Positions 1 through 64,000 of a stretch of 64,000 nt of DNA are shown here, one piece after another. Below the pieces are notes generated by a model. That model saw only the letters and a program-made list of their open reading frames with translations. It was not told where the DNA came from and ran no database searches. A program made the translations under genes and the position numbers. This DNA comes from an aff. Roholtiella sp. LEGE 12411 (GTDB taxonomy: Bacteria; Cyanobacteriota; Cyanobacteriia; Cyanobacteriales; Nostocaceae). Each line of letters opens with the position of its first letter. Position 1 is the stretch's first letter. The stretch lies in NCBI RefSeq assembly GCF_015206995.1, contig NZ_JADEXR010000001.1, positions 62,001 through 126,000 of the forward strand, written 5' to 3'.

Positions 1-185
1 CTGGGGCATTAGTTCTAGCAATTCGTCGCGTTGATGGTAATCTCATCGGTGGCCCCACTGGCGATACGGTTTTAATGCCGGGAGATCGGCTGATCTGCAT
101 GGGTACAGCTGAACAATTGCGTAGTCTTAATCAAATTCTTGGCCCAATTGGTTCCCAGAAATTGCGTGAACCGAAGAATAGTTGA
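1..185 (+). CDS. C-terminal end of a TrkA-C (RCK) domain protein, partial
   Basis: The frame starting at base 3 is open to the TGA at 183-185 and runs in from outside the window. The roughly 60 residues seen include IRRVDG, IGGPTGDTVLMPGD and MGTAEQLRSL, the pattern of a TrkA-C/RCK_C ligand-binding domain. Such domains end K+ channel or transporter subunits (TrkA, Kch-like) and some other membrane transporters, where they gate ion flow in response to a bound ligand. The membrane or TrkA-N part lies upstream, so the exact class of transporter cannot be named. Confidence 0.8.
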   Translation, partial: GALVLAIRRVDGNLIGGPTGDTVLMPGDRLICMGTAEQLRSLNQILGPIGSQKLREPKNS

Positions 186-222
186 TGCGGAGTGGGGGAA
201 AGCTTTTGACTATTGACTATAA

Positions 223-1278
223 TTAGCAAACCTCGTCTAGCCACTGCAAAATACTGGCTTTGCTCTCTGCTAATCCTTTATAAACCAGTGACTCCGGTGT
301 CATGGACTCAATTGCAGCATGGAGCTTAGACCGTAACACTGAGTCTTTTTTGACCACGCCACAATCTCTAAAGTAAGTACGAATAGTAAACAGCGCTGCT
401 TCATACTCCGGTAGTCCCCAAATTACCTGTCGCTCAACTCGCAGGTAGAGTTTGGGGTGCTGCGGATCAAAGTTTCTACCCCGCCACTGACTGACTGAAA
501 CACCAGACGGTGCTTGAGGATGGTGATTAAGGCGGGTGTCGGTACTCAAACCCCAAGCAAAGCGAACCATTGGTTTGTGATCAATCATTGTATTGACGAT
601 CGCATCTGCTCGGCGATTGATTTTTTCTATACCTGCTACAGGTGCATGGATTGTAGCAAAATCTTTGCCAATTTTTGTCTCGGCTGACCAGTGGTTGGGA
701 TAGCAAAGATGAACTGCACTTAGCCAGTTGCTATCATCGTTAGAACGGCAGATAACTGTTAGGTCTTCCTGCATCTGTGCTGCTAAAGCGTCGAGGGTAG
801 AGGTATAAGCTGGAAAGGCTGTGCTACCCTGGACTTGCTGTAACTCCCAGTCAGCATTGAGGTAGAGGGTTTCTTTGGTAAGTTGACTGTGAAATATCCA
901 AGTATTATCTATTGACTTTTGGCAGCAAAATTGGTAGGGATATTCTTGAGTGAGGCGTTTAATTATGAAATGGGCGATCGCTCCTGCCACAGCTTTAGAA
1001 TAATTGCAGGTTTGATAGTACTTACTTAACCGTTCTGCACGGGCTAACAGTTTAACCTGTCGGTAGTGGGTGAAATTATCATCAATTTGAAATATCTGCC
1101 GATCAGTCTGATCATTACCCAAACAGGAGCCGAAAAGCATCATCCCTGGCTTGACTTCATAGCGTCCGCTCATTAGCGGGAAGTAACAAGGCGCACTCTC
1201 AGAGGCTTCGACTGTCCTGGCTTCCTGAAATAAGTTTTCTAGAGACATAGGTGCTGCGATGCGTCTTTGCATACCCAT
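223..1278 (-). CDS. DUF3445 family, haem-dependent oxidative N-demethylase alpha-like protein
   Basis: 351 aa, near usual length for the family. The middle and C-terminal parts carry the family's conserved blocks: a 'EDLTVICR' stretch, 'AVHLCYPNHWSAETKIGK', 'IHAPVAG', and 'LRVERQVIWGLPEYEAALFTIRTY' split over about residues 170-300. DUF3445 contains the alpha subunit of a haem-dependent N-demethylase; members in cyanobacteria are uncharacterised, so substrate is unknown. The start at 1278 has a GAGG about 8 nt upstream; a later Met (residue 12) is possible. The partner subunits of the known demethylase are not next to it. It runs convergently towards the RCK gene and head-to-tail with the MMADHC-like gene. 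Confidence 0.75.
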   Translation of the reverse strand: MGMQRRIAAPMSLENLFQEARTVEASESAPCYFPLMSGRYEVKPGMMLFGSCLGNDQTDRQIFQIDDNFTHYRQVKLLARAERLSKYYQTCNYSKAVAGAIAHFIIKRLTQEYPYQFCCQKSIDNTWIFHSQLTKETLYLNADWELQQVQGSTAFPAYTSTLDALAAQMQEDLTVICRSNDDSNWLSAVHLCYPNHWSAETKIGKDFATIHAPVAGIEKINRRADAIVNTMIDHKPMVRFAWGLSTDTRLNHHPQAPSGVSVSQWRGRNFDPQHPKLYLRVERQVIWGLPEYEAALFTIRTYFRDCGVVKKDSVLRSKLHAAIESMTPESLVYKGLAESKASILQWLDEVC

Positions 1279-1347
1279 TTTTTAGCCTCACCATTTTTAG
1301 CATACATGAAGAGTGAGGGAGTGGAGGTGTGGAGGGAGAATAATAAC

Positions 1348-1396
1348 CTTGAACTCTTGACCCTTGACCCTTGACCCTTGACCCTTGACTCTTGAC
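1348..1396. repeat. Tandem heptamer array (CCTTGAC)
   Basis: About six to seven copies of a 7-bp unit, CCTTGAC with CTCTTGAC variants, lie between the DUF3445 start and the MMADHC-like stop. Such short tandemly repeated sequences are typical of heterocystous cyanobacteria. Short reading frames through it are artefacts of the repeat. Confidence 0.9.
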
Positions 1397-1398
1397 AA

Positions 1399-1953
1399 TC
1401 AACCAATCTCTTTCCACTCATGCATGGGTGCTATGCCTTTAGTAACCGATTCGATTATGGTTGGAGGAGCTTCCGATATTAAGATGCTGGGATAAACTGC
1501 TGTACCCCATTTGGGATGTATTAGTACACAGCATTTGTTTTTAATTACTGGATAGTTGAGTAAGGCTTTGACAACTGCTGTGTCGTTGTGGGGAATTGCT
1601 CCAGGGTGGGACATTAAAGGATAGCCAGTACGGGGGTCAATTAGGTCTGTTAAATAACCGCGATCGCGCAAATTAAATGCCAAATCACACCCAAATCTCA
1701 TAAATGTTTCTCGTAAACGTTCTTTTTCTGTCTCGATTTCTGCCGTACTTTCCACTAGTTGATATTGCGATTGCTGTAGGACAATCACTACCCATAAAAA
1801 TGGTTGCTCTTTCCAATCTGGTAATATCCGTTCGCAGTTGGCACAGATATACTTGGTAGGGGCATGAATTGAAATTTGAACCGCTTGTCCCGTTTTGCCA
1901 ACCAAATTAATGGGACAGCCTTGCTCCGAAGCGTAAACTTTGGGATAGTTCAC
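1399..1953 (-). CDS. MMADHC-like protein (methylmalonic aciduria/homocystinuria type D family)
   Basis: 184 aa from a GTG start at 1953. It matches the conserved core of human MMADHC: 'ETEKERLRETFMRFGCDLAFNLRDRG' region, 'LTDLIDPRTGYP', then 'NKCCVLIHPKWGTAVYPSI'. In animals MMADHC partitions cobalamin between methionine synthase and methylmalonyl-CoA mutase; the C-terminal half resembles a flavin-less nitroreductase fold. Bacterial homologues, including cyanobacterial ones, have no assigned role. A CANC pair (about residues 37-40) upstream of the core could bind metal or be redox active; that is inference. No cobalamin gene is adjacent, so context does not help. Confidence 0.75.
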   Translation of the reverse strand: MNYPKVYASEQGCPINLVGKTGQAVQISIHAPTKYICANCERILPDWKEQPFLWVVIVLQQSQYQLVESTAEIETEKERLRETFMRFGCDLAFNLRDRGYLTDLIDPRTGYPLMSHPGAIPHNDTAVVKALLNYPVIKNKCCVLIHPKWGTAVYPSILISEAPPTIIESVTKGIAPMHEWKEIG

Positions 1954-2345
1954 TACATTGATTCGGTTTTTGCAAGTTTTTTAAATTGATCCTCGGTATA
2001 GATGATATCTCTTAAAAGTTCCGAAAAATCATCTAATTTCTATAAATAGTTTATTTTTCTTTGAAGCAATTGTTGATAATTTGTGAATTTTAATCTGATT
2101 TTTATGTTTTATTAATCTGTTCTAATGGTCTTGCTGCGATCGCTCCGGAAATTTGGACGATCAAAATTGAAAAACATGACCACTAACTCAGCAGATTTGC
2201 GATCAAAGCCAAAATGGCATAACTGTCAAAGAACCTGTCCTAAATAGTCGTCTGGTAAAGCAAAACCTGTTTGAGTTTTGCCCAAAGGTGAGCATAAAAG
2301 ACAAAGTTAATCGTTTCTACGAGACAAAGGTTAAGCTTTACCCAA
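1954..2345. other. Intergenic, 392 bp, AT-rich
   Basis: It must hold the promoter of the leftward MMADHC-like gene. One HIP1-like site lies near 2138. I see no gene, hairpin or repeat that I can name; a 23-codon ATG frame near 2176 has no support. Confidence 0.5.
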
Positions 2346-2552
2346 TTAATTAAGTTTTAAAGAATTCACTGGAACATCATCCCAAGAATCAACTGTCCGT
2401 AATCGCGCTACCCAACCTGCTGCCTTTTGCATTTCGGTCAAATTCTGCTGAAAGGAATCATGACAATCTTTGGCTTGAGACTCATTACAACAAGCAATAC
2501 AGGCATGAATTATGCCAGATGGATCAATTTGCTCATTTACCCAAATAGTCAT
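2346..2552 (-). CDS. Small conserved-looking cytoplasmic protein, function unknown
   Basis: 68 aa, MTIWVNEQIDPSG start, with a good ribosome site (GGAG about 8 nt upstream). It has four cysteines at about residues 18-30 (ACIACC...C), charged and Trp-containing C-terminal half (AAGWVARLRTVDSWDDVP), and no signal peptide or membrane segment. The composition, start context and ordered sequence argue for a real gene. I recall similar short proteins in Nostoc genomes but cannot assign a function. It stands alone between two gene-poor stretches. Confidence 0.6.
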   Translation of the reverse strand: MTIWVNEQIDPSGIIHACIACCNESQAKDCHDSFQQNLTEMQKAAGWVARLRTVDSWDDVPVNSLKLN

Positions 2553-3482
2553 GGAGTATCTCCTAAAAAACTGTAACTGAAAAAAAGATTGGTAATTTTA
2601 GAATACTATTAGAACTGAAAATTGTAGAGCCAATTTTGGCAGCCAAATCAGGAAATTAATTAAAAAAGATGCATGTAATTGCATAGTTACCTTACTATTC
2701 ACCAATGTCCGGTAAGACCGATTTTGCTCTTTTGTATAAATTATTTCAATTCCTTGGGCGATCGCATAGAGCAAAATCCTTTGGGAGTCCGTGAGGATTA
2801 GGGCAGGTGCAACCTGCTTTAGAGCAAGAAGCTGGCGGAATCGGTTAAAGACGTAGTTCAACGCATCATTGAAAGGACAAAAGTGGCAAATACTTACCAC
2901 ATAGGCGAAGTTTGCCAAATCCTAGCTAAGGAGAATCCCGAGGTGAGGGACAAGGGTAGGTGTTGAGCAATTGTCAGGGCAGTGAGTGATTTTAGTTGTA
3001 ACGTGAGAATGTGGAATGGAGAACATGCTGTTGCGTTGCAGTTGCAGTACCTGAAATCATTTAACTACCTGCCCCTTCATAAGGTCATGAGCGGATTTAG
3101 CATAGATAACAGCATCATATAAAGCTCGTATGAGCTTTATAATTACTTAAGCAGAGATGTTCTCGCCTTAAACATAAAATTAACTTATGTTTTATTCAAC
3201 ATACGCAAATATCACAAAACTAGGACTTTACACAAGAATCAATTGCGTTTTTTTCAAAAAAATAATGCGTTTTTTTCAAAAAAAAACTAAACTTCACAAG
3301 ATATCGAATTTTTGATAAATAAACAAAATACATCTCTGTGAAAAATAAACTTTATATTATATATTTTTTTGGATATATTAAGACTTGACATAAAGTTTCA
3401 TATTTAATATTTGGTAAATAGCTTTACATGACAATGGAAATAGTGATATATAGTCAAGTGTGTTAATTAAGCACAAACAACA
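2553..3482. other. Gene-poor, AT-rich stretch with decayed coding DNA
   Basis: No intact gene. On the + strand about 2840-2970 reads in one frame as KLAESVKDVVQRII...HIGEVCQILAKENPEV, interrupted upstream by two stops, which looks like a decayed gene end that I do not recognise. The minus-strand open frame over 2598-2918 is its shadow. A direct repeat of GCGTTTTTTTCAAAAAA sits at about 3245 and 3267. From 3230 to 3480 the DNA is very AT-rich and could hold promoters. Confidence 0.4.
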
Positions 3483-3578
3483 TTGAAAAAACCATTTAAA
3501 CGAGGTCTTTTCTCCGATTTTGGTCAATTATTACTGATGAAATTCATAGGTAGTTGTTTGAATTTGACAAATTCATGA
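3483..3578 (+). pseudogene. Possible decayed lasso-peptide precursor leader (31 codons)
   Basis: A TTG-started frame reads LKKPFKRGLFSDFGQL then ends in TGA overlapping the next ATG (ATGA). The spacing F-x2-G-x-F-x3-G mimics the YxxPxLxxxG leader motif of lasso precursors, with Y, P and L replaced. The tail has no Asp or Glu to close a macrolactam ring, so if this was a precursor it is dead. The case rests mainly on the neighbouring B2 fragment; a chance frame is possible. Confidence 0.3.
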
Positions 3579-3685
3579 AACAGTTGCGTAAGTTTTTCAG
3601 CCTGACTGGGAGCGATAACCTCATTTTGGTTAAGTCTGTGTTTCTACTAGCAGCAATCAGGGTAGAACTTATATCTCACCACTGA
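3575..3685 (+). pseudogene. N-terminal fragment of lasso-peptide B2 protein
   Basis: 36 codons, MKQLRKFFSLTGSDNLILVK then SVFLLAAIRVEL, then TGA. This matches the start of lasso peptide biosynthesis B2 (leader peptidase) proteins: a short basic helix R-K-F-x-L-x3-x-L-L-L-K followed by a hydrophobic LLxxxRxxL segment. Full proteins are about 140-150 aa with a catalytic Cys-His-Asp domain, absent here. The break is followed within 30 bp by transposase remains, so an insertion or deletion probably removed the rest. Its start overlaps the preceding small frame by 4 nt, as in a coupled operon. Confidence 0.55.
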
Positions 3686-3713
3686 ATGCAGTAAACTCGG
3701 ACGCTAGAACCAA

Positions 3714-3824
3714 AATCCTTCAATATTGAGGGAAGAAGCATTAAAAGCACATCATACTCGTAGCCGTGAGCGTTTGATGGCACTGTATGAGATATATAAT
3801 GGCAGACTAGCTAATCTAGGATGA
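3714..3824 (+). pseudogene. Transposase fragment (helix-turn-helix part, IS630-like)
   Basis: One frame reads ILREEALKAHHTRSRERLMA then LYEIYNGR before a stop. The block HTRSRERLMALYEI is the start of a helix-turn-helix segment common in cyanobacterial IS630-type transposases. The catalytic DDE part is missing. The match stops at about 3807, just where the regulatory block shared with 13792 begins, so this marks the left edge of the biosynthetic cluster. Confidence 0.55.
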
Positions 3825-3873
3825 TTGCATTCACGTTTTACAGCCTAATTACACAAAGGCTTTGATTATTTTC
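3808..3873 (+). promoter_or_regulatory. Shared upstream block, copy 1 (before the cluster's first gene)
   Basis: It contains TAGCTAAT, then GATTGCATT (3823-3831), then AGGCTTTGATTATTTTC (3857-3873), ending 33 bp before the ATG at 3907. The same three words in the same order lie at 13792-13846 before another gene of the cluster. The distance between the last two words differs by 11 bp, about one helical turn. A shared promoter, operator or leader is the simplest reading; the function is inferred only from position. Confidence 0.5.
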
Positions 3874-3906
3874 GGAAATGTCTATTAATTATAGAAAGGA
3901 ATTCTG

Positions 3907-4422
3907 ATGAATTTACAAACTCAATCCATATTAGAACAAATTCAAAAGTCTTTTGGTTTCGTTCCAAACGCACTCCAGGCTATGTCTGCGGAACCAGCAC
4001 TGTTAAAAGCTTATGTAGACACTGAGGCACTGTTGCCACTTTGTAGTCTAAATATTATCGAGCAGGAACTAGTTATGTTAACTGTTTCTGTTGTAAATGA
4101 ATGTGGATATTGCGTTGCTGCTCATAGCTTAGCATCCAAAATCCTCAGTTCAGAACAAGTCGATTCTTTAAGGAATCGTCAGGTATTGAGCGACTTGAAA
4201 TTACAGACATTAAGAGAAACTACTGAGCAAATAGTACTTCAGCAAGGACGCTTGTCTGAACAGCAACTATCGAAGTTTCTCAATGTTGGATATAGTCGAT
4301 CACAACTATTAGCCATTGTGCTAATAGTTGCTTTTAAGACCATAGCTAACTACAGTAATCACATCAATGCTCCGGAGCTAGATCATGTATTTATGAGCAA
4401 AAGATGGGAAATAACATCATGA
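3907..4422 (+). CDS. Carboxymuconolactone decarboxylase (AhpD-like) family protein
   Basis: 171 aa. Residues about 55-100 hold the family signature: a Glu-rich helix (IIEQELVMLTVSVVNECGYCVAAHS) with the CxxC pair C-G-Y-C followed by A-A-H, the redox and proton-relay site of AhpD-like peroxidases. The fold is all helical and cytoplasmic. Such proteins either reduce peroxides or handle lactones and disulfides. As first gene of the cluster it may protect against, or process, a thiol- or peroxide-reactive intermediate (inference). Translation is probably coupled to the next gene through an ATGA overlap. AAAGGA lies about 8 nt upstream of the ATG. Confidence 0.8.
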   Translation: MNLQTQSILEQIQKSFGFVPNALQAMSAEPALLKAYVDTEALLPLCSLNIIEQELVMLTVSVVNECGYCVAAHSLASKILSSEQVDSLRNRQVLSDLKLQTLRETTEQIVLQQGRLSEQQLSKFLNVGYSRSQLLAIVLIVAFKTIANYSNHINAPELDHVFMSKRWEITS

Positions 4423-5540
4423 TGCTGTGGCAAGCTAGGATATTAGGCTGCGGCGCTACATTTGTGGGTGTTGGTGTTACTCGTATGGCTTTTACACCCC
4501 TAGCAGCTATGGCGGTTAGTCAAGGATTATGGACAGCTAACGCACCGAGTAAAATTGGGGCATTCCTATTAATAGGTTATGCGTTTGGTGCCGTTATGAC
4601 ACCTTGGTTACTCAAAAAGCTAGGAACAACCTTATTATTAAAAGTAAGCTTGTTTTTTATCAGCACAGGCTTAATTTTTGAACTTGGGTACAAAACCGTT
4701 GAATCATGGCTTGTAACTCGGAGTATTCTTGGTTTTTGTGGCGCATGTTTAATGGTTTGTGGGCCTAGTTTAGCATTAAAATTTGGCACTCCTAGCGAAC
4801 GCAATCAAACTCAATTGTGGACATTCATGGGTATAGGTTTAGGCGCTTGCGTTTCTGCCAGCTTACTAGAGTTTCGTGCAGGATTAATAGCTATGCTTGT
4901 GCCAATTGTGTTATTCTGCCTATTATTTTTCGCATTAAGTCTGCTATGGTTAAAATCACCATTAAACACAGAGACAACTTATAGAATATTTAGTGTACTG
5001 CCTCCTAAAACCCTAATTATCGCTTACGCATTAGATGCAATTGCCTATATTCCCGCAACAGTTTACTTAAGCGATTATGTCACTAATGAACTTGGTTTGC
5101 ACATAGGAAACATCTTGTGGCAACTATTTGGTTTAGGTGCAATAATCGGCCCTTGGATTGCAACTGCATTATCAAAAAAAATCGGTTCGTCTGCTGCATT
5201 AAATCTCATCTATGTCTTCAAGACTTTTGCGTTATTAATACTTGCCTGGAGTCAACAAGTTGAGTTATTAGCCATAGGTTCAATGATCACGGGTGTTTGC
5301 GTTCCGGCAATAGTTCTCTTAACCGCCTCAGAAATTCGCCGAACTCTTGAAGATAAGTATTTTTCATCTGCTTGGTCATTAGCCACCTTAGTTTTTGCAT
5401 CTGCACAAGCTCTAGGTGCTATGGTTATGGCACTCTGTTTTCAATTAATTAAAACCTATCAACCGATATTTTTAGGAGGAGCATTGTTATTATTTCCTGC
5501 CTGTTACCTTACCTTGCAATCTTCAAGAGGTAAATTATGA
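4419..5540 (+). CDS. MFS transporter, YbfB/YjiJ-like, probable product exporter
   Basis: About 373 aa with roughly 12 hydrophobic segments. The start GCGATFVGVGVTRMAFTPLAAMAV matches the N-terminus of the YbfB/YjiJ branch of the major facilitator superfamily, with the loop PWLLKKLGTTLLLK after helix 2. I prefer the ATG at 4419 (ATGA overlap with the previous stop and GGGA upstream); an ATG at 4404 in the same frame is the alternative. It sits in a three-gene overlapping run, CMD-MFS-GST, so co-expression is near certain. Export of the cluster's product or of toxic intermediates is the likely role, by context only. Confidence 0.8.
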   Translation: MMLWQARILGCGATFVGVGVTRMAFTPLAAMAVSQGLWTANAPSKIGAFLLIGYAFGAVMTPWLLKKLGTTLLLKVSLFFISTGLIFELGYKTVESWLVTRSILGFCGACLMVCGPSLALKFGTPSERNQTQLWTFMGIGLGACVSASLLEFRAGLIAMLVPIVLFCLLFFALSLLWLKSPLNTETTYRIFSVLPPKTLIIAYALDAIAYIPATVYLSDYVTNELGLHIGNILWQLFGLGAIIGPWIATALSKKIGSSAALNLIYVFKTFALLILAWSQQVELLAIGSMITGVCVPAIVLLTASEIRRTLEDKYFSSAWSLATLVFASAQALGAMVMALCFQLIKTYQPIFLGGALLLFPACYLTLQSSRGKL

Positions 5541-6130
5541 AATTATATTATTCAACGACTTCACCGTATTCGCGCAAGGTTTTGATATTATGCCATGAAT
5601 TAGAAATAGCAGATATGGTTGAACTTATCCAAGTTAACCCATTTCAAGACTCTTCATCTTTGCGCGAAGTTAATCCTTTATCGAAAGTACCCACATTTGT
5701 CTTAGATAATGGTGAGCCTTTATATGACAGTTCAGTGATTGCAGAATATCTTCAACGTCTTGTAAACAAACCAACATTATCATTGGTAGATTTTGTTTCT
5801 CAACAGCGTTTACATGCATTGGCGGATGGAATAATGGATGCAGCATTTTCTTTGGTAATGGAACATCGTCGCCCACAGGAACAGCGTTCTCCTTCTTGGC
5901 AGCAGCGCTGGGAAGGTGCTATATCGCGTAGTATCACAGAATTTGAACAAAAATACATTGATCATGCACAACAATGGCATATTGGCAGCATTGCGATCGC
6001 ATGTGCGTTGGATTACCTTACTTTTCGCATCCCAGAAAATGACTGGAAACAGCAGTATCCGAAGACAAAAACTTGGTTTCAAGACCAAATCACTAAGTCA
6101 ATCATGATCAAAACTGATCCAAGATTGTAA
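5537..6130 (+). CDS. Glutathione S-transferase family protein
   Basis: 197 aa. Residues 1-80 form the thioredoxin-like GST N-domain: MKLYYSTTSPYSRKVLILCHELE at the start with the S-P-Y-S-R-K catalytic region, the cis-Pro motif in NPLSKVPTF, and Y-D-S-S-V-I-A-E-Y-L for glutathione gamma-glutamyl binding. The helical C-domain follows. It begins inside the stop of the MFS gene (ATGA). In biosynthetic clusters GSTs conjugate or isomerise an intermediate, or detoxify it; which applies here cannot be seen. Confidence 0.85.
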   Translation: MKLYYSTTSPYSRKVLILCHELEIADMVELIQVNPFQDSSSLREVNPLSKVPTFVLDNGEPLYDSSVIAEYLQRLVNKPTLSLVDFVSQQRLHALADGIMDAAFSLVMEHRRPQEQRSPSWQQRWEGAISRSITEFEQKYIDHAQQWHIGSIAIACALDYLTFRIPENDWKQQYPKTKTWFQDQITKSIMIKTDPRL

Positions 6131-6291
6131 ATAAATCACAGCAGATTGCAGGTAATTGAGGTACAAATTTTAAGCACAAAGCCATATATCAACAGAGTTT
6201 ATTCCCTATTCCCTGCTGTATATTCAAGGACACTTTCATTGCACCGACTTATTTTTTTGAAGGATATATCTTCTTCAAAGTAGAAAATATT

Positions 6292-7815
6292 ATGACACAA
6301 CGAATAATCGCTTCTCTATTATTGCAAGCAGCAGAAAATTGGCCAAACCGAGTTTATTTAGATGGGGAACGCTCCTATACATATACAGAAGCGATAATTT
6401 TTGTCTATAAATTAGCGAAAAAATTAGAATCCCTCGGTATCAAGCGTTGGGATCGAGTCCTGATTTTTGCACAAAACAGAGTTGAAATATTATTAACCTT
6501 ATTTGCTGCCAATATAGTTGGCGCAATCGTAACTATTGTCCATGAAGCCAGTACTGATAACACACTAAAAAAAATTTGCAGCGATCTGGAACCGAAAGTG
6601 GTGTTTTTAGATAATACAACTATGCCACAGTCTGCATCTTTAACAAGCGACTACAAATTTGACATTGCAGATATTGTTGACTCGGATAACGATACCATAG
6701 ATAATGTTTTAAAATATCTTGATAATATTGCCCTAAGATCAGGAACTATTGATAGTGATCCGGCATTAATTATTTACACATCTGGATCAACTGGCTCTCC
6801 CCGTGGAGTAGTACTCACACAAGATAATATACTTTTTGTGGTTGAGAAAATCCAGGCGCGATTGTCCTATTCTCTAAACGATTCTATTAGTTTATTTCTG
6901 CCTTTATCCTTTGATTATGGACTTTATCAAGCTTTTTTAGCTGCACAGGTTGGTGCTTGTCTTGTTGTAAGTAAATCTGATTTTGCCGGGCCGATGTTGG
7001 TTAGTACATTACGTCAAAGAAGCATAAGTGTACTTCCAGGCGTACCCAATCTTTTTGAATCTTTGCTGAGATTGTTAGAGCGACGCAAAGAAATTTTACC
7101 TGATATTCGGATTGTTACTAACACAGGCGCTCATCTAACTCAGCAGCAGATTTTACGCTTACAAAACACTCTGCCAAATGCGTTGATCTATTCAATGTAT
7201 GGGCTAACAGAATGTAAGCGCGTTTCAATTCTCACTCCAGAAGAAGCCGAAAAGCATCAAGGTTCTGTAGGACGAGCGTTAGATAATACTGATGCTTTGA
7301 TTGTCAGCGATTCTGGGTGCATTCTACCACCAGGGGAAATCGGCGAACTGGTGGTGTGTGGACGACATGTTGCACTTGGATACTGGAAAGCACCTGTAGA
7401 AACCGAGACTCGTTTTAGAACTCATCCGTTAGGTATAGGGCGATCGCTTTATACGGGAGATGATTTCCAAATGGATCAAGAGGGATATCTATATTTTGTC
7501 GGTAGACGTGACGAACAAATAAAAAGACGTGGATTTCGTATGCACCCCCTAGAAATAGAAACAGCGTCTGTGGCTATTGACGGAGTTAAAAGTGCCGCAG
7601 TAGTACAATTAGGCGATCATTTAGCATTGTTTGTTGTTACCGACGAAGCCAACATTACTGAAAATACCATCCTCTCAAAACTCAGTAACCTACTTGAATC
7701 ATACAAAATTCCTGACTCTGTAGAGATATTAGAAAAACTACCAAATACATCCAACGGCAAAGTTGATCGTCGAGCCTTAGAACACCGAGCTAGTAATAAG
7801 TTAATCTGCCTTTGA
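6292..7815 (+). CDS. Stand-alone adenylate-forming enzyme (amino-acid:carrier-protein ligase candidate)
   Basis: 507 aa, class I adenylate-forming fold. The P-loop LIIYTSGSTGSPRGV is at about residue 160, YGLTECKR at about 305, YTGDD at about 385, KRRGFRMHPLEIE near 410, and the C-terminal catalytic Lys in TSNGKVDRRAL. Aligned by eye to the GrsA specificity pocket it reads D-Y-Y-P-T-T-M-R-V; the Arg at the 330 position would suit an acidic substrate. It resembles the ligases that accompany a PLP decarboxylase and an ACP in exosortase-A loci. With the next two genes it forms a load-and-decarboxylate trio: it would activate an amino diacid and put it on the 9258 ACP. No carrier domain of its own. 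Confidence 0.8.
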   Translation: MTQRIIASLLLQAAENWPNRVYLDGERSYTYTEAIIFVYKLAKKLESLGIKRWDRVLIFAQNRVEILLTLFAANIVGAIVTIVHEASTDNTLKKICSDLEPKVVFLDNTTMPQSASLTSDYKFDIADIVDSDNDTIDNVLKYLDNIALRSGTIDSDPALIIYTSGSTGSPRGVVLTQDNILFVVEKIQARLSYSLNDSISLFLPLSFDYGLYQAFLAAQVGACLVVSKSDFAGPMLVSTLRQRSISVLPGVPNLFESLLRLLERRKEILPDIRIVTNTGAHLTQQQILRLQNTLPNALIYSMYGLTECKRVSILTPEEAEKHQGSVGRALDNTDALIVSDSGCILPPGEIGELVVCGRHVALGYWKAPVETETRFRTHPLGIGRSLYTGDDFQMDQEGYLYFVGRRDEQIKRRGFRMHPLEIETASVAIDGVKSAAVVQLGDHLALFVVTDEANITENTILSKLSNLLESYKIPDSVEILEKLPNTSNGKVDRRALEHRASNKLICL

Positions 7816-7878
7816 GTAGCAATAACGACATTTCTATTTTCTGGAATTTTTTTCTGTAATTTAATCATAATCGCACCA

Positions 7879-9156
7879 ATGCAAGACACTTTCGGTAATT
7901 GGCGTTCACTTGTTGAAGAATTTGGTTCACCTCTTTATGTATACGATCTAGACATTGTTGAGCAACGGATTCAAGAGCTAAAGCAGGTTTTGCCGGCTAA
8001 CTCAAAACTGTTTTATTCACTGAAAGCTAATCCTTTACCAGCGATCGCTAACGCAGCTGCAACCGCAGGTGCTAATCTAGAAGTATCTTCAGTCAATGAA
8101 CTAAAAGTTGCCTGTAGTTTAAATTTTCCAACGGAGAAAATACTTTACACTGGGCCTGGAAAAACCAATGCTGAAATTCAGACAGCAATTGAAGCAGGTG
8201 TAAATACTTTTTCAGTGGAATCATGGGCAGACCTTGCTTGTATCGAAAACAATGCCCAAAAATATGAGCAAAAAATCCGTTTATTGTTAAGGGTGAATCC
8301 TGTTACTCCCTTGCAAGGTGGGCTAGCTATGAGTGGCGCACCTACACAGTTTGGTTTTGAAGAAAGTGTTCTTCTTGATGGTTCAGAAAAACTCAATCAA
8401 CTGAGTTCTTGGGTTGAGCTTGTTGGCTATCATATTTATTATGGAACACAGCTTGATAGTGAAGATACAATCGTAAATGCAGTATCTATAGCTATTGATT
8501 GTGTTGAGAGACTGACAAGCAAACTGGGATTTATCCCTCAAATTCTTGACCTTGGTGGAGGTTTCCCTTGGCCGTTTGCTAATCAAAATCAAAGTGTATC
8601 ACTGTGCAATATGCGAGACCGTTTGGAAAAACTTTTATCTCAACGTCAGCATAGTGCCGCAGCTGAGATATGGTTTGAATCAGGGCGTTATATTACTGCT
8701 TCGAGTGGTACTTTGATTGCTACTGTTCTTGATATTAAAGAGGCAAAAAATAATTCTCGTTTCGTAGTTTTAGATACTGGAATTAATCACTTAGGAGGAA
8801 TGTCGGGACTAAGACGAATCCCGCGTGGTTATATTTCCATAAACAATATTTCGGCTGAAAAAGATTCTATCGAAACCGACACATTGAAGCATGAGCGACT
8901 TTCTGTTGTTGGGCCATTATGCAGTCCTCTAGATTGTTTAACCTCAAATACAGATATCTCATTTTCGGTTAATATCGGTGACATTGTTGCCATCCCTAAT
9001 GTTGGTGCTTATGGACTCACAGCAAGTTTAGTCGCTTTTTTAAGCCGTCCTGCACCAATTGAAATTGCCTTGCGTGGCGGAAAAGTCGTTGAACTGTATA
9101 CGCTAAGGACTGGGCATGAACGCATCACAATGCAAAAAAAAGAATCAATCAAATAA
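7879..9156 (+). CDS. PLP-dependent decarboxylase, DapDC/ODC fold (type III), probably acting on an ACP-bound amino acid
   Basis: 425 aa. The N-terminal alanine-racemase barrel has the PLP lysine in YSLKANPL (K49), HIYYGTQL for the HxGSQ-type motif, and the glycine loop LDLGGGFPWPF. The C-terminal barrel has ESGRYI and GPLCSPLDCL with the catalytic Cys at about 348. This is the diaminopimelate/ornithine decarboxylase fold, and the GPLCxPLD form is the type seen in BtrK (glutamyl-ACP decarboxylase of butirosin synthesis) and in exosortase-associated homologues. With a ligase before it and an ACP after it, decarboxylation of a carrier-bound amino diacid is more likely than free diaminopimelate. 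The gap from the ligase gene is 63 bp. Confidence 0.8.
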   Translation: MQDTFGNWRSLVEEFGSPLYVYDLDIVEQRIQELKQVLPANSKLFYSLKANPLPAIANAAATAGANLEVSSVNELKVACSLNFPTEKILYTGPGKTNAEIQTAIEAGVNTFSVESWADLACIENNAQKYEQKIRLLLRVNPVTPLQGGLAMSGAPTQFGFEESVLLDGSEKLNQLSSWVELVGYHIYYGTQLDSEDTIVNAVSIAIDCVERLTSKLGFIPQILDLGGGFPWPFANQNQSVSLCNMRDRLEKLLSQRQHSAAAEIWFESGRYITASSGTLIATVLDIKEAKNNSRFVVLDTGINHLGGMSGLRRIPRGYISINNISAEKDSIETDTLKHERLSVVGPLCSPLDCLTSNTDISFSVNIGDIVAIPNVGAYGLTASLVAFLSRPAPIEIALRGGKVVELYTLRTGHERITMQKKESIK

Positions 9157-9257
9157 CAGGGGTTACAAAATTTCTGTCTGATTTCTGAATAATATTTCAG
9201 ATCAAACGGGCTTTCCATATCAGAATAGTTTCAAAAATTAAATCGCAGTACTAGAGC

Positions 9258-9509
9258 ATGAATACTACAATTGAAAGACTGAAAGTATGTATGGTTGAAC
9301 ATTTAAAGTTTGTTCAATCTGTCGAGAATATTAATGATGATGCTGAATTAACCCGTTTAGGGCTAGATTCAATGGCTGCAATCAATTTGATGATAGATAT
9401 TGAAGATGAGTTTGGCATCACCTTTCCAGATGCTTTACTAACTCCCGAAACCTTCCGAACATCTATGACATTGAGTTCTGCTATTGAAGAAATCATGGGA
9501 GGTGTTTAG
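9258..9509 (+). CDS. Discrete acyl carrier protein
   Basis: 83 aa, acidic, with the phosphopantetheine site LGLDSMAA (Ser38) and the usual following helix NLMIDIEDEFGITFPD. It is a free-standing carrier, not the fatty-acid AcpP, judging by sequence and place. It probably holds the amino acid activated by the 6292 product, is the substrate of the 7879 decarboxylase, and donates to the Cy domain of the NRPS. It needs a phosphopantetheinyl transferase, which is not encoded nearby. Confidence 0.85.
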   Translation: MNTTIERLKVCMVEHLKFVQSVENINDDAELTRLGLDSMAAINLMIDIEDEFGITFPDALLTPETFRTSMTLSSAIEEIMGGV

Positions 9510-9535
9510 AAACTAGTGAATTATTTTACAACTCT

Positions 9536-9609
9536 ATCTCCCAACCTCTCTTCTACAAGGTAAGAATATTTTAAAATCGAATTATTTCGTAGAAAGGGGT
9601 TGGTGAGAT
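9536..9609. repeat. Long imperfect hairpin between the ACP and NRPS genes
   Basis: Left arm 9536-9556 (ATCTCCCAACCTC...TTCTAC) pairs with right arm 9589-9609 (GTAGAAAGGGG...GAGAT) around a 32-bp AT-rich loop. It resembles dispersed hairpin repeats common between Nostoc genes. It may stabilise or end the upstream mRNA and so set the ratio of ACP to NRPS; that is inference. Confidence 0.6.
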
Positions 9610-9680
9610 TAAGTTTGTAAACAAACAATTTATATATATTTATCACAATTAAAGCATCCTCTTAATAGGGGAATATTTCA

Positions 9681-12600
9681 ATGATTGAAACCCAATTAAC
9701 ACGAGATTTGACAAACAATAAGCTATCGAATTGTATGCAGCTTTCGCCGTTGCAACGTGGTTATTTTGTTGGAGAAAGACCTGATTTTGATCTTCATGTT
9801 CATCCGCATATTTATTTAGAATTTGATCTTGAAGATTGTGATATTCAAGCACTTACAATAGCGTTAAATAGACTCATCAGTAGACATTGCATGTTGCGTG
9901 CAGTGGTTTTGCCAACGGCTGAAGTTTCTGTGGTGAAAGAAAGGATTAACTATGATATTTTAGAGCGAGATTTACGCCAACTGGATGAAATCAAAGCTTT
10001 CGAGCAACTTGTACAAATTAGAGAAAATCTTTATCGTTTAAATATTAATGTAGACTCGCCACCCAATATTGAAGTACAAATAACTCGGATGAATAATTTC
10101 ACCCGAGTTCATATCAACCTCGATTTATTATTTTTAGATGGTACTAGTGTTCGGACTGTGCTGCAAGAACTCTCCGAGATATATTTACATCCAGAATATA
10201 TCTTATCTGAGAAACCTTTTGATCTCTCTCGTTATCAGGCACACATACACCAAAAATATTTATCAGAACGATATCAACGGGCTAAAAAATATTGGAGTGA
10301 ACGTCTTAAAACTTTACCCAGTAGTCCTACTTTACCTTTAGCATCTTACTCACCGGTTGTCCGTCGATCGCACCTGGTTCGTCGGAAACATATACTTTCT
10401 GCAACTCAATGGAAAGTTCTAACAAAACAAGCCCAATCCCAACAAATTAACCCAACTACCCTGTTATTAACTGCTTTTAGCTTGATAGTAGCTTATTGGT
10501 CAAAAAACCAACATTTTTTGTTAACCATGATGATTCAGAATCGCGATCGCGATTTTGATAATCTCTGCGGAGTTGTTGGCAACTTTGCAAGTACCATCTT
10601 AATTGAAGTGAATTTTGGCGAATCTCTGCCCTTTGCACAACAAGCAGTTGAGATCCACCGTCAAATATTCCGCGATCTTGCTCACTCAATGGTTTGTGGT
10701 TTAGATATTCTTCAAGAGCGGAATCGTCATGAGGGTTCAGCGTTTCATGCTGCAAGTCCAGTGGCATTTGTTAGTATGCTGAACGAACATGACAATAAAA
10801 TTACACCAGACTTATTCCAACTTGAAAACGATAACATGGTTTTCAGTGGTCTTGAAACGCCTCAAGTTCTTTTAGACCATCAAGCTATTAGTAGACCTGA
10901 TGGTGGTGTTTCTTTGATTTGGGACACTATGGATTTAGCGTTTGCAGAGGGAGTCGTTGACGATATGTTCAACGCATATATATCCTTCTTATCCAAATTG
11001 ACCGAAGACGAAAGCGTGTGGAATATATCTTATTTTGATTTGAGGTCAAAAGAAGAAAAAATACAGCATTCAGAATATAACCAACCAAAGGCTTCTTTGT
11101 CAGATAGATGTTTACATGAATATCTTTATAGCCAAGCAAAGCTATTAGCAAATAAACCTTTGCTCATCGACTCTCGCAGAACAATAAGTTATGGGGAAGC
11201 AACTTATATTTCTAACCGGATCGCCTGGACATTACGTCAGCGATACAATGTCAAACCCAACGAATTAATTGCAGTATATGCCTCAAAAGGTTGGGAACAA
11301 GTTATTGCAGTCCAGTCTATTATCGCCGCCGGTGCTGCTTATGTACCTATAGATCCTGCTTTTCCCGAAAATCGAAAGTTAAATATATTAGAGCGTTGTG
11401 GGTGCAAAATAGTATTAACGTCTGAGGCTCATTTAAATGATAAATGTATCAATAGCCTGGAAAAAATCGCAGTCGATCTTACTGATAATCTGGTTATAGA
11501 ATCTGAAAATTTACCCCGCATTCAGTCTTCAAAGGATCTAGCCTATGTAATTTTTACCTCTGGTTCAACTGGTGAATCAAAAGGAGTCATGCTTAATCAT
11601 CTGGGAGTAGTTAATACTATAGATGATATAAATCATCGTTTTAATATTGACTCCAATGATGTAATATTTGGTATTTCGGAATTGAATTTTGATTTATCAG
11701 TATATGATATATTTGGAAGTATCGCTGCTGGTGCGACACTTGTTATTCCTCCACCAGGGGCAAATCTGGAACCTGCCTTATGTGCAAGATTATGTGCAAA
11801 ACATAATGTAACTGTTTGGAATTCAGTTCCGGCATTAGTTCAGCTACTAGTAGAGAATTTTGAAATCAATCAGCGATCGCACAAACTGTCGTTTAGGCTG
11901 TTTATGATGAGCGGCGATTGGATTCCTGTTAAATTACCGGAAAAAATTAAGCGGTTGTTTTCCGCAAAGATAGTCAGTCTTGGTGGTGCAACCGAAGGCT
12001 CTATTTGGTCAATATATTATGACATCAACGAAATAGACGCAAACTGGAAAAGCATACCTTATGGATATCCCCTAACTAATCAAGAGTTTTATGTACTTGA
12101 TCAGAAGATGCAACCGCGCCCTAATAATGTTCCAGGGGAATTGTACATAGGTGGTGTTGGCGTAGCAGAAGGATACTGGTTGGATTCCCAAAAAACAGCA
12201 CAATCTTACGTATTTCATCCAGTTTTGAAAAAGCGAATTTATCGAACTGGAGACTGGGGAGTACGGCGCAAAATCGGTTATATAGACTTTCTAGGGAGGG
12301 AAGATGGACAAGTAAAGGTGCGAGGGCATCGAATTGAGCTAGGGGAGATAGAGAGCATCTTACAGCAGCATCCTAGTGTGGCAAATGCGATCGCCAAAGT
12401 TATCGGATATCAGACACAAGACGCTTACTTAGCCGCATATATCGTTCCCAAAGATGGAGCAACACCCAGCTTGCAAGAGCTACATCAACACGTTGCTGCA
12501 TTCTTACCTGAGTACATGGTTCCGGCAAAATTTATCTTTCTCGAACAACTCCCCCTTGGTGCAACAGGAAAGATTGATCGCAAAGCATTACCGATACCAA

Positions 12601-13694
12601 GTGATATTAAAAAAGCTCAAGTTAGTAGTCGTTCTCTAACTAAAACAGAATCTACAATGGCCAAATTATGGTCAGAAATTCTGGAAATGGAGACACCTGT
12701 TGCCGAAGATGATTTTTTCAACATAGGTGGAAACTCTTTTGCAGCAGCACGCCTAACCATTGCTATTAATAATACCTTTGGAATCGAGATTCCAGTAACC
12801 GCACTTCTGCAACATCCAACATTAGAAAAACTTTCAAAATTAATCGATGAACAATATTACAATAATTCATCAAATCGGTGGTCATCTCTAATTTCAATTG
12901 CCGGTGAAGAACCTAGTCCAAAAACATTTTGGTTTCACCCATCTGGTGGAGGAGTTTTGTGTTACAGAGATATGGGGCAACTCTTGTCACCACATTTACA
13001 TCTTTTTGGCGTTCAGGCACAGCCTGTAAGTCAACAAAATGTGGTTAATTCAATACCTGAAATGCTTGATGTCTATCTAAATGAAATACGTGCTATCCAA
13101 CCATCAGGGCCATATCATTTAGGTGGATGGTCAATGGGTGGAGTTATTGCTTACGTTGCCGCTCAACACTTAATTCAGCAGGGTATTCAGGTAGAAAGTC
13201 TAGTTTTAATTGATAGTCCTGCCCCTTTACGCCGCAAGATTCCCGAATTCGCAGAAATTGTCTCTTGGTTTATATCCGATCTCGCTGAAGTAGAACAAAC
13301 GTTAAAACTTAGTTGCATCCAACAAAAAGAATCATCTAACGATCTACTATTAGCAGCATTACAAGAGGCGCAAAAAAGGGGTTTGATATCATTTGAAAAT
13401 ATGGAGGATTTACGCCCGATTTTTAATGTCTTCCACTCTAATATCCACGCCTTGTATAACTATCAAGCATCACCAATGAAAGAAGATGTTTCCTGCTTGG
13501 TTGTGATGGCAACCCAAAATATGCAAGAGCGTGTCGCTAGTGATTCTATGCAAATATGGCGTTCCCTACTACCAAAAACAACTTCATTTCGTGAAATTGA
13601 GGGAAATCATTATTCACTTCTAAAATATCCGTTAGTAAGTGAAGTGACACACCTAATTTTAGAACATTTGAAAACAAAGGTAAAAGTAGGCTAA
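9681..13694 (+). CDS. Single-module NRPS: Cy-A-T-TE, cysteine predicted
   Basis: 1337 aa. Residues about 15-440 form a heterocyclisation-type condensation domain: LSPLQRGYFVGE, and DLLFLDGTS (about 147), which is the DxxxxDxxS of Cy domains rather than HHxxxDG. The A domain (about 465-985) has YVIFTSGSTGESKG and FDLSVYDIFG; its pocket read against GrsA is D-L-Y-N-M-S-L-I-W, one change from the cysteine code of Cy-A modules. The T domain has FFNIGGNSF (Ser about 1018). The thioesterase has GWSMGG (about 1148) and a GNH histidine near the end. It should make a peptide-like bond from a carrier-bound donor to Cys, cyclise it to a thiazoline, and release the acid. Start ATG has AGGGG 10 nt upstream. 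Confidence 0.9.
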   Translation: MIETQLTRDLTNNKLSNCMQLSPLQRGYFVGERPDFDLHVHPHIYLEFDLEDCDIQALTIALNRLISRHCMLRAVVLPTAEVSVVKERINYDILERDLRQLDEIKAFEQLVQIRENLYRLNINVDSPPNIEVQITRMNNFTRVHINLDLLFLDGTSVRTVLQELSEIYLHPEYILSEKPFDLSRYQAHIHQKYLSERYQRAKKYWSERLKTLPSSPTLPLASYSPVVRRSHLVRRKHILSATQWKVLTKQAQSQQINPTTLLLTAFSLIVAYWSKNQHFLLTMMIQNRDRDFDNLCGVVGNFASTILIEVNFGESLPFAQQAVEIHRQIFRDLAHSMVCGLDILQERNRHEGSAFHAASPVAFVSMLNEHDNKITPDLFQLENDNMVFSGLETPQVLLDHQAISRPDGGVSLIWDTMDLAFAEGVVDDMFNAYISFLSKLTEDESVWNISYFDLRSKEEKIQHSEYNQPKASLSDRCLHEYLYSQAKLLANKPLLIDSRRTISYGEATYISNRIAWTLRQRYNVKPNELIAVYASKGWEQVIAVQSIIAAGAAYVPIDPAFPENRKLNILERCGCKIVLTSEAHLNDKCINSLEKIAVDLTDNLVIESENLPRIQSSKDLAYVIFTSGSTGESKGVMLNHLGVVNTIDDINHRFNIDSNDVIFGISELNFDLSVYDIFGSIAAGATLVIPPPGANLEPALCARLCAKHNVTVWNSVPALVQLLVENFEINQRSHKLSFRLFMMSGDWIPVKLPEKIKRLFSAKIVSLGGATEGSIWSIYYDINEIDANWKSIPYGYPLTNQEFYVLDQKMQPRPNNVPGELYIGGVGVAEGYWLDSQKTAQSYVFHPVLKKRIYRTGDWGVRRKIGYIDFLGREDGQVKVRGHRIELGEIESILQQHPSVANAIAKVIGYQTQDAYLAAYIVPKDGATPSLQELHQHVAAFLPEYMVPAKFIFLEQLPLGATGKIDRKALPIPSDIKKAQVSSRSLTKTESTMAKLWSEILEMETPVAEDDFFNIGGNSFAAARLTIAINNTFGIEIPVTALLQHPTLEKLSKLIDEQYYNNSSNRWSSLISIAGEEPSPKTFWFHPSGGGVLCYRDMGQLLSPHLHLFGVQAQPVSQQNVVNSIPEMLDVYLNEIRAIQPSGPYHLGGWSMGGVIAYVAAQHLIQQGIQVESLVLIDSPAPLRRKIPEFAEIVSWFISDLAEVEQTLKLSCIQQKESSNDLLLAALQEAQKRGLISFENMEDLRPIFNVFHSNIHALYNYQASPMKEDVSCLVVMATQNMQERVASDSMQIWRSLLPKTTSFREIEGNHYSLLKYPLVSEVTHLILEHLKTKVKVG

Positions 13695-13791
13695 TTACTT
13701 AAATTTACAGTTTTGTGGTAAATAAATTAGCCCTGATTTTTGCCTGATTAGCAACGATAAATATCTAAAAGCCTGATTTGATTGGACATAT

Positions 13792-13846
13792 TAGCTAATT
13801 TATGAGGATTGCATTTACCTCTTAAATCCAGGCTTTGATTATTTTC
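13792..13846 (+). promoter_or_regulatory. Shared upstream block, copy 2
   Basis: It holds TAGCTAAT, GATTGCATT (13807-13815) and AGGCTTTGATTATTTTC (13830-13846), in the same order as at 3808-3873, 26 bp before the ATG at 13873. It suggests that the last two cluster genes have their own start of transcription under the same control as the first operon. Confidence 0.5.
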
Positions 13847-13872
13847 ACCAGATATCTAATAAGTGGGACATT

Positions 13873-14697
13873 ATGAAGCCAAAAAAAATTAAAACTAATC
13901 TGCTAGTAGCATTCTTTGTATTCAGCATTGTATTGACTACATCCATAGCTGGATTTGCGTATCCATATATGGGAAACAAGCAACCGAATTACGGCTTATA
14001 TAGTCCTCCCATAGCTCACACAAATTACTTAGTACTGATGGCCAATGGGGTTTACGATCCGAAAGACCCATATTTCACGCCTCCTGACTTCAACTTTTTT
14101 TCGCATAAAGTTATGGGTTGGAACGATGCACAGATAGCGCAATATCGGCAAAAAGCTGTAAGTTTCTTTGCAAAACGCTTTGGCATTAATCCTGATAGTG
14201 CCGAATATACTGGGCGCGTCATCATGGTTCCTTTCATGCTAGATCCTCGATGGGAGTACCGCGTATACAATAAATCAAACGCTTATGTGCCGCCGCAAGG
14301 ATGGGTTGCACGCGATGGGGGATTTCAATTAATTGCGATCGCTCCTGATGGTGTTGAGCTTGGTGGAGAATTTAGTGGTAGACACGCACCCAAAGGTGCG
14401 ATCGCTGCCTTTGGCGAATTCAATATTCAGGTAGCTCCTCAAACTTATAAGCAACCCAAGGAAATTATCATTCATTATGAATCGCGGCAACCTGTCCTAC
14501 AAAATAGTGGGTTTCCTTTAGAAAGAAATGGCAATGGAACATTAATAGCCCCCTTTGATGTATATCATCCAGAATGGGGTCATGGATGGGCATTTGCTCA
14601 TATCACCGATGTCCTACAACCGGATGGTAAGTTGCAAACAAATAACCGCAACATTATGACATTCCCAGCCGGTGCAGCATTTCCCAACACAAATTAG
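13873..14697 (+). CDS. Secreted protein of unknown function inside the biosynthetic cluster
   Basis: 274 aa. The N-terminus is basic (MKPKKIK) followed by a hydrophobic stretch LLVAFFVFSIVLTTSIAGFA, a signal peptide or anchor. The mature part is rich in aromatic residues and Pro, with no repeats and few Cys. Motifs visible: DPRWEYRVYN, APDGVELGGEFSGRHAPKGA, and HPEWGHGWAFAHITDV. I do not recognise the family. It begins a second transcription unit preceded by the shared block, and is followed by the AurF-like gene. A role outside the cytoplasm, such as binding or hydrolysing the product, is a guess. Confidence 0.7.
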   Translation: MKPKKIKTNLLVAFFVFSIVLTTSIAGFAYPYMGNKQPNYGLYSPPIAHTNYLVLMANGVYDPKDPYFTPPDFNFFSHKVMGWNDAQIAQYRQKAVSFFAKRFGINPDSAEYTGRVIMVPFMLDPRWEYRVYNKSNAYVPPQGWVARDGGFQLIAIAPDGVELGGEFSGRHAPKGAIAAFGEFNIQVAPQTYKQPKEIIIHYESRQPVLQNSGFPLERNGNGTLIAPFDVYHPEWGHGWAFAHITDVLQPDGKLQTNNRNIMTFPAGAAFPNTN

Positions 14698-14769
14698 TAA
14701 GACAACTTTCGACTCTTCTAGATCAGAATTTCAGAGCAACAATTAAGCTTTTCTTAAGGAACAAAAATT

Positions 14770-15681
14770 GTGAACACATCAACTTTTATCAAAGATACAT
14801 CCGAGTTAGAAAAAACTCTCTTGACACTCATTAATCTAACGAACTCTGATACTTACAACCCATTCAAGGAAATTGTTTGGCCTGATAGCATAGAGAATCA
14901 CAAATTATGGATGTCATCAAGCCTGATGTCAATTCATGGAACTCGCTTTGAACAAGAGCTTTCTGAGGAACAAATAATTGAAATCAGCAAGTGGGAATTT
15001 ATCAATTTTTGCAGTTTGAATGTAACTGGCATCCGTGAATTATTAATAGAAATGACGAGTCGGTTGCATACACCAGGATTTGAAGTATTATCAGAATACT
15101 TGCATTATTTAATTGCAGAAGAGAATGAACACATGTGGTATTTCTCTAAGTTCTGTCTGCAATATGCTGGTAAAATTTACCCCGATAGAGCTTTGGCAGT
15201 GGCTAGTTTTCCAGAAGCAGATATCGCCAGCTTTATGGTCTTCGTTCGGGTTCTGATATTTGAAGAAATTGTCGATTTTTATAATCGAAAAATGGGTCAG
15301 GACAAAACGTTACCGAATTTTATCCAAGAGATAAACTGGCTTCACCACCTAGACGAAGGCAGACACATTAAATATGGTCGCCAGTATGTTAATTTAGCCT
15401 ATCAGGAGTTGCTAAATAAATATCCCAAACAACGAATTTTAGAAATGGAGTCTACTATTAAAGGTTTTATGCAACTTTCTGTGCAAAAGCTTTATCGACG
15501 GGAGATATTTGTTGATGCCGGACTTAATGAGCCAGGTAAGATGCGAAAAGAGTTACTCTCGCATCCAGTCCGTCAGCAATTCAACAAAAAATTAATAGCA
15601 AGCACTGCAAAATTTTTGACCCAAGTAGGCTTATTTTCAGATTCGAGTGTGTTTCCTGAACCTGAATCAGTTGTTAATTAG
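14770..15681 (+). CDS. AurF-like diiron oxygenase (possible amine N-oxygenase)
   Basis: 303 aa from a GTG start with AAGGA 9 nt upstream. It is a four-helix diiron protein of the AurF/CmlI type: E118-x2-H121 in AEENEHMWYF, a Glu in FEEIVDF (165/166), and H192-x3-E196-x2-H199 in HHLDEGRH, all the expected iron ligands being present, plus an early helix Glu in WEFINFCSLNVTGIREL. AurF and CmlI oxidise aryl amines to nitro groups; related enzymes hydroxylate carbon. In this cluster the free amine made by the decarboxylase is a plausible target. Last gene of the cluster; MITE DNA follows. Confidence 0.8.
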   Translation: MNTSTFIKDTSELEKTLLTLINLTNSDTYNPFKEIVWPDSIENHKLWMSSSLMSIHGTRFEQELSEEQIIEISKWEFINFCSLNVTGIRELLIEMTSRLHTPGFEVLSEYLHYLIAEENEHMWYFSKFCLQYAGKIYPDRALAVASFPEADIASFMVFVRVLIFEEIVDFYNRKMGQDKTLPNFIQEINWLHHLDEGRHIKYGRQYVNLAYQELLNKYPKQRILEMESTIKGFMQLSVQKLYRREIFVDAGLNEPGKMRKELLSHPVRQQFNKKLIASTAKFLTQVGLFSDSSVFPEPESVVN

Positions 15682-15691
15682 CTATTTTTAC

Positions 15692-15980
15692 TATAGCAAT
15701 CCTAAACATTTGTGAGATAGAAAATCACTTAAGAGGTTGTTTGAAAAGTCTAATTTATTACTCACCGGGCAACTGGAAGTCGCGGCTACACAATCAAAAC
15801 CCACCGACCTGGGTTAAAAACCCTTGATTTTCATTAGTCCACCTCCGTGGACTTATCTGCGAGACGCTGTTCGCGTTCGTTTGTGTAGTAGCGAATTCTA
15901 TTCGCCTAATACTTTTCAAACATCCTCTAAAGGGTTGAAAAAACTTACTTGTAATCTCATACTTGAATTCGGATTGCTAT
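15692..15980. repeat. Outer inverted-repeat element (TATAGCAATCC ends), split by a MITE
   Basis: The left arm 15692-15717 (TATAGCAATCC...GAGAT) and the right arm 15955-15980 (ATCTC...GGATTGCTAT) are inverted partners. This is a common Nostoc-type repeat end. The element at 15732-15928 lies between the arms, so one repeat has been inserted in another. Confidence 0.6.
15732..15928. mobile_element. MITE-like element, AGAGGTTGTTTGAAAAGT ends (copy 1)
   Basis: Terminal inverted repeats are AGAGGTTGTTTGAAAAGT at 15732-15749 and ACTTTTCAAACATCCTCT at 15911-15928 (17 of 18 match). About 197 bp, no coding capacity. The inside carries several short inverted repeats (for example GTCCAC/GTGGAC near 15837). 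A full IS with these ends would be needed in trans. Related copies are at 17125 and 29250, and a weak one at about 18851-18994. Confidence 0.75.
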
Positions 15981-16233
15981 TTTTCTTATAAATGCTGTAA
16001 CAATTCAGGTATCTACATCTAATCTGTGTCTTTTGCAAGTTGTTTACTAATAAAATTGGATTTTTCTTAACACCATTGCGTGGTAAATTGCTGGCGGTCA
16101 ACTAAGAATATCTCATGTTGATGCAAGGGTTGCGAGTATTTTTTGGGGCGGGATTTTATGCTTACCCCTCCAAAATGAGTGAACCGACACTTCGACATTC
16201 AACCTAAAATTTTCTTCAATTTTCACAAAATAT

Positions 16234-17082
16234 ATGTCAAATCCCAAAAACAAGCGTTTTCTATCCCTGACTCGTCGCCATGTCCTCAAGTTACTCGGCA
16301 TCTCTGCAAGCTTTGGCGCAGGGGTTATGCTGCCAAGTAGCCTTCGTGCTGCAACCCCGCTAAAGGGAGATGAGCAAATATCTACCTCTATTAAATCCAT
16401 TGAGAAAGAATCTGTTAATAAGGAAAGTAAAAAAAAGGTAAATGTTGGAGTGCTGGCTCGTTTTGAAGCAAAACCAGGTAAGGAAGCAGAACTTGAGAGT
16501 CTTTTGAGAAACGGTCTTGCGTTGGTAGAAAAAGAACCTGCGACAACCCAGTGGTATGCATTCAAAATCGGGCCTACGACCTATGGGATTTTCGACGTTT
16601 TCCCAGACCAGGCAGGACGGCAAGCGCATTTTGACGCTGAATTTACGGCTTTACTATTTTCCAAACTGCCTGAATTACAGGCATTAGAGCCAAAAATTGA
16701 GCTTATAGATGTGGTGGCAACAACCCTTGGGAGAAAACGCGTTACTAAGGAGCAGAAAAAAAGGGTAAATGTTGGAGTATCGGCTCGTTTTGAAGCAAAA
16801 CCAGGTAAGGAAGCAGAACTTGAGAGTCTTTTGAGAAACGGCCTTGAGCTGGTAAAAAAAGAACCCGCGACGACGGAGTGGTTTGCAATCAAAATCGGAC
16901 CTACGACCTATGGGATTTTCGACGTTTTCCCAGACCAGGCAGGACGGCAAGCACATTTTGACGGGGAATTTACAACTTTGCTATTTTCAAAACTGCCTGA
17001 ATTACAGGCGTTAGAGCCAAAAATTGAGCTTATAGATGTAGTAGCAACAACGATAAATAAGAATATCCCAATTTGGGATTGA
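16234..17082 (+). CDS. Tandem double ABM-domain protein with Tat-like signal
   Basis: 282 aa. Residues about 13-42 (TRRHVLKLLGISASFGAG) form a twin-arginine-like signal, so export is likely. Two antibiotic-biosynthesis-monooxygenase (dimeric alpha/beta barrel) domains follow, about residues 68-165 and 177-274, nearly identical: both contain RFEAKPGKEAELESLLRN, KIGPTTYGIFDVFPDQAGRQ and LFSKLPELQALEPKIEL. The DNA repeat period is 327 bp. Single ABM domains dimerise to act as cofactor-free oxygenases or haem-degrading enzymes; a fused pair could fold as one internal dimer. No haem ligand can be assigned by eye. It stands alone between two MITEs. Confidence 0.75.
   Translation: MSNPKNKRFLSLTRRHVLKLLGISASFGAGVMLPSSLRAATPLKGDEQISTSIKSIEKESVNKESKKKVNVGVLARFEAKPGKEAELESLLRNGLALVEKEPATTQWYAFKIGPTTYGIFDVFPDQAGRQAHFDAEFTALLFSKLPELQALEPKIELIDVVATTLGRKRVTKEQKKRVNVGVSARFEAKPGKEAELESLLRNGLELVKKEPATTEWFAIKIGPTTYGIFDVFPDQAGRQAHFDGEFTTLLFSKLPELQALEPKIELIDVVATTINKNIPIWD
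16435..17059 (+). repeat. Two near-identical 327-bp direct repeats inside the ABM gene
   Basis: AATGTTGGAG begins a unit at 16441 and again at 16768, period 327 bp (109 codons). The units differ at few positions, several silent, showing a recent in-frame duplication or ongoing homogenisation. Confidence 0.85.
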
Positions 17083-17124
17083 GTTGGGTCGAGGAAGAAT
17101 ATTACCTTCCCGCCCCTTAGATTT

Positions 17125-17248
17125 AGAGAACGTTTGAAAAGTCCTCTTATCGGTAGCAAAAATTTCTAACTCCCCCTTAAAAAAGGGGGGGTAGGGGGGA
17201 TTAACAAGTGCCTCAAATCACAGCCAACCACTTTTCAAACAACCTTTT
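17125..17248. mobile_element. MITE-like element, GTTTGAAAAGT ends (copy 2)
   Basis: Ends AGAGAACGTTTGAAAAGT (17125-17142) and ACTTTTCAAACAACCTTTT (17230-17248) are inverted partners of the 15732 family. The core, CCCCCTTAAAAAAGGGGGGG plus flanks, is a hairpin common between Nostoc genes and may act as a terminator for the ABM gene. The rest of the 17083-17350 gap holds nothing else I can name apart from the promoter of the next gene. Confidence 0.6.
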
Positions 17249-17350
17249 AGAACAACACTTACCCTCAACCTATCACTTTAACTAACCACTGTTTTTATTA
17301 AACTCATCCATCAATGAGAAAAACTTAGCAAAATTGAGTTTCACTTAATT

Positions 17351-18754
17351 ATGAAGAATAATTTAGCAACACAAAAAAAGGCAAGCATTCTTTTACTAGA
17401 TAAAATTAATCTATTAGTCACAAATAAAAAGATTTGGTTCAGTACCTTCATCATCTTCTTTGGTTTGCTTGGACTAGGTACTTTCTGGTTTATATCCAGA
17501 TATAAAATTGACAATCAGATGACGGTGAAGCTACAAGAGTTATCTAATGCGGAGTATCCAGCAAATCCCGCTCAACTCAGCAAAAACTTTCACAGGTATT
17601 CTAATCGAAAATTAACAATTATCAAGAGAGATGATACCCACTTTGATTTTGTGTTGGAACCGACAAACGAAAAAACGGCAAAGATAGTTATAAAAAATGT
17701 TGACTTAAAGCTGTTAGTGCCTCAAGCACCAAAATGGGTAAAAGCAGATAAAAATTTAGAATTAATCGCTTTTACAGACCGTGAGTGGAACAGACAACAA
17801 GTTAGTTTCCCTGCTGATTCAAAAAATATAGAAATTACTGGAGGAGATGGTTTTGAAAAGCAAAATGTTGTAGAATTTGCTCTGGCTAACAATTGCTTAA
17901 ATGCAGGATTTTGGGAAGTTTTATTTTTCACTAAAGAAAATAACAATAAATCCCTTTATTATCAAGGTTGGTTTACCTTTCCATTAGGACATTACAAAAA
18001 CATTTTTGAAAAGAGCAACAAGATTTATTATTGGGAGTACTGGTGGAGATTAGAACACTGGCAAGATCCAAGCGGTACATTAATCAATCTTAATTTACTT
18101 AGGAAGGTTATTGATCAAAAAGAAGTAATTGCTGAGTTTCCTCTCAATGAGAGGATAATTTCAGCAGGAGAGCAAAGTAGAAAAATTAGAACTACGCTAT
18201 CAAACAACTTGACTGTTTGGAAAGATATTTACAACAGTGAAAATAAAATTAAGTTTGCAACTTTTCGTCCTCCAGGATTTTATGATGCTAATCAGCTTTG
18301 GGAAAATCAATATTGGAGAATAGGTAAATTTGAGAAAGCTTCTGTCAGAAATATTCAACCTGTTGGAACTCAGCAAAATTTACAAGAAATAGAGCTAGTA
18401 CTGAAAGATACTAAAAGCGGAGAAGAAAATAAGCTTTTTATCAGTGGAATTAACCTTCAAAAGATTCCTACCCTATCTACAGAAGAGTATTACAAAGGAT
18501 TATATATGCCTATGGGAATTGGCATACCTCCTTTTTATCAAAGCTACGAAGAATTGACAAAAAATCATCCCGATAAAAGTCCCTACTTTAGTCTTCTGCT
18601 AGATTCCAAGGGTAAGTGGATAGATCATCATCGTTTAGCACTTGATGGTGTAGTAATGCACATTGATAAAGACAATCCTAGTCTCTTACATATTTATCTA
18701 CTTTCTTATGAGAGAAATACTTTGATTGCTCATTTATTACTTAATTTAAAATAG
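17351..18754 (+). CDS. Membrane-anchored protein of unknown function
   Basis: 467 aa. A cytoplasmic N-tail of about 33 residues is followed by one transmembrane helix (about 34-52, STFIIFFGLLGLGTFWFIS), so the remaining 415 residues are periplasmic or outside. That domain is rich in Trp, Asn and Lys, with a Trp cluster YYWEYWWRLEHWQDPSG near 225 and a second WENQYWRIGKFEKASVRNIQ block near 317. Composition suggests beta-rich, perhaps sugar- or lipid-binding, folds, but I do not recognise the family. It has no partner gene and is flanked by repeat debris; low GC compared with neighbours. Confidence 0.65.
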   Translation: MKNNLATQKKASILLLDKINLLVTNKKIWFSTFIIFFGLLGLGTFWFISRYKIDNQMTVKLQELSNAEYPANPAQLSKNFHRYSNRKLTIIKRDDTHFDFVLEPTNEKTAKIVIKNVDLKLLVPQAPKWVKADKNLELIAFTDREWNRQQVSFPADSKNIEITGGDGFEKQNVVEFALANNCLNAGFWEVLFFTKENNNKSLYYQGWFTFPLGHYKNIFEKSNKIYYWEYWWRLEHWQDPSGTLINLNLLRKVIDQKEVIAEFPLNERIISAGEQSRKIRTTLSNNLTVWKDIYNSENKIKFATFRPPGFYDANQLWENQYWRIGKFEKASVRNIQPVGTQQNLQEIELVLKDTKSGEENKLFISGINLQKIPTLSTEEYYKGLYMPMGIGIPPFYQSYEELTKNHPDKSPYFSLLLDSKGKWIDHHRLALDGVVMHIDKDNPSLLHIYLLSYERNTLIAHLLLNLK

Positions 18755-19182
18755 ATTTTGGACAGAGTTAAGTCATAATTTGATCAACTTATAAACCATG
18801 AGAACAAGGTTTTGTAACTGGTTTATATTACTGCTAAAAAAATCAAGTTTTAGAGGATATTTTAAACCTCTTAGAGTATACTAAAAACCTCTCTGTTTTG
18901 GGGAGAGGGATTTGAAAAACCCCATTTCTTATAGTCATGAGGGCTAAAAGGATTATGCTTTGATGTTAGCAATAATACTTTTCAAACAAATTCTTAGCTC
19001 GACTTATGGCAAACCGCCCTGATTGCTGTAAGCGTAATGTGTTGAACGTAATCACTATGAGCCAAGAGTAGTTTGCCGATGCAACTTTTATTCACACATA
19101 ACTAAACTACATAGCGTTTGTAAACTTGCGATCGCTGCATTATTTCCCTTAAGTAAGTACCATCCGATCAATTTTTTCTGTC
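18755..19182. other. Intergenic, 428 bp, with a degenerate MITE copy
   Basis: TAGAGGATATTTTAAAC near 18851 and ACTTTTCAAACAAATTCT at 18977-18994 look like worn ends of the 15732 MITE family. A CCTCTC/GAGAGG hairpin lies between at about 18888-18910. A HIP1 site is near 19130. The promoter of the next gene should be at about 19080-19180. Confidence 0.45.
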
Positions 19183-21252
19183 ATGCTAAACCAACTTAAT
19201 CAAAACCCTTCAGTTGAACTAATTCTCGATCCCATACTTCAAGGAGTTACAGTTAACGATCCAACACCTACTATTTCAGTGTTGTGGGATAAAGTTGCTC
19301 AACAAGCTGTAAGTAATGCCATTGTCGGCCCCACCATAGCCGATCGCGTCTATTCTATGGTGCATACGAGTATGTTTGATGCTTGGGCTGCTTATGACCC
19401 AACCGCAATTGCTACTCAACTTAAAGATCAACTACAACGTCCCCAAGTCGAAAATACAGAAGCTAATAAAAAAGAAGCGATGAGCTTTGCGGCTTATCGT
19501 ACTTTGAAAGATTTATTTCCTAGCCAGGCGCTCATTTTTGACGAATTGATGGGCAAACTTGGCTTCGACCCTAACAATACAACCACTGACAGCACTAAAG
19601 CTGCTGGAATTGGTAATGTCTCTGCCGAAGCTTTATTAAAATTTCGCCATGAAGATGGTTCTAACCAACTCGGAACCAATCCTAAGGGTACACTTGGTGT
19701 TCCCTACTCTGATATCACTGGCTACAAGCCCGTTAACTCTCCAGGGAATGTGATCAACATTGAGCGTTGGACACCAGAAACAATACCCATTAATGCCCCC
19801 CCCGGACAAGGGAGAGTTCAACGGGTTCTAGGGGCCAACTGGAGTGGTGTAACCTCCTTCAGTTTGGAAAGCAACAACCAATTTCGACCGTCCGCACCCC
19901 AACCCTTTCTTTTAGTCGATGGACAAGTAAATCTGCAAGCAAAGACAATTACTCTCAAAAATGGGCAAGTACTTCCCATCACTAAAGATTTAATCGGAAC
20001 AGTCATCAATCCCAAATTTATTGCCCAAGCAGAAAAAGTCGTTAATGTCAGCGCTAATCTCACCGACAAGCAAAAGCTGATTGCAGAATTTTGGGAAGAT
20101 CAAGTTGGCAGTTCCTTCCCCGCCGGTTCCTGGATGACCTTTGGGCAATACGTGTCGGCGCGGGATAATCATACTCTTGATGATGATGCTAAACTCTTCT
20201 TTACTTTAGGAAATGGTGTCTTTGATGCAGGAGTTGCTACTTGGGAAGCTAAGAGATTCTACGACTATGCTCGTCCAGTGCGGGTAATCCGCTCTCTAGG
20301 CGAACTAGGTCTAATTGGGGAATTCAACAAAGAACTAGGAGGTTATGCCATCCAGGCTTGGAAGCCAGGACAAGGAACTCAGACAATTTTGGCAACCGAC
20401 TTTGTGGCCTATCAACTCCCTGGTAGCAATCCTTCGCCACCTTTTCAAGAATATACTTCCGGTCACAGTGGATTTAGTGGTGCAGGTTCGACAATTCTTG
20501 AGCTATTCACAGATTCAGATTACTTTGGTGGTAACGTTACCTTTCAACCTGGGTTATCTCGCTTTGAACCTGGTATCACACCTGAAAAAGCCGTTACCTT
20601 GGAGTGGGATACGTTTTCCGAGGCCGCAATTGAGGCTGGTGTCTCCCGCATTTACGGTGGGATTCATTTTGATGAAGGAAATCTGAATGGTCAGATTGTC
20701 GGACAAAAAGTTGGTTTGAGTGTTTGGGAGCAAGCACAGTTTTTTATTGAAGGTGGTAAGGAGCAGAAAATCCTTTTTGGCACTAAGGGTTCAGATAAAC
20801 TGGTTGGCACCGATGGTGATGAAAAGATTTATGCTCGTTCTGGTAATGACTCGGTTATTGCTGGCTTAGGCAACGATCAAATCTTTGGTGGTGATGGAGA
20901 TGACCGAATCTGGGGTGATGGTGGCGATGATATTCTCAGAGGTGGTCTAGGTAGCGATCGCATTTGGGGTGGTCGTGGCAATGATATTCTCAGAGGTGGT
21001 TTAGGTAGCGATCGCCTTGAGGGTGATAAGGGTCGTGATACCTTCGTCCTAGCTGCTGGTGAAGGTACTGACACGATTATTGACTTCCACGTTGGCAAGG
21101 ATCTCCTTGGTCTGGCTGATGGTCTAAAATTCGGTGAGTTATCTATCTATTCAAGGGGAAACCGAACGCTAATTGGGTTTGAAGACCAAACGCTAGCTAT
21201 CGTCAATGGAGTCAGAAATGACCTCACAAGTACAGATTTTATCGCAATGTGA
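19183..21252 (+). CDS. Vanadium haloperoxidase/PAP2-type enzyme with C-terminal RTX repeats
   Basis: 689 aa. The vanadate/phosphate pocket is complete: K-x6-RP in KRFYDYARP (about 355), SGHSGFSGAG (about 426), and RIYGGIHFDEG (about 488), the three motifs shared by vanadium-dependent haloperoxidases and PAP2 phosphatases. Residues about 535-625 are glycine/aspartate nonapeptides (GNDQIFGGDGDD, GGDDILRGGLGSD), which bind Ca2+ in RTX proteins, followed by a DTIIDF cap of the kind that ends RTX secretion domains. There is no N-terminal signal, so type I secretion through the RTX tail is likely. Halide oxidation or phosphatase activity cannot be told apart by eye. Confidence 0.85.
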   Translation: MLNQLNQNPSVELILDPILQGVTVNDPTPTISVLWDKVAQQAVSNAIVGPTIADRVYSMVHTSMFDAWAAYDPTAIATQLKDQLQRPQVENTEANKKEAMSFAAYRTLKDLFPSQALIFDELMGKLGFDPNNTTTDSTKAAGIGNVSAEALLKFRHEDGSNQLGTNPKGTLGVPYSDITGYKPVNSPGNVINIERWTPETIPINAPPGQGRVQRVLGANWSGVTSFSLESNNQFRPSAPQPFLLVDGQVNLQAKTITLKNGQVLPITKDLIGTVINPKFIAQAEKVVNVSANLTDKQKLIAEFWEDQVGSSFPAGSWMTFGQYVSARDNHTLDDDAKLFFTLGNGVFDAGVATWEAKRFYDYARPVRVIRSLGELGLIGEFNKELGGYAIQAWKPGQGTQTILATDFVAYQLPGSNPSPPFQEYTSGHSGFSGAGSTILELFTDSDYFGGNVTFQPGLSRFEPGITPEKAVTLEWDTFSEAAIEAGVSRIYGGIHFDEGNLNGQIVGQKVGLSVWEQAQFFIEGGKEQKILFGTKGSDKLVGTDGDEKIYARSGNDSVIAGLGNDQIFGGDGDDRIWGDGGDDILRGGLGSDRIWGGRGNDILRGGLGSDRLEGDKGRDTFVLAAGEGTDTIIDFHVGKDLLGLADGLKFGELSIYSRGNRTLIGFEDQTLAIVNGVRNDLTSTDFIAM

Positions 21253-21350
21253 GAAGATTTTGCAGACTTAAGGCAAATGTACGTAAAACCTGAAACCTTT
21301 GCTGTATGACAGTAGATTCATTGTTTTAAGAAACGTAATAAATGATAAGT

Positions 21351-21379
21351 TCACACACTGACCCTTTGGGTCAGTGTGA
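21351..21379 (+). terminator. Strong hairpin after the haloperoxidase gene
   Basis: ACACTGACCC (21355-21364), loop TTT, GGGTCAGTGT (21368-21377): a perfect 10-bp stem, slightly longer if the outer CA/TG pairs are counted. There is no clear T-run after it, so its action as an intrinsic terminator is likely but not certain. Confidence 0.6.
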
Positions 21380-21427
21380 GCTTCTTACGAAAATAGAAAT
21401 TCCTAAATAACAGCCTAAAAAGGTATA

Positions 21428-21560
21428 GTAATTACGCAAAAACTATCTGAAAACCTCATAAATTCGTATCATTCGCGTTTTATCTGCGATAAGCTTCGCG
21501 TAGCTTGCTTCACCGTAAGAGTACGCGGTTCGTTATCCCGTAGCCTATGTGTAAGTCCTA
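21428..21560. mobile_element. Degenerate AGGACTTACGCAA-type MITE
   Basis: ATTACGCAAAAAC near 21430 and GTGTAAGTCCTA at 21549-21560 are worn inverted ends of the family seen at 29480, 38985 and 51284. Inside are pieces of GCTTCGCGTAGC-type small dispersed repeats. The rest of the 21253-21714 gap shows only the hairpin at 21351. Confidence 0.45.
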
Positions 21561-21714
21561 AGGTAATCTACAAAGGTACTCCCCAATAATTGAAGCGGTA
21601 ACAGTCGTCTGTTCTTTGAGTGCTGGTTATCGTAACAGGATTGGATGTAAGTAGAACATAGATGTTAATAGTACGGCTGAAATATCAATTTTTGAGAGGG
21701 AAGCAAGACCTAGA

Positions 21715-22416
21715 ATGTCATTTAAAAATATCATCTTTTTATTTACCAAGATGAGAAGTCACCAGACTGTACTCACGCTAGTATTGGTGACTTTACTGCT
21801 GGTGGTGGGAATGGACTTTGCGTCTCCAAAGTCGGTTGGACTGTACAGTCGGGCCGACGGTACGATGGTCTATGACAGCAACCTCAACATCACCTGGTTG
21901 GCAGATGCTAACTACGCCGCGACGCAATACAGACAAAGCTGCGGCGATCTGGGCACGAAAGAAGGAATAATGACATGGACCCAGGCGACAAAGTGGGTGG
22001 ATGGTCTAGTCTATGGAGGCTTCAGTGACTGGCGGCTACCTACTACGCCGGCGTCAGATCCGAGTTGCGATCAACAAAATTCTATCGGCACTTATGGCTT
22101 CAATTGCACTGATGGTGAAATGGGTAACTTGTTCTACCAGGGATTAGAAGGTAAAGCGGGCGAGAATATTATCAAGACTCATAACAAAAACTATAGTCTG
22201 TTCCACAACATTTCGTTGTTCGGCAAATACTGGCTGGGTAAAGAGTTCGCGCCCCTAGCCCAAATCGCCTTAAACTTTCACACCCGTAATGGCTTCTCGA
22301 ATGCAAACTCCAAGAGTGTTCCACTCCTAGTGTGGCCCGTGCGCGATGGCGACGTAGGATTAGACGCCAAGGGCGAGCCGAAAATCAAGTATCCGAAGTG
22401 CAGAAAGTTAAATTGA
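21715..22416 (+). CDS. Secreted DUF1566 (Lcl) domain protein, paralogue 1
   Basis: 233 aa. A hydrophobic segment TVLTLVLVTLLLVVGMDFAS (about 19-38) acts as signal or anchor. The mature part has LYSRADGTMVYDSNLNITWL, the DUF1566 hallmark GGFSDWRLPT near 105, conserved Cys in SCGDLG, PSC and NCT that could form disulfides, and the terminal LLVWPVRDGD. DUF1566 domains are widespread in secreted bacterial proteins; the fold is related to C-type-lectin/formylglycine-enzyme-like domains and function is unknown. First of three tandem copies. Confidence 0.75.
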   Translation: MSFKNIIFLFTKMRSHQTVLTLVLVTLLLVVGMDFASPKSVGLYSRADGTMVYDSNLNITWLADANYAATQYRQSCGDLGTKEGIMTWTQATKWVDGLVYGGFSDWRLPTTPASDPSCDQQNSIGTYGFNCTDGEMGNLFYQGLEGKAGENIIKTHNKNYSLFHNISLFGKYWLGKEFAPLAQIALNFHTRNGFSNANSKSVPLLVWPVRDGDVGLDAKGEPKIKYPKCRKLN

Positions 22417-22498
22417 CAAAGGTCTGGCAACAGATTCACCCTACTCTGCACCTGAAGGCGCAGATTTGAGTAAGTACAGCACTTAAATGAGAGATACA

Positions 22499-23251
22499 AT
22501 GTCATTTACAAAAATCTATGTTTTTTTTGGTGGCAGTTCTGACAGGGAAACCAAGATGATCCCTCTCAAACAGACTTTATCTACCCTACTGCTTGTGACA
22601 GTACTGCTGATGGTGGCGATGGGCTTTGCCTCTCCCGCGTCCGCCGAACTGTACAGTCGGGCTAACGGTACTATGGTCTACGATAGCGATCTCTACATCA
22701 CCTGGCTAGCGGACGCCAACTACGCGGCGACACTGTATGAACAAAGCTGTGGCAAGCTGGGTCATAACGGTGGGTTCATGGACTTTCCCGAAGCAATGCA
22801 GTTTGTCGATGAACTAGTCTACGGAGGCTTTAGCGACTGGCGGCTGCCAAATGCAGTGCAACCAGACCTCAGTTGTAAAAGACAAACTGTTGTTGGATCT
22901 CATGGTTTCAATTGCACTAACAGCGAGATGGGACATTTATTCTACGTCGATTTAGGCGCTAAGGCAGGCGAGAATATTATCCAGAACCACAACGAAAACT
23001 ATAATCTATTCCGCAACATTTCGCGGCGAGGCTTGTATTGGAACACCCCGGATTATCCAACCTTTGCATTTATCTCCCGGATTTTTCAAACTCGTAATGG
23101 CAAGTCGAACGCTTACTCCAAGAGCCGTCTCGTCAGCGTTTGGCCTGTACGTGTCGGCGATGTGGGATTAGACGCCAAAGGTGAGGGGATCAGAAAGAAT
23201 TGGAAGTGCAAAGACTTGAATACACAACAGGTCGAACCGAATTTCGAGTGA
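22499..23251 (+). CDS. Secreted DUF1566 (Lcl) domain protein, paralogue 2
   Basis: About 250 aa. I take the ATG at 22499 (MSFTKIYVFF), which matches the MSF/MSL starts of both sister genes; an in-frame ATG at 22487 would add four residues. The signal segment TLSTLLLVTVLLMVAMGFAS ends near SAE. It keeps GGFSDWRLPN, the SCGKLG, SCK and NCT cysteines and VWPVRVGD. It lies 82 bp after copy 1 and 51 bp before copy 3, so all three may share an mRNA. A basic tail (KNWKCKDLN) follows the domain, as in copy 1. Confidence 0.75.
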   Translation: MSFTKIYVFFGGSSDRETKMIPLKQTLSTLLLVTVLLMVAMGFASPASAELYSRANGTMVYDSDLYITWLADANYAATLYEQSCGKLGHNGGFMDFPEAMQFVDELVYGGFSDWRLPNAVQPDLSCKRQTVVGSHGFNCTNSEMGHLFYVDLGAKAGENIIQNHNENYNLFRNISRRGLYWNTPDYPTFAFISRIFQTRNGKSNAYSKSRLVSVWPVRVGDVGLDAKGEGIRKNWKCKDLNTQQVEPNFE

Positions 23252-23302
23252 ATGTGCGAATACTTGAATCGAGAATGATAGTCAGTAGCTTTAAACTCCA
23301 AA

Positions 23303-23989
23303 ATGTCATTAAAAAAAATGGTTGGTTTTTTTTCTGGTGGCGCTTCTGAGCGCACAGCCAAGATGATCCTTCTCAAACAGACCTTATCCACGCTAATAGT
23401 TGTGGCGGTACTGCTCATGGCAGCGATGGGATTTGCCTATCCGGCGGACGCTGAACTCTACAGTCGGGCTAATGGTACTATGGTCTACGATAGCGATCTC
23501 GACATTACGTGGCTGGTGGACGCTAACTACGCAGCTACTGTGTATGAACAAAGCTATGGTCAGATAGGCACAATAGATGGAAAAATGGAGTGGGCCCAGG
23601 CTATGGAGTTTGTCGAGGATCTAGTATACGAAGGTTTTACCGACTGGCGATTACCAACTTCGATGCAACCAGATCCGAGTTGCGAAGGTCAAAACCCTCC
23701 TGAAAGCGGCGGTGGCTCCTTTGGCTTCTATTGCACTCATAGCGAAATGGGGCATTTGTTTTACAAGGGGTTGGGCGGTCAGGCAGGTGAGAGTATTGTC
23801 AAGATCCACAACAACAACAACTACAATCTGTTCCGCAACATTGTTTCTGACATATACTGGCTCAGTACACAGTTCGCGCCCTTTCCCGTAATTTCGTTAA
23901 ACTTCCATACCCTTGATGGCTACATGAACTTTAACTCTAAAACTGTTCGGCTCCATGTGTGGCCTGTGCGTGACGGCGATGTGGATTAA
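23303..23989 (+). CDS. Secreted DUF1566 (Lcl) domain protein, paralogue 3
   Basis: 228 aa. Signal segment TLIVVAVLLMAAMGFAYPADA, then LYSRANGTMVYDSDLDITWL as in copy 2, EGFTDWRLPT, and VWPVRDGDVD at the very end, so it lacks the tail of copies 1 and 2. One conserved Cys is replaced (SYGQIG for SCGKLG), while PSC and YCT remain. The near identity of the first 60 residues between copies 2 and 3 points to a recent duplication, with divergence in the middle loop. Confidence 0.75.
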   Translation: MSLKKMVGFFSGGASERTAKMILLKQTLSTLIVVAVLLMAAMGFAYPADAELYSRANGTMVYDSDLDITWLVDANYAATVYEQSYGQIGTIDGKMEWAQAMEFVEDLVYEGFTDWRLPTSMQPDPSCEGQNPPESGGGSFGFYCTHSEMGHLFYKGLGGQAGESIVKIHNNNNYNLFRNIVSDIYWLSTQFAPFPVISLNFHTLDGYMNFNSKTVRLHVWPVRDGDVD

Positions 23990-24108
23990 ACACAAAGGGC
24001 AACTGGTCTTACCTTAGCGTCATCCAAAAGCCTGAATTTTACATTAGAAGCCATTTATAAAGTAAATCTGAAATCTGGCTTTCACCATAACCAATCTTCA
24101 ATAAAAGT

Positions 24109-24507
24109 ATGAAAACTGAATTATTCTGGCTGACATTAACGATCACAATGACTGCACTGTTTTGGGTGCTTTACATAATCAACAGGATGCAAGAAATAGG
24201 GGTTTGGACGGCTTTACAGAATCCTAAGCCAGATGAGCCACCTAAAGCGCAATGGGCTCATCGGATGATGCACGCCCATACGAATGCCGTCGAAAACCTA
24301 GTGATCTTTGCTCCATTGGTGCTGACTTTGTCTGCAACAGGCACGAGTACATCGCTTACTGCGAGCGCAACTATACTGTATTTCTTTGCTAGAGCCGCTC
24401 ACTTTGTGATTTACACCTTGGGTATTCCTTTTTTTAGAACTGTTGCGTTTGCTGCTGGTGTTGTCGCTCAGTTAACTATCGCACTGACATTATTGAGGGT
24501 GCTGTAG
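24109..24507 (+). CDS. MAPEG family membrane protein
   Basis: 132 aa with about four transmembrane helices. The loop after helix 1 ends in RMMHAHTNAVENLVIFAPLVL, the MAPEG signature (R-x-x-x-A-x-x-N-x-x-E-N with FAPL). Family members are trimeric microsomal glutathione transferases or eicosanoid enzymes; bacterial ones are mostly uncharacterised. With 132 aa it is normal length. No obvious partner nearby, although a soluble GST sits 18 kb away in the cluster. Confidence 0.8.
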   Translation: MKTELFWLTLTITMTALFWVLYIINRMQEIGVWTALQNPKPDEPPKAQWAHRMMHAHTNAVENLVIFAPLVLTLSATGTSTSLTASATILYFFARAAHFVIYTLGIPFFRTVAFAAGVVAQLTIALTLLRVL

Positions 24508-24533
24508 AAAGGAAAATGGATAAAGTCGAGCTT

Positions 24534-24699
24534 AAGAGATTTGGAAAATTTGACCCTGGTTGAGTTGCGAGAAGCGAAAACAGTTCCTCAAGGTACACGC
24601 GCTCGCGTGTACATGATTCAATTAAACGCCCAAGGCTGAAATGTACCAGTAATCGCCAAAATTTTTAAGTGCCGCGAAAAGTTAGTTTATCGTGCGTAA
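24534..24699 (+). pseudogene. IS630-type transposase N-terminal remnant
   Basis: One frame reads LENLTLVELREAKTVPQGTR then ARVYMIQLNAQG, a TGA in place of a Trp codon, and NVPVIAKIFKCREKLVYRA before a second stop. This is the winged-helix start of IS630-like transposases (REAKTVPQGTRARV...LNAQGW). The catalytic part is gone. Confidence 0.6.
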
Positions 24700-24773
24700 A
24701 ACTCTATCCCCTCATGGGTGGGGCAGTTGACTAGAATAAATTCAGTAGACCTACTAGAGTTTAGGAGCGCACT

Positions 24774-25334
24774 ATGCCACGCAAATTTGGAGAAATTGCT
24801 TTTACTCCTGAAGTTGAAGCCGCGCAGTCACAACGGGGTTCGCGGCAAACCCATGAACGCTATATTGCCAATGGCCCTGCCAATGACTCAATTACCTTAG
24901 AGATTGCGGAATTTATTGCTCATCTGGATGGGTTTTATTTGGGAACGGTCAGTTCCAATGGCTATCCCTATATCCAGTTTAGAGGAGGAGCGCCCGGTTT
25001 TCTGAAAGTGCTAGATGAGAAAACTCTGGGTTTTGCTGACTTTTCCGGGAATGTGCAGTATATTACCGTAGGCAACCTTGAAGGGGAAGCAAAAGCATTC
25101 CTGTTCTTGATGGATTACCGCCACCGCAGACGCATCAAAATTTGGGGAAAGGCAGAATATATTGAAGGGGATTGTGCTTTGATTGAGCGACTTCACATCC
25201 CTGGCTATCCAGCAAAAGTTGAACGAGCTATTCTTTTTCACGTCGAAGCCTTGAGTGAGAATTGTTCTCAGCACATTCCTATCCGCTATTCTGTTGCCGA
25301 AGTTGGCGATGCCATTACTGAGCGATCGCATTAG
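24774..25334 (+). CDS. Pyridoxamine 5'-phosphate oxidase-like flavin-binding protein
   Basis: 186 aa. The split-barrel core has FYLGTVSSNGYPYIQFRGG (about 59-77), GFADFSGNVQYITVGNL and DYRHRRRIKIWGKAEYIEGD, the FMN-binding pattern of PNPOx-like proteins that reduce quinones or other small molecules or bind haem. It is not PdxH, which has a different C-terminal signature. Ends in a HIP1 site (GAGCGATCGCATTAG). Role unknown. Confidence 0.8.
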   Translation: MPRKFGEIAFTPEVEAAQSQRGSRQTHERYIANGPANDSITLEIAEFIAHLDGFYLGTVSSNGYPYIQFRGGAPGFLKVLDEKTLGFADFSGNVQYITVGNLEGEAKAFLFLMDYRHRRRIKIWGKAEYIEGDCALIERLHIPGYPAKVERAILFHVEALSENCSQHIPIRYSVAEVGDAITERSH

Positions 25335-25508
25335 CAAGCTACGGGAAAGCGAGAACTTAGAAGAAGCTACCCAGGCTGTGTTGAAGCATTTACTGGAACT
25401 AAAGCGTCAGTATTTAACTGCTGTGGAAGAAGTGCGATCGCTCTTTTAAGTCTAGTTGGACTTTGATCACGTCTCAAGGAGTACTCTGCCTAGCATTGAT
25501 CAGCAGTT

Positions 25509-27917
25509 TTAATGACTAATAACTGTATGCAAGGTTTTTAATAACTCCTGTGTTGTATAGGGTTTGGGCAAAAATGCTTTATGCTTTGCTGTTTTATCGA
25601 TTGGTATCTGTTCGCTTGTTGATAATCCGCTGATAGCAATAATCCGTAATTGGGGATTGATTTTTTCCAATGTGCGAATGGTGGTTGCTCCATCCATATT
25701 AGGCATCATCATATCGATAATTGCGGCACTAATTTGATCCTTATGCTCAGCGTACAGTGCTACTGCTTCGATGCCATCACTGGCAGTCATTGCTGTATAA
25801 TTATAATTTTCTAAGGAAATTTTGGTAATCTCCTGAATGGCAGCTTCGTCATCTACAATTAAAATACATTCTCCGCGTCCAATCGGCATTTCCGTATCTT
25901 CTAACGACTGGGTTGCAAATGTATTAACTGCTGGCAAATATACCTTAAATTTTGTGCCTCTGCTTACGCGATTGGAGACAGTGATAAAACCTCCATGTCC
26001 TTGAATAATTCCTAATACTGTTGATAGTCCAAGTCCTGTACCTTTACCGGACTCTTTTGTTGTAAAAAACGGTTCAAATATTCTATCTAATATTGCGCTT
26101 TTGATTCCAACCCCTGTATCAGTAACAGTCAGGATAATGTAATAACCAACATTAGCCTCTGGATGCATACTGGCATAGTTTTCATCAATGAAAATATTTT
26201 CAGCAGATATTGTCAAAGTTCCACCTCTAGGCATGGCATCACACGCATTGAGACATAAATTAATCAATACTTGATGTAGTTGGGTACTATCGGCACAAAT
26301 AGGTAATAAATCTGGTTGAATTTCAGTGCGGACTATTATTGATTTGGGAAATGTTTGTGCTACGATTTGCTTCATTTCTAAAACTAAGTGCTTGACTTGA
26401 AACACGGTGCGATCGCCTTCAATTCCCCTAGCAAACGAGAGCACTTGTTTTACCAAATTAGCACCACGTTTGGCATTACTTTCTATAACCGATAGCATTT
26501 GGTAAATGCTGCGATCGCGGTACTTAGTTTTAAGCAGTTGCACTGACATCAAAATAGGTGACAATACATTGTTTAAATCGTGAGCAATACCACTAGCAAG
26601 AATGCCGATACTATCCATGCGTTGAGCACGTAAAAACTGCTTTTCTAGTTGTTTTTTCTGAGTAATGTCAGTATCAACAACGAGGATTGATTTGGCTTGA
26701 GAATGTTCATCTTGTATCAGCGTCCAGCAACTTTCGACTATGATTTCCTTGCCAGATTTGCTAGTTTTGTGTAATTCACCTTGCCATGAGCCATGTTTCC
26801 AGACACCTTGGTAAATTTCTAGCTGTTGTGGCAAAGGTTCGGTGTCTAAAAGTTCACTAGCATTCTGGCCAACAGCTTCTTCTGCCTTCCAGCCATAAAG
26901 ATTCTCAGCACTTTTATTCCATAATACAATCGTGTTTGACAAATCTCGTACAACAATTGCATCTGTAGCAATATCCAGCAATGCTGCTTGTTCACGTAGT
27001 TGGTGTTCTACCTGTTTGCGTGAAGTGATTTCTTCAACTACATAGGCAAATTGCGGATGGTTATTAGAACTAACTGCGATCGCACAGATTGTTACTGACA
27101 ACCATCTTGTACCTTGGGGAGTATCGTGAGAATATTCAAACCTGACGGGTAATTGAGTACGTTCTGCTTGGCGGTAGCAATCAATCCACTGGGACAAATA
27201 TTTTTGTGCAACACCCATCTCACGCGCTAGACGATTTTGCATCACTTCTGGGGTTAGCCCAAAGAGTTTTGCTGTAATCGGATTATCTAAAATATGCAAG
27301 ATATCGTTATCTACCAACTCCACAATTCCCATCATCGGCGCACTGCCAAAGAAACTCTTAAGAGTACCTTCACTTTGACATAATACTTCTTCTGCCTGGT
27401 TGTACTCCTTTTTGATACTAGCCATTTCAGCTAAGTTACGCCAAATCTCCAGTTGTCTAACTATCAGACGGCTAAGAGTTTGCAGTGCTTCTACCTGTTT
27501 GGAACTGATTTGGTGTGGTACGCGATCCATTACACACACAGTACCGATGGCTTTTTCTCCTGGTGCAAACAAAGGCACGCCTGCATAAAATCTTACATAA
27601 GGTTCACCCGTGACGATTACATTTTTAGCAAAGCGTTCATCTGCTAGTGTGTCAGGAATAATCAAAATATCGTGCTGGATGCAAATTGGACAAAAGCCTA
27701 TATCTACAGGCATTTCCTGTACATTTATCCCTACCTTAGCTTTGAACCATTGACGGTTAGTGTCAACTAGATTAATCAAGGCGATCGGTGTGTCACAAAT
27801 CTGCGCGGCTAAGAACACGAGATCGTCAAATGCTGCTTCTGGTGCAGTATCAAGAATCTGGTACTGATGCAGAGACTCTAGCCTAGTTGCTTTGTTATTA
27901 CACACTAAAGATTTCAT
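25509..27917 (-). CDS. Hybrid sensor histidine kinase: GAF-PAS-PAS-HisKA-HATPase-REC
   Basis: 802 aa, soluble, no membrane segments. Order: GAF about 15-165 (DTPIALINLVDTNRQWFKAK), two PAS domains about 180-305 and 310-430, HisKA with the phospho-acceptor His in GIAHDLNN (about H446), HATPase with N, G1 (DTGVGIK) and G2 (GKGTGLGLSTV) boxes, and a C-terminal receiver with IIDMMMPNMDG (Asp about 734). The layout is typical of cyanobacterial cytoplasmic kinases sensing small ligands or redox state. The kinase-to-own-receiver arrangement needs a phosphotransfer protein or acts by itself; no response regulator is adjacent. Confidence 0.9.
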   Translation of the reverse strand: MKSLVCNNKATRLESLHQYQILDTAPEAAFDDLVFLAAQICDTPIALINLVDTNRQWFKAKVGINVQEMPVDIGFCPICIQHDILIIPDTLADERFAKNVIVTGEPYVRFYAGVPLFAPGEKAIGTVCVMDRVPHQISSKQVEALQTLSRLIVRQLEIWRNLAEMASIKKEYNQAEEVLCQSEGTLKSFFGSAPMMGIVELVDNDILHILDNPITAKLFGLTPEVMQNRLAREMGVAQKYLSQWIDCYRQAERTQLPVRFEYSHDTPQGTRWLSVTICAIAVSSNNHPQFAYVVEEITSRKQVEHQLREQAALLDIATDAIVVRDLSNTIVLWNKSAENLYGWKAEEAVGQNASELLDTEPLPQQLEIYQGVWKHGSWQGELHKTSKSGKEIIVESCWTLIQDEHSQAKSILVVDTDITQKKQLEKQFLRAQRMDSIGILASGIAHDLNNVLSPILMSVQLLKTKYRDRSIYQMLSVIESNAKRGANLVKQVLSFARGIEGDRTVFQVKHLVLEMKQIVAQTFPKSIIVRTEIQPDLLPICADSTQLHQVLINLCLNACDAMPRGGTLTISAENIFIDENYASMHPEANVGYYIILTVTDTGVGIKSAILDRIFEPFFTTKESGKGTGLGLSTVLGIIQGHGGFITVSNRVSRGTKFKVYLPAVNTFATQSLEDTEMPIGRGECILIVDDEAAIQEITKISLENYNYTAMTASDGIEAVALYAEHKDQISAAIIDMMMPNMDGATTIRTLEKINPQLRIIAISGLSTSEQIPIDKTAKHKAFLPKPYTTQELLKTLHTVISH

Positions 27918-28689
27918 TCGATTTTTCCTAGTATTACTGAATTACAACTAGCCGTAAGATTACTAGCACTCTTCTAAATTCATGAACCAGGTAACTATAA
28001 GCTTGGCAGTGCTAAAATACTGCCTATTATAAGTTTAGTTTTAAGTGCTATAAGATTCCTATTTGATTGTTGAAAAAACTGCGTACACTTCTAACTCCCT
28101 TTTTTCCTATTCCCCATTCCCTATCCCCCATTCGGTGTCTCTACGAGTTAGTTCACGAATCAAATCGGATTACTATATATAGATAAGTGGTAGCCCAAAT
28201 TAGCAATTTGCTGCTTGGTTAACTTAGATGTCATTGCACTTGATAGCTTAATGAATTCATTATCAGATTATCTAAAAAAGTAACGAGCAAATAACTTGAT
28301 ACTTTGTATATTACAGTAATACGTCTGAAGATGGATTACCACAAAGTGGAGTACTTACGTAAGTTTACGTAAAACTTTTAAAACTTATGTCATTATTAAA
28401 AGCTTTAACTCACAGATTAAGTTACTACCATGCAAGAAAAAGGCTTTTAGTCCTTGATTTCAGAGTCAAATAATTATGTATCTATTCTGTGCTCCTAATT
28501 GTTTTACAAATTTTCACAAACACTCACTTATTTGTGCAAGCTCAAAAGTCAAAGGGGTGAAAACCGCATAGTACCGCATAGTATTGAGCAACATATTTAA
28601 CAGCCTCTAAACATAACCAACAGCACTTAATTCAAGGACAATATATTTAGTGCTAACCAAAACTGATCCTAGTTAATCTCAATCCAGTT
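27918..28689. other. Intergenic, 772 bp, between divergent kinase and moaE
   Basis: It must hold two divergent promoters. A low-complexity CCCATTCCCTATCCCCCATT stretch lies near 28110-28135, and TTACGTAAGTTTACGTAAAA (two TTACGTAA-like palindromes) near 28357-28377. I see no gene or mobile element. Confidence 0.5.
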
Positions 28690-29172
28690 ATGACAACCCT
28701 ACTTAGTCCGATTAAACCAAGAACCGAAGATAGCTTTGCTATTAACTTTGCACCATTGTCTATTGCAGAAATCTACGCCAAAGTAGACGATCCAGCCGAC
28801 GGGGCTGTAGTTGTAATGAGTGGTATGGTTCGCAATCAAACCGATGATAAACCTGTGGTTGCTTTAGAGTATCAAGCTTACGAACCTATGGCATTGCGGG
28901 TATTTTATCAAATTGCTGCTGATATTCGCTCGTCTTGGTCTAATATAAATCGGGTAGTGATTTATCATCGCGTTGGGCGTTTGCAAGTTGGAGAAATCAG
29001 CGTTTTAGTAGCTGTCGGTTGTCCTCATCGCAGTGAGGCGTTTGAAGCTTGTCGTTATGCGATTGATAACCTCAAACATAATGCCCCCATTTGGAAAAAA
29101 GAACATTGGGAAGATGGTTCTAGTACCTGGGTAAGTATTGGTGCTTGTAAACAGTCAGGAGAAAATTGTTAA
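28690..29172 (+). CDS. moaE: Molybdopterin synthase catalytic subunit MoaE
   Basis: 160 aa. It shows the MoaE core: GAVVVMSGMVRNQTDDKPVVALEYQAYEPMA, HRVGRLQVGEISVLVAVGCPHRSEAFEACRYAID and the catalytic-lysine region WKKEHWEDGS. MoaE transfers sulfur from MoaD thiocarboxylate to precursor Z to make molybdopterin for nitrate reductase and other enzymes. Length is normal. No moaD or other moa gene is beside it, as is common in cyanobacteria, where these genes are scattered. Confidence 0.93.
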   Translation: MTTLLSPIKPRTEDSFAINFAPLSIAEIYAKVDDPADGAVVVMSGMVRNQTDDKPVVALEYQAYEPMALRVFYQIAADIRSSWSNINRVVIYHRVGRLQVGEISVLVAVGCPHRSEAFEACRYAIDNLKHNAPIWKKEHWEDGSSTWVSIGACKQSGENC

Positions 29173-29249
29173 AATTCCTAACAGGATGTCTGAGAAGTTA
29201 AAAATGTTACGCTGTAGCAAGATCCCGTAGGCTATGGAGTGATAGCGTC

Positions 29250-29445
29250 AGAGGATGTTTGGAAAGTATAAAATGTCTGTTGTTCGCGCAACCTTTCCGT
29301 AGGGTAGGGAGCGCCACCGTAATGTTCGCGGAGCCTATTACAGAAAAGCATCTCACCATTTAACGGAAAATAGAGATTCTTTCTTCCGTTTTGCTCCAGT
29401 TTGAATGACAAATTATACCTTTCATCAACTTTTAAAACATCCTCT
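29250..29445. mobile_element. MITE-like element, AGAGGATGTTTGGAAAGT ends (copy 3)
   Basis: Ends AGAGGATGTTTGGAAAGT (29250-29267) and ACTTTTAAAACATCCTCT (29428-29445) are inverted partners of the 15732 family; total about 196 bp, the same size as copy 1, but the inside differs and contains CGTAGGG/GCGCC small-repeat pieces. Confidence 0.65.
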
Positions 29446-29479
29446 CAGCTACAATCACCAGTAAGAGCGATTCCTTTTC

Positions 29480-29662
29480 AGGACTTACGTAAGTGTCATA
29501 TTTTTAACGCCAGAGGTTGTCCAGAGTCAAAGGTCAAAAGTCCAAAAAACCTTGATTTTTGACCGCCACTTGCTTTAAGTCGGCAGAGCCGCAAGGGCGC
29601 AGTGGCTCCCCTTGACCCTTGACTCTTATACCAGAAGCCTTATGTGCCAGTTGCGTAAGTCA
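29480..29662. mobile_element. MITE-like element, AGGACTTACGTAAGTGTCA ends (copy A)
   Basis: About 183 bp, almost identical to 51284-51467. The ends are inverted partners (AGGACTTACG... and ...TTGCGTAAGTCAT). Inside are heptamer-like GGTCAAAAGTCC and CCTTGACCCTTGACTCTT pieces plus GCCGCAAGGGCGCAGTGGC. No coding capacity. From 29663 to 29982 I see only AT-rich DNA that may hold the promoter of the next gene, with one GCGATCGC at about 29689. Confidence 0.75.
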
Positions 29663-29982
29663 TACTTTTATTTAACCGCGATCGCGCAATCGATATCAGC
29701 ACATTAGTCTAATGTTGCTTAATAACACCGTTTTGTAAAATATTTTTGCAGACATCACACAAAATGGTTTATTTGAAACAATTAATAACCTAATAAAGAC
29801 GCATTAGCGGAGTAGCACGAAAGTTTTTACTAATAAAAAATTATCAATACCAAATTTATTATTTGTTGCAATTGTTTACATATATTGCACTATTCTATTG
29901 CAGTTTGTAAATAGTTTTTGGATCTGTAAGGAATATTCCTTTAGACTGAATCTCAATAGAAAAAATCTTGGGATCAACACAA

Positions 29983-30303
29983 ATGCATTCGGTAAACTTA
30001 TTTTGTCACGAAGTTGCAGTTGCTGTTTCTTTTGTAGCTTGTATTATCGGACTGATATTACTGTGGGACAACAAGCAGCAAAAAGATGATGTAGAAGAAA
30101 CAGAGCTAATTTTGTTTAGAATGAGCTTTGCTTACTGGCTAGTTTACTGTGTTGCTTTTGGCGTTGAGAAACTAGTTTTACCAGACTGGGAAACTGTAAT
30201 AACGACTTTAAAAATAACTACTGCTTTGTCATATTTTTTAACTTTTTCTTGTATCCTCAGTCTGCCACTACATAAATTTGCAGTACATCGTGTTGAGGAA
30301 TAG
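29983..30303 (+). CDS. Small membrane protein, function unknown
   Basis: About 106 aa from the ATG at 29983; a TTG at 29968 is an alternative start. Three hydrophobic stretches: VAVAVSFVACIIGLILLW, MSFAYWLVYCVAFGVEKLVL, and a last one TTALSYFLTFSCILSLPLH. A DDVEETE acidic loop separates the first two. I do not recognise the family. A tandem heptamer array follows the stop directly. Confidence 0.5.
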   Translation: MHSVNLFCHEVAVAVSFVACIIGLILLWDNKQQKDDVEETELILFRMSFAYWLVYCVAFGVEKLVLPDWETVITTLKITTALSYFLTFSCILSLPLHKFAVHRVEE

Positions 30304-30304
30304 T

Positions 30305-30349
30305 TAAGGGTCAAGGGTCAAGGGTCAAGGGTCAAGGGTCAAGGGTCAT
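30305..30349. repeat. Tandem heptamer array (GGGTCAA)
   Basis: Six copies of GGGTCAA directly after the stop of the small membrane protein, in the opposite orientation to the array at 1348. Followed by TTTTGACTTTTGACTATC. Confidence 0.9.
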
Positions 30350-30386
30350 AAACTTTTTGACTTTTGACTTTTGACTATCAAATTGA

Positions 30387-30710
30387 TTAAATTTTCATAG
30401 CGATCGCGATCGCCGTTTCGAGTTGATCCTGAGTCAAAGGTGTAAGAATAAACACTTCTTGCACCGTTTTACCCTGGCGTGCGATCGCTTTATAGCCTCC
30501 TCGAATTGGTACCGATACGCGGAGTTGCATTTTAGGACAATGACCTTTTACCCGCCCAATGACTCCTGGCGTGACGGTTTGAATGCCATCGTGTTGACAC
30601 AGACGTTCTAAAATTGGGATAAGACCTGAAATGTGGGTCGAGTGATTCCAAACCAGTCTGCCAACTTTTTGAGAGGCCGCCCGGAGAGCTTTTGCGGTAG
30701 ATTTGTCCAT
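30387..30710 (-). CDS. DUF2103 domain protein (predicted metal-binding)
   Basis: About 107 aa from the ATG at 30710 (MDKSTAKALRAAS); the frame stays open upstream into clpS but that part is shadow. It carries the DUF2103 signature KVGRLVWNHSTHISGLIPIL, TVTPGVIGRVKG, LRVSVPIRGGYKAIARQGKT and VQEVFILT. Members are short, conserved in cyanobacteria and some archaea, and predicted to bind metal or nucleic acid. The gene begins 5 bp after clpS ends, so the two form an operon; a link with N-end-rule proteolysis has not, to my knowledge, been shown. Confidence 0.8.
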   Translation of the reverse strand: MDKSTAKALRAASQKVGRLVWNHSTHISGLIPILERLCQHDGIQTVTPGVIGRVKGHCPKMQLRVSVPIRGGYKAIARQGKTVQEVFILTPLTQDQLETAIAIAMKI

Positions 30711-30715
30711 GATAA

Positions 30716-31042
30716 TTAAGCGGCTTCCAGAGGTGCCATTGTTAAACCAGCTCGGCGCAACTGCTGATGGTACAGTTCCGCCGTTTCTTGGGGGCCAACC
30801 CAAACGATCGCTTGACCTTCAAAGTGTACCTGATTAGTCAAATCCCAGGCGCGATCGCTAGTCATGTCTGGAATATACTTTATCAAACATTCAGCCACGT
30901 GTTGAAATGTATTAAAGTCATCGTTTAATACAATCACTTTGTAATTCGGATAAGTTTTACGGGTAACTTGATTAGACCGTTCAGGAGCTACAGTTGGTGC
31001 TGTGGCCATCCCGTAAACAGCTGCTGAAAGTGTCGTAACCAT
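30716..31042 (-). CDS. clpS: ATP-dependent Clp protease adaptor ClpS
   Basis: 108 aa. The core YPNYKVIVLNDDFNTFQHVAECLIKYIP matches ClpS: the NDD/NDDFNTF loop binds N-degron residues and the following helix contacts ClpC. The C-terminal EGQAIVWVGPQETAELYHQQL is also typical. The N-tail (about 25 residues) is variable and needed to act on Clp. A later Met (MATAPTVAP, residue 12) could be the start. Cyanobacteria have two ClpS forms; which one this is cannot be fixed by eye. Confidence 0.9.
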   Translation of the reverse strand: MVTTLSAAVYGMATAPTVAPERSNQVTRKTYPNYKVIVLNDDFNTFQHVAECLIKYIPDMTSDRAWDLTNQVHFEGQAIVWVGPQETAELYHQQLRRAGLTMAPLEAA

Positions 31043-31106
31043 AGAACAATATAGTCAATAGGATTTTCAAAACTACACTACAAGTTACTAGTTTAGTTCA
31101 TAGTGG

Positions 31107-31177
31107 AGAGTCAAGGGTCAAGGGTCAAGGGTCAAGGGTTAAGGGTCAAGGGTTAAGGGTTAAGGGTCAAGGGTCAA
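31107..31177. repeat. Tandem heptamer array (GGGTCAA/GGGTTAA)
   Basis: About nine to ten units of GGGTCAA with GGGTTAA variants upstream of clpS. With the array at 30305 the clpS-DUF2103 operon is bracketed by two arrays of the same heptamer in the same orientation. Confidence 0.9.
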
Positions 31178-31234
31178 AAGAGTTTTAACTTTGGACTATT
31201 GACTTTGGACTATTGACTCTTGACTAATGACTAA

Positions 31235-33289
31235 TTACCGCCAATTATCCCAGTTTTCGTTAAAAATGGATGTATCGGGGAAAGCAGTGGGGTTGCCATT
31301 TTGCTTCAACAGCCGTTTAAGGGCTTCTAGTTGTGGTTCTGATTTTGGTAAGTCATCGACTAGTTGGTAAGGTGCAACAGCATTTTTGATCGCAAAAGCT
31401 GCAACTGTTCCCGCAGCTGCGCCAGCAGACCATTCAAAGGAGTGTACACGATAGGCAGCGGCGGCAATGTGACTTGTAGCAATGCTTTTACCTCCTACTA
31501 GCAAATTGTCAATTTTCTGGGGAATCATCGCCCTCAAGGCAATTTGGAAGGGATAAGCTTGGCCAGCACCACGCCGTTCACCTGGGCGTTCTTTGTTACC
31601 AGGCATTTCTGGTGGGCTGTTCACCATGCAAGGATGGAAATCTATAGCGTAGTGACCAATACCCACAGCATCCGGGAAGATGGTAGAACGAGTCCGTCGC
31701 ATTGCTTTGTCTGGTGAAACTTTACCGTCAATTACCGATACAGCTTCCAAGCCTGAAAGTGCTGCTCTTAACCTGCGATACATATCTGCTGGTAGAGTCT
31801 TGCGGTAATACTCGTCATTATAGTCACGGCGAGAAATATCAATTTCCCAGATACCAAAGCCGCCTGGTTGTCCCCAACTGGGGCGTCCAATGACACGGCG
31901 TCCTTCCCGCATATAGGGATATTTTGATAAACCATGCACTGTCCCCATTGGGGAATTTAGCCCTGTTAAAAGTTTGTTATTGGTTTGCGGTTGCTTGACG
32001 CCATTTCCCAATTGGGAATCTGTTGTTCCAGCATAGAGCCAGTAAAAGAACGAGAGGGCATTTTCCTCAGCTTTGCGTAGGCTTTCTTTTCGCAGTCCCC
32101 CCATCCACCCCCCTGGTTTTAACTGCCCAGTGCCTTGCAACTGTTGGCGAGTGTAAACTAAATTATCAGCAGCGGTTCCAGGGCGGTAGTCGTTACCCCA
32201 AGTCCAGTTTTGCATGGAGATGTCTCCCGGCATTGGAGCAGTAAACTTGACACCACCGAATGTTGCTGGTTTACCCTTCCTGGGACTCCAAATGCGGCGG
32301 TAAGTAAAAATTAAATCAAAGTTTGCCAGTCGTGTTAATTCATAGCTGAAATATGGTGAATATTGTAAATAGAATGGGGGCATTTTCTGCGCTTGCGGTT
32401 CCTTGGTTGCCTCCATTGCAAAGGTGTAGGTAAAACCTTGCGTACAATAAGGATCGTTTGTAGTGCTGGAAGAAGAAGGTTCCAGGTAGGAACGAGCATC
32501 AATACCTAACCGATAGGGGACATCAGCCAGGGCGATAATTTCCCCGGTTTCGCTGGCGTCTACAACGTACCAATTAGGAGCGTTGCTTTTTGATTGCTTA
32601 GGAATAAAACGGATAATAGTTTTGGTAAAGCCAGACGAATTTTGATAGCGATATGCGTCTTCAATGCTTTGAGATAAAGTAAAGGTGTTGAGGGGTGGTG
32701 AACCTTGTACTGGTTGATGTTGGATTGCGATCGCACTATTAATTATTTTGCCATTAGTACTAATATCCAAATCCTTTACTACCGTGTTCGGAAACCATTG
32801 CAACTTACCTTTACCCCGCTTTTCGGCATCTTTGAGCATCTGATTGAGAATATTGTGAGCATCACGGGGAAGAAAACAAGAATCACTTACCCAACAATCA
32901 CCGGGATTAAGTTCACCGTATTTGCGCTCAATCCGGTTTCGCAATTCCAGGTAGCCGCGAGAATAGAATTGACGAGCTCGCTGGGTTGGCCGTTCGTCTA
33001 ATGCAGATGTCCCTTGAGCAGAAATTTGTCCTCCCAGCCAGTCGGTAATTTCCGTTAGACAAACCGTTTGTCCTGCTAATAACCCCTCGTAAGCCGTCGC
33101 CACGCCGGAAAGTCCACCACCCACAACTAAAATCTCGCAATTAACGCTTTTGTCTGGGGTTCTGGGTGCGGCGCTGGCGCGAAGCGCACCAGCAAAGCTG
33201 AGGGCAAAATAAGGCGCAATAAGAGTAGATATTAAGCTGAGACTAATCAGCGATGTCTGACGATAAGCTACTTTGTGTCTACGTTTCAT
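31235..33289 (-). CDS. Secreted FAD-dependent oxidoreductase
   Basis: 684 aa. A signal segment (about 12-40, LISLSLISTLIAPYFALSFA) is followed by the dinucleotide-binding motif CEILVVGGGLSGVATAYEGLLAG with ADP-ribose contacts to about residue 80, and a later substrate/FAD region DNLLVGGKSIATSHIAAAAYRVHS that matches FAD_oxidored (PF12831-like) proteins. Several conserved Cys pairs (CWVSDSCF) fit an exported protein. Such proteins are found near cell-envelope functions in cyanobacteria; substrate unknown. A small inverted repeat GCTGGCGCGAAGCGC lies in the signal-peptide end (near 33173). Confidence 0.8.
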   Translation of the reverse strand: MKRRHKVAYRQTSLISLSLISTLIAPYFALSFAGALRASAAPRTPDKSVNCEILVVGGGLSGVATAYEGLLAGQTVCLTEITDWLGGQISAQGTSALDERPTQRARQFYSRGYLELRNRIERKYGELNPGDCWVSDSCFLPRDAHNILNQMLKDAEKRGKGKLQWFPNTVVKDLDISTNGKIINSAIAIQHQPVQGSPPLNTFTLSQSIEDAYRYQNSSGFTKTIIRFIPKQSKSNAPNWYVVDASETGEIIALADVPYRLGIDARSYLEPSSSSTTNDPYCTQGFTYTFAMEATKEPQAQKMPPFYLQYSPYFSYELTRLANFDLIFTYRRIWSPRKGKPATFGGVKFTAPMPGDISMQNWTWGNDYRPGTAADNLVYTRQQLQGTGQLKPGGWMGGLRKESLRKAEENALSFFYWLYAGTTDSQLGNGVKQPQTNNKLLTGLNSPMGTVHGLSKYPYMREGRRVIGRPSWGQPGGFGIWEIDISRRDYNDEYYRKTLPADMYRRLRAALSGLEAVSVIDGKVSPDKAMRRTRSTIFPDAVGIGHYAIDFHPCMVNSPPEMPGNKERPGERRGAGQAYPFQIALRAMIPQKIDNLLVGGKSIATSHIAAAAYRVHSFEWSAGAAAGTVAAFAIKNAVAPYQLVDDLPKSEPQLEALKRLLKQNGNPTAFPDTSIFNENWDNWR

Positions 33290-33353
33290 GATTAGAGAAA
33301 TCCCTTCAAATCCTAGTCACCTTGTAGACGGTAGCATTCGTTAAATGTTCATC

Positions 33354-33755
33354 TCAAGCTAATTTTGGACAATTGCGGCTGAATATACGTCGTCTACGGA
33401 AAAACTTAGCAAATATTAACGCCCAACCAGGAGTAGCAAAAGCGATATTTTTCAGCATTGGCTGACAGCATACCTTTAGAAAACGATCCTGATACTGATG
33501 AGCTTTCTTACTACGCTCGTTATCTTCCTCAACCAACAGCGCAATCAAAGCCATTTGTTCGCTGTTTAATTTGGCTGATTGACCTCCAGAGTGCGGCTTT
33601 GCTTCAACTGTGCCACAAAAACGGAATCGCCTTAGTAGGCTCTGAACAAAACTTAAACTCACGCTAAATCGTTTCGCCAATTGTCGTTGAGAGCCTTCTT
33701 TATTGTTATGGGCATCCATGACTTTTTGGCGTAGATCGGTGGAGTAAGCTTTCAT
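33354..33755 (-). pseudogene. IS630-family transposase remnant
   Basis: From the ATG at 33755 the frame reads MKAYSTDLRQKVMDAHNNKE, GSQRQLAKRFSVSLSFVQSL and PHSGGQSAKLNSEQMALIAL, the usual N-terminal helix-turn-helix of this IS630 branch. After VEEDN the frame no longer follows the family, so a deletion has joined it to unrelated or frameshifted DNA. The DDE catalytic region is missing; the copy is dead. Confidence 0.75.
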
Positions 33756-33880
33756 ATTAATGCACATGGTTATTGATATACTCCATCTTCCCACACTGTA
33801 TTTCACTCAAGTGAGAACCGCTATATATAAACCTGGAAACCCAAATTACATTTTTCTGTTCTCAATTACGAGTTGGTATT

Positions 33881-34090
33881 ATGTCTCTATTCCCATCACT
33901 TGGCAATAAAAAAGATACACGTACAGTAGGACGTGGTTTACAGCCAATATTTTCAATCGTATTTACCCTATTGATGATTGGCAAGATTGAAGCCCGTTTG
34001 GTATATCTGCAAATTGTTGAAGTGCCAAAACTTCGGCAACGAGCAGAGGCGAACCGGGTTCGGTTGATTCTTAAACAACCCGAACGCTGA
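33881..34090 (+). pseudogene. Broken duplicate of the PBP2 N-terminus
   Basis: 69 codons that repeat the start of the next gene: KKDTRTVGRGLQPIF...FTLLMIGKIEARLVYLQIVE against KKNTRTVGRSFQTIF...FTLLMLTGISVRLAYLQIIE, then AEANRVRLI/AEANRIRMI and KQPER/KHPER. A TGA falls where the functional gene has GGC (Gly), then about three more matching codons. It keeps the transmembrane helix and could still be translated into a short membrane peptide. It is a partial tandem duplication, already diverged. Confidence 0.8.
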
Positions 34091-34155
34091 ATATTTGCCC
34101 AAAGTTTAGCAAAATTGTATACAAATAATGTTAATTCTGAAATTATTTTAGTCTT

Positions 34156-35994
34156 ATGGCTTTATTGCAATCATCTCCACTTAGCATAAAAAAAAATACA
34201 CGTACTGTTGGACGCAGTTTCCAGACGATATTTTTAATCACATTTACCCTATTAATGTTGACTGGAATCAGCGTTCGTTTAGCATATTTGCAAATTATTG
34301 AAGGAGCGCACTACCGAAAGCTAGCTGAAGCGAACCGAATTCGGATGATCCCAAAACACCCAGAACGGGGCAACATTTTTGATCGCAATGGCAAACTTTT
34401 AGCCAGTACTCGCTATCCCCGGTCTGTATACTTATGGCCTATGGCACACACTAAGCCTGCGTGGTCGGTTGTGGGATCGCGTCTATCTCAAATTCTTGAC
34501 ATCCCCCAAGAGGAGATGGAAAAGAAATTAGAAGAGGCAGGTGCTAACTCTTCTTCACTCATTCGGATTGCTCGTGACTTAAACGAAGCACAAATTACGG
34601 CAATAAAGGAGTATGAAAACGAACTCAAAGATGTGCAAATTCATACGGAAGCCGTTCGCTATTATCCTCACGGCAAGGAATTGGCACATGTACTAGGCTA
34701 TACACGTGAATTGACCGCTGAGCAGTTAAAACAAAAGCAAAAGGAAGGCTACCGATTGGGCGATGTGATTGGTCAGATGGCAATCGAAAAGGCCTATGAG
34801 AAGACACTGCGAGGTGAATGGGGCGGTCAGCAGGTGGAAGTAGATGGTGCTGGCCGACCGCTCCGAGTTTTGGGCGAGAAACAGGCAAAAGCCGGTAATG
34901 ATTTGCACTTAACCATAAATTTAGATGTGCAAAAGGCAGCAGAAAAAGCTTTAGGCGATCGCAATGGTGCGATCGTGGCACTTGACCCTAAAAACGGTGC
35001 CGTTTTAGCAATGGTATCTCACCCTACCTTTGACCCAAATATTTTCTCTAAGCAGAAACTCACTCAAAAAGATTGGGAAACTGTACAAGGTGCAGAGCAT
35101 CCCCTGGTTAATCGTGCTCTCAGCGCCTTCCCACCCGCTAGCACCTTCAAAATTGTCACAGCGACTGCTGGGCTAGAATCGGGTAAATTTTCTCCTAAGA
35201 CAGTCTTACAAACCTACGGTTCTCTAAACATTGGTGGAACTCGCTTTGGGGAGTGGAACCACGCCGGATTTGGGCCGTTGGGTTTTGTCGGGGCATTACA
35301 GTGGAGTAGTGATACCTTCTTCTATCAAATTGGTCGGGGAGTCGGCGGCCCAACTTTGATTGAATGGACTCGCAAGTATGGATTTGGCAAAAAAACTGGA
35401 CTTGAGTTCGTCAACGAAGAATCAAAAGGTTTGGTTCCAGATGAGGTATGGAAACAGAAAGTTTGGAAGATGCCTTGGACTGTAGGCGATAGCATCAATA
35501 TGTCAATTGGTCAAGGCGCTTTACAAACCACACCTTTGCAAGTTGCGATCATGTTTGCTGTGCCTGCTAATGGTGGTTATCGAGTCCAGCCGCATTTGCT
35601 TAAGGACAATGAAGAAGCAAAAAGCTGGCGAGAATCTTTAAATATGAAGCCGACAACTATAAATATCCTCCGCGAGGGACTGCGAAAAGTCGTGGCTGAA
35701 GGTACAGGTAAACGCTTGAACCAGCCAACAATTCCCCCAGTGGCTGGGAAGAGTGGCACCGCTGAAGCATGGAAGGGTCGTGTTAAAGAAAATCACGCTT
35801 GGTTTGGTGCTTATGCACCCGCTGAGGAGCCAGAAATTCTCATCGTGGCATTTGCCGAACATTCTGGTGGTGGTGGTGGTAGTGTTGCTGCTCCGATGAT
35901 CTTACAAATTATGGAGGACTATTTTCAGCGTAAGTATCCAGGCAAGTTTCAGAAACCAGCATCTGAAAACTCAGAAAACAGCCGTCGCAACTAA
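34156..35994 (+). CDS. mrdA: Penicillin-binding protein 2 (monofunctional transpeptidase, MrdA-like)
   Basis: 612 aa. One N-terminal transmembrane helix (about 22-42), PBP dimerisation domain (GNIFDRNGKLLAS onwards), and transpeptidase with S-T-F-K (about Ser328), SSD in QWSSDTFFYQ, and KSGT (about 531). PBP2 cross-links peptidoglycan in the elongation machinery with RodA and MreB; here no rodA is adjacent. Length and domain order are normal. The start follows a broken copy of its own first 70 codons. Ends in a Ser/Asn-rich tail. FtsI is less likely because of the PBP2-like GWXX context HAGFGPLGF. Confidence 0.85.
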   Translation: MALLQSSPLSIKKNTRTVGRSFQTIFLITFTLLMLTGISVRLAYLQIIEGAHYRKLAEANRIRMIPKHPERGNIFDRNGKLLASTRYPRSVYLWPMAHTKPAWSVVGSRLSQILDIPQEEMEKKLEEAGANSSSLIRIARDLNEAQITAIKEYENELKDVQIHTEAVRYYPHGKELAHVLGYTRELTAEQLKQKQKEGYRLGDVIGQMAIEKAYEKTLRGEWGGQQVEVDGAGRPLRVLGEKQAKAGNDLHLTINLDVQKAAEKALGDRNGAIVALDPKNGAVLAMVSHPTFDPNIFSKQKLTQKDWETVQGAEHPLVNRALSAFPPASTFKIVTATAGLESGKFSPKTVLQTYGSLNIGGTRFGEWNHAGFGPLGFVGALQWSSDTFFYQIGRGVGGPTLIEWTRKYGFGKKTGLEFVNEESKGLVPDEVWKQKVWKMPWTVGDSINMSIGQGALQTTPLQVAIMFAVPANGGYRVQPHLLKDNEEAKSWRESLNMKPTTINILREGLRKVVAEGTGKRLNQPTIPPVAGKSGTAEAWKGRVKENHAWFGAYAPAEEPEILIVAFAEHSGGGGGSVAAPMILQIMEDYFQRKYPGKFQKPASENSENSRRN

Positions 35995-36060
35995 GGATAA
36001 GGGGAAGGGAGATTAGTTGCTCTCAAACCCAATATTTGGGGCTGATTCTTCCCCTATTCC

Positions 36061-36942
36061 CTATTGTAGATTTTCTCCTAACTCCCTCAACCTTGCAGCT
36101 AAACGTTCTGCACGTTGGCTTTCAGCTTCTGCACGTTGGCTTTCAGCTTCTGCACGTTGGCTTTCAGCTTCTGCACGTTGGCTTTCAGCTTCTGCACGTT
36201 GGCTTTCAGCTTCTGCACGTTGGCTTTCGGCTTCTGCACGTTGGCTTTCAGCTTCTGCACGTTGGCTTTCGGCTTGTGCGCGTTCGTGTGCTGCTTCCTC
36301 TGGTAAGAAAACTAAATTTCCTTCGCGATCATAAAATCGTAACCAAGTGGCAGTTTCTCGATCTATTGTTCCTTCCCAAGTTCCCAGCCAAAATCCTAAT
36401 GTTTCGCACCACAAGCAACCTTGCTCATTAGCAACTAAAGGCTGATAGCGAAAATTTACATCTAATCGCCATCCTTGTAAGGAGTTAGGATCAAAAGGGT
36501 CAAAAACGAAATAGTCTCTAGTTTTAAAAACTTTTTCATAAAGATTCTTTTTCTCCCCTATATCCACATTTCTTGTTGAAGGGGACATTAATTCGACAAT
36601 CACATCAGGATAACGTCCGTCCTCATCCCATACAACCCAACCTTGACGAGAACGATTTCCTTCGACGTTGAGGGCTACAAAAAAATCTGGCCCCCTGAAA
36701 TCCCGATTTCGCGCTTGGGTACGACTATAGTAAACAAACATATTACCACCGACGAAGTAATCATTGCGGTCTGACCAAGCTTGTTGTAACGACCGGATTA
36801 AAACGTTCATGGCAATACGGTGGCGGTTACTTTCCAATGGTTCTCCGTCATCAAATATTAAATCTGTCGGTGGTAAAGGGGGTTCCCAGTCTGGGACAGG
36901 AGGCGCTGGGAAACTCTGGTTTTGAGTAATGTTAGTTGACAT
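36061..36942 (-). CDS. Uma2-family (DUF820) nuclease-like protein with a repeat-built coiled coil
   Basis: About 293 aa from the ATG at 36942 (MSTNITQ); five codons upstream are possible. The Uma2 fold (restriction-endonuclease-like) is visible in RGPDFFVALNVEG, YPDVIVELMSPSTRNVDIGEKKNLYEK (D, E-x-K type active site) and DYFVFDP. Residues about 225-285 are seven-residue repeats AEAESQR, an ideal coiled coil, ending in ERLAARLREL. Uma2 proteins are very numerous in cyanobacteria, often with Gln/Arg-rich coiled-coil tails, and their biological role is unknown. Confidence 0.8.
   Translation of the reverse strand: MSTNITQNQSFPAPPVPDWEPPLPPTDLIFDDGEPLESNRHRIAMNVLIRSLQQAWSDRNDYFVGGNMFVYYSRTQARNRDFRGPDFFVALNVEGNRSRQGWVVWDEDGRYPDVIVELMSPSTRNVDIGEKKNLYEKVFKTRDYFVFDPFDPNSLQGWRLDVNFRYQPLVANEQGCLWCETLGFWLGTWEGTIDRETATWLRFYDREGNLVFLPEEAAHERAQAESQRAEAESQRAEAESQRAEAESQRAEAESQRAEAESQRAEAESQRAEAESQRAERLAARLRELGENLQ
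36106..36270. repeat. Eight-copy 21-bp tandem repeat in the Uma2 gene
   Basis: CACGTTGGCTTTCAGCTTCTG recurs every 21 bp from 36111 to about 36258, eight times with only a C/G change in two units. It codes for AEAESQR on the minus strand. The near-perfect DNA identity implies recent slippage; copy number should vary between strains. Confidence 0.9.
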
Positions 36943-37114
36943 CGCATAACCTCCCAAACTTGAGATTTATTGAGATTTGTCTTAATTCTCGGCAATATAT
37001 TTATTATTTTCTAACAAAAAATCTCAAAGAAGGTGCGATGAGACAAAGCTGAAACACCTCCGATGTATCACAACAAACACAGTCAGATGATTCTACTAGA
37101 CTGCGCGATCGCTT

Positions 37115-37924
37115 TTATTGGGGTATCTGAGCGGGTTTCAAATTTCTGGCTTTGTAGAACGTTTCTAAGCTGTTGCGATCGCCTACATAACGCCAGTGCC
37201 AAGGCTCATAACTCACACCTTGAACATTGTCTTTGGGAAATGACATCTCAAAGCTGAAGCGTGCTGCATTCGCTTGTAGCCACTGATAAGCTTTGGTATT
37301 GTCAAAGTTGGTTTGGAGATTAGTTGCTGGTACTCCTCCATCTCCAATGTCCACAGCATAACCTGTGTGATGTTCGCTATGGCCAGGAGGAGCACTGAGG
37401 GCAGCTCTTTGTGCTGGGGTTTGATTTCGCTGAGCACTAACATTAAAAAATAACTGCTCCTGCTCTTTGACTGAGCGAAAACCAGAAATTGGCACTAAAA
37501 TTACACTCGCACTCCGCGCTGCTTGTGCCATCGCCTGAAACTTTTCGGCAGCAGCTTTCCGCATTTTGATCCGCCCATTAGCATCAATCGTCGCTAGTTC
37601 GGACTCAGGTGCTTCCGGGTATGTCAAATGCCCCAACAGAGCATCACCACTATTACCTTGGCGATTAACAGAATTACCAGATTCTGGAGTGGGTGCTGGC
37701 GAAGGTTGAGAATCGGCAGTTTTTTTGGGTGCAGTGACGAAAAATAAAAAACCACTAATCAAAGCCAGTATGACAAATCCCACTACTCCCCCAACCAGCA
37801 AAACTTGAAGTCGCAAGCTAACTTTAGGAGCTACATCAGGAGTATCGCGTAAAGCCGCTGGAATATCATCACCAGGTTCACCCGATGAGCTTTGCGGTTG
37901 TCCAGAAAACCCAACTTTATTCAA
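37115..37924 (-). CDS. D-alanyl-D-alanine carboxypeptidase, VanY type (M15B)
   Basis: 269 aa. An N-terminal cytoplasmic tail is followed by a transmembrane helix (about 41-65, LLVGGVVGFVILALISGFLFF), a Pro/Ser linker, and the peptidase: ISGFRSVKEQEQLF, the zinc motif SEHHTGYAVDIGD (SxHxxGxAxD) and YEPWHWRYVG with the last zinc His. It trims the terminal D-Ala from peptidoglycan stem peptides in the periplasm. Its place close to PBP2 fits cell-wall work, though a Uma2 gene lies between. Confidence 0.88.
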   Translation of the reverse strand: MNKVGFSGQPQSSSGEPGDDIPAALRDTPDVAPKVSLRLQVLLVGGVVGFVILALISGFLFFVTAPKKTADSQPSPAPTPESGNSVNRQGNSGDALLGHLTYPEAPESELATIDANGRIKMRKAAAEKFQAMAQAARSASVILVPISGFRSVKEQEQLFFNVSAQRNQTPAQRAALSAPPGHSEHHTGYAVDIGDGGVPATNLQTNFDNTKAYQWLQANAARFSFEMSFPKDNVQGVSYEPWHWRYVGDRNSLETFYKARNLKPAQIPQ

Positions 37925-38019
37925 AGGTCAACTCCTGCTTTTGATTTATAACAGATTGTAGACTGGACATAAATAAACATATTGGGTAACATTTTACATC
38001 TGTATTCCTAGGCGTAAAC

Positions 38020-38964
38020 TTGACAAATATCCTAGAACTATACGTCAAGCTGGTGGGATTAGCCCTAATAGGCTTTATTTTGGGACGTAAACTACCTAAC
38101 ACAGTGCCCAACCGTTTAGGGCAAACACTTTTCTGGGTGGGAGTACCTATAAGCATAGTAGCCTTTTTACGCCAAGCTGACTTGTCGGGGCAAATTTGGA
38201 TTGCACCTGCGTAGACGCGCAGCGGCTTGTCGCCAGACATCGCTTACCTAGCTATTTTACTAGGGGCATTTTTAGCTTGGCTGGCAATCAAAGGACAAGC
38301 CTATTTCACAAATACCATTCCTCAAAAATCAACTCAGGGTAGTTTAATCCTGGCAGCAATGGTCGGTAATACAGGTTATCTCGGCTTTCCCATCACCCTA
38401 GCAATGGTAGGAAAAGAATACTTTGCCTGGGCCCTCTTCTACGATTTACTGGGGTCACTCTTTGGAGCTTATGCCTTCGGTGTGGCGCTTGCATCTCATT
38501 TTGGCAGCAATGTCAGCAGTTATTGGCAAATTACTAGGGCAATCTTAATTAATCCTGCTCTGTGGAGTTTCGGCTTTGGCTTGTTGTTTCGACAGGTAAA
38601 AATACCCACAGTAGTGGAATTCTTCTTAGAAAAACTTGCCTGGAGTACCGTTGCTCTGTCTCTGGTGTTAATTGGGATGCGACTCTCGCGGCTCAATTCC
38701 TGGAACAGTCTACCACAGGTAGGGATAAGCTTAATAATCAAAATGCTATTAGTCCCCTTGATTTTGGGCAGCACTCTACCACTATTTGGGGTAACTGGTT
38801 CCGCCGCACAGGTGATTGTATTACAAATGGCAATGCCTCCAGCCTTCGCCACACTGGTAATTGCCGAAACCTTCAATCTCGATCGCGATCTCGCTGTGAC
38901 TGCCTTGGCAGCTGGGGGTATTGTATTACTGTTGACTCTTCCACTGTGGCTGTGGCTGTTCTAA
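38020..38964 (+). pseudogene. AEC (auxin efflux carrier) family transporter split by an in-frame stop
   Basis: Codons 1-64 from a TTG at 38020 (LYVKLVGLALIGFILGRKLP) and the frame from 38227 (YLAILLGAFLAWLAIKGQAY onward, 245 codons) are in the same phase and together give one AEC permease of about 10 helices, with the family's GNTGYLGFPI and conserved C-half. Between them a 30-35-bp small dispersed repeat puts TAG at 38212-38214. Removing the insert would give IAPA joined to IAYLAI, the normal sequence. Unless the stop is read through or the 3' part is re-initiated at 38227, the transporter is dead. A sequencing error is possible. Confidence 0.75.
38209..38243. repeat. Small dispersed repeat inserted in the AEC gene
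   Basis: GCGTAGACGCGCAGCGGC and on to CAGACATCGC: same family as 61422-61450 (GCGTAGGCGCAGCC...GGCATCGC) in the threonine dehydratase gene. Such 20-35-bp mobile repeats are described from Nostoc. It carries the in-frame TAG. Confidence 0.7.
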
Positions 38965-38984
38965 ATTTAGAACTATTCAGTAGT

Positions 38985-39124
38985 AGGACTTACGCAAAAT
39001 ATCTCTCAAACTCTGATTTCTCCGTGTACTCTGTCTTGAAAAGTTTGTTACGTAGGTAAACCCTCCTGACAACTTTTCGCTACGCCTCTGCGGTTTGTTA
39101 TTTCCTAACTCGTACGTAAGTACT
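38985..39124. mobile_element. MITE-like element, AGGACTTACGCAAAA ends (copy B)
   Basis: AGGACTTACGCAAAAT at 38985 and CGTACGTAAGTACTA ending about 39125 are inverted partners. About 140 bp, inside includes CGCTACGCCTCTGCGG. It follows the AEC stop by 20 bp. The rest of the gap to 39640 has a direct repeat of CACGCCACTTGCGGGTGA (about 39469 and 39524) and C-rich low-complexity DNA, no gene. Confidence 0.6.
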
Positions 39125-39640
39125 AAGTAGTTCTGAGTACTGAATAAACATCACGCTTAAATAACTTGTGTCTTATGCTGCACGAGATATAAATCTTTTT
39201 ATTTAGGAGACTTTATACTCACAAGCAAAGTCTTAATTGATACTTTTTGACTTGTAACCACTGCTTTGTTTGTAAAAAAAAATATCAAATTATCACAATA
39301 TTACCCAAGTGTTTTCAACATCAGTGTTAATATTATGACTATGTGTTCCAACGTCAAGTTAACGCCAAGATTTCTGTATCTATGTTCCTGCTCAGGGTAT
39401 TTTTGGGCGGAGTAATCGCAAAAATGAAAAAGCAGGGGCGCTCTTAGCAAGGGAGCAGGGGGAAAAATCACGCCACTTGCGGGTGAGGTTTCAACCAACT
39501 CTTAAAAGGAGCAAGGGAGCTTTCACGCCACTTGCGGGTGAAATTTGTACCTTTAGTTCCCCCTGCCCCCCTCCCCCTGCCTCTTATCAAGAAGATACTC
39601 TAATTAGTCTAGTTTGTAGCTAAATTAATTTAGTTTATAA

Positions 39641-40702
39641 ATGCTTAAAAATAGAAAAAAAAATCATCTTCTACAAGTGTTTAGAGGAATTTCTGTAATC
39701 TTAGTAGTCCTCTACCATCTAGATATAATTTGTCAAGCAAAATTAAAGCAAGTATTTCTATTTCATGCCTTTTATTTTGGTTTATCAGGGGTTGATTTTT
39801 TCTTTGTACTAAGTGGATTTATTATTTGTTATGTTCATTATTCTGATATTGGTCAACGCAGCATAACAAGGTTTAAGTCATTTCTCATAAAGCGATTTAT
39901 CCGGATATTTCCTACATATTGGACAATAACTTTACTTGTATCAATATTTTTGTTGATCTTGCCAAATTTTAAGAACTCAAATATTACGTTTGAGTATATT
40001 TTCAAATCCTTTATATTGTTTCCTCAGAAAGTCCCTCCAATTATCCAACCTGCCTGGACATTGATTTGTGAGCTTTTTTTCTATTTAATATTTGGGATTA
40101 CTATATTAGTAAAGCCAATTTTTTATATCCCGATAACTTTATTTTTTACTATTGGAAGCATAATTGGGCAAATTGTAGGAAATCCATCTATTCCCCCTCA
40201 TGATAATGAATGGATAGGTTTATTTTTTGGTAATCTTAACAATGAATTTGTTCTTGGTTGCTTATCGGCATTTTTAGTAATACATGAGAGAGTATATTTT
40301 AAAAAAATATTGCTGCCGCTAGGAATCGCTTTATTTATTACTGCTGGAATATTTGTAAATTACATTGTAGAAGACCCTTCATATTCGTCTAGATTATTCT
40401 GGTTCGGCATTCCCTCTTTTTTGATTGTTACTGGATCTGCACATATAGATATTAAAAACTTTAATGCCATATTAAGTTTACTTTTATATTTTGGAGACGC
40501 ATCCTATTCTATTTACTTAATACATGGCCCAGCTATATCAGTAATGTCTCAACTTGCGTTGAAATTTCGACTTGATAGCTTAATATATAATGCCTCATTG
40601 CTTTACTTGCTGATAGGGTGTATTGCCATATTTGTTGGGTGTTTATATTACACTTTAGTCGAGAAAAGATTATTGCATTTTTTCAGGGGAAAAATAGTAT
40701 AA
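39641..40702 (+). CDS. Acyltransferase 3 (OafA/YrhL) family membrane protein, copy 1
   Basis: 353 aa, about ten transmembrane helices. The start has LQVFRGISVILVVLYHLDII (R-G-I-S-x-x-x-V-V-x-x-H, the catalytic His region) and GVDFFFVLSGFIICYVHY (SGF motif), then RFIRIFPTYWTI. These enzymes O-acylate sugars of polysaccharides, lipopolysaccharide or glycolipids using an acyl donor from the cytoplasm. No glycosyltransferases are nearby, so the target is unknown. Very AT-rich compared with neighbours. Same family as 54067 but not a close copy. Confidence 0.85.
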   Translation: MLKNRKKNHLLQVFRGISVILVVLYHLDIICQAKLKQVFLFHAFYFGLSGVDFFFVLSGFIICYVHYSDIGQRSITRFKSFLIKRFIRIFPTYWTITLLVSIFLLILPNFKNSNITFEYIFKSFILFPQKVPPIIQPAWTLICELFFYLIFGITILVKPIFYIPITLFFTIGSIIGQIVGNPSIPPHDNEWIGLFFGNLNNEFVLGCLSAFLVIHERVYFKKILLPLGIALFITAGIFVNYIVEDPSYSSRLFWFGIPSFLIVTGSAHIDIKNFNAILSLLLYFGDASYSIYLIHGPAISVMSQLALKFRLDSLIYNASLLYLLIGCIAIFVGCLYYTLVEKRLLHFFRGKIV

Positions 40703-40763
40703 ATGCGTTGTATTGCAACGTCTCTACATCGAATTTTGTGAAAGTAGTAATTACGAATTACCA

Positions 40764-40877
40764 ATTACAGCAGTTAGCATTTTCATGAATCATAAGTAGA
40801 GACGTTACATGTAACGTCTCTACAGGGTTTCGGGTTTTATTTATGTACTTCATATACCTGAAATCTGCTGTATGTTG
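40764..40877. repeat. Palindromic repeat element, copy 1
   Basis: A perfect 28-bp palindrome (40796-40823; half-site GTAGAGACGTTACA) is followed by GGGTTTTATTTATGTACTTC and ACCTGAAATCTGCTGTA, and preceded by ATTACAGCAG; the ends CAGCAG/CTGCTG are inverted. The same element occurs at 55213-55300. Its right part covers the last codons and stop of the phosphoribosyltransferase gene. Confidence 0.7.
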
Positions 40878-41383
40878 ACTGCTTTTAATGCAAGTTCCGC
40901 CGGATTCATCTGCTCGTAGTGTTCAAAGGGTTGATGAATCCAGGGGTTATCAGGTAGGTAATCAACATAGTAATCGGGTGCTATAACTGAACAGGCTTTA
41001 TACCAAAGTACGGCAGTGCGAATTTCTTCAATTGGGAAATCACTATTTTGGTTGAGCCAAGGTATAGTTTGCTGGAGTGTGATCCCAGAATCTACTAAGT
41101 CATCAACTAAGAGAATGTGCGAACCTAAATTATCGGTGGTCATCGTCAAGTAATGGGAGAAAATTAAATTACTTCTTTCCTGCTTACCAGGGCCACTGTA
41201 AGATGATGCCGCTAAAATTGCCAGGGGCTGCTGGTATATACGAGAGAGAATATCTCCGACTCGTAGTCCCCCTCTGGCAAGACAGATAATCTGGTTGAAT
41301 TTCCAACCGGATTGATAAATCTGAATAGCCAGTTGTTCAATTTTTTGGTGATAATCTGACCAAGAAACATAGATATCTGGCAT
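40850..41383 (-). CDS. Phosphoribosyltransferase (purine PRT-like)
   Basis: 177 aa. The PRPP-binding motif ILLVDDLVDSGITLQQT is at about 90-106, the N-terminal ICLARGGLRVGDILSR holds the conserved R-G-G loop. Together they fit the hypoxanthine/xanthine-guanine PRT group that salvages purines from PRPP; base specificity is not clear. The last residues (QQISGI) and the stop lie in the palindromic repeat element, so the C-terminus was probably altered when the element arrived. Confidence 0.8.
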   Translation of the reverse strand: MPDIYVSWSDYHQKIEQLAIQIYQSGWKFNQIICLARGGLRVGDILSRIYQQPLAILAASSYSGPGKQERSNLIFSHYLTMTTDNLGSHILLVDDLVDSGITLQQTIPWLNQNSDFPIEEIRTAVLWYKACSVIAPDYYVDYLPDNPWIHQPFEHYEQMNPAELALKAVNIQQISGI

Positions 41384-41461
41384 AAGGTTAAAGAAAGTGA
41401 TTGATCGCTAATTAACGAAAGCAAACGCCAACTTTTTATTTTAGTATGAGCACAAGATATT

Positions 41462-42913
41462 ATGAATGATTCAACCGCTGATGGCGATGCCCAACAAACT
41501 CCTGAAACTGAAAAACTGCCTTTTAAAACAAAACTGGCTTATGGTGCAGGGGATTTAGGCCCAGCGATTACTGCAAATATCTCCATCTTTTTTCTGCTGG
41601 TTTTCTTTACCAATGTCGCTGGGATTCCGGCGGGTTTAGCTGGGAGTATTTTGATGATTGGTAAAATCTGGGATGCGGTAAACGACCCAATGGTTGGGTT
41701 TCTGACTGATCAAACGAAATCTCGCCGCTGGGGTCGTCGTCTCCCTTGGTTGTTATATGGAGCAATTCCCTTTGGGATTTTCTTTTTCTTGCAGTGGATT
41801 GTACCGCGATTTAGTGCAGAGCAGAGTAATAATATTTGGCCGTTGTTCTGGTATTACGTAGCAATCGGGGTGATATCTCAGGTTTTTTACACCGTTGTGA
41901 ATTTGCCTTATACGGCAATGACTCCAGAACTAACTCAGGATTATGATGAACGTACTAGCCTTAATAGCTTTCGCTTTACGTTTTCTATTGGTGGAAGTAT
42001 TTTATCACTGATTTTATCGAAAATAATTTTTTCTCAGATTGCCGATCGCCAGCAACAATATATAGTCTTAGCAGCAGTTTGTACTATAGTTTCAATCTTG
42101 TCGCTGTATTGGTGCGTTTTTGGAACACGCGATCGCATTTTAGCTTTTGAGGCAAAACGCATTCAGCTTGAAGAACCTCCATCTATTCCCTTCGGCCAAC
42201 AATTAAAAATCGTCTTTACAAATCGACCTTTTCTATTTGTTATTGGCATATATCTTTTTTCTTGGTTAGGCGTGCAGGTGACAGCCAGCATTATTCCCTA
42301 CTTTGTAGTCAACTGCATGAACCTCCAAGAATCAGATGTACCGACAGTTATGATTGCAGTCCAAGGAACCGCCCTAGTGATGCTATTTGTTTGGGATGGA
42401 TTGAGCAAAAAAGTCGGGAAAAAAGTTGTCTATTTTATGGGAATGAGTTTATGGATAATCGCAGCAGCTGGACTGTATTTTTTACAACCTGGTCAAATAG
42501 GTTTGATGTATTTGATGGCTGTGATGGCAGGTTTTGGAGTTTCCACAGCTTATCTAGTTCCCTGGTCGATGATTCCAGATGTGATTGAATTAGATGAACT
42601 CCAAACCGGACAACGCCGAGAAGGAATTTTTTATGGCTTCATGGTTTTGCTGCAAAAGTTTGGTTTAGCTTTTGGGCTATTTTTGGTGGGAAATGCATTG
42701 CAAATATACGGTTTCAAATCATCTGTAGCAGGAAGTCCACTACCTATTCAACCTGATTCGGCACTACTGGCTATCCGTATTGCTATTGGCCCTTTGCCTA
42801 CTATTTGTTTAATTTGTGGCTTATTTTTGACTTATTTTTACCCTATTACCCGCGAGATGCACGCGGAAATAATGCTTAAACTAAAAGAACGGCAGGAAAA
42901 GCGGGGGAGATAA
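41462..42913 (+). CDS. GPH-family sugar:cation symporter (MelB-like MFS)
   Basis: 483 aa, 12 predicted helices. KLAYGAGDLGPAITANISIF at the start, the cation-site aspartates in IGKIWDAVNDPMVGFLTDQT (MelB-type D-x3-D), and the loop TKSRRWGRRLPWLLYGAIPFG are the hallmarks of the glycoside-pentoside-hexuronide:cation family. The C-terminal half has VPWSMIPDVIELDELQTGQRREG, also conserved. Substrate in cyanobacteria is not known; uptake or export of a glycoside in the inner membrane. Followed after 53 bp by an SDR gene on the same strand. Confidence 0.88.
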   Translation: MNDSTADGDAQQTPETEKLPFKTKLAYGAGDLGPAITANISIFFLLVFFTNVAGIPAGLAGSILMIGKIWDAVNDPMVGFLTDQTKSRRWGRRLPWLLYGAIPFGIFFFLQWIVPRFSAEQSNNIWPLFWYYVAIGVISQVFYTVVNLPYTAMTPELTQDYDERTSLNSFRFTFSIGGSILSLILSKIIFSQIADRQQQYIVLAAVCTIVSILSLYWCVFGTRDRILAFEAKRIQLEEPPSIPFGQQLKIVFTNRPFLFVIGIYLFSWLGVQVTASIIPYFVVNCMNLQESDVPTVMIAVQGTALVMLFVWDGLSKKVGKKVVYFMGMSLWIIAAAGLYFLQPGQIGLMYLMAVMAGFGVSTAYLVPWSMIPDVIELDELQTGQRREGIFYGFMVLLQKFGLAFGLFLVGNALQIYGFKSSVAGSPLPIQPDSALLAIRIAIGPLPTICLICGLFLTYFYPITREMHAEIMLKLKERQEKRGR

Positions 42914-42966
42914 AAAACTTTGACTCCTTTAAGTTCAAATCAATCTAAACAGAAAGGAAAATAACC

Positions 42967-43701
42967 ATGTTAAACGTAGAAAATAAAGTCGTTATCATCA
43001 CTGGAGCCAGTAGCGGAATCGGTGAGGCCGCCGCCAAGTTGCTGGCCAAAAACGGTGCAAAAGTTGTTTTGGGCGCACGGCGCACAGAAAAACTGGAAAA
43101 GATTGTCGAGGATATCCGCTCATCAGGGGACACAGCGGAATTCAAAGCCGTGGATGTTACTAATCGCCAGGATATGAAAGCGTTCATTCACTTTGCTCTA
43201 GACAAGTTTGGTCGCGTCGATGTCATTTATAACAATGCAGGTGTTATGCCGCTGTCCCCAATGAACGCCCTGAAAGTCGAGGAGTGGGATAACATGATTA
43301 ACGTGAACATCCACGGCGTCTTGAATGGTATTGCTGCGGGACTACCCATTATGGAAGCGCAAGGCGGCGGCCAGTTTATCAATACCGCCTCTATCGGCGC
43401 CCATGTAGTTGTGCCTACTGGCGCTGTCTATTGCGCGACAAAATATGCCGTTTGGGCCATATCCGAAGGATTACGTCAAGAATCGAAAAATATCCGCGTG
43501 ACAACAATATCCCCTGGTGTGGTTGAGACTGAACTCGGCTCTGATATCACGGAAAAGTCAGCAAAAGACGCTTTGAAAGAATTCCGCAAAATTGCACTGA
43601 CCTCAGATGCGATCGCTAGAGCCGTATTATATGCTGTGTCTCAGCCAGATGATGTCGATGTTAATGAAGTGATTGTCCGCCCAACAGCGAGCGCATTCTA
43701 A
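42967..43701 (+). CDS. Short-chain dehydrogenase/reductase (SDR)
   Basis: 244 aa, classical SDR. NAD(P) motif TGASSGIGEAA (about 12-22), NNAGV (about 87), catalytic Ser in TASIGAHV, Y-C-A-T-K (Y-x3-K, about 155), and SPGVVETEL. An Arg at GARRTEKL suggests NADPH. AGAAAGGAAAATAACC just before the ATG gives a ribosome site. Codon use is richer in GC than the flanking genes, so recent transfer into this genome is possible. Resembles YdfG-like SDRs, as does the gene at 46453, but the two are not adjacent copies. Confidence 0.88.
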   Translation: MLNVENKVVIITGASSGIGEAAAKLLAKNGAKVVLGARRTEKLEKIVEDIRSSGDTAEFKAVDVTNRQDMKAFIHFALDKFGRVDVIYNNAGVMPLSPMNALKVEEWDNMINVNIHGVLNGIAAGLPIMEAQGGGQFINTASIGAHVVVPTGAVYCATKYAVWAISEGLRQESKNIRVTTISPGVVETELGSDITEKSAKDALKEFRKIALTSDAIARAVLYAVSQPDDVDVNEVIVRPTASAF

Positions 43702-43794
43702 CCTCTCTTTTTTGCTAAGATTTAGAGTTAAATTTCTAAGGATGGTCGGCCTGCCAATTGACTTGGAAATAAGCATCTGAGGAGTAAATTGCAG

Positions 43795-43881
43795 GTGGGT
43801 AAAGGAAGGTTAAAAGCATTCAGCACTGGCATAATCGCCATTATCATTACTATTGATGTAACAACTTACCACTGGGGTTAG
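43795..43881 (+). pseudogene. N-terminal remnant of a TMEM175-type (DUF1211) channel protein
   Basis: A GTG start with GGAG 12 nt before it reads VGKGRLKAFSTGIIAIIITI and ends TAG after 28 codons. The core G-R-L-x-A-F-S-x-G-I-I-A-I-I-I-T-I is the first helix of bacterial TMEM175/DUF1211 potassium channels (usual KGRLEAFSDGVIAI). The second and later helices are missing; 43882-44134 shows nothing similar, only HIP1-rich DNA and the rplU leader. Confidence 0.55.
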
Positions 43882-44134
43882 GATTAGCGATCGCTCCTTA
43901 AGTTAATGCTCCTGAGTCAGTATTGCATCAAGCAAAAAGACGAAGAACGCGATCGCATTGTTCTTACTAAAATCTTTTAATTTATCTTGACTAAACGCAT
44001 ATTAATAAAATACAATTTTAGATTGTCTGTCTAATTCCTGCTCGGATCAGGTAGACATACTACAAAAGCAGGCAAAAGCATCTCTATAGGAGATAGAAGC
44101 CAGCTACCTGTACGGCAACTCCAAGGACAATTTC

Positions 44135-44542
44135 ATGACCTACGCAATTATTGAAACTGGCGGCAAACAAATAAGAGTAGAGCCAGGGCGGTTTTACGAC
44201 ATTGAACTGTTAACTGCCGAACCAGACGAGAAAGTTACAATAGAATCAGTATTATTCGTACAGCACGACGGCGAAGTCACCATTGGACAGCCGATAGTAG
44301 CAGGTGCGACTGTAGAAGGGACAGTGCTGCGACATTTCAGAGGTCGTAAAGTCCTGGTATACAAAATGAAGCCGAAAAAGAAAACCCGCAAAAAGCGCGG
44401 GCATCGTCAAGAAATTACCAGACTTTTGATTAATTCCATCACCCTGAATGGTAGTGTATTTGCCGCCGAAGCAGTAGCAACAGACGAAACGCCTGTGGTT
44501 GAGAATACTCTTGTTGAAGAAGTTGAAACCGCTGCTGAATAA
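44135..44542 (+). CDS. rplU: 50S ribosomal protein L21
   Basis: 135 aa. [22 protein letters not shown] and [20 protein letters not shown] are diagnostic; L21 binds 23S rRNA helix 80 region. The C-tail after TRLLINSI (about 30 residues, acidic, EVETAAE end) is longer than in E. coli but common in cyanobacteria. In operon with rpmA, 29 bp apart. The leader from about 44030 has GGAGATAGAAGCC hairpin-like parts, but I recognise no known regulatory RNA. Confidence 0.95.
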
Positions 44543-44571
44543 TAGAAAGAAGTAGATAAAAAGAGGAAATT

Positions 44572-44859
44572 ATGGCTCATAAGAAAGGAACAGGTAGTAC
44601 ACGCAACGGTCGCGACTCTAATGCCCAACGTCTGGGTGTAAAGCGCTACGGCGGTCAAGTTGTGCGTGCGGGAAACATTCTGGTGCGTCAACGTGGCACT
44701 AAGTTTCACCCCGGTAATAACGTGGGTATTGGCAGTGATGACACTTTGTTTGCTTTAATCGACGGTGTGGTAACGTTTGAGAGAAAGGGCAAAACCCGCA
44801 AAAAAGTTAGCGTCTACACAGCTGAGGCTGCGGTAGTTGTTGAGGCGATCGCAAGCTAG
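44572..44859 (+). CDS. rpmA: 50S ribosomal protein L27
   Basis: 95 aa. [20 protein letters not shown] at the start and [20 protein letters not shown] are diagnostic. The N-terminus lies at the peptidyl-transferase centre. It starts directly with MAHKKG, so no propeptide cleavage is needed, unlike in Firmicutes. GAGGAAATT before the ATG is a strong ribosome site. The C-tail is slightly extended ([17 protein letters not shown]). Confidence 0.96.
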
Positions 44860-44866
44860 AGTAGTA

Positions 44867-44885
44867 GAGTGGGCGATGCCCACTC
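44867..44885 (+). terminator. Hairpin after rpmA
   Basis: GAGTGGGC (44867-44874), loop GAT, GCCCACTC (44878-44885): perfect 8-bp stem 8 bp after the stop. No T-run follows; it is either a terminator-like stabiliser or a small dispersed repeat of the GTGGGCGATGCCCAC kind. Confidence 0.5.
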
Positions 44886-45038
44886 CACCAACTTACTAGC
44901 TACCAAGTCTGGTCAGGTGCAAAAATTTCCATATCGCTTAGCGTCACAGGCAAATCCTCTTCAGCCAAAAAGCAACAAGCCGAGTGAAGACATCAGATTA
45001 TTAACAATTGGGTTGACTTTGAGAGTCAAAAGTTCCCA

Positions 45039-45434
45039 TTACTTAAGCGCATATTCTGGGTAGTATTCAACCAACTCAATTTCGTTGCCATCTGGGTCAT
45101 TGACATAAATTCTGTGCTTAGTTTCAGGCGCAGTTAGTGTGTAATATTCAATGCCCTCAGCATCAAGGAGTTTTTTCATGGCTTCGCCGTCTTTAATCAC
45201 AAAGCCAACGTGATTAATGCCGATGTTTTCGTAAGATTGATGTACTCGCTCCTGCTCAAAATGGTCATTTAGGGCAAGATAAAATTGATTATTACCCAAA
45301 TGCATCCAGCGACTGCCATTAAAGACACCTTGGGCACGCACATACCAATCAGGAAATAGAGTTTGGTAAAACTTTTGGTTCGCTGCAATATCTTTGCAAG
45401 ATAAGTTGATGTGTTCAAAACGAATAAAGTTCAT
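45039..45434 (-). CDS. VOC (glyoxalase/dioxygenase) family protein
   Basis: 131 aa, one VOC unit of two beta-alpha-beta3 motifs. FEHINLSCKDIAANQKFYQTLF at the start and, near the end, HRIYVNDPDGNEIELVEYYPEYA with metal-ligand positions at His8 and the Glu in NEIELVEY. Such proteins are metal-dependent lyases, dioxygenases or resistance proteins. ATGAACTTTATTCG start has AAAGGAGCAATCC upstream. No pathway partner nearby. Confidence 0.85.
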   Translation of the reverse strand: MNFIRFEHINLSCKDIAANQKFYQTLFPDWYVRAQGVFNGSRWMHLGNNQFYLALNDHFEQERVHQSYENIGINHVGFVIKDGEAMKKLLDAEGIEYYTLTAPETKHRIYVNDPDGNEIELVEYYPEYALK

Positions 45435-45541
45435 GGATTGCTCCTTTTTGTTTTAAAAATGCAGATATCTTTTTTCCTAGTTAAATTGGATATTATCGAA
45501 ATGATTTCTTAGTTTTAGACAGAGAACAAGAAATAAGCGCG

Positions 45542-46315
45542 TTAACCCAAAGCAATATCTAAAAACATCATGACCACAAAGCCCAACATCACACCAAATG
45601 TTCCTTCTTTTTCTAAACCTTTGCGATGAGATTCAGGAATGATTTCATCACTAATCACAAACAACATTGCTCCCGCTGCAAACGCCATTGCCCAAGGTAA
45701 GATAAAACTAGCAACACTCACCACACCTGCACCAATCAAACCGCCAATTGGTTCAACTAAACCCGTAAGTAGAGAAATCCACACTGCATAACCTGCTGAA
45801 TATTTCTCAGCTACTAAAGATAATGCCACTACTAAACCTTCCGGGATGTTTTGCAAACCGATTCCCAAGGCTACAGGTATACCATCGCTGATATTGTTGT
45901 TACCAAAATTAACTCCCACAGCTAAACCTTCCGGGAAGTTGTGAATAGTAATTGCGGCAATAAATAGCCAAATTCGCTTGAGGTTATTGCGGCTAGTATT
46001 CTCTTGCCCTTTAAAGAAATGTTCGTGGGGCAAAAACCGATGTGCCAGTTGCAAGAAGGCTCCGCCTAAAAGCATCCCCGCAACAATAATCAAAGCTGCA
46101 CTAGCTTGGGATTGACCTTGAGCTGTTGCTGCTTCCTTAGCTGGCACAATTAACGAAAAGGATGTTGCTGCTAACATCACTCCCCCACCAAACCCCAGCA
46201 TGATTCCCTGCACTCGCTGTGTGAGATTGATTGGTAATAAAACTGGCAAGGCACCAATAACTGTGGCAAGTCCTGCGCCTAAACTGGCAATCGCACCGAT
46301 GACAAGGTTTTCCAT
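45542..46315 (-). CDS. ZIP family metal transporter
   Basis: 257 aa, eight helices expected. Conserved helix IV HNFPEGLAVGVNFG and helix V ALGIGLQNIPEGLVVALSL carry the HNxPEG/QNxPEG metal path of ZIP proteins (GufA/ZupT group). It would move Zn2+ or other divalent metals into the cytoplasm. A Zur- or Fur-like box is not obvious by eye in the 130 bp upstream. Confidence 0.9.
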   Translation of the reverse strand: MENLVIGAIASLGAGLATVIGALPVLLPINLTQRVQGIMLGFGGGVMLAATSFSLIVPAKEAATAQGQSQASAALIIVAGMLLGGAFLQLAHRFLPHEHFFKGQENTSRNNLKRIWLFIAAITIHNFPEGLAVGVNFGNNNISDGIPVALGIGLQNIPEGLVVALSLVAEKYSAGYAVWISLLTGLVEPIGGLIGAGVVSVASFILPWAMAFAAGAMLFVISDEIIPESHRKGLEKEGTFGVMLGFVVMMFLDIALG

Positions 46316-46452
46316 ACCTGGGGTTTTTTATGCAAGAGCTATAATTAAATCGTACTCGAAATGACTATGACTTGCAACCAATAGCTATAAAAAAAATTGC
46401 AGACGTTTTTCCGGCTACGACTTTACTCTCCCTGCCCCCTGCCCCCTGCCCC

Positions 46453-47223
46453 TTATAATTGTCTATTAACCAAAGTGGCGCTAGCTTGGTCAACGGGCAT
46501 CAGTACAACTTCATTGATATTGACGTGAGGCGATCGCGTGACGCAGAAAAATATCACATCAGCTATATCATCTGGAGTGAGGGGGGTAACTCCTTGGTAA
46601 ACCTTTTTGGCACGTTCAATATCACCATGAAAGCGCACATCGCTAAATTCCGTCTCTACCATACCTGGGTCAACAGAAGTTACGCGTATAGGGGTTCCCA
46701 ACAAGTCTTGTTTTAAGCCTTCCGAAATGGCTCTGACGGCAGCTTTCGTAGCACAGTAGACATTGCCACCAGGATAAGTTTGATGTCCAGCTATTGACCC
46801 TAGATTTACTACATGGCCACGACCACGACTTACCATTCCAGGAACAACATAACGGGTGAGATAAAGCAAACCCTTAACATTAGTATCAATCATTTCTTCC
46901 CAGTCTTGGAAGCTGCCTTCATGTAACTTGTCTAAACCGCGACTCAGACCAGCGTTATTAACTAGGATATCGATGTTAGACCAAGAAGCGGGCAAAGTAG
47001 AAATAGCAGATTCAACAGTAGCGCGATCGCACACATCTAACTGTAACAAATGAACCTGTAGAGACGTTACACTTAACGATTCTACCAACTGCTGCAAACG
47101 TTCTAGCCGTCGCGCCGCCAAAATAAGTTTTACACCTGCACCCGCGAAAATTCTGGCACAAGCAGCACCAATACCACTGCTTGCACCACTGATCAAAACG
47201 ATTTGATTTTGTAGGTTAATCAT
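46453..47223 (-). CDS. SDR family oxidoreductase (YdfG-like)
   Basis: 256 aa. TGxxxGIG motif SGASSGIGAA, R-R for NADPH (ILAARRLERL), NNAGLSRG, NLGSIAGHQ with the catalytic Ser, and Y-C-A-T-K. Best match is the YdfG group, which reduces malonic semialdehyde and 3-hydroxy acids such as L-allo-threonine or serine. DNA coding for about residues 57-64 (VTSLQVHL) contains GTAGAGACGTTACA, the half-site of the 40796 palindrome, so part of that surface loop may derive from a repeat. Confidence 0.88.
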   Translation of the reverse strand: MINLQNQIVLISGASSGIGAACARIFAGAGVKLILAARRLERLQQLVESLSVTSLQVHLLQLDVCDRATVESAISTLPASWSNIDILVNNAGLSRGLDKLHEGSFQDWEEMIDTNVKGLLYLTRYVVPGMVSRGRGHVVNLGSIAGHQTYPGGNVYCATKAAVRAISEGLKQDLLGTPIRVTSVDPGMVETEFSDVRFHGDIERAKKVYQGVTPLTPDDIADVIFFCVTRSPHVNINEVVLMPVDQASATLVNRQL

Positions 47224-47246
47224 TATTATTAGTCAAAAGTCAAGTT

Positions 47247-47331
47247 CCCAATGCCCAATGCCCAATGCCCAATGCCCAATGCCCAATGCCCCATGCCCCA
47301 TGCCCAATGCCCAATGCCCAATGCCCCATTC
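47247..47331. repeat. Tandem heptamer array (CCCAATG)
   Basis: About twelve units of CCCAATG with CCCCATG variants between the SDR start and the M20 peptidase stop. A heptamer family different from the GGGTCAA arrays elsewhere in the window. Confidence 0.9.
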
Positions 47332-47378
47332 CCTTTCATTTAAAAAACCCGGTACTGAGAACGAAAACACTAAAGGTA

Positions 47379-48596
47379 TCAAGCACAGAACTTTTCTACA
47401 CAACGGATAAATATTTCTACACCCATTGCTAAGGCGGTTTCATCAAAATCAAATCGGGGATGATGATGGGGATATGCCAAGTCTTTGTCTGGGTTAGCAG
47501 CACCTACGAAGAAATAACAACCAGGAACTTCTTGTAAGAAGAATGACATATCTTCGCCGCCCATTGTTTGGCATTCTGGCACGACACCCATAGGTGTTTC
47601 TATCACTTCTTCCGCCACCGATCGCACTAGTTCCGCCATGCTAGCATCATTAATTACTGGTGGATAAAGTGACCAGTATTCTAAGTCATAGCTTGCACCA
47701 TAACTCTGGCAAATTCCTGCAATAATCTGCTCGATTCGCTGTTTGAAAAAGCCATCAAAAGCAGGATTAAAATACCTGACAGTACCAGTCATTTTAGCTA
47801 TATCAGCAATCACATTGCACTTAGTTCCAGCATGAAGTTCGCCCACTGTCACTACTGCTGAATCAATGGGATTGACATTACGAGCAACAATGGTTTGGAG
47901 AGCATTGACGATTTGGGCAGCAACTACAATAGAATCAACGGTTTGATGAGGCATAGCCCCATGTCCGCCTTTGCCTAAAATCGTGCATTGGAAGGACTCT
48001 ACAGCTGCCATCAATGCCCCAGCACGGACACCTACCTTCCCCAAAGGGAGATTATTCCACAAGTGCAAACCAATAATGGCGTCAACATCGGGGTTTTTTA
48101 GGACTCCAGCTTCAATCATCGGTTTTGCGCCTCCTGGCCCTTCTTCTGCTGGCTGGAAGATAATTTTGACGATACCTGCAAAGTCTTGGCGATGTTGTTG
48201 GAGGTAGTAAGCTGTACCTAAAGCGATCGCAGTATGTCCGTCATGTCCACAAGCGTGCATCACTCCATCATGCTGCGATCGGTAGGGCACTTCGTTGAGT
48301 TCTTGAATTGGCAAAGCATCCATATCTGCCCGAATTGCCAACACTTTTTCAGTGCCGAGTTTGTTACCCTTAATGGTGGCAACAATGCCAGTCTGGGCAA
48401 TGTTAGTTTGATGCTCAATTCCCCATTCTTGCAACTTGTATGAGACAAACTCAGCAGTCAATTTTTCTTGAAAACCCAACTCTGGTTGTTGATGCAGTCG
48501 TCGCCGCCACTCTATTAATTGTGGTTGCAATGAACGGATCGAGAGCCGGATGCGAGAGAAATCAACAGAAGCGGGGTTAGGAAAGGTGGAAACCAT
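47379..48596 (-). CDS. M20 family metallopeptidase (amidohydrolase)
   Basis: 405 aa. IRADMDALPIQE, the metal site MHACGHDGHTAIALG, FQPAEEGPGGAKPMIEAG and TMGGEDMSFFLQEVPGCYFFVG match the M20D group (hippuricase, N-acyl-amino-acid or IAA-amino-acid hydrolases). All the usual metal ligands (C/H-D-G-H, E-E-G, H in GLHLWN, H near the end in YPHHHPRFD) are present, so the enzyme should be active on N-acylated amino acids. Cytoplasmic. Confidence 0.9.
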   Translation of the reverse strand: MVSTFPNPASVDFSRIRLSIRSLQPQLIEWRRRLHQQPELGFQEKLTAEFVSYKLQEWGIEHQTNIAQTGIVATIKGNKLGTEKVLAIRADMDALPIQELNEVPYRSQHDGVMHACGHDGHTAIALGTAYYLQQHRQDFAGIVKIIFQPAEEGPGGAKPMIEAGVLKNPDVDAIIGLHLWNNLPLGKVGVRAGALMAAVESFQCTILGKGGHGAMPHQTVDSIVVAAQIVNALQTIVARNVNPIDSAVVTVGELHAGTKCNVIADIAKMTGTVRYFNPAFDGFFKQRIEQIIAGICQSYGASYDLEYWSLYPPVINDASMAELVRSVAEEVIETPMGVVPECQTMGGEDMSFFLQEVPGCYFFVGAANPDKDLAYPHHHPRFDFDETALAMGVEIFIRCVEKFCA

Positions 48597-48653
48597 TATG
48601 AAGACGAGCTAGTTAAACACTGCTAAGTTAGGTTATTTTCCTAGTTTAATCTT

Positions 48654-49337
48654 TCAGAAAATGTTAAATGTTTCTAAATCTAAAGCTGATGCAACTTGGG
48701 CGAGTTTGTCCAAATCAGCTGGGTTATCTAGATAGGGTAAACAGCCTAAAACAGGCGTGTTAGTTAGTGACTGAATCAAGTCTGGTGGTGTCCAGTCGGC
48801 TATTTCTGCATTTGAGCGGGGTTGTACGCAGTTAAGCACAATGCCTTTGAGATTCACGCGTGATTGTCTCGCTAATGCCACATTCGCCACTGCTTGGGTG
48901 ATCGCTCCTAATCTGACTGGGACTACTAACACTGTTGGTAAGCGCCACTCTCCTGCTAAATCAGCTACTGTTAGTTCTGCGGTTACTGGTGAGCCTAACC
49001 CTCCTAAAGCTTCTATGAGCAGGAAATCGCGGCGTTTTTGCAGATATGAGAAAGTTTGCCACACCACTGCTAAATCAACTTGACGGTTTTCCTTGGCTGC
49101 TGCTAAAGGAGGAGCTAGCGGTGCTTGAAAGTATAAAGGTGTAATTTCTTCAGGAGATTGCTCCAGTGAAAATAGCTTTTGATACCACTCGCGATCGCCC
49201 ACTCCCGATTGAATCGGTTTCATAATTCCCCAGCTGCGCTGCGGGTAATATTTTCGCAAATAGGCTGCTAAGGCTGTGGTTAAAACAGTTTTACCAGTAT
49301 CCGTATCAGTTCCAGTAATCAGTAGTGTGTTCAACAT
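48654..49337 (-). CDS. bioD: Dethiobiotin synthase
   Basis: 227 aa. P-loop [18 protein letters not shown] (6-23), [16 protein letters not shown] and [19 protein letters not shown] match BioD, which closes the ureido ring of dethiobiotin from DAPA, CO2 and ATP. Its ATG overlaps the stop of the upstream kinase gene by one base (TAATG), so it is translated from the kinase mRNA. Other bio genes are not in the window. Confidence 0.93.
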
Positions 49338-51040
49338 TAATTTCTTTGGCCAGAAAACGGCTGTGGAGTTACATCAGCAGGTGGGAAAGTTTGTTCTCCA
49401 CCAGTGGTAGGAGTTGGTGTAGGTATCTCAGTAAAAATTGGCGTGGGTATTTCTGTGGGTGTTTCTCTGGGCGTCTCAGTCGGAATTGTGAGCGTGGGTG
49501 TTTCTGTAGGTGTTGGGGTGAGTGTTTCTGTGGGTGTTGGTTGAGCTGGTTTCTCTAATGCCACATTGAGGTTATAGTTGCTTTCGGCAACTCCCGTAAC
49601 CAGAGTTAATTCAATAGTGTATCTACCAGTGACCTGTAATGTTCCCTCATAAGATGTTACTTGCTGGGAGCTATTATCAATTGGTTGTTGATTGGGATCT
49701 AATACTGTTAGTAAAATGCCGCTTCCTTGGTCAATAAATACTGTTAATTTAGCTCCCTCTCGTCCAAAAAAGGTGTACCGGATTATTTGATTTGCTTTTA
49801 GAGTATCTTCAACTGTGGTGATGTTAGATGCTCCCAGATTGAGACGTTTATTAGATATGACAGGTTCATCATTGGTAGGTGTGGGTGTAGATGTAAATGT
49901 CGTACCACCTGAAATCACTGGTGAAGGGAAAGTTTGTGGTGGTGCTGTTTCTGATGGAGCGCTTGATTGACTGCGAATAGAACTCACCAACGCCCAAGAA
50001 CCAAATCCCGCCAATATTACTACAGCACTGCCAATTGCTCCAAGCGCCAAGGGGTTATCTAAGACTGAGCTAGCACGGCTGGGTGGAATTACAGGAGTGG
50101 GTTTGTTTGGCGAAGCTGGTGGTGATACTGGATTGGGGCCACGACCAACAGCTATTGTTTGCAAGTTGGACACATCGGGAGTGGGAACATTGGGTTGATC
50201 TACAACTTGCAATGCTTGGATTACACTAGTAGCACTTTGATAGCGATCGCTTGGTATATTATTCAACATCCGATTCAAAACTTGAGCAAATCGCGGATTC
50301 ACTCTTACCCATCGTTGCCAATTCCAAGTTAGTTGGTTTTCATCAAATAAAGCGTTTGGTTCTCTACCAGTCAGCAAAACTATCGCAGTGACTCCTAGTG
50401 CATACAAGTCACTACTAGGATAAGCTCCCCCTGTTTGCATTTGCTCGCTGGGAGAGTAGCCTAATTTTCCCACAGTGGTAACTGGCGATGTGCTATTTGG
50501 AAATTGCAATCGTGTTGCTAGTTCTTTTACCACCCCAAAGTCAATTAACACTGGTTTGGCGTCGCTATCTCGCAAAATAATATTTTCTGGCGAGATATCT
50601 CGGTGAATAATCCCTCGACTGTGAATATGCTCTAAAACCGGCAATAAAGAGCGCAATAACTGCAATACTTCTGCCTCTGTAAAAGTCTGATTTACAGCTT
50701 GACGTTCAGCAAGTAAATCTCGGTACGTTTTACCTGCAACGTAGTCCTGCACCAAACACAAGCGCTGGTCTTGCTCAAATCTTTCCCGGAATTTGGGAAC
50801 TTGTAGATGTTCCATTTGATACAAAATAGCGGCTTCTCGGTGAAAAAGCTCTTGCGCCTTTTCCCAAGCAGAAGCTTCCGTTACCGTTGAAATCAACTCC
50901 TTAATGGCGCAAAGTTCGTTAAAGCGCCTTTGATCTTCTGCAAGATAAGTTCTACCAAATCCCCCCTGTCCGAGAATTTGAATTATTCGGTAACGATTTT
51001 GCAGGACAGTGCCAATTGTAATGGGTGGTTGCATGATCAA
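49337..51040 (-). CDS. Ser/Thr protein kinase with extracytoplasmic PPC-like domain
   Basis: 567 aa. Kinase domain about 10-270: glycine loop [16 protein letters not shown] in CAIKEL, catalytic [22 protein letters not shown], and [11 protein letters not shown] in the activation segment. One transmembrane helix about 330-352 ([19 protein letters not shown]). Outside: a Thr/Pro linker, a beta domain about 400-500 ([21 protein letters not shown]-type), and a Pro/Thr repeat tail ([10 protein letters not shown]). A sensor kinase reading an envelope signal is likely. Promoter lies at about 51041-51120; operon with bioD. Confidence 0.9.
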
Positions 51041-52018
51041 TCAATTAAGTGTAATAGCAACTGAGGAGTAACTTACTTAAAGCATGAATTATTTAGAAGA
51101 AAATATACTAGCTACAAACAACTGCCGTTAGCAGCCCTCCATGGACGGTCATAACTTACGTACTTATTCAGTACTTAACTTTAGTAATTCAGCACTCAGT
51201 ACCGTTTCGATTTTCACCTCCGCCCTCAGTAAGGATGTGTGAAAAAAGTGAGAAAGTCAACAACAGCGTATGGAAACTTACTCAGGACTTACGCAAGTGT
51301 CATATTTTTAACGCCAGAGGTTGTCCAGAGTCAAAGGTCAAAAGTCCAAAAAACCTTGATTCTTGAACGCCACTTGCTTTAAGTCGGCAGAGCCGCAAGG
51401 GCGCAGTGGCTCCCCTTGACCCTTAACTCTTATACCAGAAGCCTTGTGTGCCAGTTGCGTAAGTCCTAAGTTTAAATAGTCACGCATTCCAGAGTCCAAA
51501 TTATCCTTGACTTTTGAACGGGAGTTCACTCAACGGGGGAAACCCCCGCACATGACTGGCTCCTTTTGACTCTCTTCATGAGTAACTATGCAAGTTTATT
51601 TGCGTAACAGCTTAGCTGATTTATTTGCCGCTAGTATCATAGAATAATCAGCTACCTCTTATGCCCTTACTCAGTGGTGTTTGACTCTCTGAGAACCAAC
51701 TTAAAGATTACTTAAGCTGTGAAGAGTTTCCTCTCGGTTATAAATGAAGTAGTTAGAAGCAACAATTTTCCAGACCCATCTTTGAGAAATTGGGGTTATT
51801 TACCTCAAGCAGAAAAAATTTGAAATATACATCAGTGGACGTACTTAATGTCAGTTAAGCTATCAATGGTTTGTTTGCCATCAGGGCTAGATAATTAGCA
51901 AATGATAATTTTATGGAGAAATGTTTAAAGTTTGTATGAAAGCTTCAACAAACCTCACAAATGTTTTTTTCGGCTATTTTTCGGTTAAATCTATTAAATC
52001 TCTGATGATAATATTGCC
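51041..52018. other. Intergenic, 978 bp, between divergent kinase and prs
   Basis: It contains the MITE at 51284-51467, further heptamer-like CTTGACTTTTGAACGGGAG DNA with the hairpin GGGGGAAACCCCC (about 51534-51547), and AT-rich sequence before prs from about 51700. No gene is seen. Confidence 0.55.
51284..51467. mobile_element. MITE-like element, AGGACTTACGCAAGTGTCA ends (copy C)
   Basis: 184 bp, nearly identical to 29480-29662. The ends AGGACTTACGCAAGTGTCA and ...CCAGTTGCGTAAGTCCT are imperfect inverted partners. Ends are better kept here than in copy A, which has lost the last bases of the right end. Confidence 0.8.
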
Positions 52019-53035
52019 ATGAATGCACATCGAGGATCTGCTGTGCTCAGTTCTGCAACTTTCAAAGTGCAACCAGCGGCAACAGGACTGACTGATAATC
52101 ATCGCCTGCGGCTGTTTTCTGGCTCTGCCAATATACAACTGTCTCAAGAAGTCGCTCGTTATCTGGGTATGGACTTGGGGCCAATGATTCGCAAAAGATT
52201 TGCGGATGGAGAACTCTATGTTCAAATCCAGGAATCGATTCGGGGTTGTGATGTTTATTTAATCCAGCCATGTTGTCAACCCGTGAACGATCATTTGATG
52301 GAATTATTGATTATGGTTGACGCCTGTCGTCGAGCTTCTGCTCGACAGGTGACGGCAGTAATTCCCTACTATGGTTATGCCCGCGCTGACAGGAAAACGG
52401 CAGGACGAGAGTCAATAACTGCCAAGCTAGTTGCTAACCTGATTACCGAAGCAGGTGCTAATCGAGTTCTGGCAATGGATTTGCACTCGGCTCAAATTCA
52501 GGGCTATTTTGATATACCCTTTGACCATGTTTATGGTTCGCCAGTATTGCTGGATTATCTTGCAAGCAAACAACTACCTGACCTTGTGGTTGTTTCCCCT
52601 GATGTCGGCGGTGTAGCACGGGCTAGAGCATTTGCAAAAAAACTAGGTGATGCGCCACTGGCAATTATTGACAAACGACGTCAAGCACACAATGTCGCTG
52701 AAGTGTTGAATATCATTGGCGACGTTAAGGGTAAAACAGCAGTGTTGGTGGATGATATGATCGACACTGGAGGCACGATCGCCGAAGGGGCACGATTGTT
52801 ACGTGAAGAAGGAGCAAGGCAAGTATATGCATGTGCAACTCATGCAGTGTTCTCCCCACCTGCAATTGAGAGATTGTCTAGTGGCTTGTTTGAAGAAGTC
52901 GTTGTCACCAATACAATCCCCATCGCCCAAAGTAATCGCTTTCCGCAACTAGTAGTGCTTTCTGTAGCTAATCTGCTAGGGGAAACCATCTGGCGGATTC
53001 ACGAAGATACCTCAGTCAGTAGTATGTTCCGTTAA
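52019..53035 (+). CDS. prs: Ribose-phosphate pyrophosphokinase (PRPP synthase)
   Basis: 338 aa. SGSANIQLSQEVARYLG, RFADGELYVQIQESIRG, PYYGYARADRKTAGRE, the metal motif MDLHSAQIQGYFDIPFDH and the PRPP loop VLVDDMIDTGGTIAEGA are all present. It makes PRPP for nucleotide, His and Trp synthesis. The first about 28 residues before LRLFSGS are longer than in E. coli Prs, as often in cyanobacteria. Confidence 0.96.
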   Translation: MNAHRGSAVLSSATFKVQPAATGLTDNHRLRLFSGSANIQLSQEVARYLGMDLGPMIRKRFADGELYVQIQESIRGCDVYLIQPCCQPVNDHLMELLIMVDACRRASARQVTAVIPYYGYARADRKTAGRESITAKLVANLITEAGANRVLAMDLHSAQIQGYFDIPFDHVYGSPVLLDYLASKQLPDLVVVSPDVGGVARARAFAKKLGDAPLAIIDKRRQAHNVAEVLNIIGDVKGKTAVLVDDMIDTGGTIAEGARLLREEGARQVYACATHAVFSPPAIERLSSGLFEEVVVTNTIPIAQSNRFPQLVVLSVANLLGETIWRIHEDTSVSSMFR

Positions 53036-53123
53036 TAAGCAAAAGACTGTTATTACGGTTAAAATCTTGTATAAAAAGTATAGAGTATGAAGGAGGAGGA
53101 TAAAACTTTTCAGCCTTCATACT

Positions 53124-53696
53124 TCATTTTTTATGAGATGCTAACGCTTCCAACTCGGAAACTATCCGTTCTAATTCTGTAATCAGTGCAGTGTTAACAG
53201 TCTTTTTAAAAGCATCTACAAGCGCCCGATAATACCAAAGAGTACCTTCTCTACCGCCCTGGAAGCGCTCCCAAAGTGATTCGCCCAACACGCGATAATC
53301 TTTGATAATGGATTGGGCGTTGTAGAGTTTATCAGCAGATGATACAAGTAGCACTGATGGGGATGCAGTAGGAATATGAGCAATGTATGCTTCCTTGCGC
53401 TTTCGCCAAGGTGGTTTAGGTGTGGTGTCAGCGTCAGTACAACCATCTACAATTGCTGTCACATTGTCCCCAAAGCGGCGGCGAATTTCTTCGCGTGTTG
53501 CAGCACCGCCTTGGTCTTCTACAGCATCGTGTAATAGTGCTGCTATGGCTTCATCTTCATTTGCTCCGTATTCTAAAGCAATACTGGTGACACCTAACAA
53601 GTGGGCAACATAAGGGATGCCTGAACTTTTACGAACTTGGTTAGCATGGAGTTGTGTAGCGTAAGTAAGAGCTGCGGTAAAGCGTTCTGAAAGCAT
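53124..53696 (-). CDS. HD-domain phosphohydrolase (MESH1/RelA-hydrolase-like)
   Basis: 190 aa. ATQLHANQVRKSSGIPYVAH, ALLHDAVEDQGG (HD-VED motif), and GCTDADTTPKPPWRKRKEAY match the stand-alone (p)ppGpp hydrolase/MESH1 type of HD protein, without synthetase or regulatory domains. It may remove (p)ppGpp or hydrolyse other nucleotide pyrophosphates such as NADPH. Convergent with prs. Confidence 0.82.
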   Translation of the reverse strand: MLSERFTAALTYATQLHANQVRKSSGIPYVAHLLGVTSIALEYGANEDEAIAALLHDAVEDQGGAATREEIRRRFGDNVTAIVDGCTDADTTPKPPWRKRKEAYIAHIPTASPSVLLVSSADKLYNAQSIIKDYRVLGESLWERFQGGREGTLWYYRALVDAFKKTVNTALITELERIVSELEALASHKK

Positions 53697-54066
53697 TGTG
53701 TTGGAACCAGTTATATTGTAATTTGCGATCGCACTTTAGCTAAAAAATTAGGCGATCGCACTAGTTTTAGTGTAAATTTGAGTGCGAACTGTAAAGACTA
53801 TATTTTTTAATTGTGTAAATTTTTACCAATTTTTAATCCGTCAAAACCGAACCGTTTACGGTAATTTTTTTACCTTGATAGCAGTTCGTCCAATTAAAGT
53901 TGACAAATAGAAAATTTCTAAAATTAAGTAAATTATCAGATTTCAAATTTTTACAACATATCAAGAATATCTTGATACTTTATTATGAGCAGATTTTGAT
54001 CAATTAACTAAGTGTATTAAACCTTTGAAGTTAGTTGTATTGCTAAATATGTAATGGGGAAACAAC
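53697..54066. other. Intergenic, 370 bp
   Basis: Two HIP1 sites near 53728 and 53752 flank an AAAATTAGGCGATCGCACTAG block; then very AT-rich DNA with the promoter of the acyltransferase gene. AAATTTTTACCAATTTTTAAT and GGTAATTTTTTTACC near 53815-53875 are suggestive of bends only. No gene seen. Confidence 0.5.
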
Positions 54067-55179
54067 ATGGGATTAATAAGAGTTCTTTTAGCATTAACAG
54101 TTGTAGTAGCTCATTCTAACGCTATTTTTGGAATTGAGTTTGGAGGAGGAGTAGTTGCTGTCCAGACATTTTTTATTATATCTGGCTTTTATATGTCGAT
54201 GATTTTAGAGAATAAGTATATTGGAGAAGGCAGCTATAAATTATTTATTTCCAATAGACTACTTCGACTATTTCCTATCTATTGGGTAGTACTTGCGCTC
54301 ACAATTATCATAAATTTATTTGCGATTTTTTTGATAAATAAACCTGTAACTCTCTCTTATTACATTGATTATTTTCATGAAATGAGCCTTGGTACTTTCT
54401 TGTTTACAGTAATCATGAACATCATGTTATTTGGGCAAGATATTATTATGTTTCTAGGGTTAAATACCGAAACAGGTAATTTATTTTTTACCAATAATTA
54501 TTTCGAGACTGATCCTCAACTTTGGAGGTTTTCATTTATTCCTCAAGCATGGACTTTAGGAGTTGAGTTAACGTTTTATTTAATTGCTCCTTTTATTGTC
54601 CGTAGAAAGACATCGACAATATTAACTTTAATACTTTTGAGTTTACTACTTAGAGGATATATTTATTTCTCTTTGGGATGGACTAATGATCCGTGGATTC
54701 ACAGATTCTTTCCTACAGAACTGGCTTTATTCCTTTTTGGCACTATTTCTTATAGGATTTATTCAAAAATTGCCAATAGCAAAAAGTCTGGAAAGATAGA
54801 ATTATCAATTACGGTAGGTTTTATTATAATTACTATTTTTTATCAGTTTATTCCGGCTTTTTCTAATATATGGATTTATTATCTACTTTCTTGCTTTTCA
54901 ATACCCTTTATTTTTAAGGTTACAAAAAATTCCAAGTTTGATATGCACTTAGGAGAATTTTCGTATCCCATCTATATTGGTCATAGAATTGTTATCCAGG
55001 CAATCACCCCATTTACTGATAAGTTGGGAATTGAAACTTACAGAGGTGAATTGGCAACAATATTATCATTTGGTACGGCATATTTATTAATCAAATTCGT
55101 ATCAGATCCAATAGAAAAAATTCGTCGAGCAAGATTTGAAAAAGCTAAAAAAACTATGTCTACTAATCAATCAAACTAG
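54067..55179 (+). CDS. Acyltransferase 3 (OafA/YrhL) family membrane protein, copy 2
   Basis: 370 aa, about ten helices. MGLIRVLLALTVVVAHSNAI holds the catalytic Arg and His (R5, H16), VAVQTFFIISGFYMSMIL the SGF motif, and NRLLRLFPIYWVVL the R-x-x-R-x-x-P-x-Y-W motif. GEFSYPIYIGHRIVIQ near the end is the usual last helix pair. It should O-acylate an exported glycan or lipid. Followed by the same palindromic repeat element as copy 1 at 39641, although the two proteins are only distant relatives. Confidence 0.85.
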   Translation: MGLIRVLLALTVVVAHSNAIFGIEFGGGVVAVQTFFIISGFYMSMILENKYIGEGSYKLFISNRLLRLFPIYWVVLALTIIINLFAIFLINKPVTLSYYIDYFHEMSLGTFLFTVIMNIMLFGQDIIMFLGLNTETGNLFFTNNYFETDPQLWRFSFIPQAWTLGVELTFYLIAPFIVRRKTSTILTLILLSLLLRGYIYFSLGWTNDPWIHRFFPTELALFLFGTISYRIYSKIANSKKSGKIELSITVGFIIITIFYQFIPAFSNIWIYYLLSCFSIPFIFKVTKNSKFDMHLGEFSYPIYIGHRIVIQAITPFTDKLGIETYRGELATILSFGTAYLLIKFVSDPIEKIRRARFEKAKKTMSTNQSN

Positions 55180-55212
55180 GCTGATAACTTTTAAGGGGCG
55201 CAGAGGAATAAT

Positions 55213-55300
55213 TCACAGCAGTAGAGACGTTACATGTAACGTCTCTACTGGGTTTTGGGTTTTATTTATGTACTTCTTGTACCTGAAATTTGCTGTACTG
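55213..55300. repeat. Palindromic repeat element, copy 2
   Basis: The same 28-bp palindrome (55221-55248), then GGGTTTTATTTATGTACTTC and ACCTGAAATTTGCTGTA. Inverted ends CACAGCAG/TGCTGTA. It lies 34 bp after the acyltransferase stop and may act as its terminator. The remaining gap to 55607 shows only AT-rich DNA and the typA promoter. Confidence 0.7.
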
Positions 55301-55607
55301 TTAGCTGCCTGTCAGTGTGTGGAGTGTGTTACTAGGTTACTAGGCAGAATTAAACTTGCCTTATCCAAAAAAACTCAAGTCTTTAATTAGTTTTTACTGT
55401 GCAAATATCTCAAAACTAAGTACAAAATTCAGCTTACTTGATCTTTTGGCTTAATAACGTTTACAAAACTCCCCGGAATTGTGACGATTACGCTAGAATT
55501 GTTAAAGGTTCTTTACAGAAATTGTTGACCATTCCCAATTCTGTTAGAAAAGCCTAGTACTCAAATGTAAATCTCAAAACCCCTTCTAGAGTTCACCAAA
55601 AACCTCT

Positions 55608-57398
55608 ATGACGCTCCCAATTCGTAACGTCGCCATCATTGCCCACGTTGACCACGGCAAAACCACCTTGGTTGATGCACTTCTCAAACAATCCGGTATT
55701 TTCCGCGAAGGCGAAGACGTTCCGGATTGTGTCATGGACTCCAACGCTCTAGAACGGGAGCGGGGGATTACCATTCTGTCCAAAAATACAGCGGTTCGCT
55801 ACAGAGAGACGCTGATCAACATTGTCGATACTCCTGGACACGCTGACTTCGGCGGCGAAGTTGAACGCGTACTCGGTATGGTTGATGGGTGTCTTCTAAT
55901 TGTCGATGCCAACGAAGGCCCCATGCCCCAAACGCGCTTTGTACTGAAAAAAGCTTTGGAAAAAGGTCTGCGCCCGATTGTTGTTGTCAACAAAATCGAC
56001 CGTGGCCAAGCTGACCCTCATGTTGCTGTTGATAAAGTTTTGGATCTGTTCTTGGAATTAGGAGCAGATGAAGACCAGTGTGATTTTACCTATTTGTTTG
56101 CCTCCGGTATGGGAGGTTATGCCAAGGAAAGCTTGGAAGCAGAATCGGTAGATATGCAACCTCTGTTTAATGCAATTCTGCAACATGTTCCACCACCTGT
56201 AGGCGATAGCAATAAGCCTTTGCAATTGCAAGTCACAACCCTCGATTATTCTGAATATCTGGGGCGAATTGTGATCGGTAGAATCCATAACGGTACTATC
56301 CGCACGGGGCAGCAAGCTGCTTTGATAACAGAAAATGGCAGTATTGTCAAAGGTAAAATCAGCAAGTTGATGGGTTTTGAGGGGCTAAAGCGGGTGGAAA
56401 TGGAAGAAGCAACCGCAGGTTATATTGTTGCGGTGGCTGGTTTTGCTGACGCTTATATTGGGGAAACAATAACTGATCCCAATGAACCCCAAGCTTTGCC
56501 ACTAATTAAAGTGGACGAACCAACATTACAAATGACCTTTTGGGTGAATGATTCACCCTTTGCTGGTCAAGAAGGTAAGTTGGTAACTTCACGACAAGTA
56601 CGCGATCGCCTATTCCGCGAGCTAGAAACCAACGTCGCCCTGCGCGTCGAAGAAACCGATTCTCCTGAGAAATTCCTGGTTTCTGGTCGTGGAGAATTAC
56701 ACTTGGGCATCTTAATCGAAACCATGCGCCGGGAAGGCTTCGAGTTTCAAGTATCTCAGCCACAAGTAATTTACCGGGAAGTCAGCGGGCAACCTTGTGA
56801 ACCCTTTGAACTCCTAGTATTAGACGTTCCTGCTGATGGTGTCGGTAGTTGCATTGAACGCTTAGGACAACGCAAAGGCGAAATGCAAGATATGCAGCCA
56901 GGTAGTAGCGATCGCACCCAGCTAGAGTTTGTCATTCCCGCCCGTGGCTTAATTGGCTTCCGGGGTGAATTCATGCGGATGACTCGTGGTGAAGGCATCA
57001 TGAACCACAGCTTCTTAGACTACCGTCAACTTAGTGGCGATATTGAAGCCCGTAATAAAGGCGTTTTAATCTCCTTTGAAGAGGGCATCTCTACCTTCTA
57101 TGCTATGAAGAATGCCGAAGATAGAGGCTCATTCTTTATTACTCCCGGTACTAAGGTTTACAGAGGCATGATTGTTGGAGAACACAATCGCCCCCAAGAT
57201 TTGGAGCTAAATGTCTGTAAGACCAAGCAGTTAACCAACCACCGGGCTGCTGGTGGCGATGAACTGGTGCAGTTGCAAGCACCAATCGACATGAGTTTAG
57301 AACGTGCTTTAGAGTACATCGGCCCAGATGAATTGGTGGAAGTTACACCTAAGTCGATTCGTCTGCGGAAAATGGCGAAGAAGTTGGCAAAACGCTAA
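55608..57398 (+). CDS. typA: Translational GTPase TypA/BipA
   Basis: 596 aa. G1 [16 protein letters not shown]2 [13 protein letters not shown]3 [17 protein letters not shown]4 NKIDR, then domain II, III, V and the TypA-specific C-terminal domain. TypA binds the 70S ribosome at the EF-G site and helps 50S assembly in cold or stress. Length normal. Ends with a strong intrinsic terminator. Confidence 0.96.
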
Positions 57399-57423
57399 GT
57401 AAAAATTCTTAATTGATTTAGAA

Positions 57424-57447
57424 AGCCCGCATTAGCGGGCTTTTTAG
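57424..57447 (+). terminator. Intrinsic terminator after typA
   Basis: AGCCCGC-ATTA-GCGGGCT followed by TTTTA, starting 26 bp after the typA stop. Perfect 7-bp GC-rich stem with T-tract: a textbook Rho-independent terminator. Confidence 0.9.
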
Positions 57448-57591
57448 TTAAGGTTAATGTGTATGACTTGTAAAACTACTGAAAGATTAGATTCAGCGAT
57501 GTTACGTAAAGGCAGGGTAGATTTAATGTACGAGTTTATGCAGTGGTTTGTATAAAATAAACCTGTAGTCTAAAGTCGACAAGGAAAATGA

Positions 57592-59304
57592 CTAGGGAAA
57601 ATCTTTGGATGTGATGGACATAGTTACCCCAAGCGCTTTCTCCAACATTTCATTGGCTTTGTCGTGACGAGAGTTGCCAAAAAGGGACTCAAAGAAATTA
57701 GCAATGGCAGAAAGTATAGATTGGCTGACTCCTTGCTCTGCTAAGCCGTTTGAAGCGTATACTTTGGCAATCGCAATCAACGCCTCAGCTTTATAAATTT
57801 TGTTGTTTATGGATTGAGTTATAGCAATCGCCTGGTCGAATTGTCCTTCCTTGGCAAATCCACTAGCAATGTCAGGGAACATCCATTCATCTACGACGGG
57901 TTGCTCCCTCACTAGTTGCAGAGCTAGGTTGGTCTGCCCTACATCTACATAGCTGCGGACAATTTCGTTTGTGAAGCCTTTTATATTTCCAGTCTGAACG
58001 ATTTGTAACGCCATTTGAGGTTGTCTGGCTTTGAGATAACTGAGTGCTAGCTCTGAAGAAATGCCCTTGACTTGCTTAGTTTGAACCAAATTCCAAGCTT
58101 GAGCGGGCTGGTCGAGCGTGAGATAATATCTAACAATCTCAGTCAATGCGTAATTGCTATTGCTGGTTGATTGCGCTAACTTCACGCCTTCCTCCACGTT
58201 TCCCCTCTCCACGTAAACGAGCGCAATTTTCTGCAACGCTACATCTCGCTCTACTATTGGCACAATTGAGCGAGCAATTTCCAGGGCTTGCTCAAAGTCA
58301 CCAAGTTTTGCATATCCTTCAGCAACTTTGCCTAAAGCATCTTCTCGACTTTTGCTGACGTTTGGGGGAATGATCTGCGCCGCAGTTCGGGCTTGGGCCA
58401 TTATTGCAACTGCCTGGTTTTTCTGATCCAGCGCGGCATACTCAAGTGCAATGTCAATTAGCTGAATTATTTTATCCAACGGAAACTGCTGACTGGTGAG
58501 CGTCCGAATTTTGGGCAAGGCTTGCTCAAGAATCTTGAGCGTACGACCTTTTTCGCCAATGACTGCGAATTGTTTTGCAATATACAGTATTTGCTGACTC
58601 TGTGTAATGGCATCTTCTCCTTGAGTTGAGCCAATGGCAGTGGTACTCTCTAACGCCCGCTCCAGCAATAACACTACCTCCTGTTTTGCTTGAATTTGAC
58701 TGAGCCGTATACTCATGTTGATGAAAAGCAGGGTTCTGTAATCGGGATTGTCTATACGTTGGGCTAGCTCGATAGACTGATTCAAGATTTGAGTTGCTTG
58801 CTGGGACTTGCCCGCTTTAAATAACTGAGCGGCTATCTCGTTCAGCGTGAGCGGATCGCCCACTGTAGTGCTGATCTGGAGCGCCCAATCGATGTGCCCT
58901 TCGGCGGCGTACTCTTTGGCACGGTTAAGTAATGATTCGATAGGAGAAGTAGCACTACTACTACAGCCGGTTTTAGTTTGGGTTTGAGCAGTTTGGATGG
59001 CAGTTGCAAAAAGTTGTTTGCTTTTATCCTTTTCTCCAACTAGGAAGTAGCCGCCAGCCACTTTCGCTAGAGGGTTGGCTTTGAAACACTGGTTGCTCAT
59101 TGCTGCTATCGACTCGATAGCTTGATCTAATACTTTACTCGCCCGTTGAGTTTCTTTAATCTGAGCGTACTGATAAGCAATTTCAGCTAGAAGTCTTGCT
59201 TTGATATCCGTAGCTTGTGTTGCCATCGCTCCACTGGTTGAATAAAAAACAGCCATCAAGGTCATAGCTGCAATCTGTATGAATCGCTTCGTGTTTTGAG
59301 ACAT
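57592..59304 (-). CDS. Secreted TPR-like repeat protein, function unknown
   Basis: 570 aa. Signal peptide about 1-28 (FIQIAAMTLMAVFYSTSGAMA). The rest is a helical-repeat array of 34-40-residue units of the form LAxIAxxYAxxGxxxxAxxILxxAL (for example LLAEIAYQYAQIKETQRASKVL, YAKLGDFEQALEIARSI, YVDVGQTNLALQLV), i.e. TPR or SEL1-like. Similar long secreted repeat proteins are common in cyanobacteria without known roles; scaffold for periplasmic partners is the default guess. Convergent with typA. Confidence 0.75.
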   Translation of the reverse strand: MSQNTKRFIQIAAMTLMAVFYSTSGAMATQATDIKARLLAEIAYQYAQIKETQRASKVLDQAIESIAAMSNQCFKANPLAKVAGGYFLVGEKDKSKQLFATAIQTAQTQTKTGCSSSATSPIESLLNRAKEYAAEGHIDWALQISTTVGDPLTLNEIAAQLFKAGKSQQATQILNQSIELAQRIDNPDYRTLLFINMSIRLSQIQAKQEVVLLLERALESTTAIGSTQGEDAITQSQQILYIAKQFAVIGEKGRTLKILEQALPKIRTLTSQQFPLDKIIQLIDIALEYAALDQKNQAVAIMAQARTAAQIIPPNVSKSREDALGKVAEGYAKLGDFEQALEIARSIVPIVERDVALQKIALVYVERGNVEEGVKLAQSTSNSNYALTEIVRYYLTLDQPAQAWNLVQTKQVKGISSELALSYLKARQPQMALQIVQTGNIKGFTNEIVRSYVDVGQTNLALQLVREQPVVDEWMFPDIASGFAKEGQFDQAIAITQSINNKIYKAEALIAIAKVYASNGLAEQGVSQSILSAIANFFESLFGNSRHDKANEMLEKALGVTMSITSKDFP

Positions 59305-59433
59305 ATTTTGGCTTGTATGTTATGTGAATACCGAACTTTTTAATTTATTATCTGGAATCTGTTTGAAATGTATTGTAGCTAATTGCTAATATCAGGATTC
59401 CTACATTTCTACCACCCAACAGACTAAATCACT

Positions 59434-60663
59434 GTGACAATCCAACAATTGATTACAGAAGCACTGAGCTTACCTAATAGCGCGATCGCCTACCACGTCA
59501 GTCAAGAGTTAGCAGCAATTTATCCTCAGAAAGCACTGCTAGAAAGTAGCGATTCTTCGTTTAATTTAGAGAACTATGCTAAAGCAAACCTCTGTAATAT
59601 TCAATATGACGCTTATATCCATAATCAGATTATCACTGGTTGGAATGGAATGGATAACGAAATTTATAACTATACAGAAAATGCCAGCTTTGAAGTGACA
59701 TGGCAAGAAAATAAATTCGATGTACTTTTAATGAGTTGGCAGGAGGGTTATTGTAAAACTCGCTATCACTGGATTTTGGCTGATAGCAAAGAGTTAGCTG
59801 AGAATTTTTTTGCTGCTGTTTGTGAATGGAACTCAGAAATTCGTGACGAAGTTTTAGTTTTTGAAGATGGTTACTGGGATAAAAATCCAGACCTTTTTCA
59901 ATCTATCAAAGGTGCAAATTTTAAGAATCTGATCTTGCATGGTACTCTCAAGCAAGATATTCAAGATGACTTGATAAACTTCTTTACCTGTCGAGAAACT
60001 TACGCAGATTATGGTGTTCCTTGGAAGCGCGGAATTTTGCTAATTGGCTCACCAGGAAATGGCAAAACTCACACGATCAAAGCATTGATTAATCAAATGC
60101 AGCAGCCTTGCTTGTATGTAAAAAGTTTCAAGTCTGAATATGCTACCGATAGCGAAAATATCCGGAGAGTTTTCAAACAAGCACGGCAGTCTGCCCCTTG
60201 TATTTTGATATTAGAAGATATCGATTCTCTATTAAATGACGAGAATCGCTCTTTTTTCCTGAATGAACTTGATGGCTTCGCTTTAAACCAGGGAATTGTC
60301 ACCATTGCTAGTACTAATCATCCAGAGCGCTTAGATGCGGCAATTTGCGATCGCCCCAGCCGCTTTGATCGCAAGTATCACTTTGAATTACCAGAGATTC
60401 TCGAAAGAGAAGCTTATATCGCTTTGTGGAACAATAAACTGAAAACTCCGATGCGCTTATCTGATGAAGCCTTGAGCCAGATAACTGAACTGACAGATGG
60501 CTTCTCCTTTGCGTACCTTAAAGAACTATTTATCTCGTCGATGGTTCGCTGGATGGGAGTGATGGAAACTGGTGCTATGGAGAAAATTATGCTTTCTCAA
60601 GTTGTAGTTTTGCGAGAACAAATGAGCAGCACAACTGTTAATGACGAAAGTTTAGGAAAATAA
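59434..60663 (+). CDS. AAA-family ATPase with unknown N-terminal domain
   Basis: 409 aa from a GTG start. The first about 180 residues are of unknown family. The AAA module follows: GVPWKRGILLIGSPGNGKTH (Walker A, about 195-214), CILILEDIDSLL (Walker B), IASTNHPERLD (sensor 1) and the arginine-finger-like RPSRFDRKYHF. The SRFDRKYHF ending and single module resemble BCS1/MoxR-distant AAA chaperones that unfold or assemble a partner. No partner gene is adjacent. Confidence 0.8.
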   Translation: MTIQQLITEALSLPNSAIAYHVSQELAAIYPQKALLESSDSSFNLENYAKANLCNIQYDAYIHNQIITGWNGMDNEIYNYTENASFEVTWQENKFDVLLMSWQEGYCKTRYHWILADSKELAENFFAAVCEWNSEIRDEVLVFEDGYWDKNPDLFQSIKGANFKNLILHGTLKQDIQDDLINFFTCRETYADYGVPWKRGILLIGSPGNGKTHTIKALINQMQQPCLYVKSFKSEYATDSENIRRVFKQARQSAPCILILEDIDSLLNDENRSFFLNELDGFALNQGIVTIASTNHPERLDAAICDRPSRFDRKYHFELPEILEREAYIALWNNKLKTPMRLSDEALSQITELTDGFSFAYLKELFISSMVRWMGVMETGAMEKIMLSQVVVLREQMSSTTVNDESLGK

Positions 60664-60705
60664 CATCAAAGTTATTATCTCGGTAATTCTGCTTAAAAAG
60701 TCAAA

Positions 60706-60891
60706 AGTTAGAATTTTGAGCTTAAATTTTGGAGATTAAAGCTTAAAATTCCGAGTTCTGCTCTCGATGTTTCGAGTTATAAGCTTGATGTTTCAAGTTC
60801 TGAGCTTGATATTCCGAGTTTTGATCTCAATGTTTCGAGTTCTGAGCTTGATGTTTCAAGTTCTGAGCTTGATATTCCGAGTTCCAAGCTC
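60706..60891. repeat. 21-bp tandem repeat array, intergenic
   Basis: From 60739 seven units of 21 bp and a part unit, consensus GAGCTTGATGTTTCAAGTTCT with GAGCTTGATATTCCGAGTT variants; a worn unit lies just before. Units alternate so that a 63-bp higher-order period shows (units 3-4 repeat as 6-7). One + frame reads seven-residue repeats with hydrophobic positions, but there is no ribosome site, so I do not call it a gene. Confidence 0.85.
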
Positions 60892-60982
60892 AAAAAATGA
60901 AGTTTTGAGGGCGATATTTAATGAAAAAACGCTCTGCATTTATGTATAGAAGCCAGCATTGAGAAATATAATTAATCTTTAA

Positions 60983-61987
60983 GTGACAACACTGCTATCA
61001 ATGCCTCAGTATAACTCCGTCACCATAACTGATGTGCAAGCAGCCCAAGAGCGGCTTTTGGGAATTGCCCATCGTACACCTGTGCTAACTTCCAGAATAG
61101 TCAACGATCGCACCCATAGCCAAGTGTTTTTTAAGTGCGAAAATTTTCAACGCACAGGAGCATTCAAATTTAGAGGTGCTTACAATGCACTCTTGCAACT
61201 ATCCGCAGCACAAAAACAAAAAGGCGTGATTACCTATTCATCGGGGAATCATGCTCAAGCGATCGCCTTAGCTGGAAAGCTGCTAAATATTCCCGCTACA
61301 ATTGTCATGCCTGACGATGCTCCCGCAGTCAAGCAGACTGCTACTCGTAGCTACGGTGCTGAGGTGATTCTGTACAATCGCCAAGAAACAAACAGGGAGG
61401 AATTAACTCAAAACTTAGCACGCGTAGGCGCAGCCAGCCGCAGGCATCGCGCGCTCACACTCATTCCCCCTTACGATCATCCGCATGTAGTCGCGGGACA
61501 AGGGACAACGGCTTTAGAACTAATTGCAGAAGTTGGTCAACTCGATTTACTATTAGTTTGCTGTGGCGGTGGTGGATTAATTTCCGGGTGTGCGATCGCC
61601 ACTAAAGCACTTTTACCCAATTGTAAAGTAATTGGCGTAGAACCAGAACTAGCCGACGATGCTACCCGTTCCTTCCACAGCAAAACTCTACAAACTGTTA
61701 AAAATCCTGATACCATCGCCGATGGTGCTCGCACTCCCAGCCTTGGTAAGATTACCTTTCCCTTAGTGCTGCATTACGTCGATGATATGGTGACAGTCTC
61801 GGAAGAAGCGATTATTCGTACCATGTTTTTTTTGTGGGAACGCCTCAAAATTGTAGTTGAACCCACCGGCGCACTAGCAGCAGCAGCTTTACTAGAAGGT
61901 GTAGTTAAAGCACCACAGACAAAGATTGGTGTAATCATCAGCGGTGGAAATGTAGATTTGGCACAAGTTGGTAAATTATTTTCCTGA
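60983..61987 (+). CDS. Threonine/serine dehydratase family enzyme (PLP, fold II)
   Basis: 334 aa, GTG at 60983 or ATG at 61001. KCENFQRTGAFKFRGAYNAL holds the PLP lysine, SSGNHAQA the substrate loop, CGGGGL the phosphate loop, and GGNVD ends it; no regulatory ACT domain, so it is the short (serine racemase or threo-3-hydroxyaspartate dehydratase) type. Between NLA and LTLIPPYDHPHVV there are about 7-9 extra residues, RVGAASRRHRA, coded by a small dispersed repeat (61422-61450). The frame is kept. Whether this loop tolerates the insert is not known. Confidence 0.88.
   Translation: MTTLLSMPQYNSVTITDVQAAQERLLGIAHRTPVLTSRIVNDRTHSQVFFKCENFQRTGAFKFRGAYNALLQLSAAQKQKGVITYSSGNHAQAIALAGKLLNIPATIVMPDDAPAVKQTATRSYGAEVILYNRQETNREELTQNLARVGAASRRHRALTLIPPYDHPHVVAGQGTTALELIAEVGQLDLLLVCCGGGGLISGCAIATKALLPNCKVIGVEPELADDATRSFHSKTLQTVKNPDTIADGARTPSLGKITFPLVLHYVDDMVTVSEEAIIRTMFFLWERLKIVVEPTGALAAAALLEGVVKAPQTKIGVIISGGNVDLAQVGKLFS
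61422..61450. repeat. Small dispersed repeat inserted in frame in the dehydratase gene
   Basis: GCGTAGGCGCAGCC, AGCC, and GCAGGCATCGC: same family as 38209-38243. Read here in a frame without a stop, it codes for VGAASRRHR. It sits in a surface loop next to the conserved IPPYDHP. Confidence 0.7.
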
Positions 61988-62333
61988 CTTGGAGTATGCA
62001 TTGGAACCTTTTTCTATCCATGCAGTCTCATAAATATACGTAATAACACGGATGGATATAAAAACTTAAGGTACTAGTTATCATATCTAAATTTCCGGGA
62101 TGTAATCTCTGCTGTGTTGGAACGTCATCTGCATCTCAAGCAAGCAAAGCTTAATCTAGTGTTACCGAATTACGCCCCCACTCAGAAAGTTGTATTAATT
62201 ATGAAGTGAGCGATCGCCCCATAACACCTAAAATTTAGTTGAAAGAGCAGTAAGTCAAGAATTTTTGCTCAAATGTTTACAGATGTTAACATTGTATACT
62301 TGGCTTGGGCGTGTATGTTTTAGTATTACCCTT

Positions 62334-63647
62334 ATGAAGACTGTTCTCAAATCAAATCAAGAGCAAGTCACTCGGTTGTTTTCTCACCTCGAATTTGATG
62401 GAAATAAGCTCAATCATCAACCGGGTAGTGTATTAGGGAGTACTGCGCTGATAGCGGGAACTACGGTTGGGGCTGGAATTCTCGCCCTACCTGCGGTGAC
62501 TTTGCCATCTGGGATTTTGCCATCCACAGCCCTGCTAATTGCTGTTTGGCTCTACGCTTTAGTCTCAGGTTTGTTGATTGCAGAAGTAACTTTGAATGCA
62601 ATGCATCTAGAGGGGCGTCCGAGTGTAGGCTTGTTGGCAATTGTTCAGAAGACCCTTGGTAAGCAGGGAGCGCGAATTGCTGGCGGCGCTTATCTATTCA
62701 TGCATTATGCGCTGCTGGTGGCATACATTACTCAAGGTGGAGAAATTTTAGTATCTGCAATTGCAAAAATCTGGGGTGTGCAGAACGTTTTACCTACATG
62801 GGTGGGGACAACGACTTTCACTCTTTTATTTGGCGGTATTATGTATGTTGGACGAGAAAAGTTTATTGAGAAATTAAACAGCGCCTTTGTGGGGATTGTA
62901 ATTATTTCATTTTTGGGACTGTTGCTCCTAGGAGGAGGACAAGTTAAAAGCGCCCAATTTTTATTTCAGAACTGGAGTGCCCTTGGTAGCGCCGTTTCAG
63001 TCATGTGTGTCGCCCTGTTCTACCATAATGTTGTGCCTGTAGTTGTAACCCAACTAGAAGGAGATGTCCGCAAGATTCGTAATTCTATCTTCATTGGTTC
63101 TGCGATTCCTCTAATCATGTTCTTGGCATGGAATGCCGTGATTTTGGGAAGTGTCAGTTCCGATGTATTACAAGGCATCTCTGATGGCAGAACCGTTTTT
63201 GACCCACTACAAATTCTGCGATCTGGTGATGCAGGAGAATGGTTAGGAGTGCTAGTATCGATTTTCTCAGAGTTTGCGATCGTCACCTCATTTATTGGAT
63301 TTGTGTACGGGTTGTTGGATTTCTTCAAAGATATTTCTCTAATTACCCAGGGTGAATCTTCTAATCGCCTACCCCTATATTCACTGGTTCTTTTCCCTCC
63401 TATGAGTCTTGGGGCGCTTAATCCCACTATCTTTTTTGCAGCCTTAGACTACACTGGAACATTCAGTGTTTCAGTTTTAGGCGGAATTATTCCGGCGTTA
63501 ATGAGTTGGAAGCAACGTCAAGAGCAGGAAAACTTAAATACTACGAATCAACCACTTGTTCCTGGTGGTAAGGTGACACTCACTGTGATGATTGGAGTTG
63601 CATTAGCCTTGATAGTGAAACAAATTTTATTCATCTACGGAATGTAA
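62334..63647 (+). CDS. Aromatic amino-acid permease family transporter (Tyr/Trp type)
   Basis: About 437 aa from ATG 62334; an ATG at 62265 would add 23 residues with no matching family sequence. Eleven helices. GSTALIAGTTVGAGILALPA at the start is the family signature (TGTxxGAGxLxLP), and the rest follows the HAAAP pattern, close to TyrP/Mtr. Proton-coupled uptake of Tyr or Trp across the inner membrane is likely. The gap 61988-62333 holds only a HIP1 site near 62210 and a possible decayed frame (VLERHLHLKQAKLNLVLPNY) that I do not recognise. Confidence 0.85.
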   Translation: MKTVLKSNQEQVTRLFSHLEFDGNKLNHQPGSVLGSTALIAGTTVGAGILALPAVTLPSGILPSTALLIAVWLYALVSGLLIAEVTLNAMHLEGRPSVGLLAIVQKTLGKQGARIAGGAYLFMHYALLVAYITQGGEILVSAIAKIWGVQNVLPTWVGTTTFTLLFGGIMYVGREKFIEKLNSAFVGIVIISFLGLLLLGGGQVKSAQFLFQNWSALGSAVSVMCVALFYHNVVPVVVTQLEGDVRKIRNSIFIGSAIPLIMFLAWNAVILGSVSSDVLQGISDGRTVFDPLQILRSGDAGEWLGVLVSIFSEFAIVTSFIGFVYGLLDFFKDISLITQGESSNRLPLYSLVLFPPMSLGALNPTIFFAALDYTGTFSVSVLGGIIPALMSWKQRQEQENLNTTNQPLVPGGKVTLTVMIGVALALIVKQILFIYGM

Positions 63648-63668
63648 AACTATTCAAAAACTTAGTAG

Positions 63669-63803
63669 CAATACCTGATAAAGAGTGTGGTTTTTACTGT
63701 GAATGCTGCGATAATGCATCAAGCAAGTTACATCTTCTACTGTTCCAATAATGGTGTTTGGTTAGCAGATAATGTACCAATTGAATATCTACAAATGATT
63801 TGA
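63669..63803 (+). pseudogene. C-terminal remnant of an RNA 2'-phosphotransferase (KptA/Tpt1)
   Basis: The frame reads KSVVFTVNAAIMHQASYIFY then CSNNGVWLADNVPIEYLQMI and stops. This is the KptA end: P-V-V-L-x-V-D-A-x-x-M-H-x-x-G-x-x-F-Y-x-S-x-N-G-V-W-L-T-x-x-V-P-x-E-Y-L. An upstream TAG and no N-terminal half (the R-H-x-x-G NAD site) show that it is broken. Confidence 0.65.
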
Positions 63804-63897
63804 GCGTTAAGAGGTTTTTAATAGCTATCTCTTACGGTAGAAGGAAAACAGTATTTTAATTAATAGGCTAGACGTAAAGTCTTTGTAGATTAAATTT

Positions 63898-64000
63898 ATG
63901 AACATTATCGCTTGGATAATTCTGGGCCTGATTGCTGGAGCAATAGCTAAAGCAATTTATCCTGGTCGTCAGGGAGGTGGAATTCTTACAACCATGATTT
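63898..64000 (+). CDS. GlsB/YeaQ/YmgE family small membrane protein, partial
   Basis: The visible 34 residues, MNIIAWIILGLIAGAIAKAI and YPGRQGGGILTTMI, match the start of the GlsB/YeaQ/YmgE (transglycosylase-associated) family: two or three helices, with the P-G-x-x-x-G-G-x-x-x-T-x loop. Family proteins are stress-induced envelope proteins of unknown action. It runs out of the window. Confidence 0.8.
   Translation, partial: MNIIAWIILGLIAGAIAKAIYPGRQGGGILTTMI

Follow-up and report, generated by a model that had tools for sequence, protein, structure and literature searches.

A rare five-gene cyanobacterial cluster that may make a small N-oxidised thiazoline amino acid

The window, by which we mean the whole 64,000-nucleotide stretch of DNA analysed here (G000 contig C68, 62001-126000), carries a gene cluster (3907-15681) that, judged from its sequence, stands about an even chance of making a small N-oxidised thiazoline amino acid by means of a ligase, decarboxylase and acyl carrier protein (ACP) trio, a Cy-type NRPS and an AurF-family enzyme. 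The components are individually of known types, and the combination of these five genes as one pathway was not found described. A literature search with MIBiG outside its scope returned no matching published cluster, so the statement in the earlier note that no cluster with this gene set has been described holds for the literature searched, and no relevant literature was found on beta-alanine or aminoethyl-thiazoline starter units. Family assignments of the cluster ORFs were made with Pfam and NCBIfam, and every gene named in the earlier note is an intact plus-strand ORF within 3907-15681. That gene list stands as far as it goes; it left out the secreted protein between the NRPS and AurF genes. 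The genes of the cluster, and two possible accessory genes beyond it, are as follows.

3907..4422, + strand, CMD/AhpD-like peroxidase-related protein (CxxCxxxH motif; PF02627, E 2e-5)
4404..5540, + strand, MFS exporter (MFS_4; PF06779, E 1.7e-28)
5537..6130, + strand, GST-like protein, accessory (GST_N_3, E 4e-17)
6292..7815, + strand, VinN-type AMP-forming ligase (best PDB match VinN 3wvn, E 1.2e-71)
7879..9156, + strand, BtrK/VinO-type PLP decarboxylase with a predicted aminodiacyl-ACP substrate (BtrK 2j66, E 2e-57)
9258..9509, + strand, free acyl carrier protein (PF00550, E 1.5e-9; GLDS site at residue 35)
9681..13694, + strand, one-module NRPS, Cy-A(Cys)-T-TE (Pfam domains Condensation-AMP-PP-TE; motifs; BmdB, E 1.4e-179)
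13873..14697, + strand, secreted 274-aa protein, function unassigned, lineage-specific accessory
14770..15681, + strand, AurF-family ferritin-like diiron N-oxygenase (FDO; PF11583, E 9.6e-28)
16234..17082, + strand, exported protein with two ABM-like repeats, possible accessory (PF03992, E 5.6e-8)
19183..21252, + strand, vanadium-haloperoxidase-like protein with C-terminal RTX repeats, possible accessory (DUF6851, E 2e-51)

In the proposed pathway, the ligase would adenylate the side-chain carboxylate of L-Asp (or, less probably, L-Glu) and load it onto the free ACP, and the PLP decarboxylase would strip the alpha-carboxyl group to give beta-alanyl-ACP (or GABA-ACP). The Cy domain would couple this acyl group to the Cys held on the NRPS, with cyclodehydration to follow, and the TE would free 2-(2-aminoethyl)thiazoline-4-carboxylate or a derivative. 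The AurF-family enzyme would take a primary amine, most likely carrier-bound, to the hydroxylamine, nitroso or nitro level, and the CMD and MFS proteins may serve in protection against the product or in its export. The gene set, the families, the pocket and ligand residues and the conserved unit are sequence-based; all of the reactions, their order, Asp over Glu, the oxidation level and monomeric release are what we infer.

On comparison with other cyanobacterial genomes, by tblastn with the window proteins, the five-gene core of ligase, decarboxylase, ACP, NRPS and AurF genes recurs in genome G429 and in an Okeania MAG (G600) at 64-74% identity, with the ligase at 67-71% and the NRPS at 64-66%; the source genome, G429 and Okeania represent three different cyanobacterial families. 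Because the core recurs in two other families, it is a real unit rather than a set of chance neighbours. The decarboxylase query against genome contigs returned one relative, an Okeania MAG, and the AurF-protein query returned the Okeania contig again together with G429. The five-gene cluster is a rare one: with AurF as the query, two draws of 386 and 391 genomes and two families of 62 and 22 (these sets overlap) yielded full clusters and close AurF relatives only in the cluster genomes named in this report. Core-gene dN/dS, for those comparisons in which it could be computed, was 0.10-0.22, and dS was close to saturation or past it. Trios of similar type without a Cy module were found on Streptomyces and Paenibacillus plasmids.

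The G429 cluster also carries the CMD (65%) and MFS (66%, adjoining CMD) homologues, and the earlier note's inclusion of these two as cluster genes thus stands for two of the three clusters, the Okeania contig stopping just past the NRPS. The CMD protein matches TIGR01926 at E 2e-17, below the family cut-off. The GST, which had also been counted as a cluster gene, is present in the window and has no counterpart by tblastn in the G429 or Okeania loci, from which the secreted protein and the haloperoxidase-like gene are absent as well; judged by these loci, the GST and the secreted protein lie outside the core. In G429 we also observed a second AurF copy (L009:3842-4753), which differs from the first by 11 nucleotides across 912 bases and has an in-frame TAG at codon 227, and an RTX-repeat protein is encoded between the two copies.

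The G+C fraction averages ∼0.38 over 2001-20000 of the window and ∼0.42 from 20001 to its end, which is consistent with horizontal acquisition of the former and no proof of one. A promoter scan gave 43 sites as compared to 42.4 in shuffled sequence, and the count of 12 terminator-like elements, against a shuffle mean of 8.7 (sd 2.9), was uninformative. Just upstream of the cluster, on the minus strand, lie genes for a haem-dependent oxidative N-demethylase-like protein and an MMADHC-like protein (223-1278 and 1399-1953). Two more NRPS genes, which encode 2455 and 1405 aa and show Cy-like matches, are located ∼21 kb ahead of the window start (L042, G000 C68:22001-41900).

The trio resembles VinN/VinO/VinL and FlvN of the vicenistatin and fluvirucin pathways, in which an AMP-forming ligase, a PLP decarboxylase and a free ACP likewise yield a beta-aminoacyl-ACP; those trios supply actinomycete macrolactam polyketide synthases, whereas the trio here would supply a Cy-type NRPS. 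The ligase is 31% identical to VinN, and in the alignment its D208, M302, K309 and R310 correspond to VinN D230, M323, K330 and R331, while VinN S299 is replaced by T278 and F231 by Y. Asp230, Lys330 and Arg331 equivalents are kept in all of the window, G429 and Okeania ligases. The VinN pocket residues were taken from papers that cite the VinN structure work: Asp230 is proposed for amino recognition and Ser299/Arg331 for carboxyl recognition (PMC7756342), and Met323 likely shapes Lys330/Arg331 (PMC9484153). Since the amino- and carboxylate-binding residues are kept, the ligase should take Asp or Glu and activate it at the side-chain carboxylate, in agreement with the amino-diacid loading predicted in the earlier note.

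The earlier note named Asp or Glu. The diacid is supported by the pocket, which with its S299T and F231Y changes does not discriminate between the two, and beta-alanyl-ACP is now favoured over GABA-ACP, with Glu less likely, because the published relatives AfcQ, VinN and FlvN take Asp-type substrates. In the excerpts of the papers concerned, L-Asp is activated by AfcQ and, once AfcP and AfcK take part, converted in vitro to carrier-bound beta-Ala (PMC12186527), VinN and VinO perform loading and decarboxylation with 3-methylAsp (PMC11284099), and BolO/BolN/BolC are proposed to supply an NRPS, deletion of bolN abolishing the product (PMC7756342). The AFC-BC11 and bolagladin systems thus resemble the cluster here in converting Asp to beta-Ala on a carrier for a peptide product; as described in these excerpts, their products are lipopeptides, unlike the one predicted here, and no mention is made of a Cy domain, a thiazoline derived from cysteine or an enzyme of the AurF type in their pathways.

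The decarboxylase, which is of fold type III and encoded next to the ligase, has the SLKAN lysine motif and the GPLCSPLD cysteine motif, and its nearest solved structure is BtrK, which bears out its assignment as a BtrK-type enzyme. In the BtrK/BtrI system BtrK acts on Glu-ACP, and butirosin is an aminoglycoside, unlike the thiazoline predicted here. Loading in butirosin biosynthesis is by BtrJ, a ligase of the ATP-grasp and not of the AMP-forming type. The phosphopantetheine GLDS site is found in the ACPs of all three clusters.

The NRPS retains its expected cysteine pocket: the A-domain code, read by eye from sequence against GrsA, is D-L-Y-N-M-S-L-I-W, and the pocket region aligns closely with that of bacillamide BmdB, the nearest solved NRPS. 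The NRPS has the Cy motifs DLLFLDGTS (at 148) and TPQVLLDHQ (at 393) and, in the TE, GWSMGG; the Cy and TE motifs are common to all three clusters, as would fit the Cys-specific Cy module with TE that the earlier note predicted. Like the cluster here, the bacillamide BmdA/BmdB/BmdC system has a Cy-A-T NRPS and a small thiazoline or thiazole product, and it has a decarboxylase and an oxidase. BmdB is larger than the NRPS here and, to our knowledge, a carrier-bound diacid is not the substrate of the bacillamide decarboxylase and the bacillamide oxidase is not a diiron enzyme. The bacillamide system is named in PMC8795117.

The FDO is covered by PF11583 over profile positions 3-282/282, and E76, E118, H121, E165, H192, E196 and H199 are invariant in 10 FDO homologues. 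The correspondence of these 3 His and 4 carboxylate ligands with those of AurF was drawn from motifs rather than from structure. All 10 homologues follow the EExxH + HxxDExxH pattern (D195 is E in 1/10), EENEH being the first motif in the FDO here, and the AurF second-sphere Asp135 is Glu here. The seventh His is described as characteristic of FDO N-oxygenases (PMC12154687) and CylC halogenases have QExxH (PMC12101540). By these motifs the FDO is an enzyme bearing the predicted seven-ligand N-oxygenase set and not the CylC halogenase set; a CylC-type halogenase was rejected, QExxH being missing and EExxH found instead. CylC and NocO, dimetal halogenases that are also cyanobacterial and AurF-like, act on ACP-bound substrates, in their case fatty acyl chains. 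An AlphaFold model of the FDO (pLDDT 51.9, 4 sequences) was too poor for a fold search, and the FDO profile gave weak ferritin-like matches alone against the PDB.

Seven distinct FDO relatives that are not part of such a cluster were compared by gene neighbourhood: those of Streptomyces NBC_00335 and NBC_01431, Tistrella, A. vitis, Azospirillum, G245 and G026. Six of the seven have a gene with a class II tRNA-synthetase core nearby, the matches in NBC_01431 and A. vitis being under the Pfam cut-off, and the Azospirillum relative belongs to an NRPS cluster that includes an adenylation gene and an ACP of its own. That the relatives mostly reside beside tRNA-synthetase-like probable carrier-protein ligases suggests, by analogy, a carrier-bound amine as the FDO substrate; the analogy is indirect because the cluster here has neither an aaRS-like ligase nor a nitronate monooxygenase. 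Together with the seven-ligand set, these neighbourhoods put the predicted amine oxidation on firmer ground than in the earlier note. G245 and G026 (L011, L049) share a set of KAS III-like, AurF-family oxygenase, tRNA-synthetase-like, reductase and ferritin-like genes with a FAAL-type ligase nearby. The FDO is also like HamC and PvfB of the fragin and valdiazen pathways, AurF-family enzymes that oxidise an amino acid on an NRPS carrier; for the AurF homologue HamC, the reported substrate of oxidation is valine tethered to an NRPS (PMC11659414). Unlike here, HamC and PvfB take valine to diazeniumdiolates or pyrazine N-oxides, and the reported ham operon lacks a PLP trio.

We tentatively propose, as a reading with somewhat less than even prospects, that beta-alanine (or GABA) is N-oxidised by the FDO while on its carrier, whether ahead of the heterocyclisation with Cys or following it, and ends as a thiazoline acid bearing an aliphatic hydroxylamine or nitro group. 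A rather unlikely alternative keeps the trio and the Cy module and has the AurF-family enzyme make a thiazole, hydroxylate carbon or act on the Cys nitrogen. FDOs are known for C-H oxygenation, desaturation, N-oxygenation and hydrazone oxidation (PMC12154687), and a separate thiazoline oxidase was not seen in the conserved core; the presence of the seventh N-oxygenase His, the absence of the CylC-type Gln and the preference of the relatives' neighbourhoods for an aminoacyl-carrier substrate argue against such other reactions.

We regard it as improbable that the TE acts iteratively and builds an oligomer or macrocycle, rather than a monomer, from beta-Ala-thiazoline units. Single-module NRPSs with a TE can iterate, as EntF does. 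EntF is among the NCBIfam matches of the NRPS, a beta-Ala-thiazoline unit holds both an amine and an activated carboxylate, and AfcQ adds Asp iteratively (PMC12186527), but N-oxidation of the amine would stop chain growth.

Remnants in two Nostoc-like genomes bear on whether the cluster is one pathway. The plasmid pANSO36A of Nostoc commune SO-36 (L017) and G750 (L040), which fell in the same genus group as SO-36 in the search, encode an NRPS without its first ∼317-324 residues, abutting a TniQ or transposase-like gene that differs between the two. Both keep the secreted protein (homologues of 98% and 91%, adjoining AurF), AurF and the haloperoxidase-like gene (90-94%, downstream of AurF) in open frames at 86-98% identity, and a direct search at E 1e-40 found no trio decarboxylase in either genome, G739 being taken as SO-36 because the matching place on its contig C2 shares its coordinates with the plasmid record. 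The haloperoxidase-like gene is thus linked to AurF in three genomes; its product matches VCPO_2nd (E 1.4e-10) and RTX and has the motifs KRFYDYARP, TSGH and SRIYGGIHF. The ABM-like gene has a 90% homologue downstream of AurF in G750 and no match in the SO-36 region. The secreted protein has no Pfam or NCBIfam match, and its AlphaFold model (pLDDT 33.1, 3 sequences) was too poor for a fold search; in G732 (L048:9918-10697), a 33% homologue has a FAAL/acyl-CoA dehydrogenase gene and a PKS gene as its neighbours. Since the truncation junctions of SO-36 and G750 differ by ∼15-20 bases and the window and SO-36 are nearest each other for A-T-TE, the two truncations may be independent.

Retention of the 3' part with a broken Cy domain and no decarboxylase means that this part may function alone. 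On that basis two functions could adjoin here, the 3' part (A-T-TE, secreted protein, AurF, ABM and haloperoxidase-like) using cysteine or some other substrate by itself and the trio having been added separately, which we consider highly improbable. The dN/dS among the window, SO-36 and G750 3' parts is low, 0.06-0.21, a value not assignable to the time after truncation, and the G429 and Okeania clusters have an intact Cy-A-T-TE gene between the trio and AurF, with neither the secreted protein nor the haloperoxidase-like gene present. We rejected as scarcely credible an exosortase-A-associated ligase/decarboxylase/ACP set outside any peptide pathway: TIGR03098 and TIGR03099 are the best NCBIfam families of the trio, but the scores are far under the cut-offs (319.8 against 592.4 bits and 264.7 against 478.5 bits) and the trio is constantly linked to the Cy-A-T-TE gene in three clusters.

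If the proposed pathway is true, five genes would join carrier-bound diacid decarboxylation, Cys heterocyclisation and diiron N-oxidation, with a beta-aminoacyl-ACP trio feeding an N-oxygenase and an NRPS of the heterocyclising type, and a diacid of primary metabolism would be turned into an N-oxidised thiazoline acid. The five-gene core is small enough for in vitro reconstitution. The pathway would give a rare cyanobacterial cluster a concrete, mass-predictable product, and it would show what substrate is taken by the branch of the AurF family whose genes, in several phyla, adjoin those of tRNA-synthetase-like probable carrier ligases.
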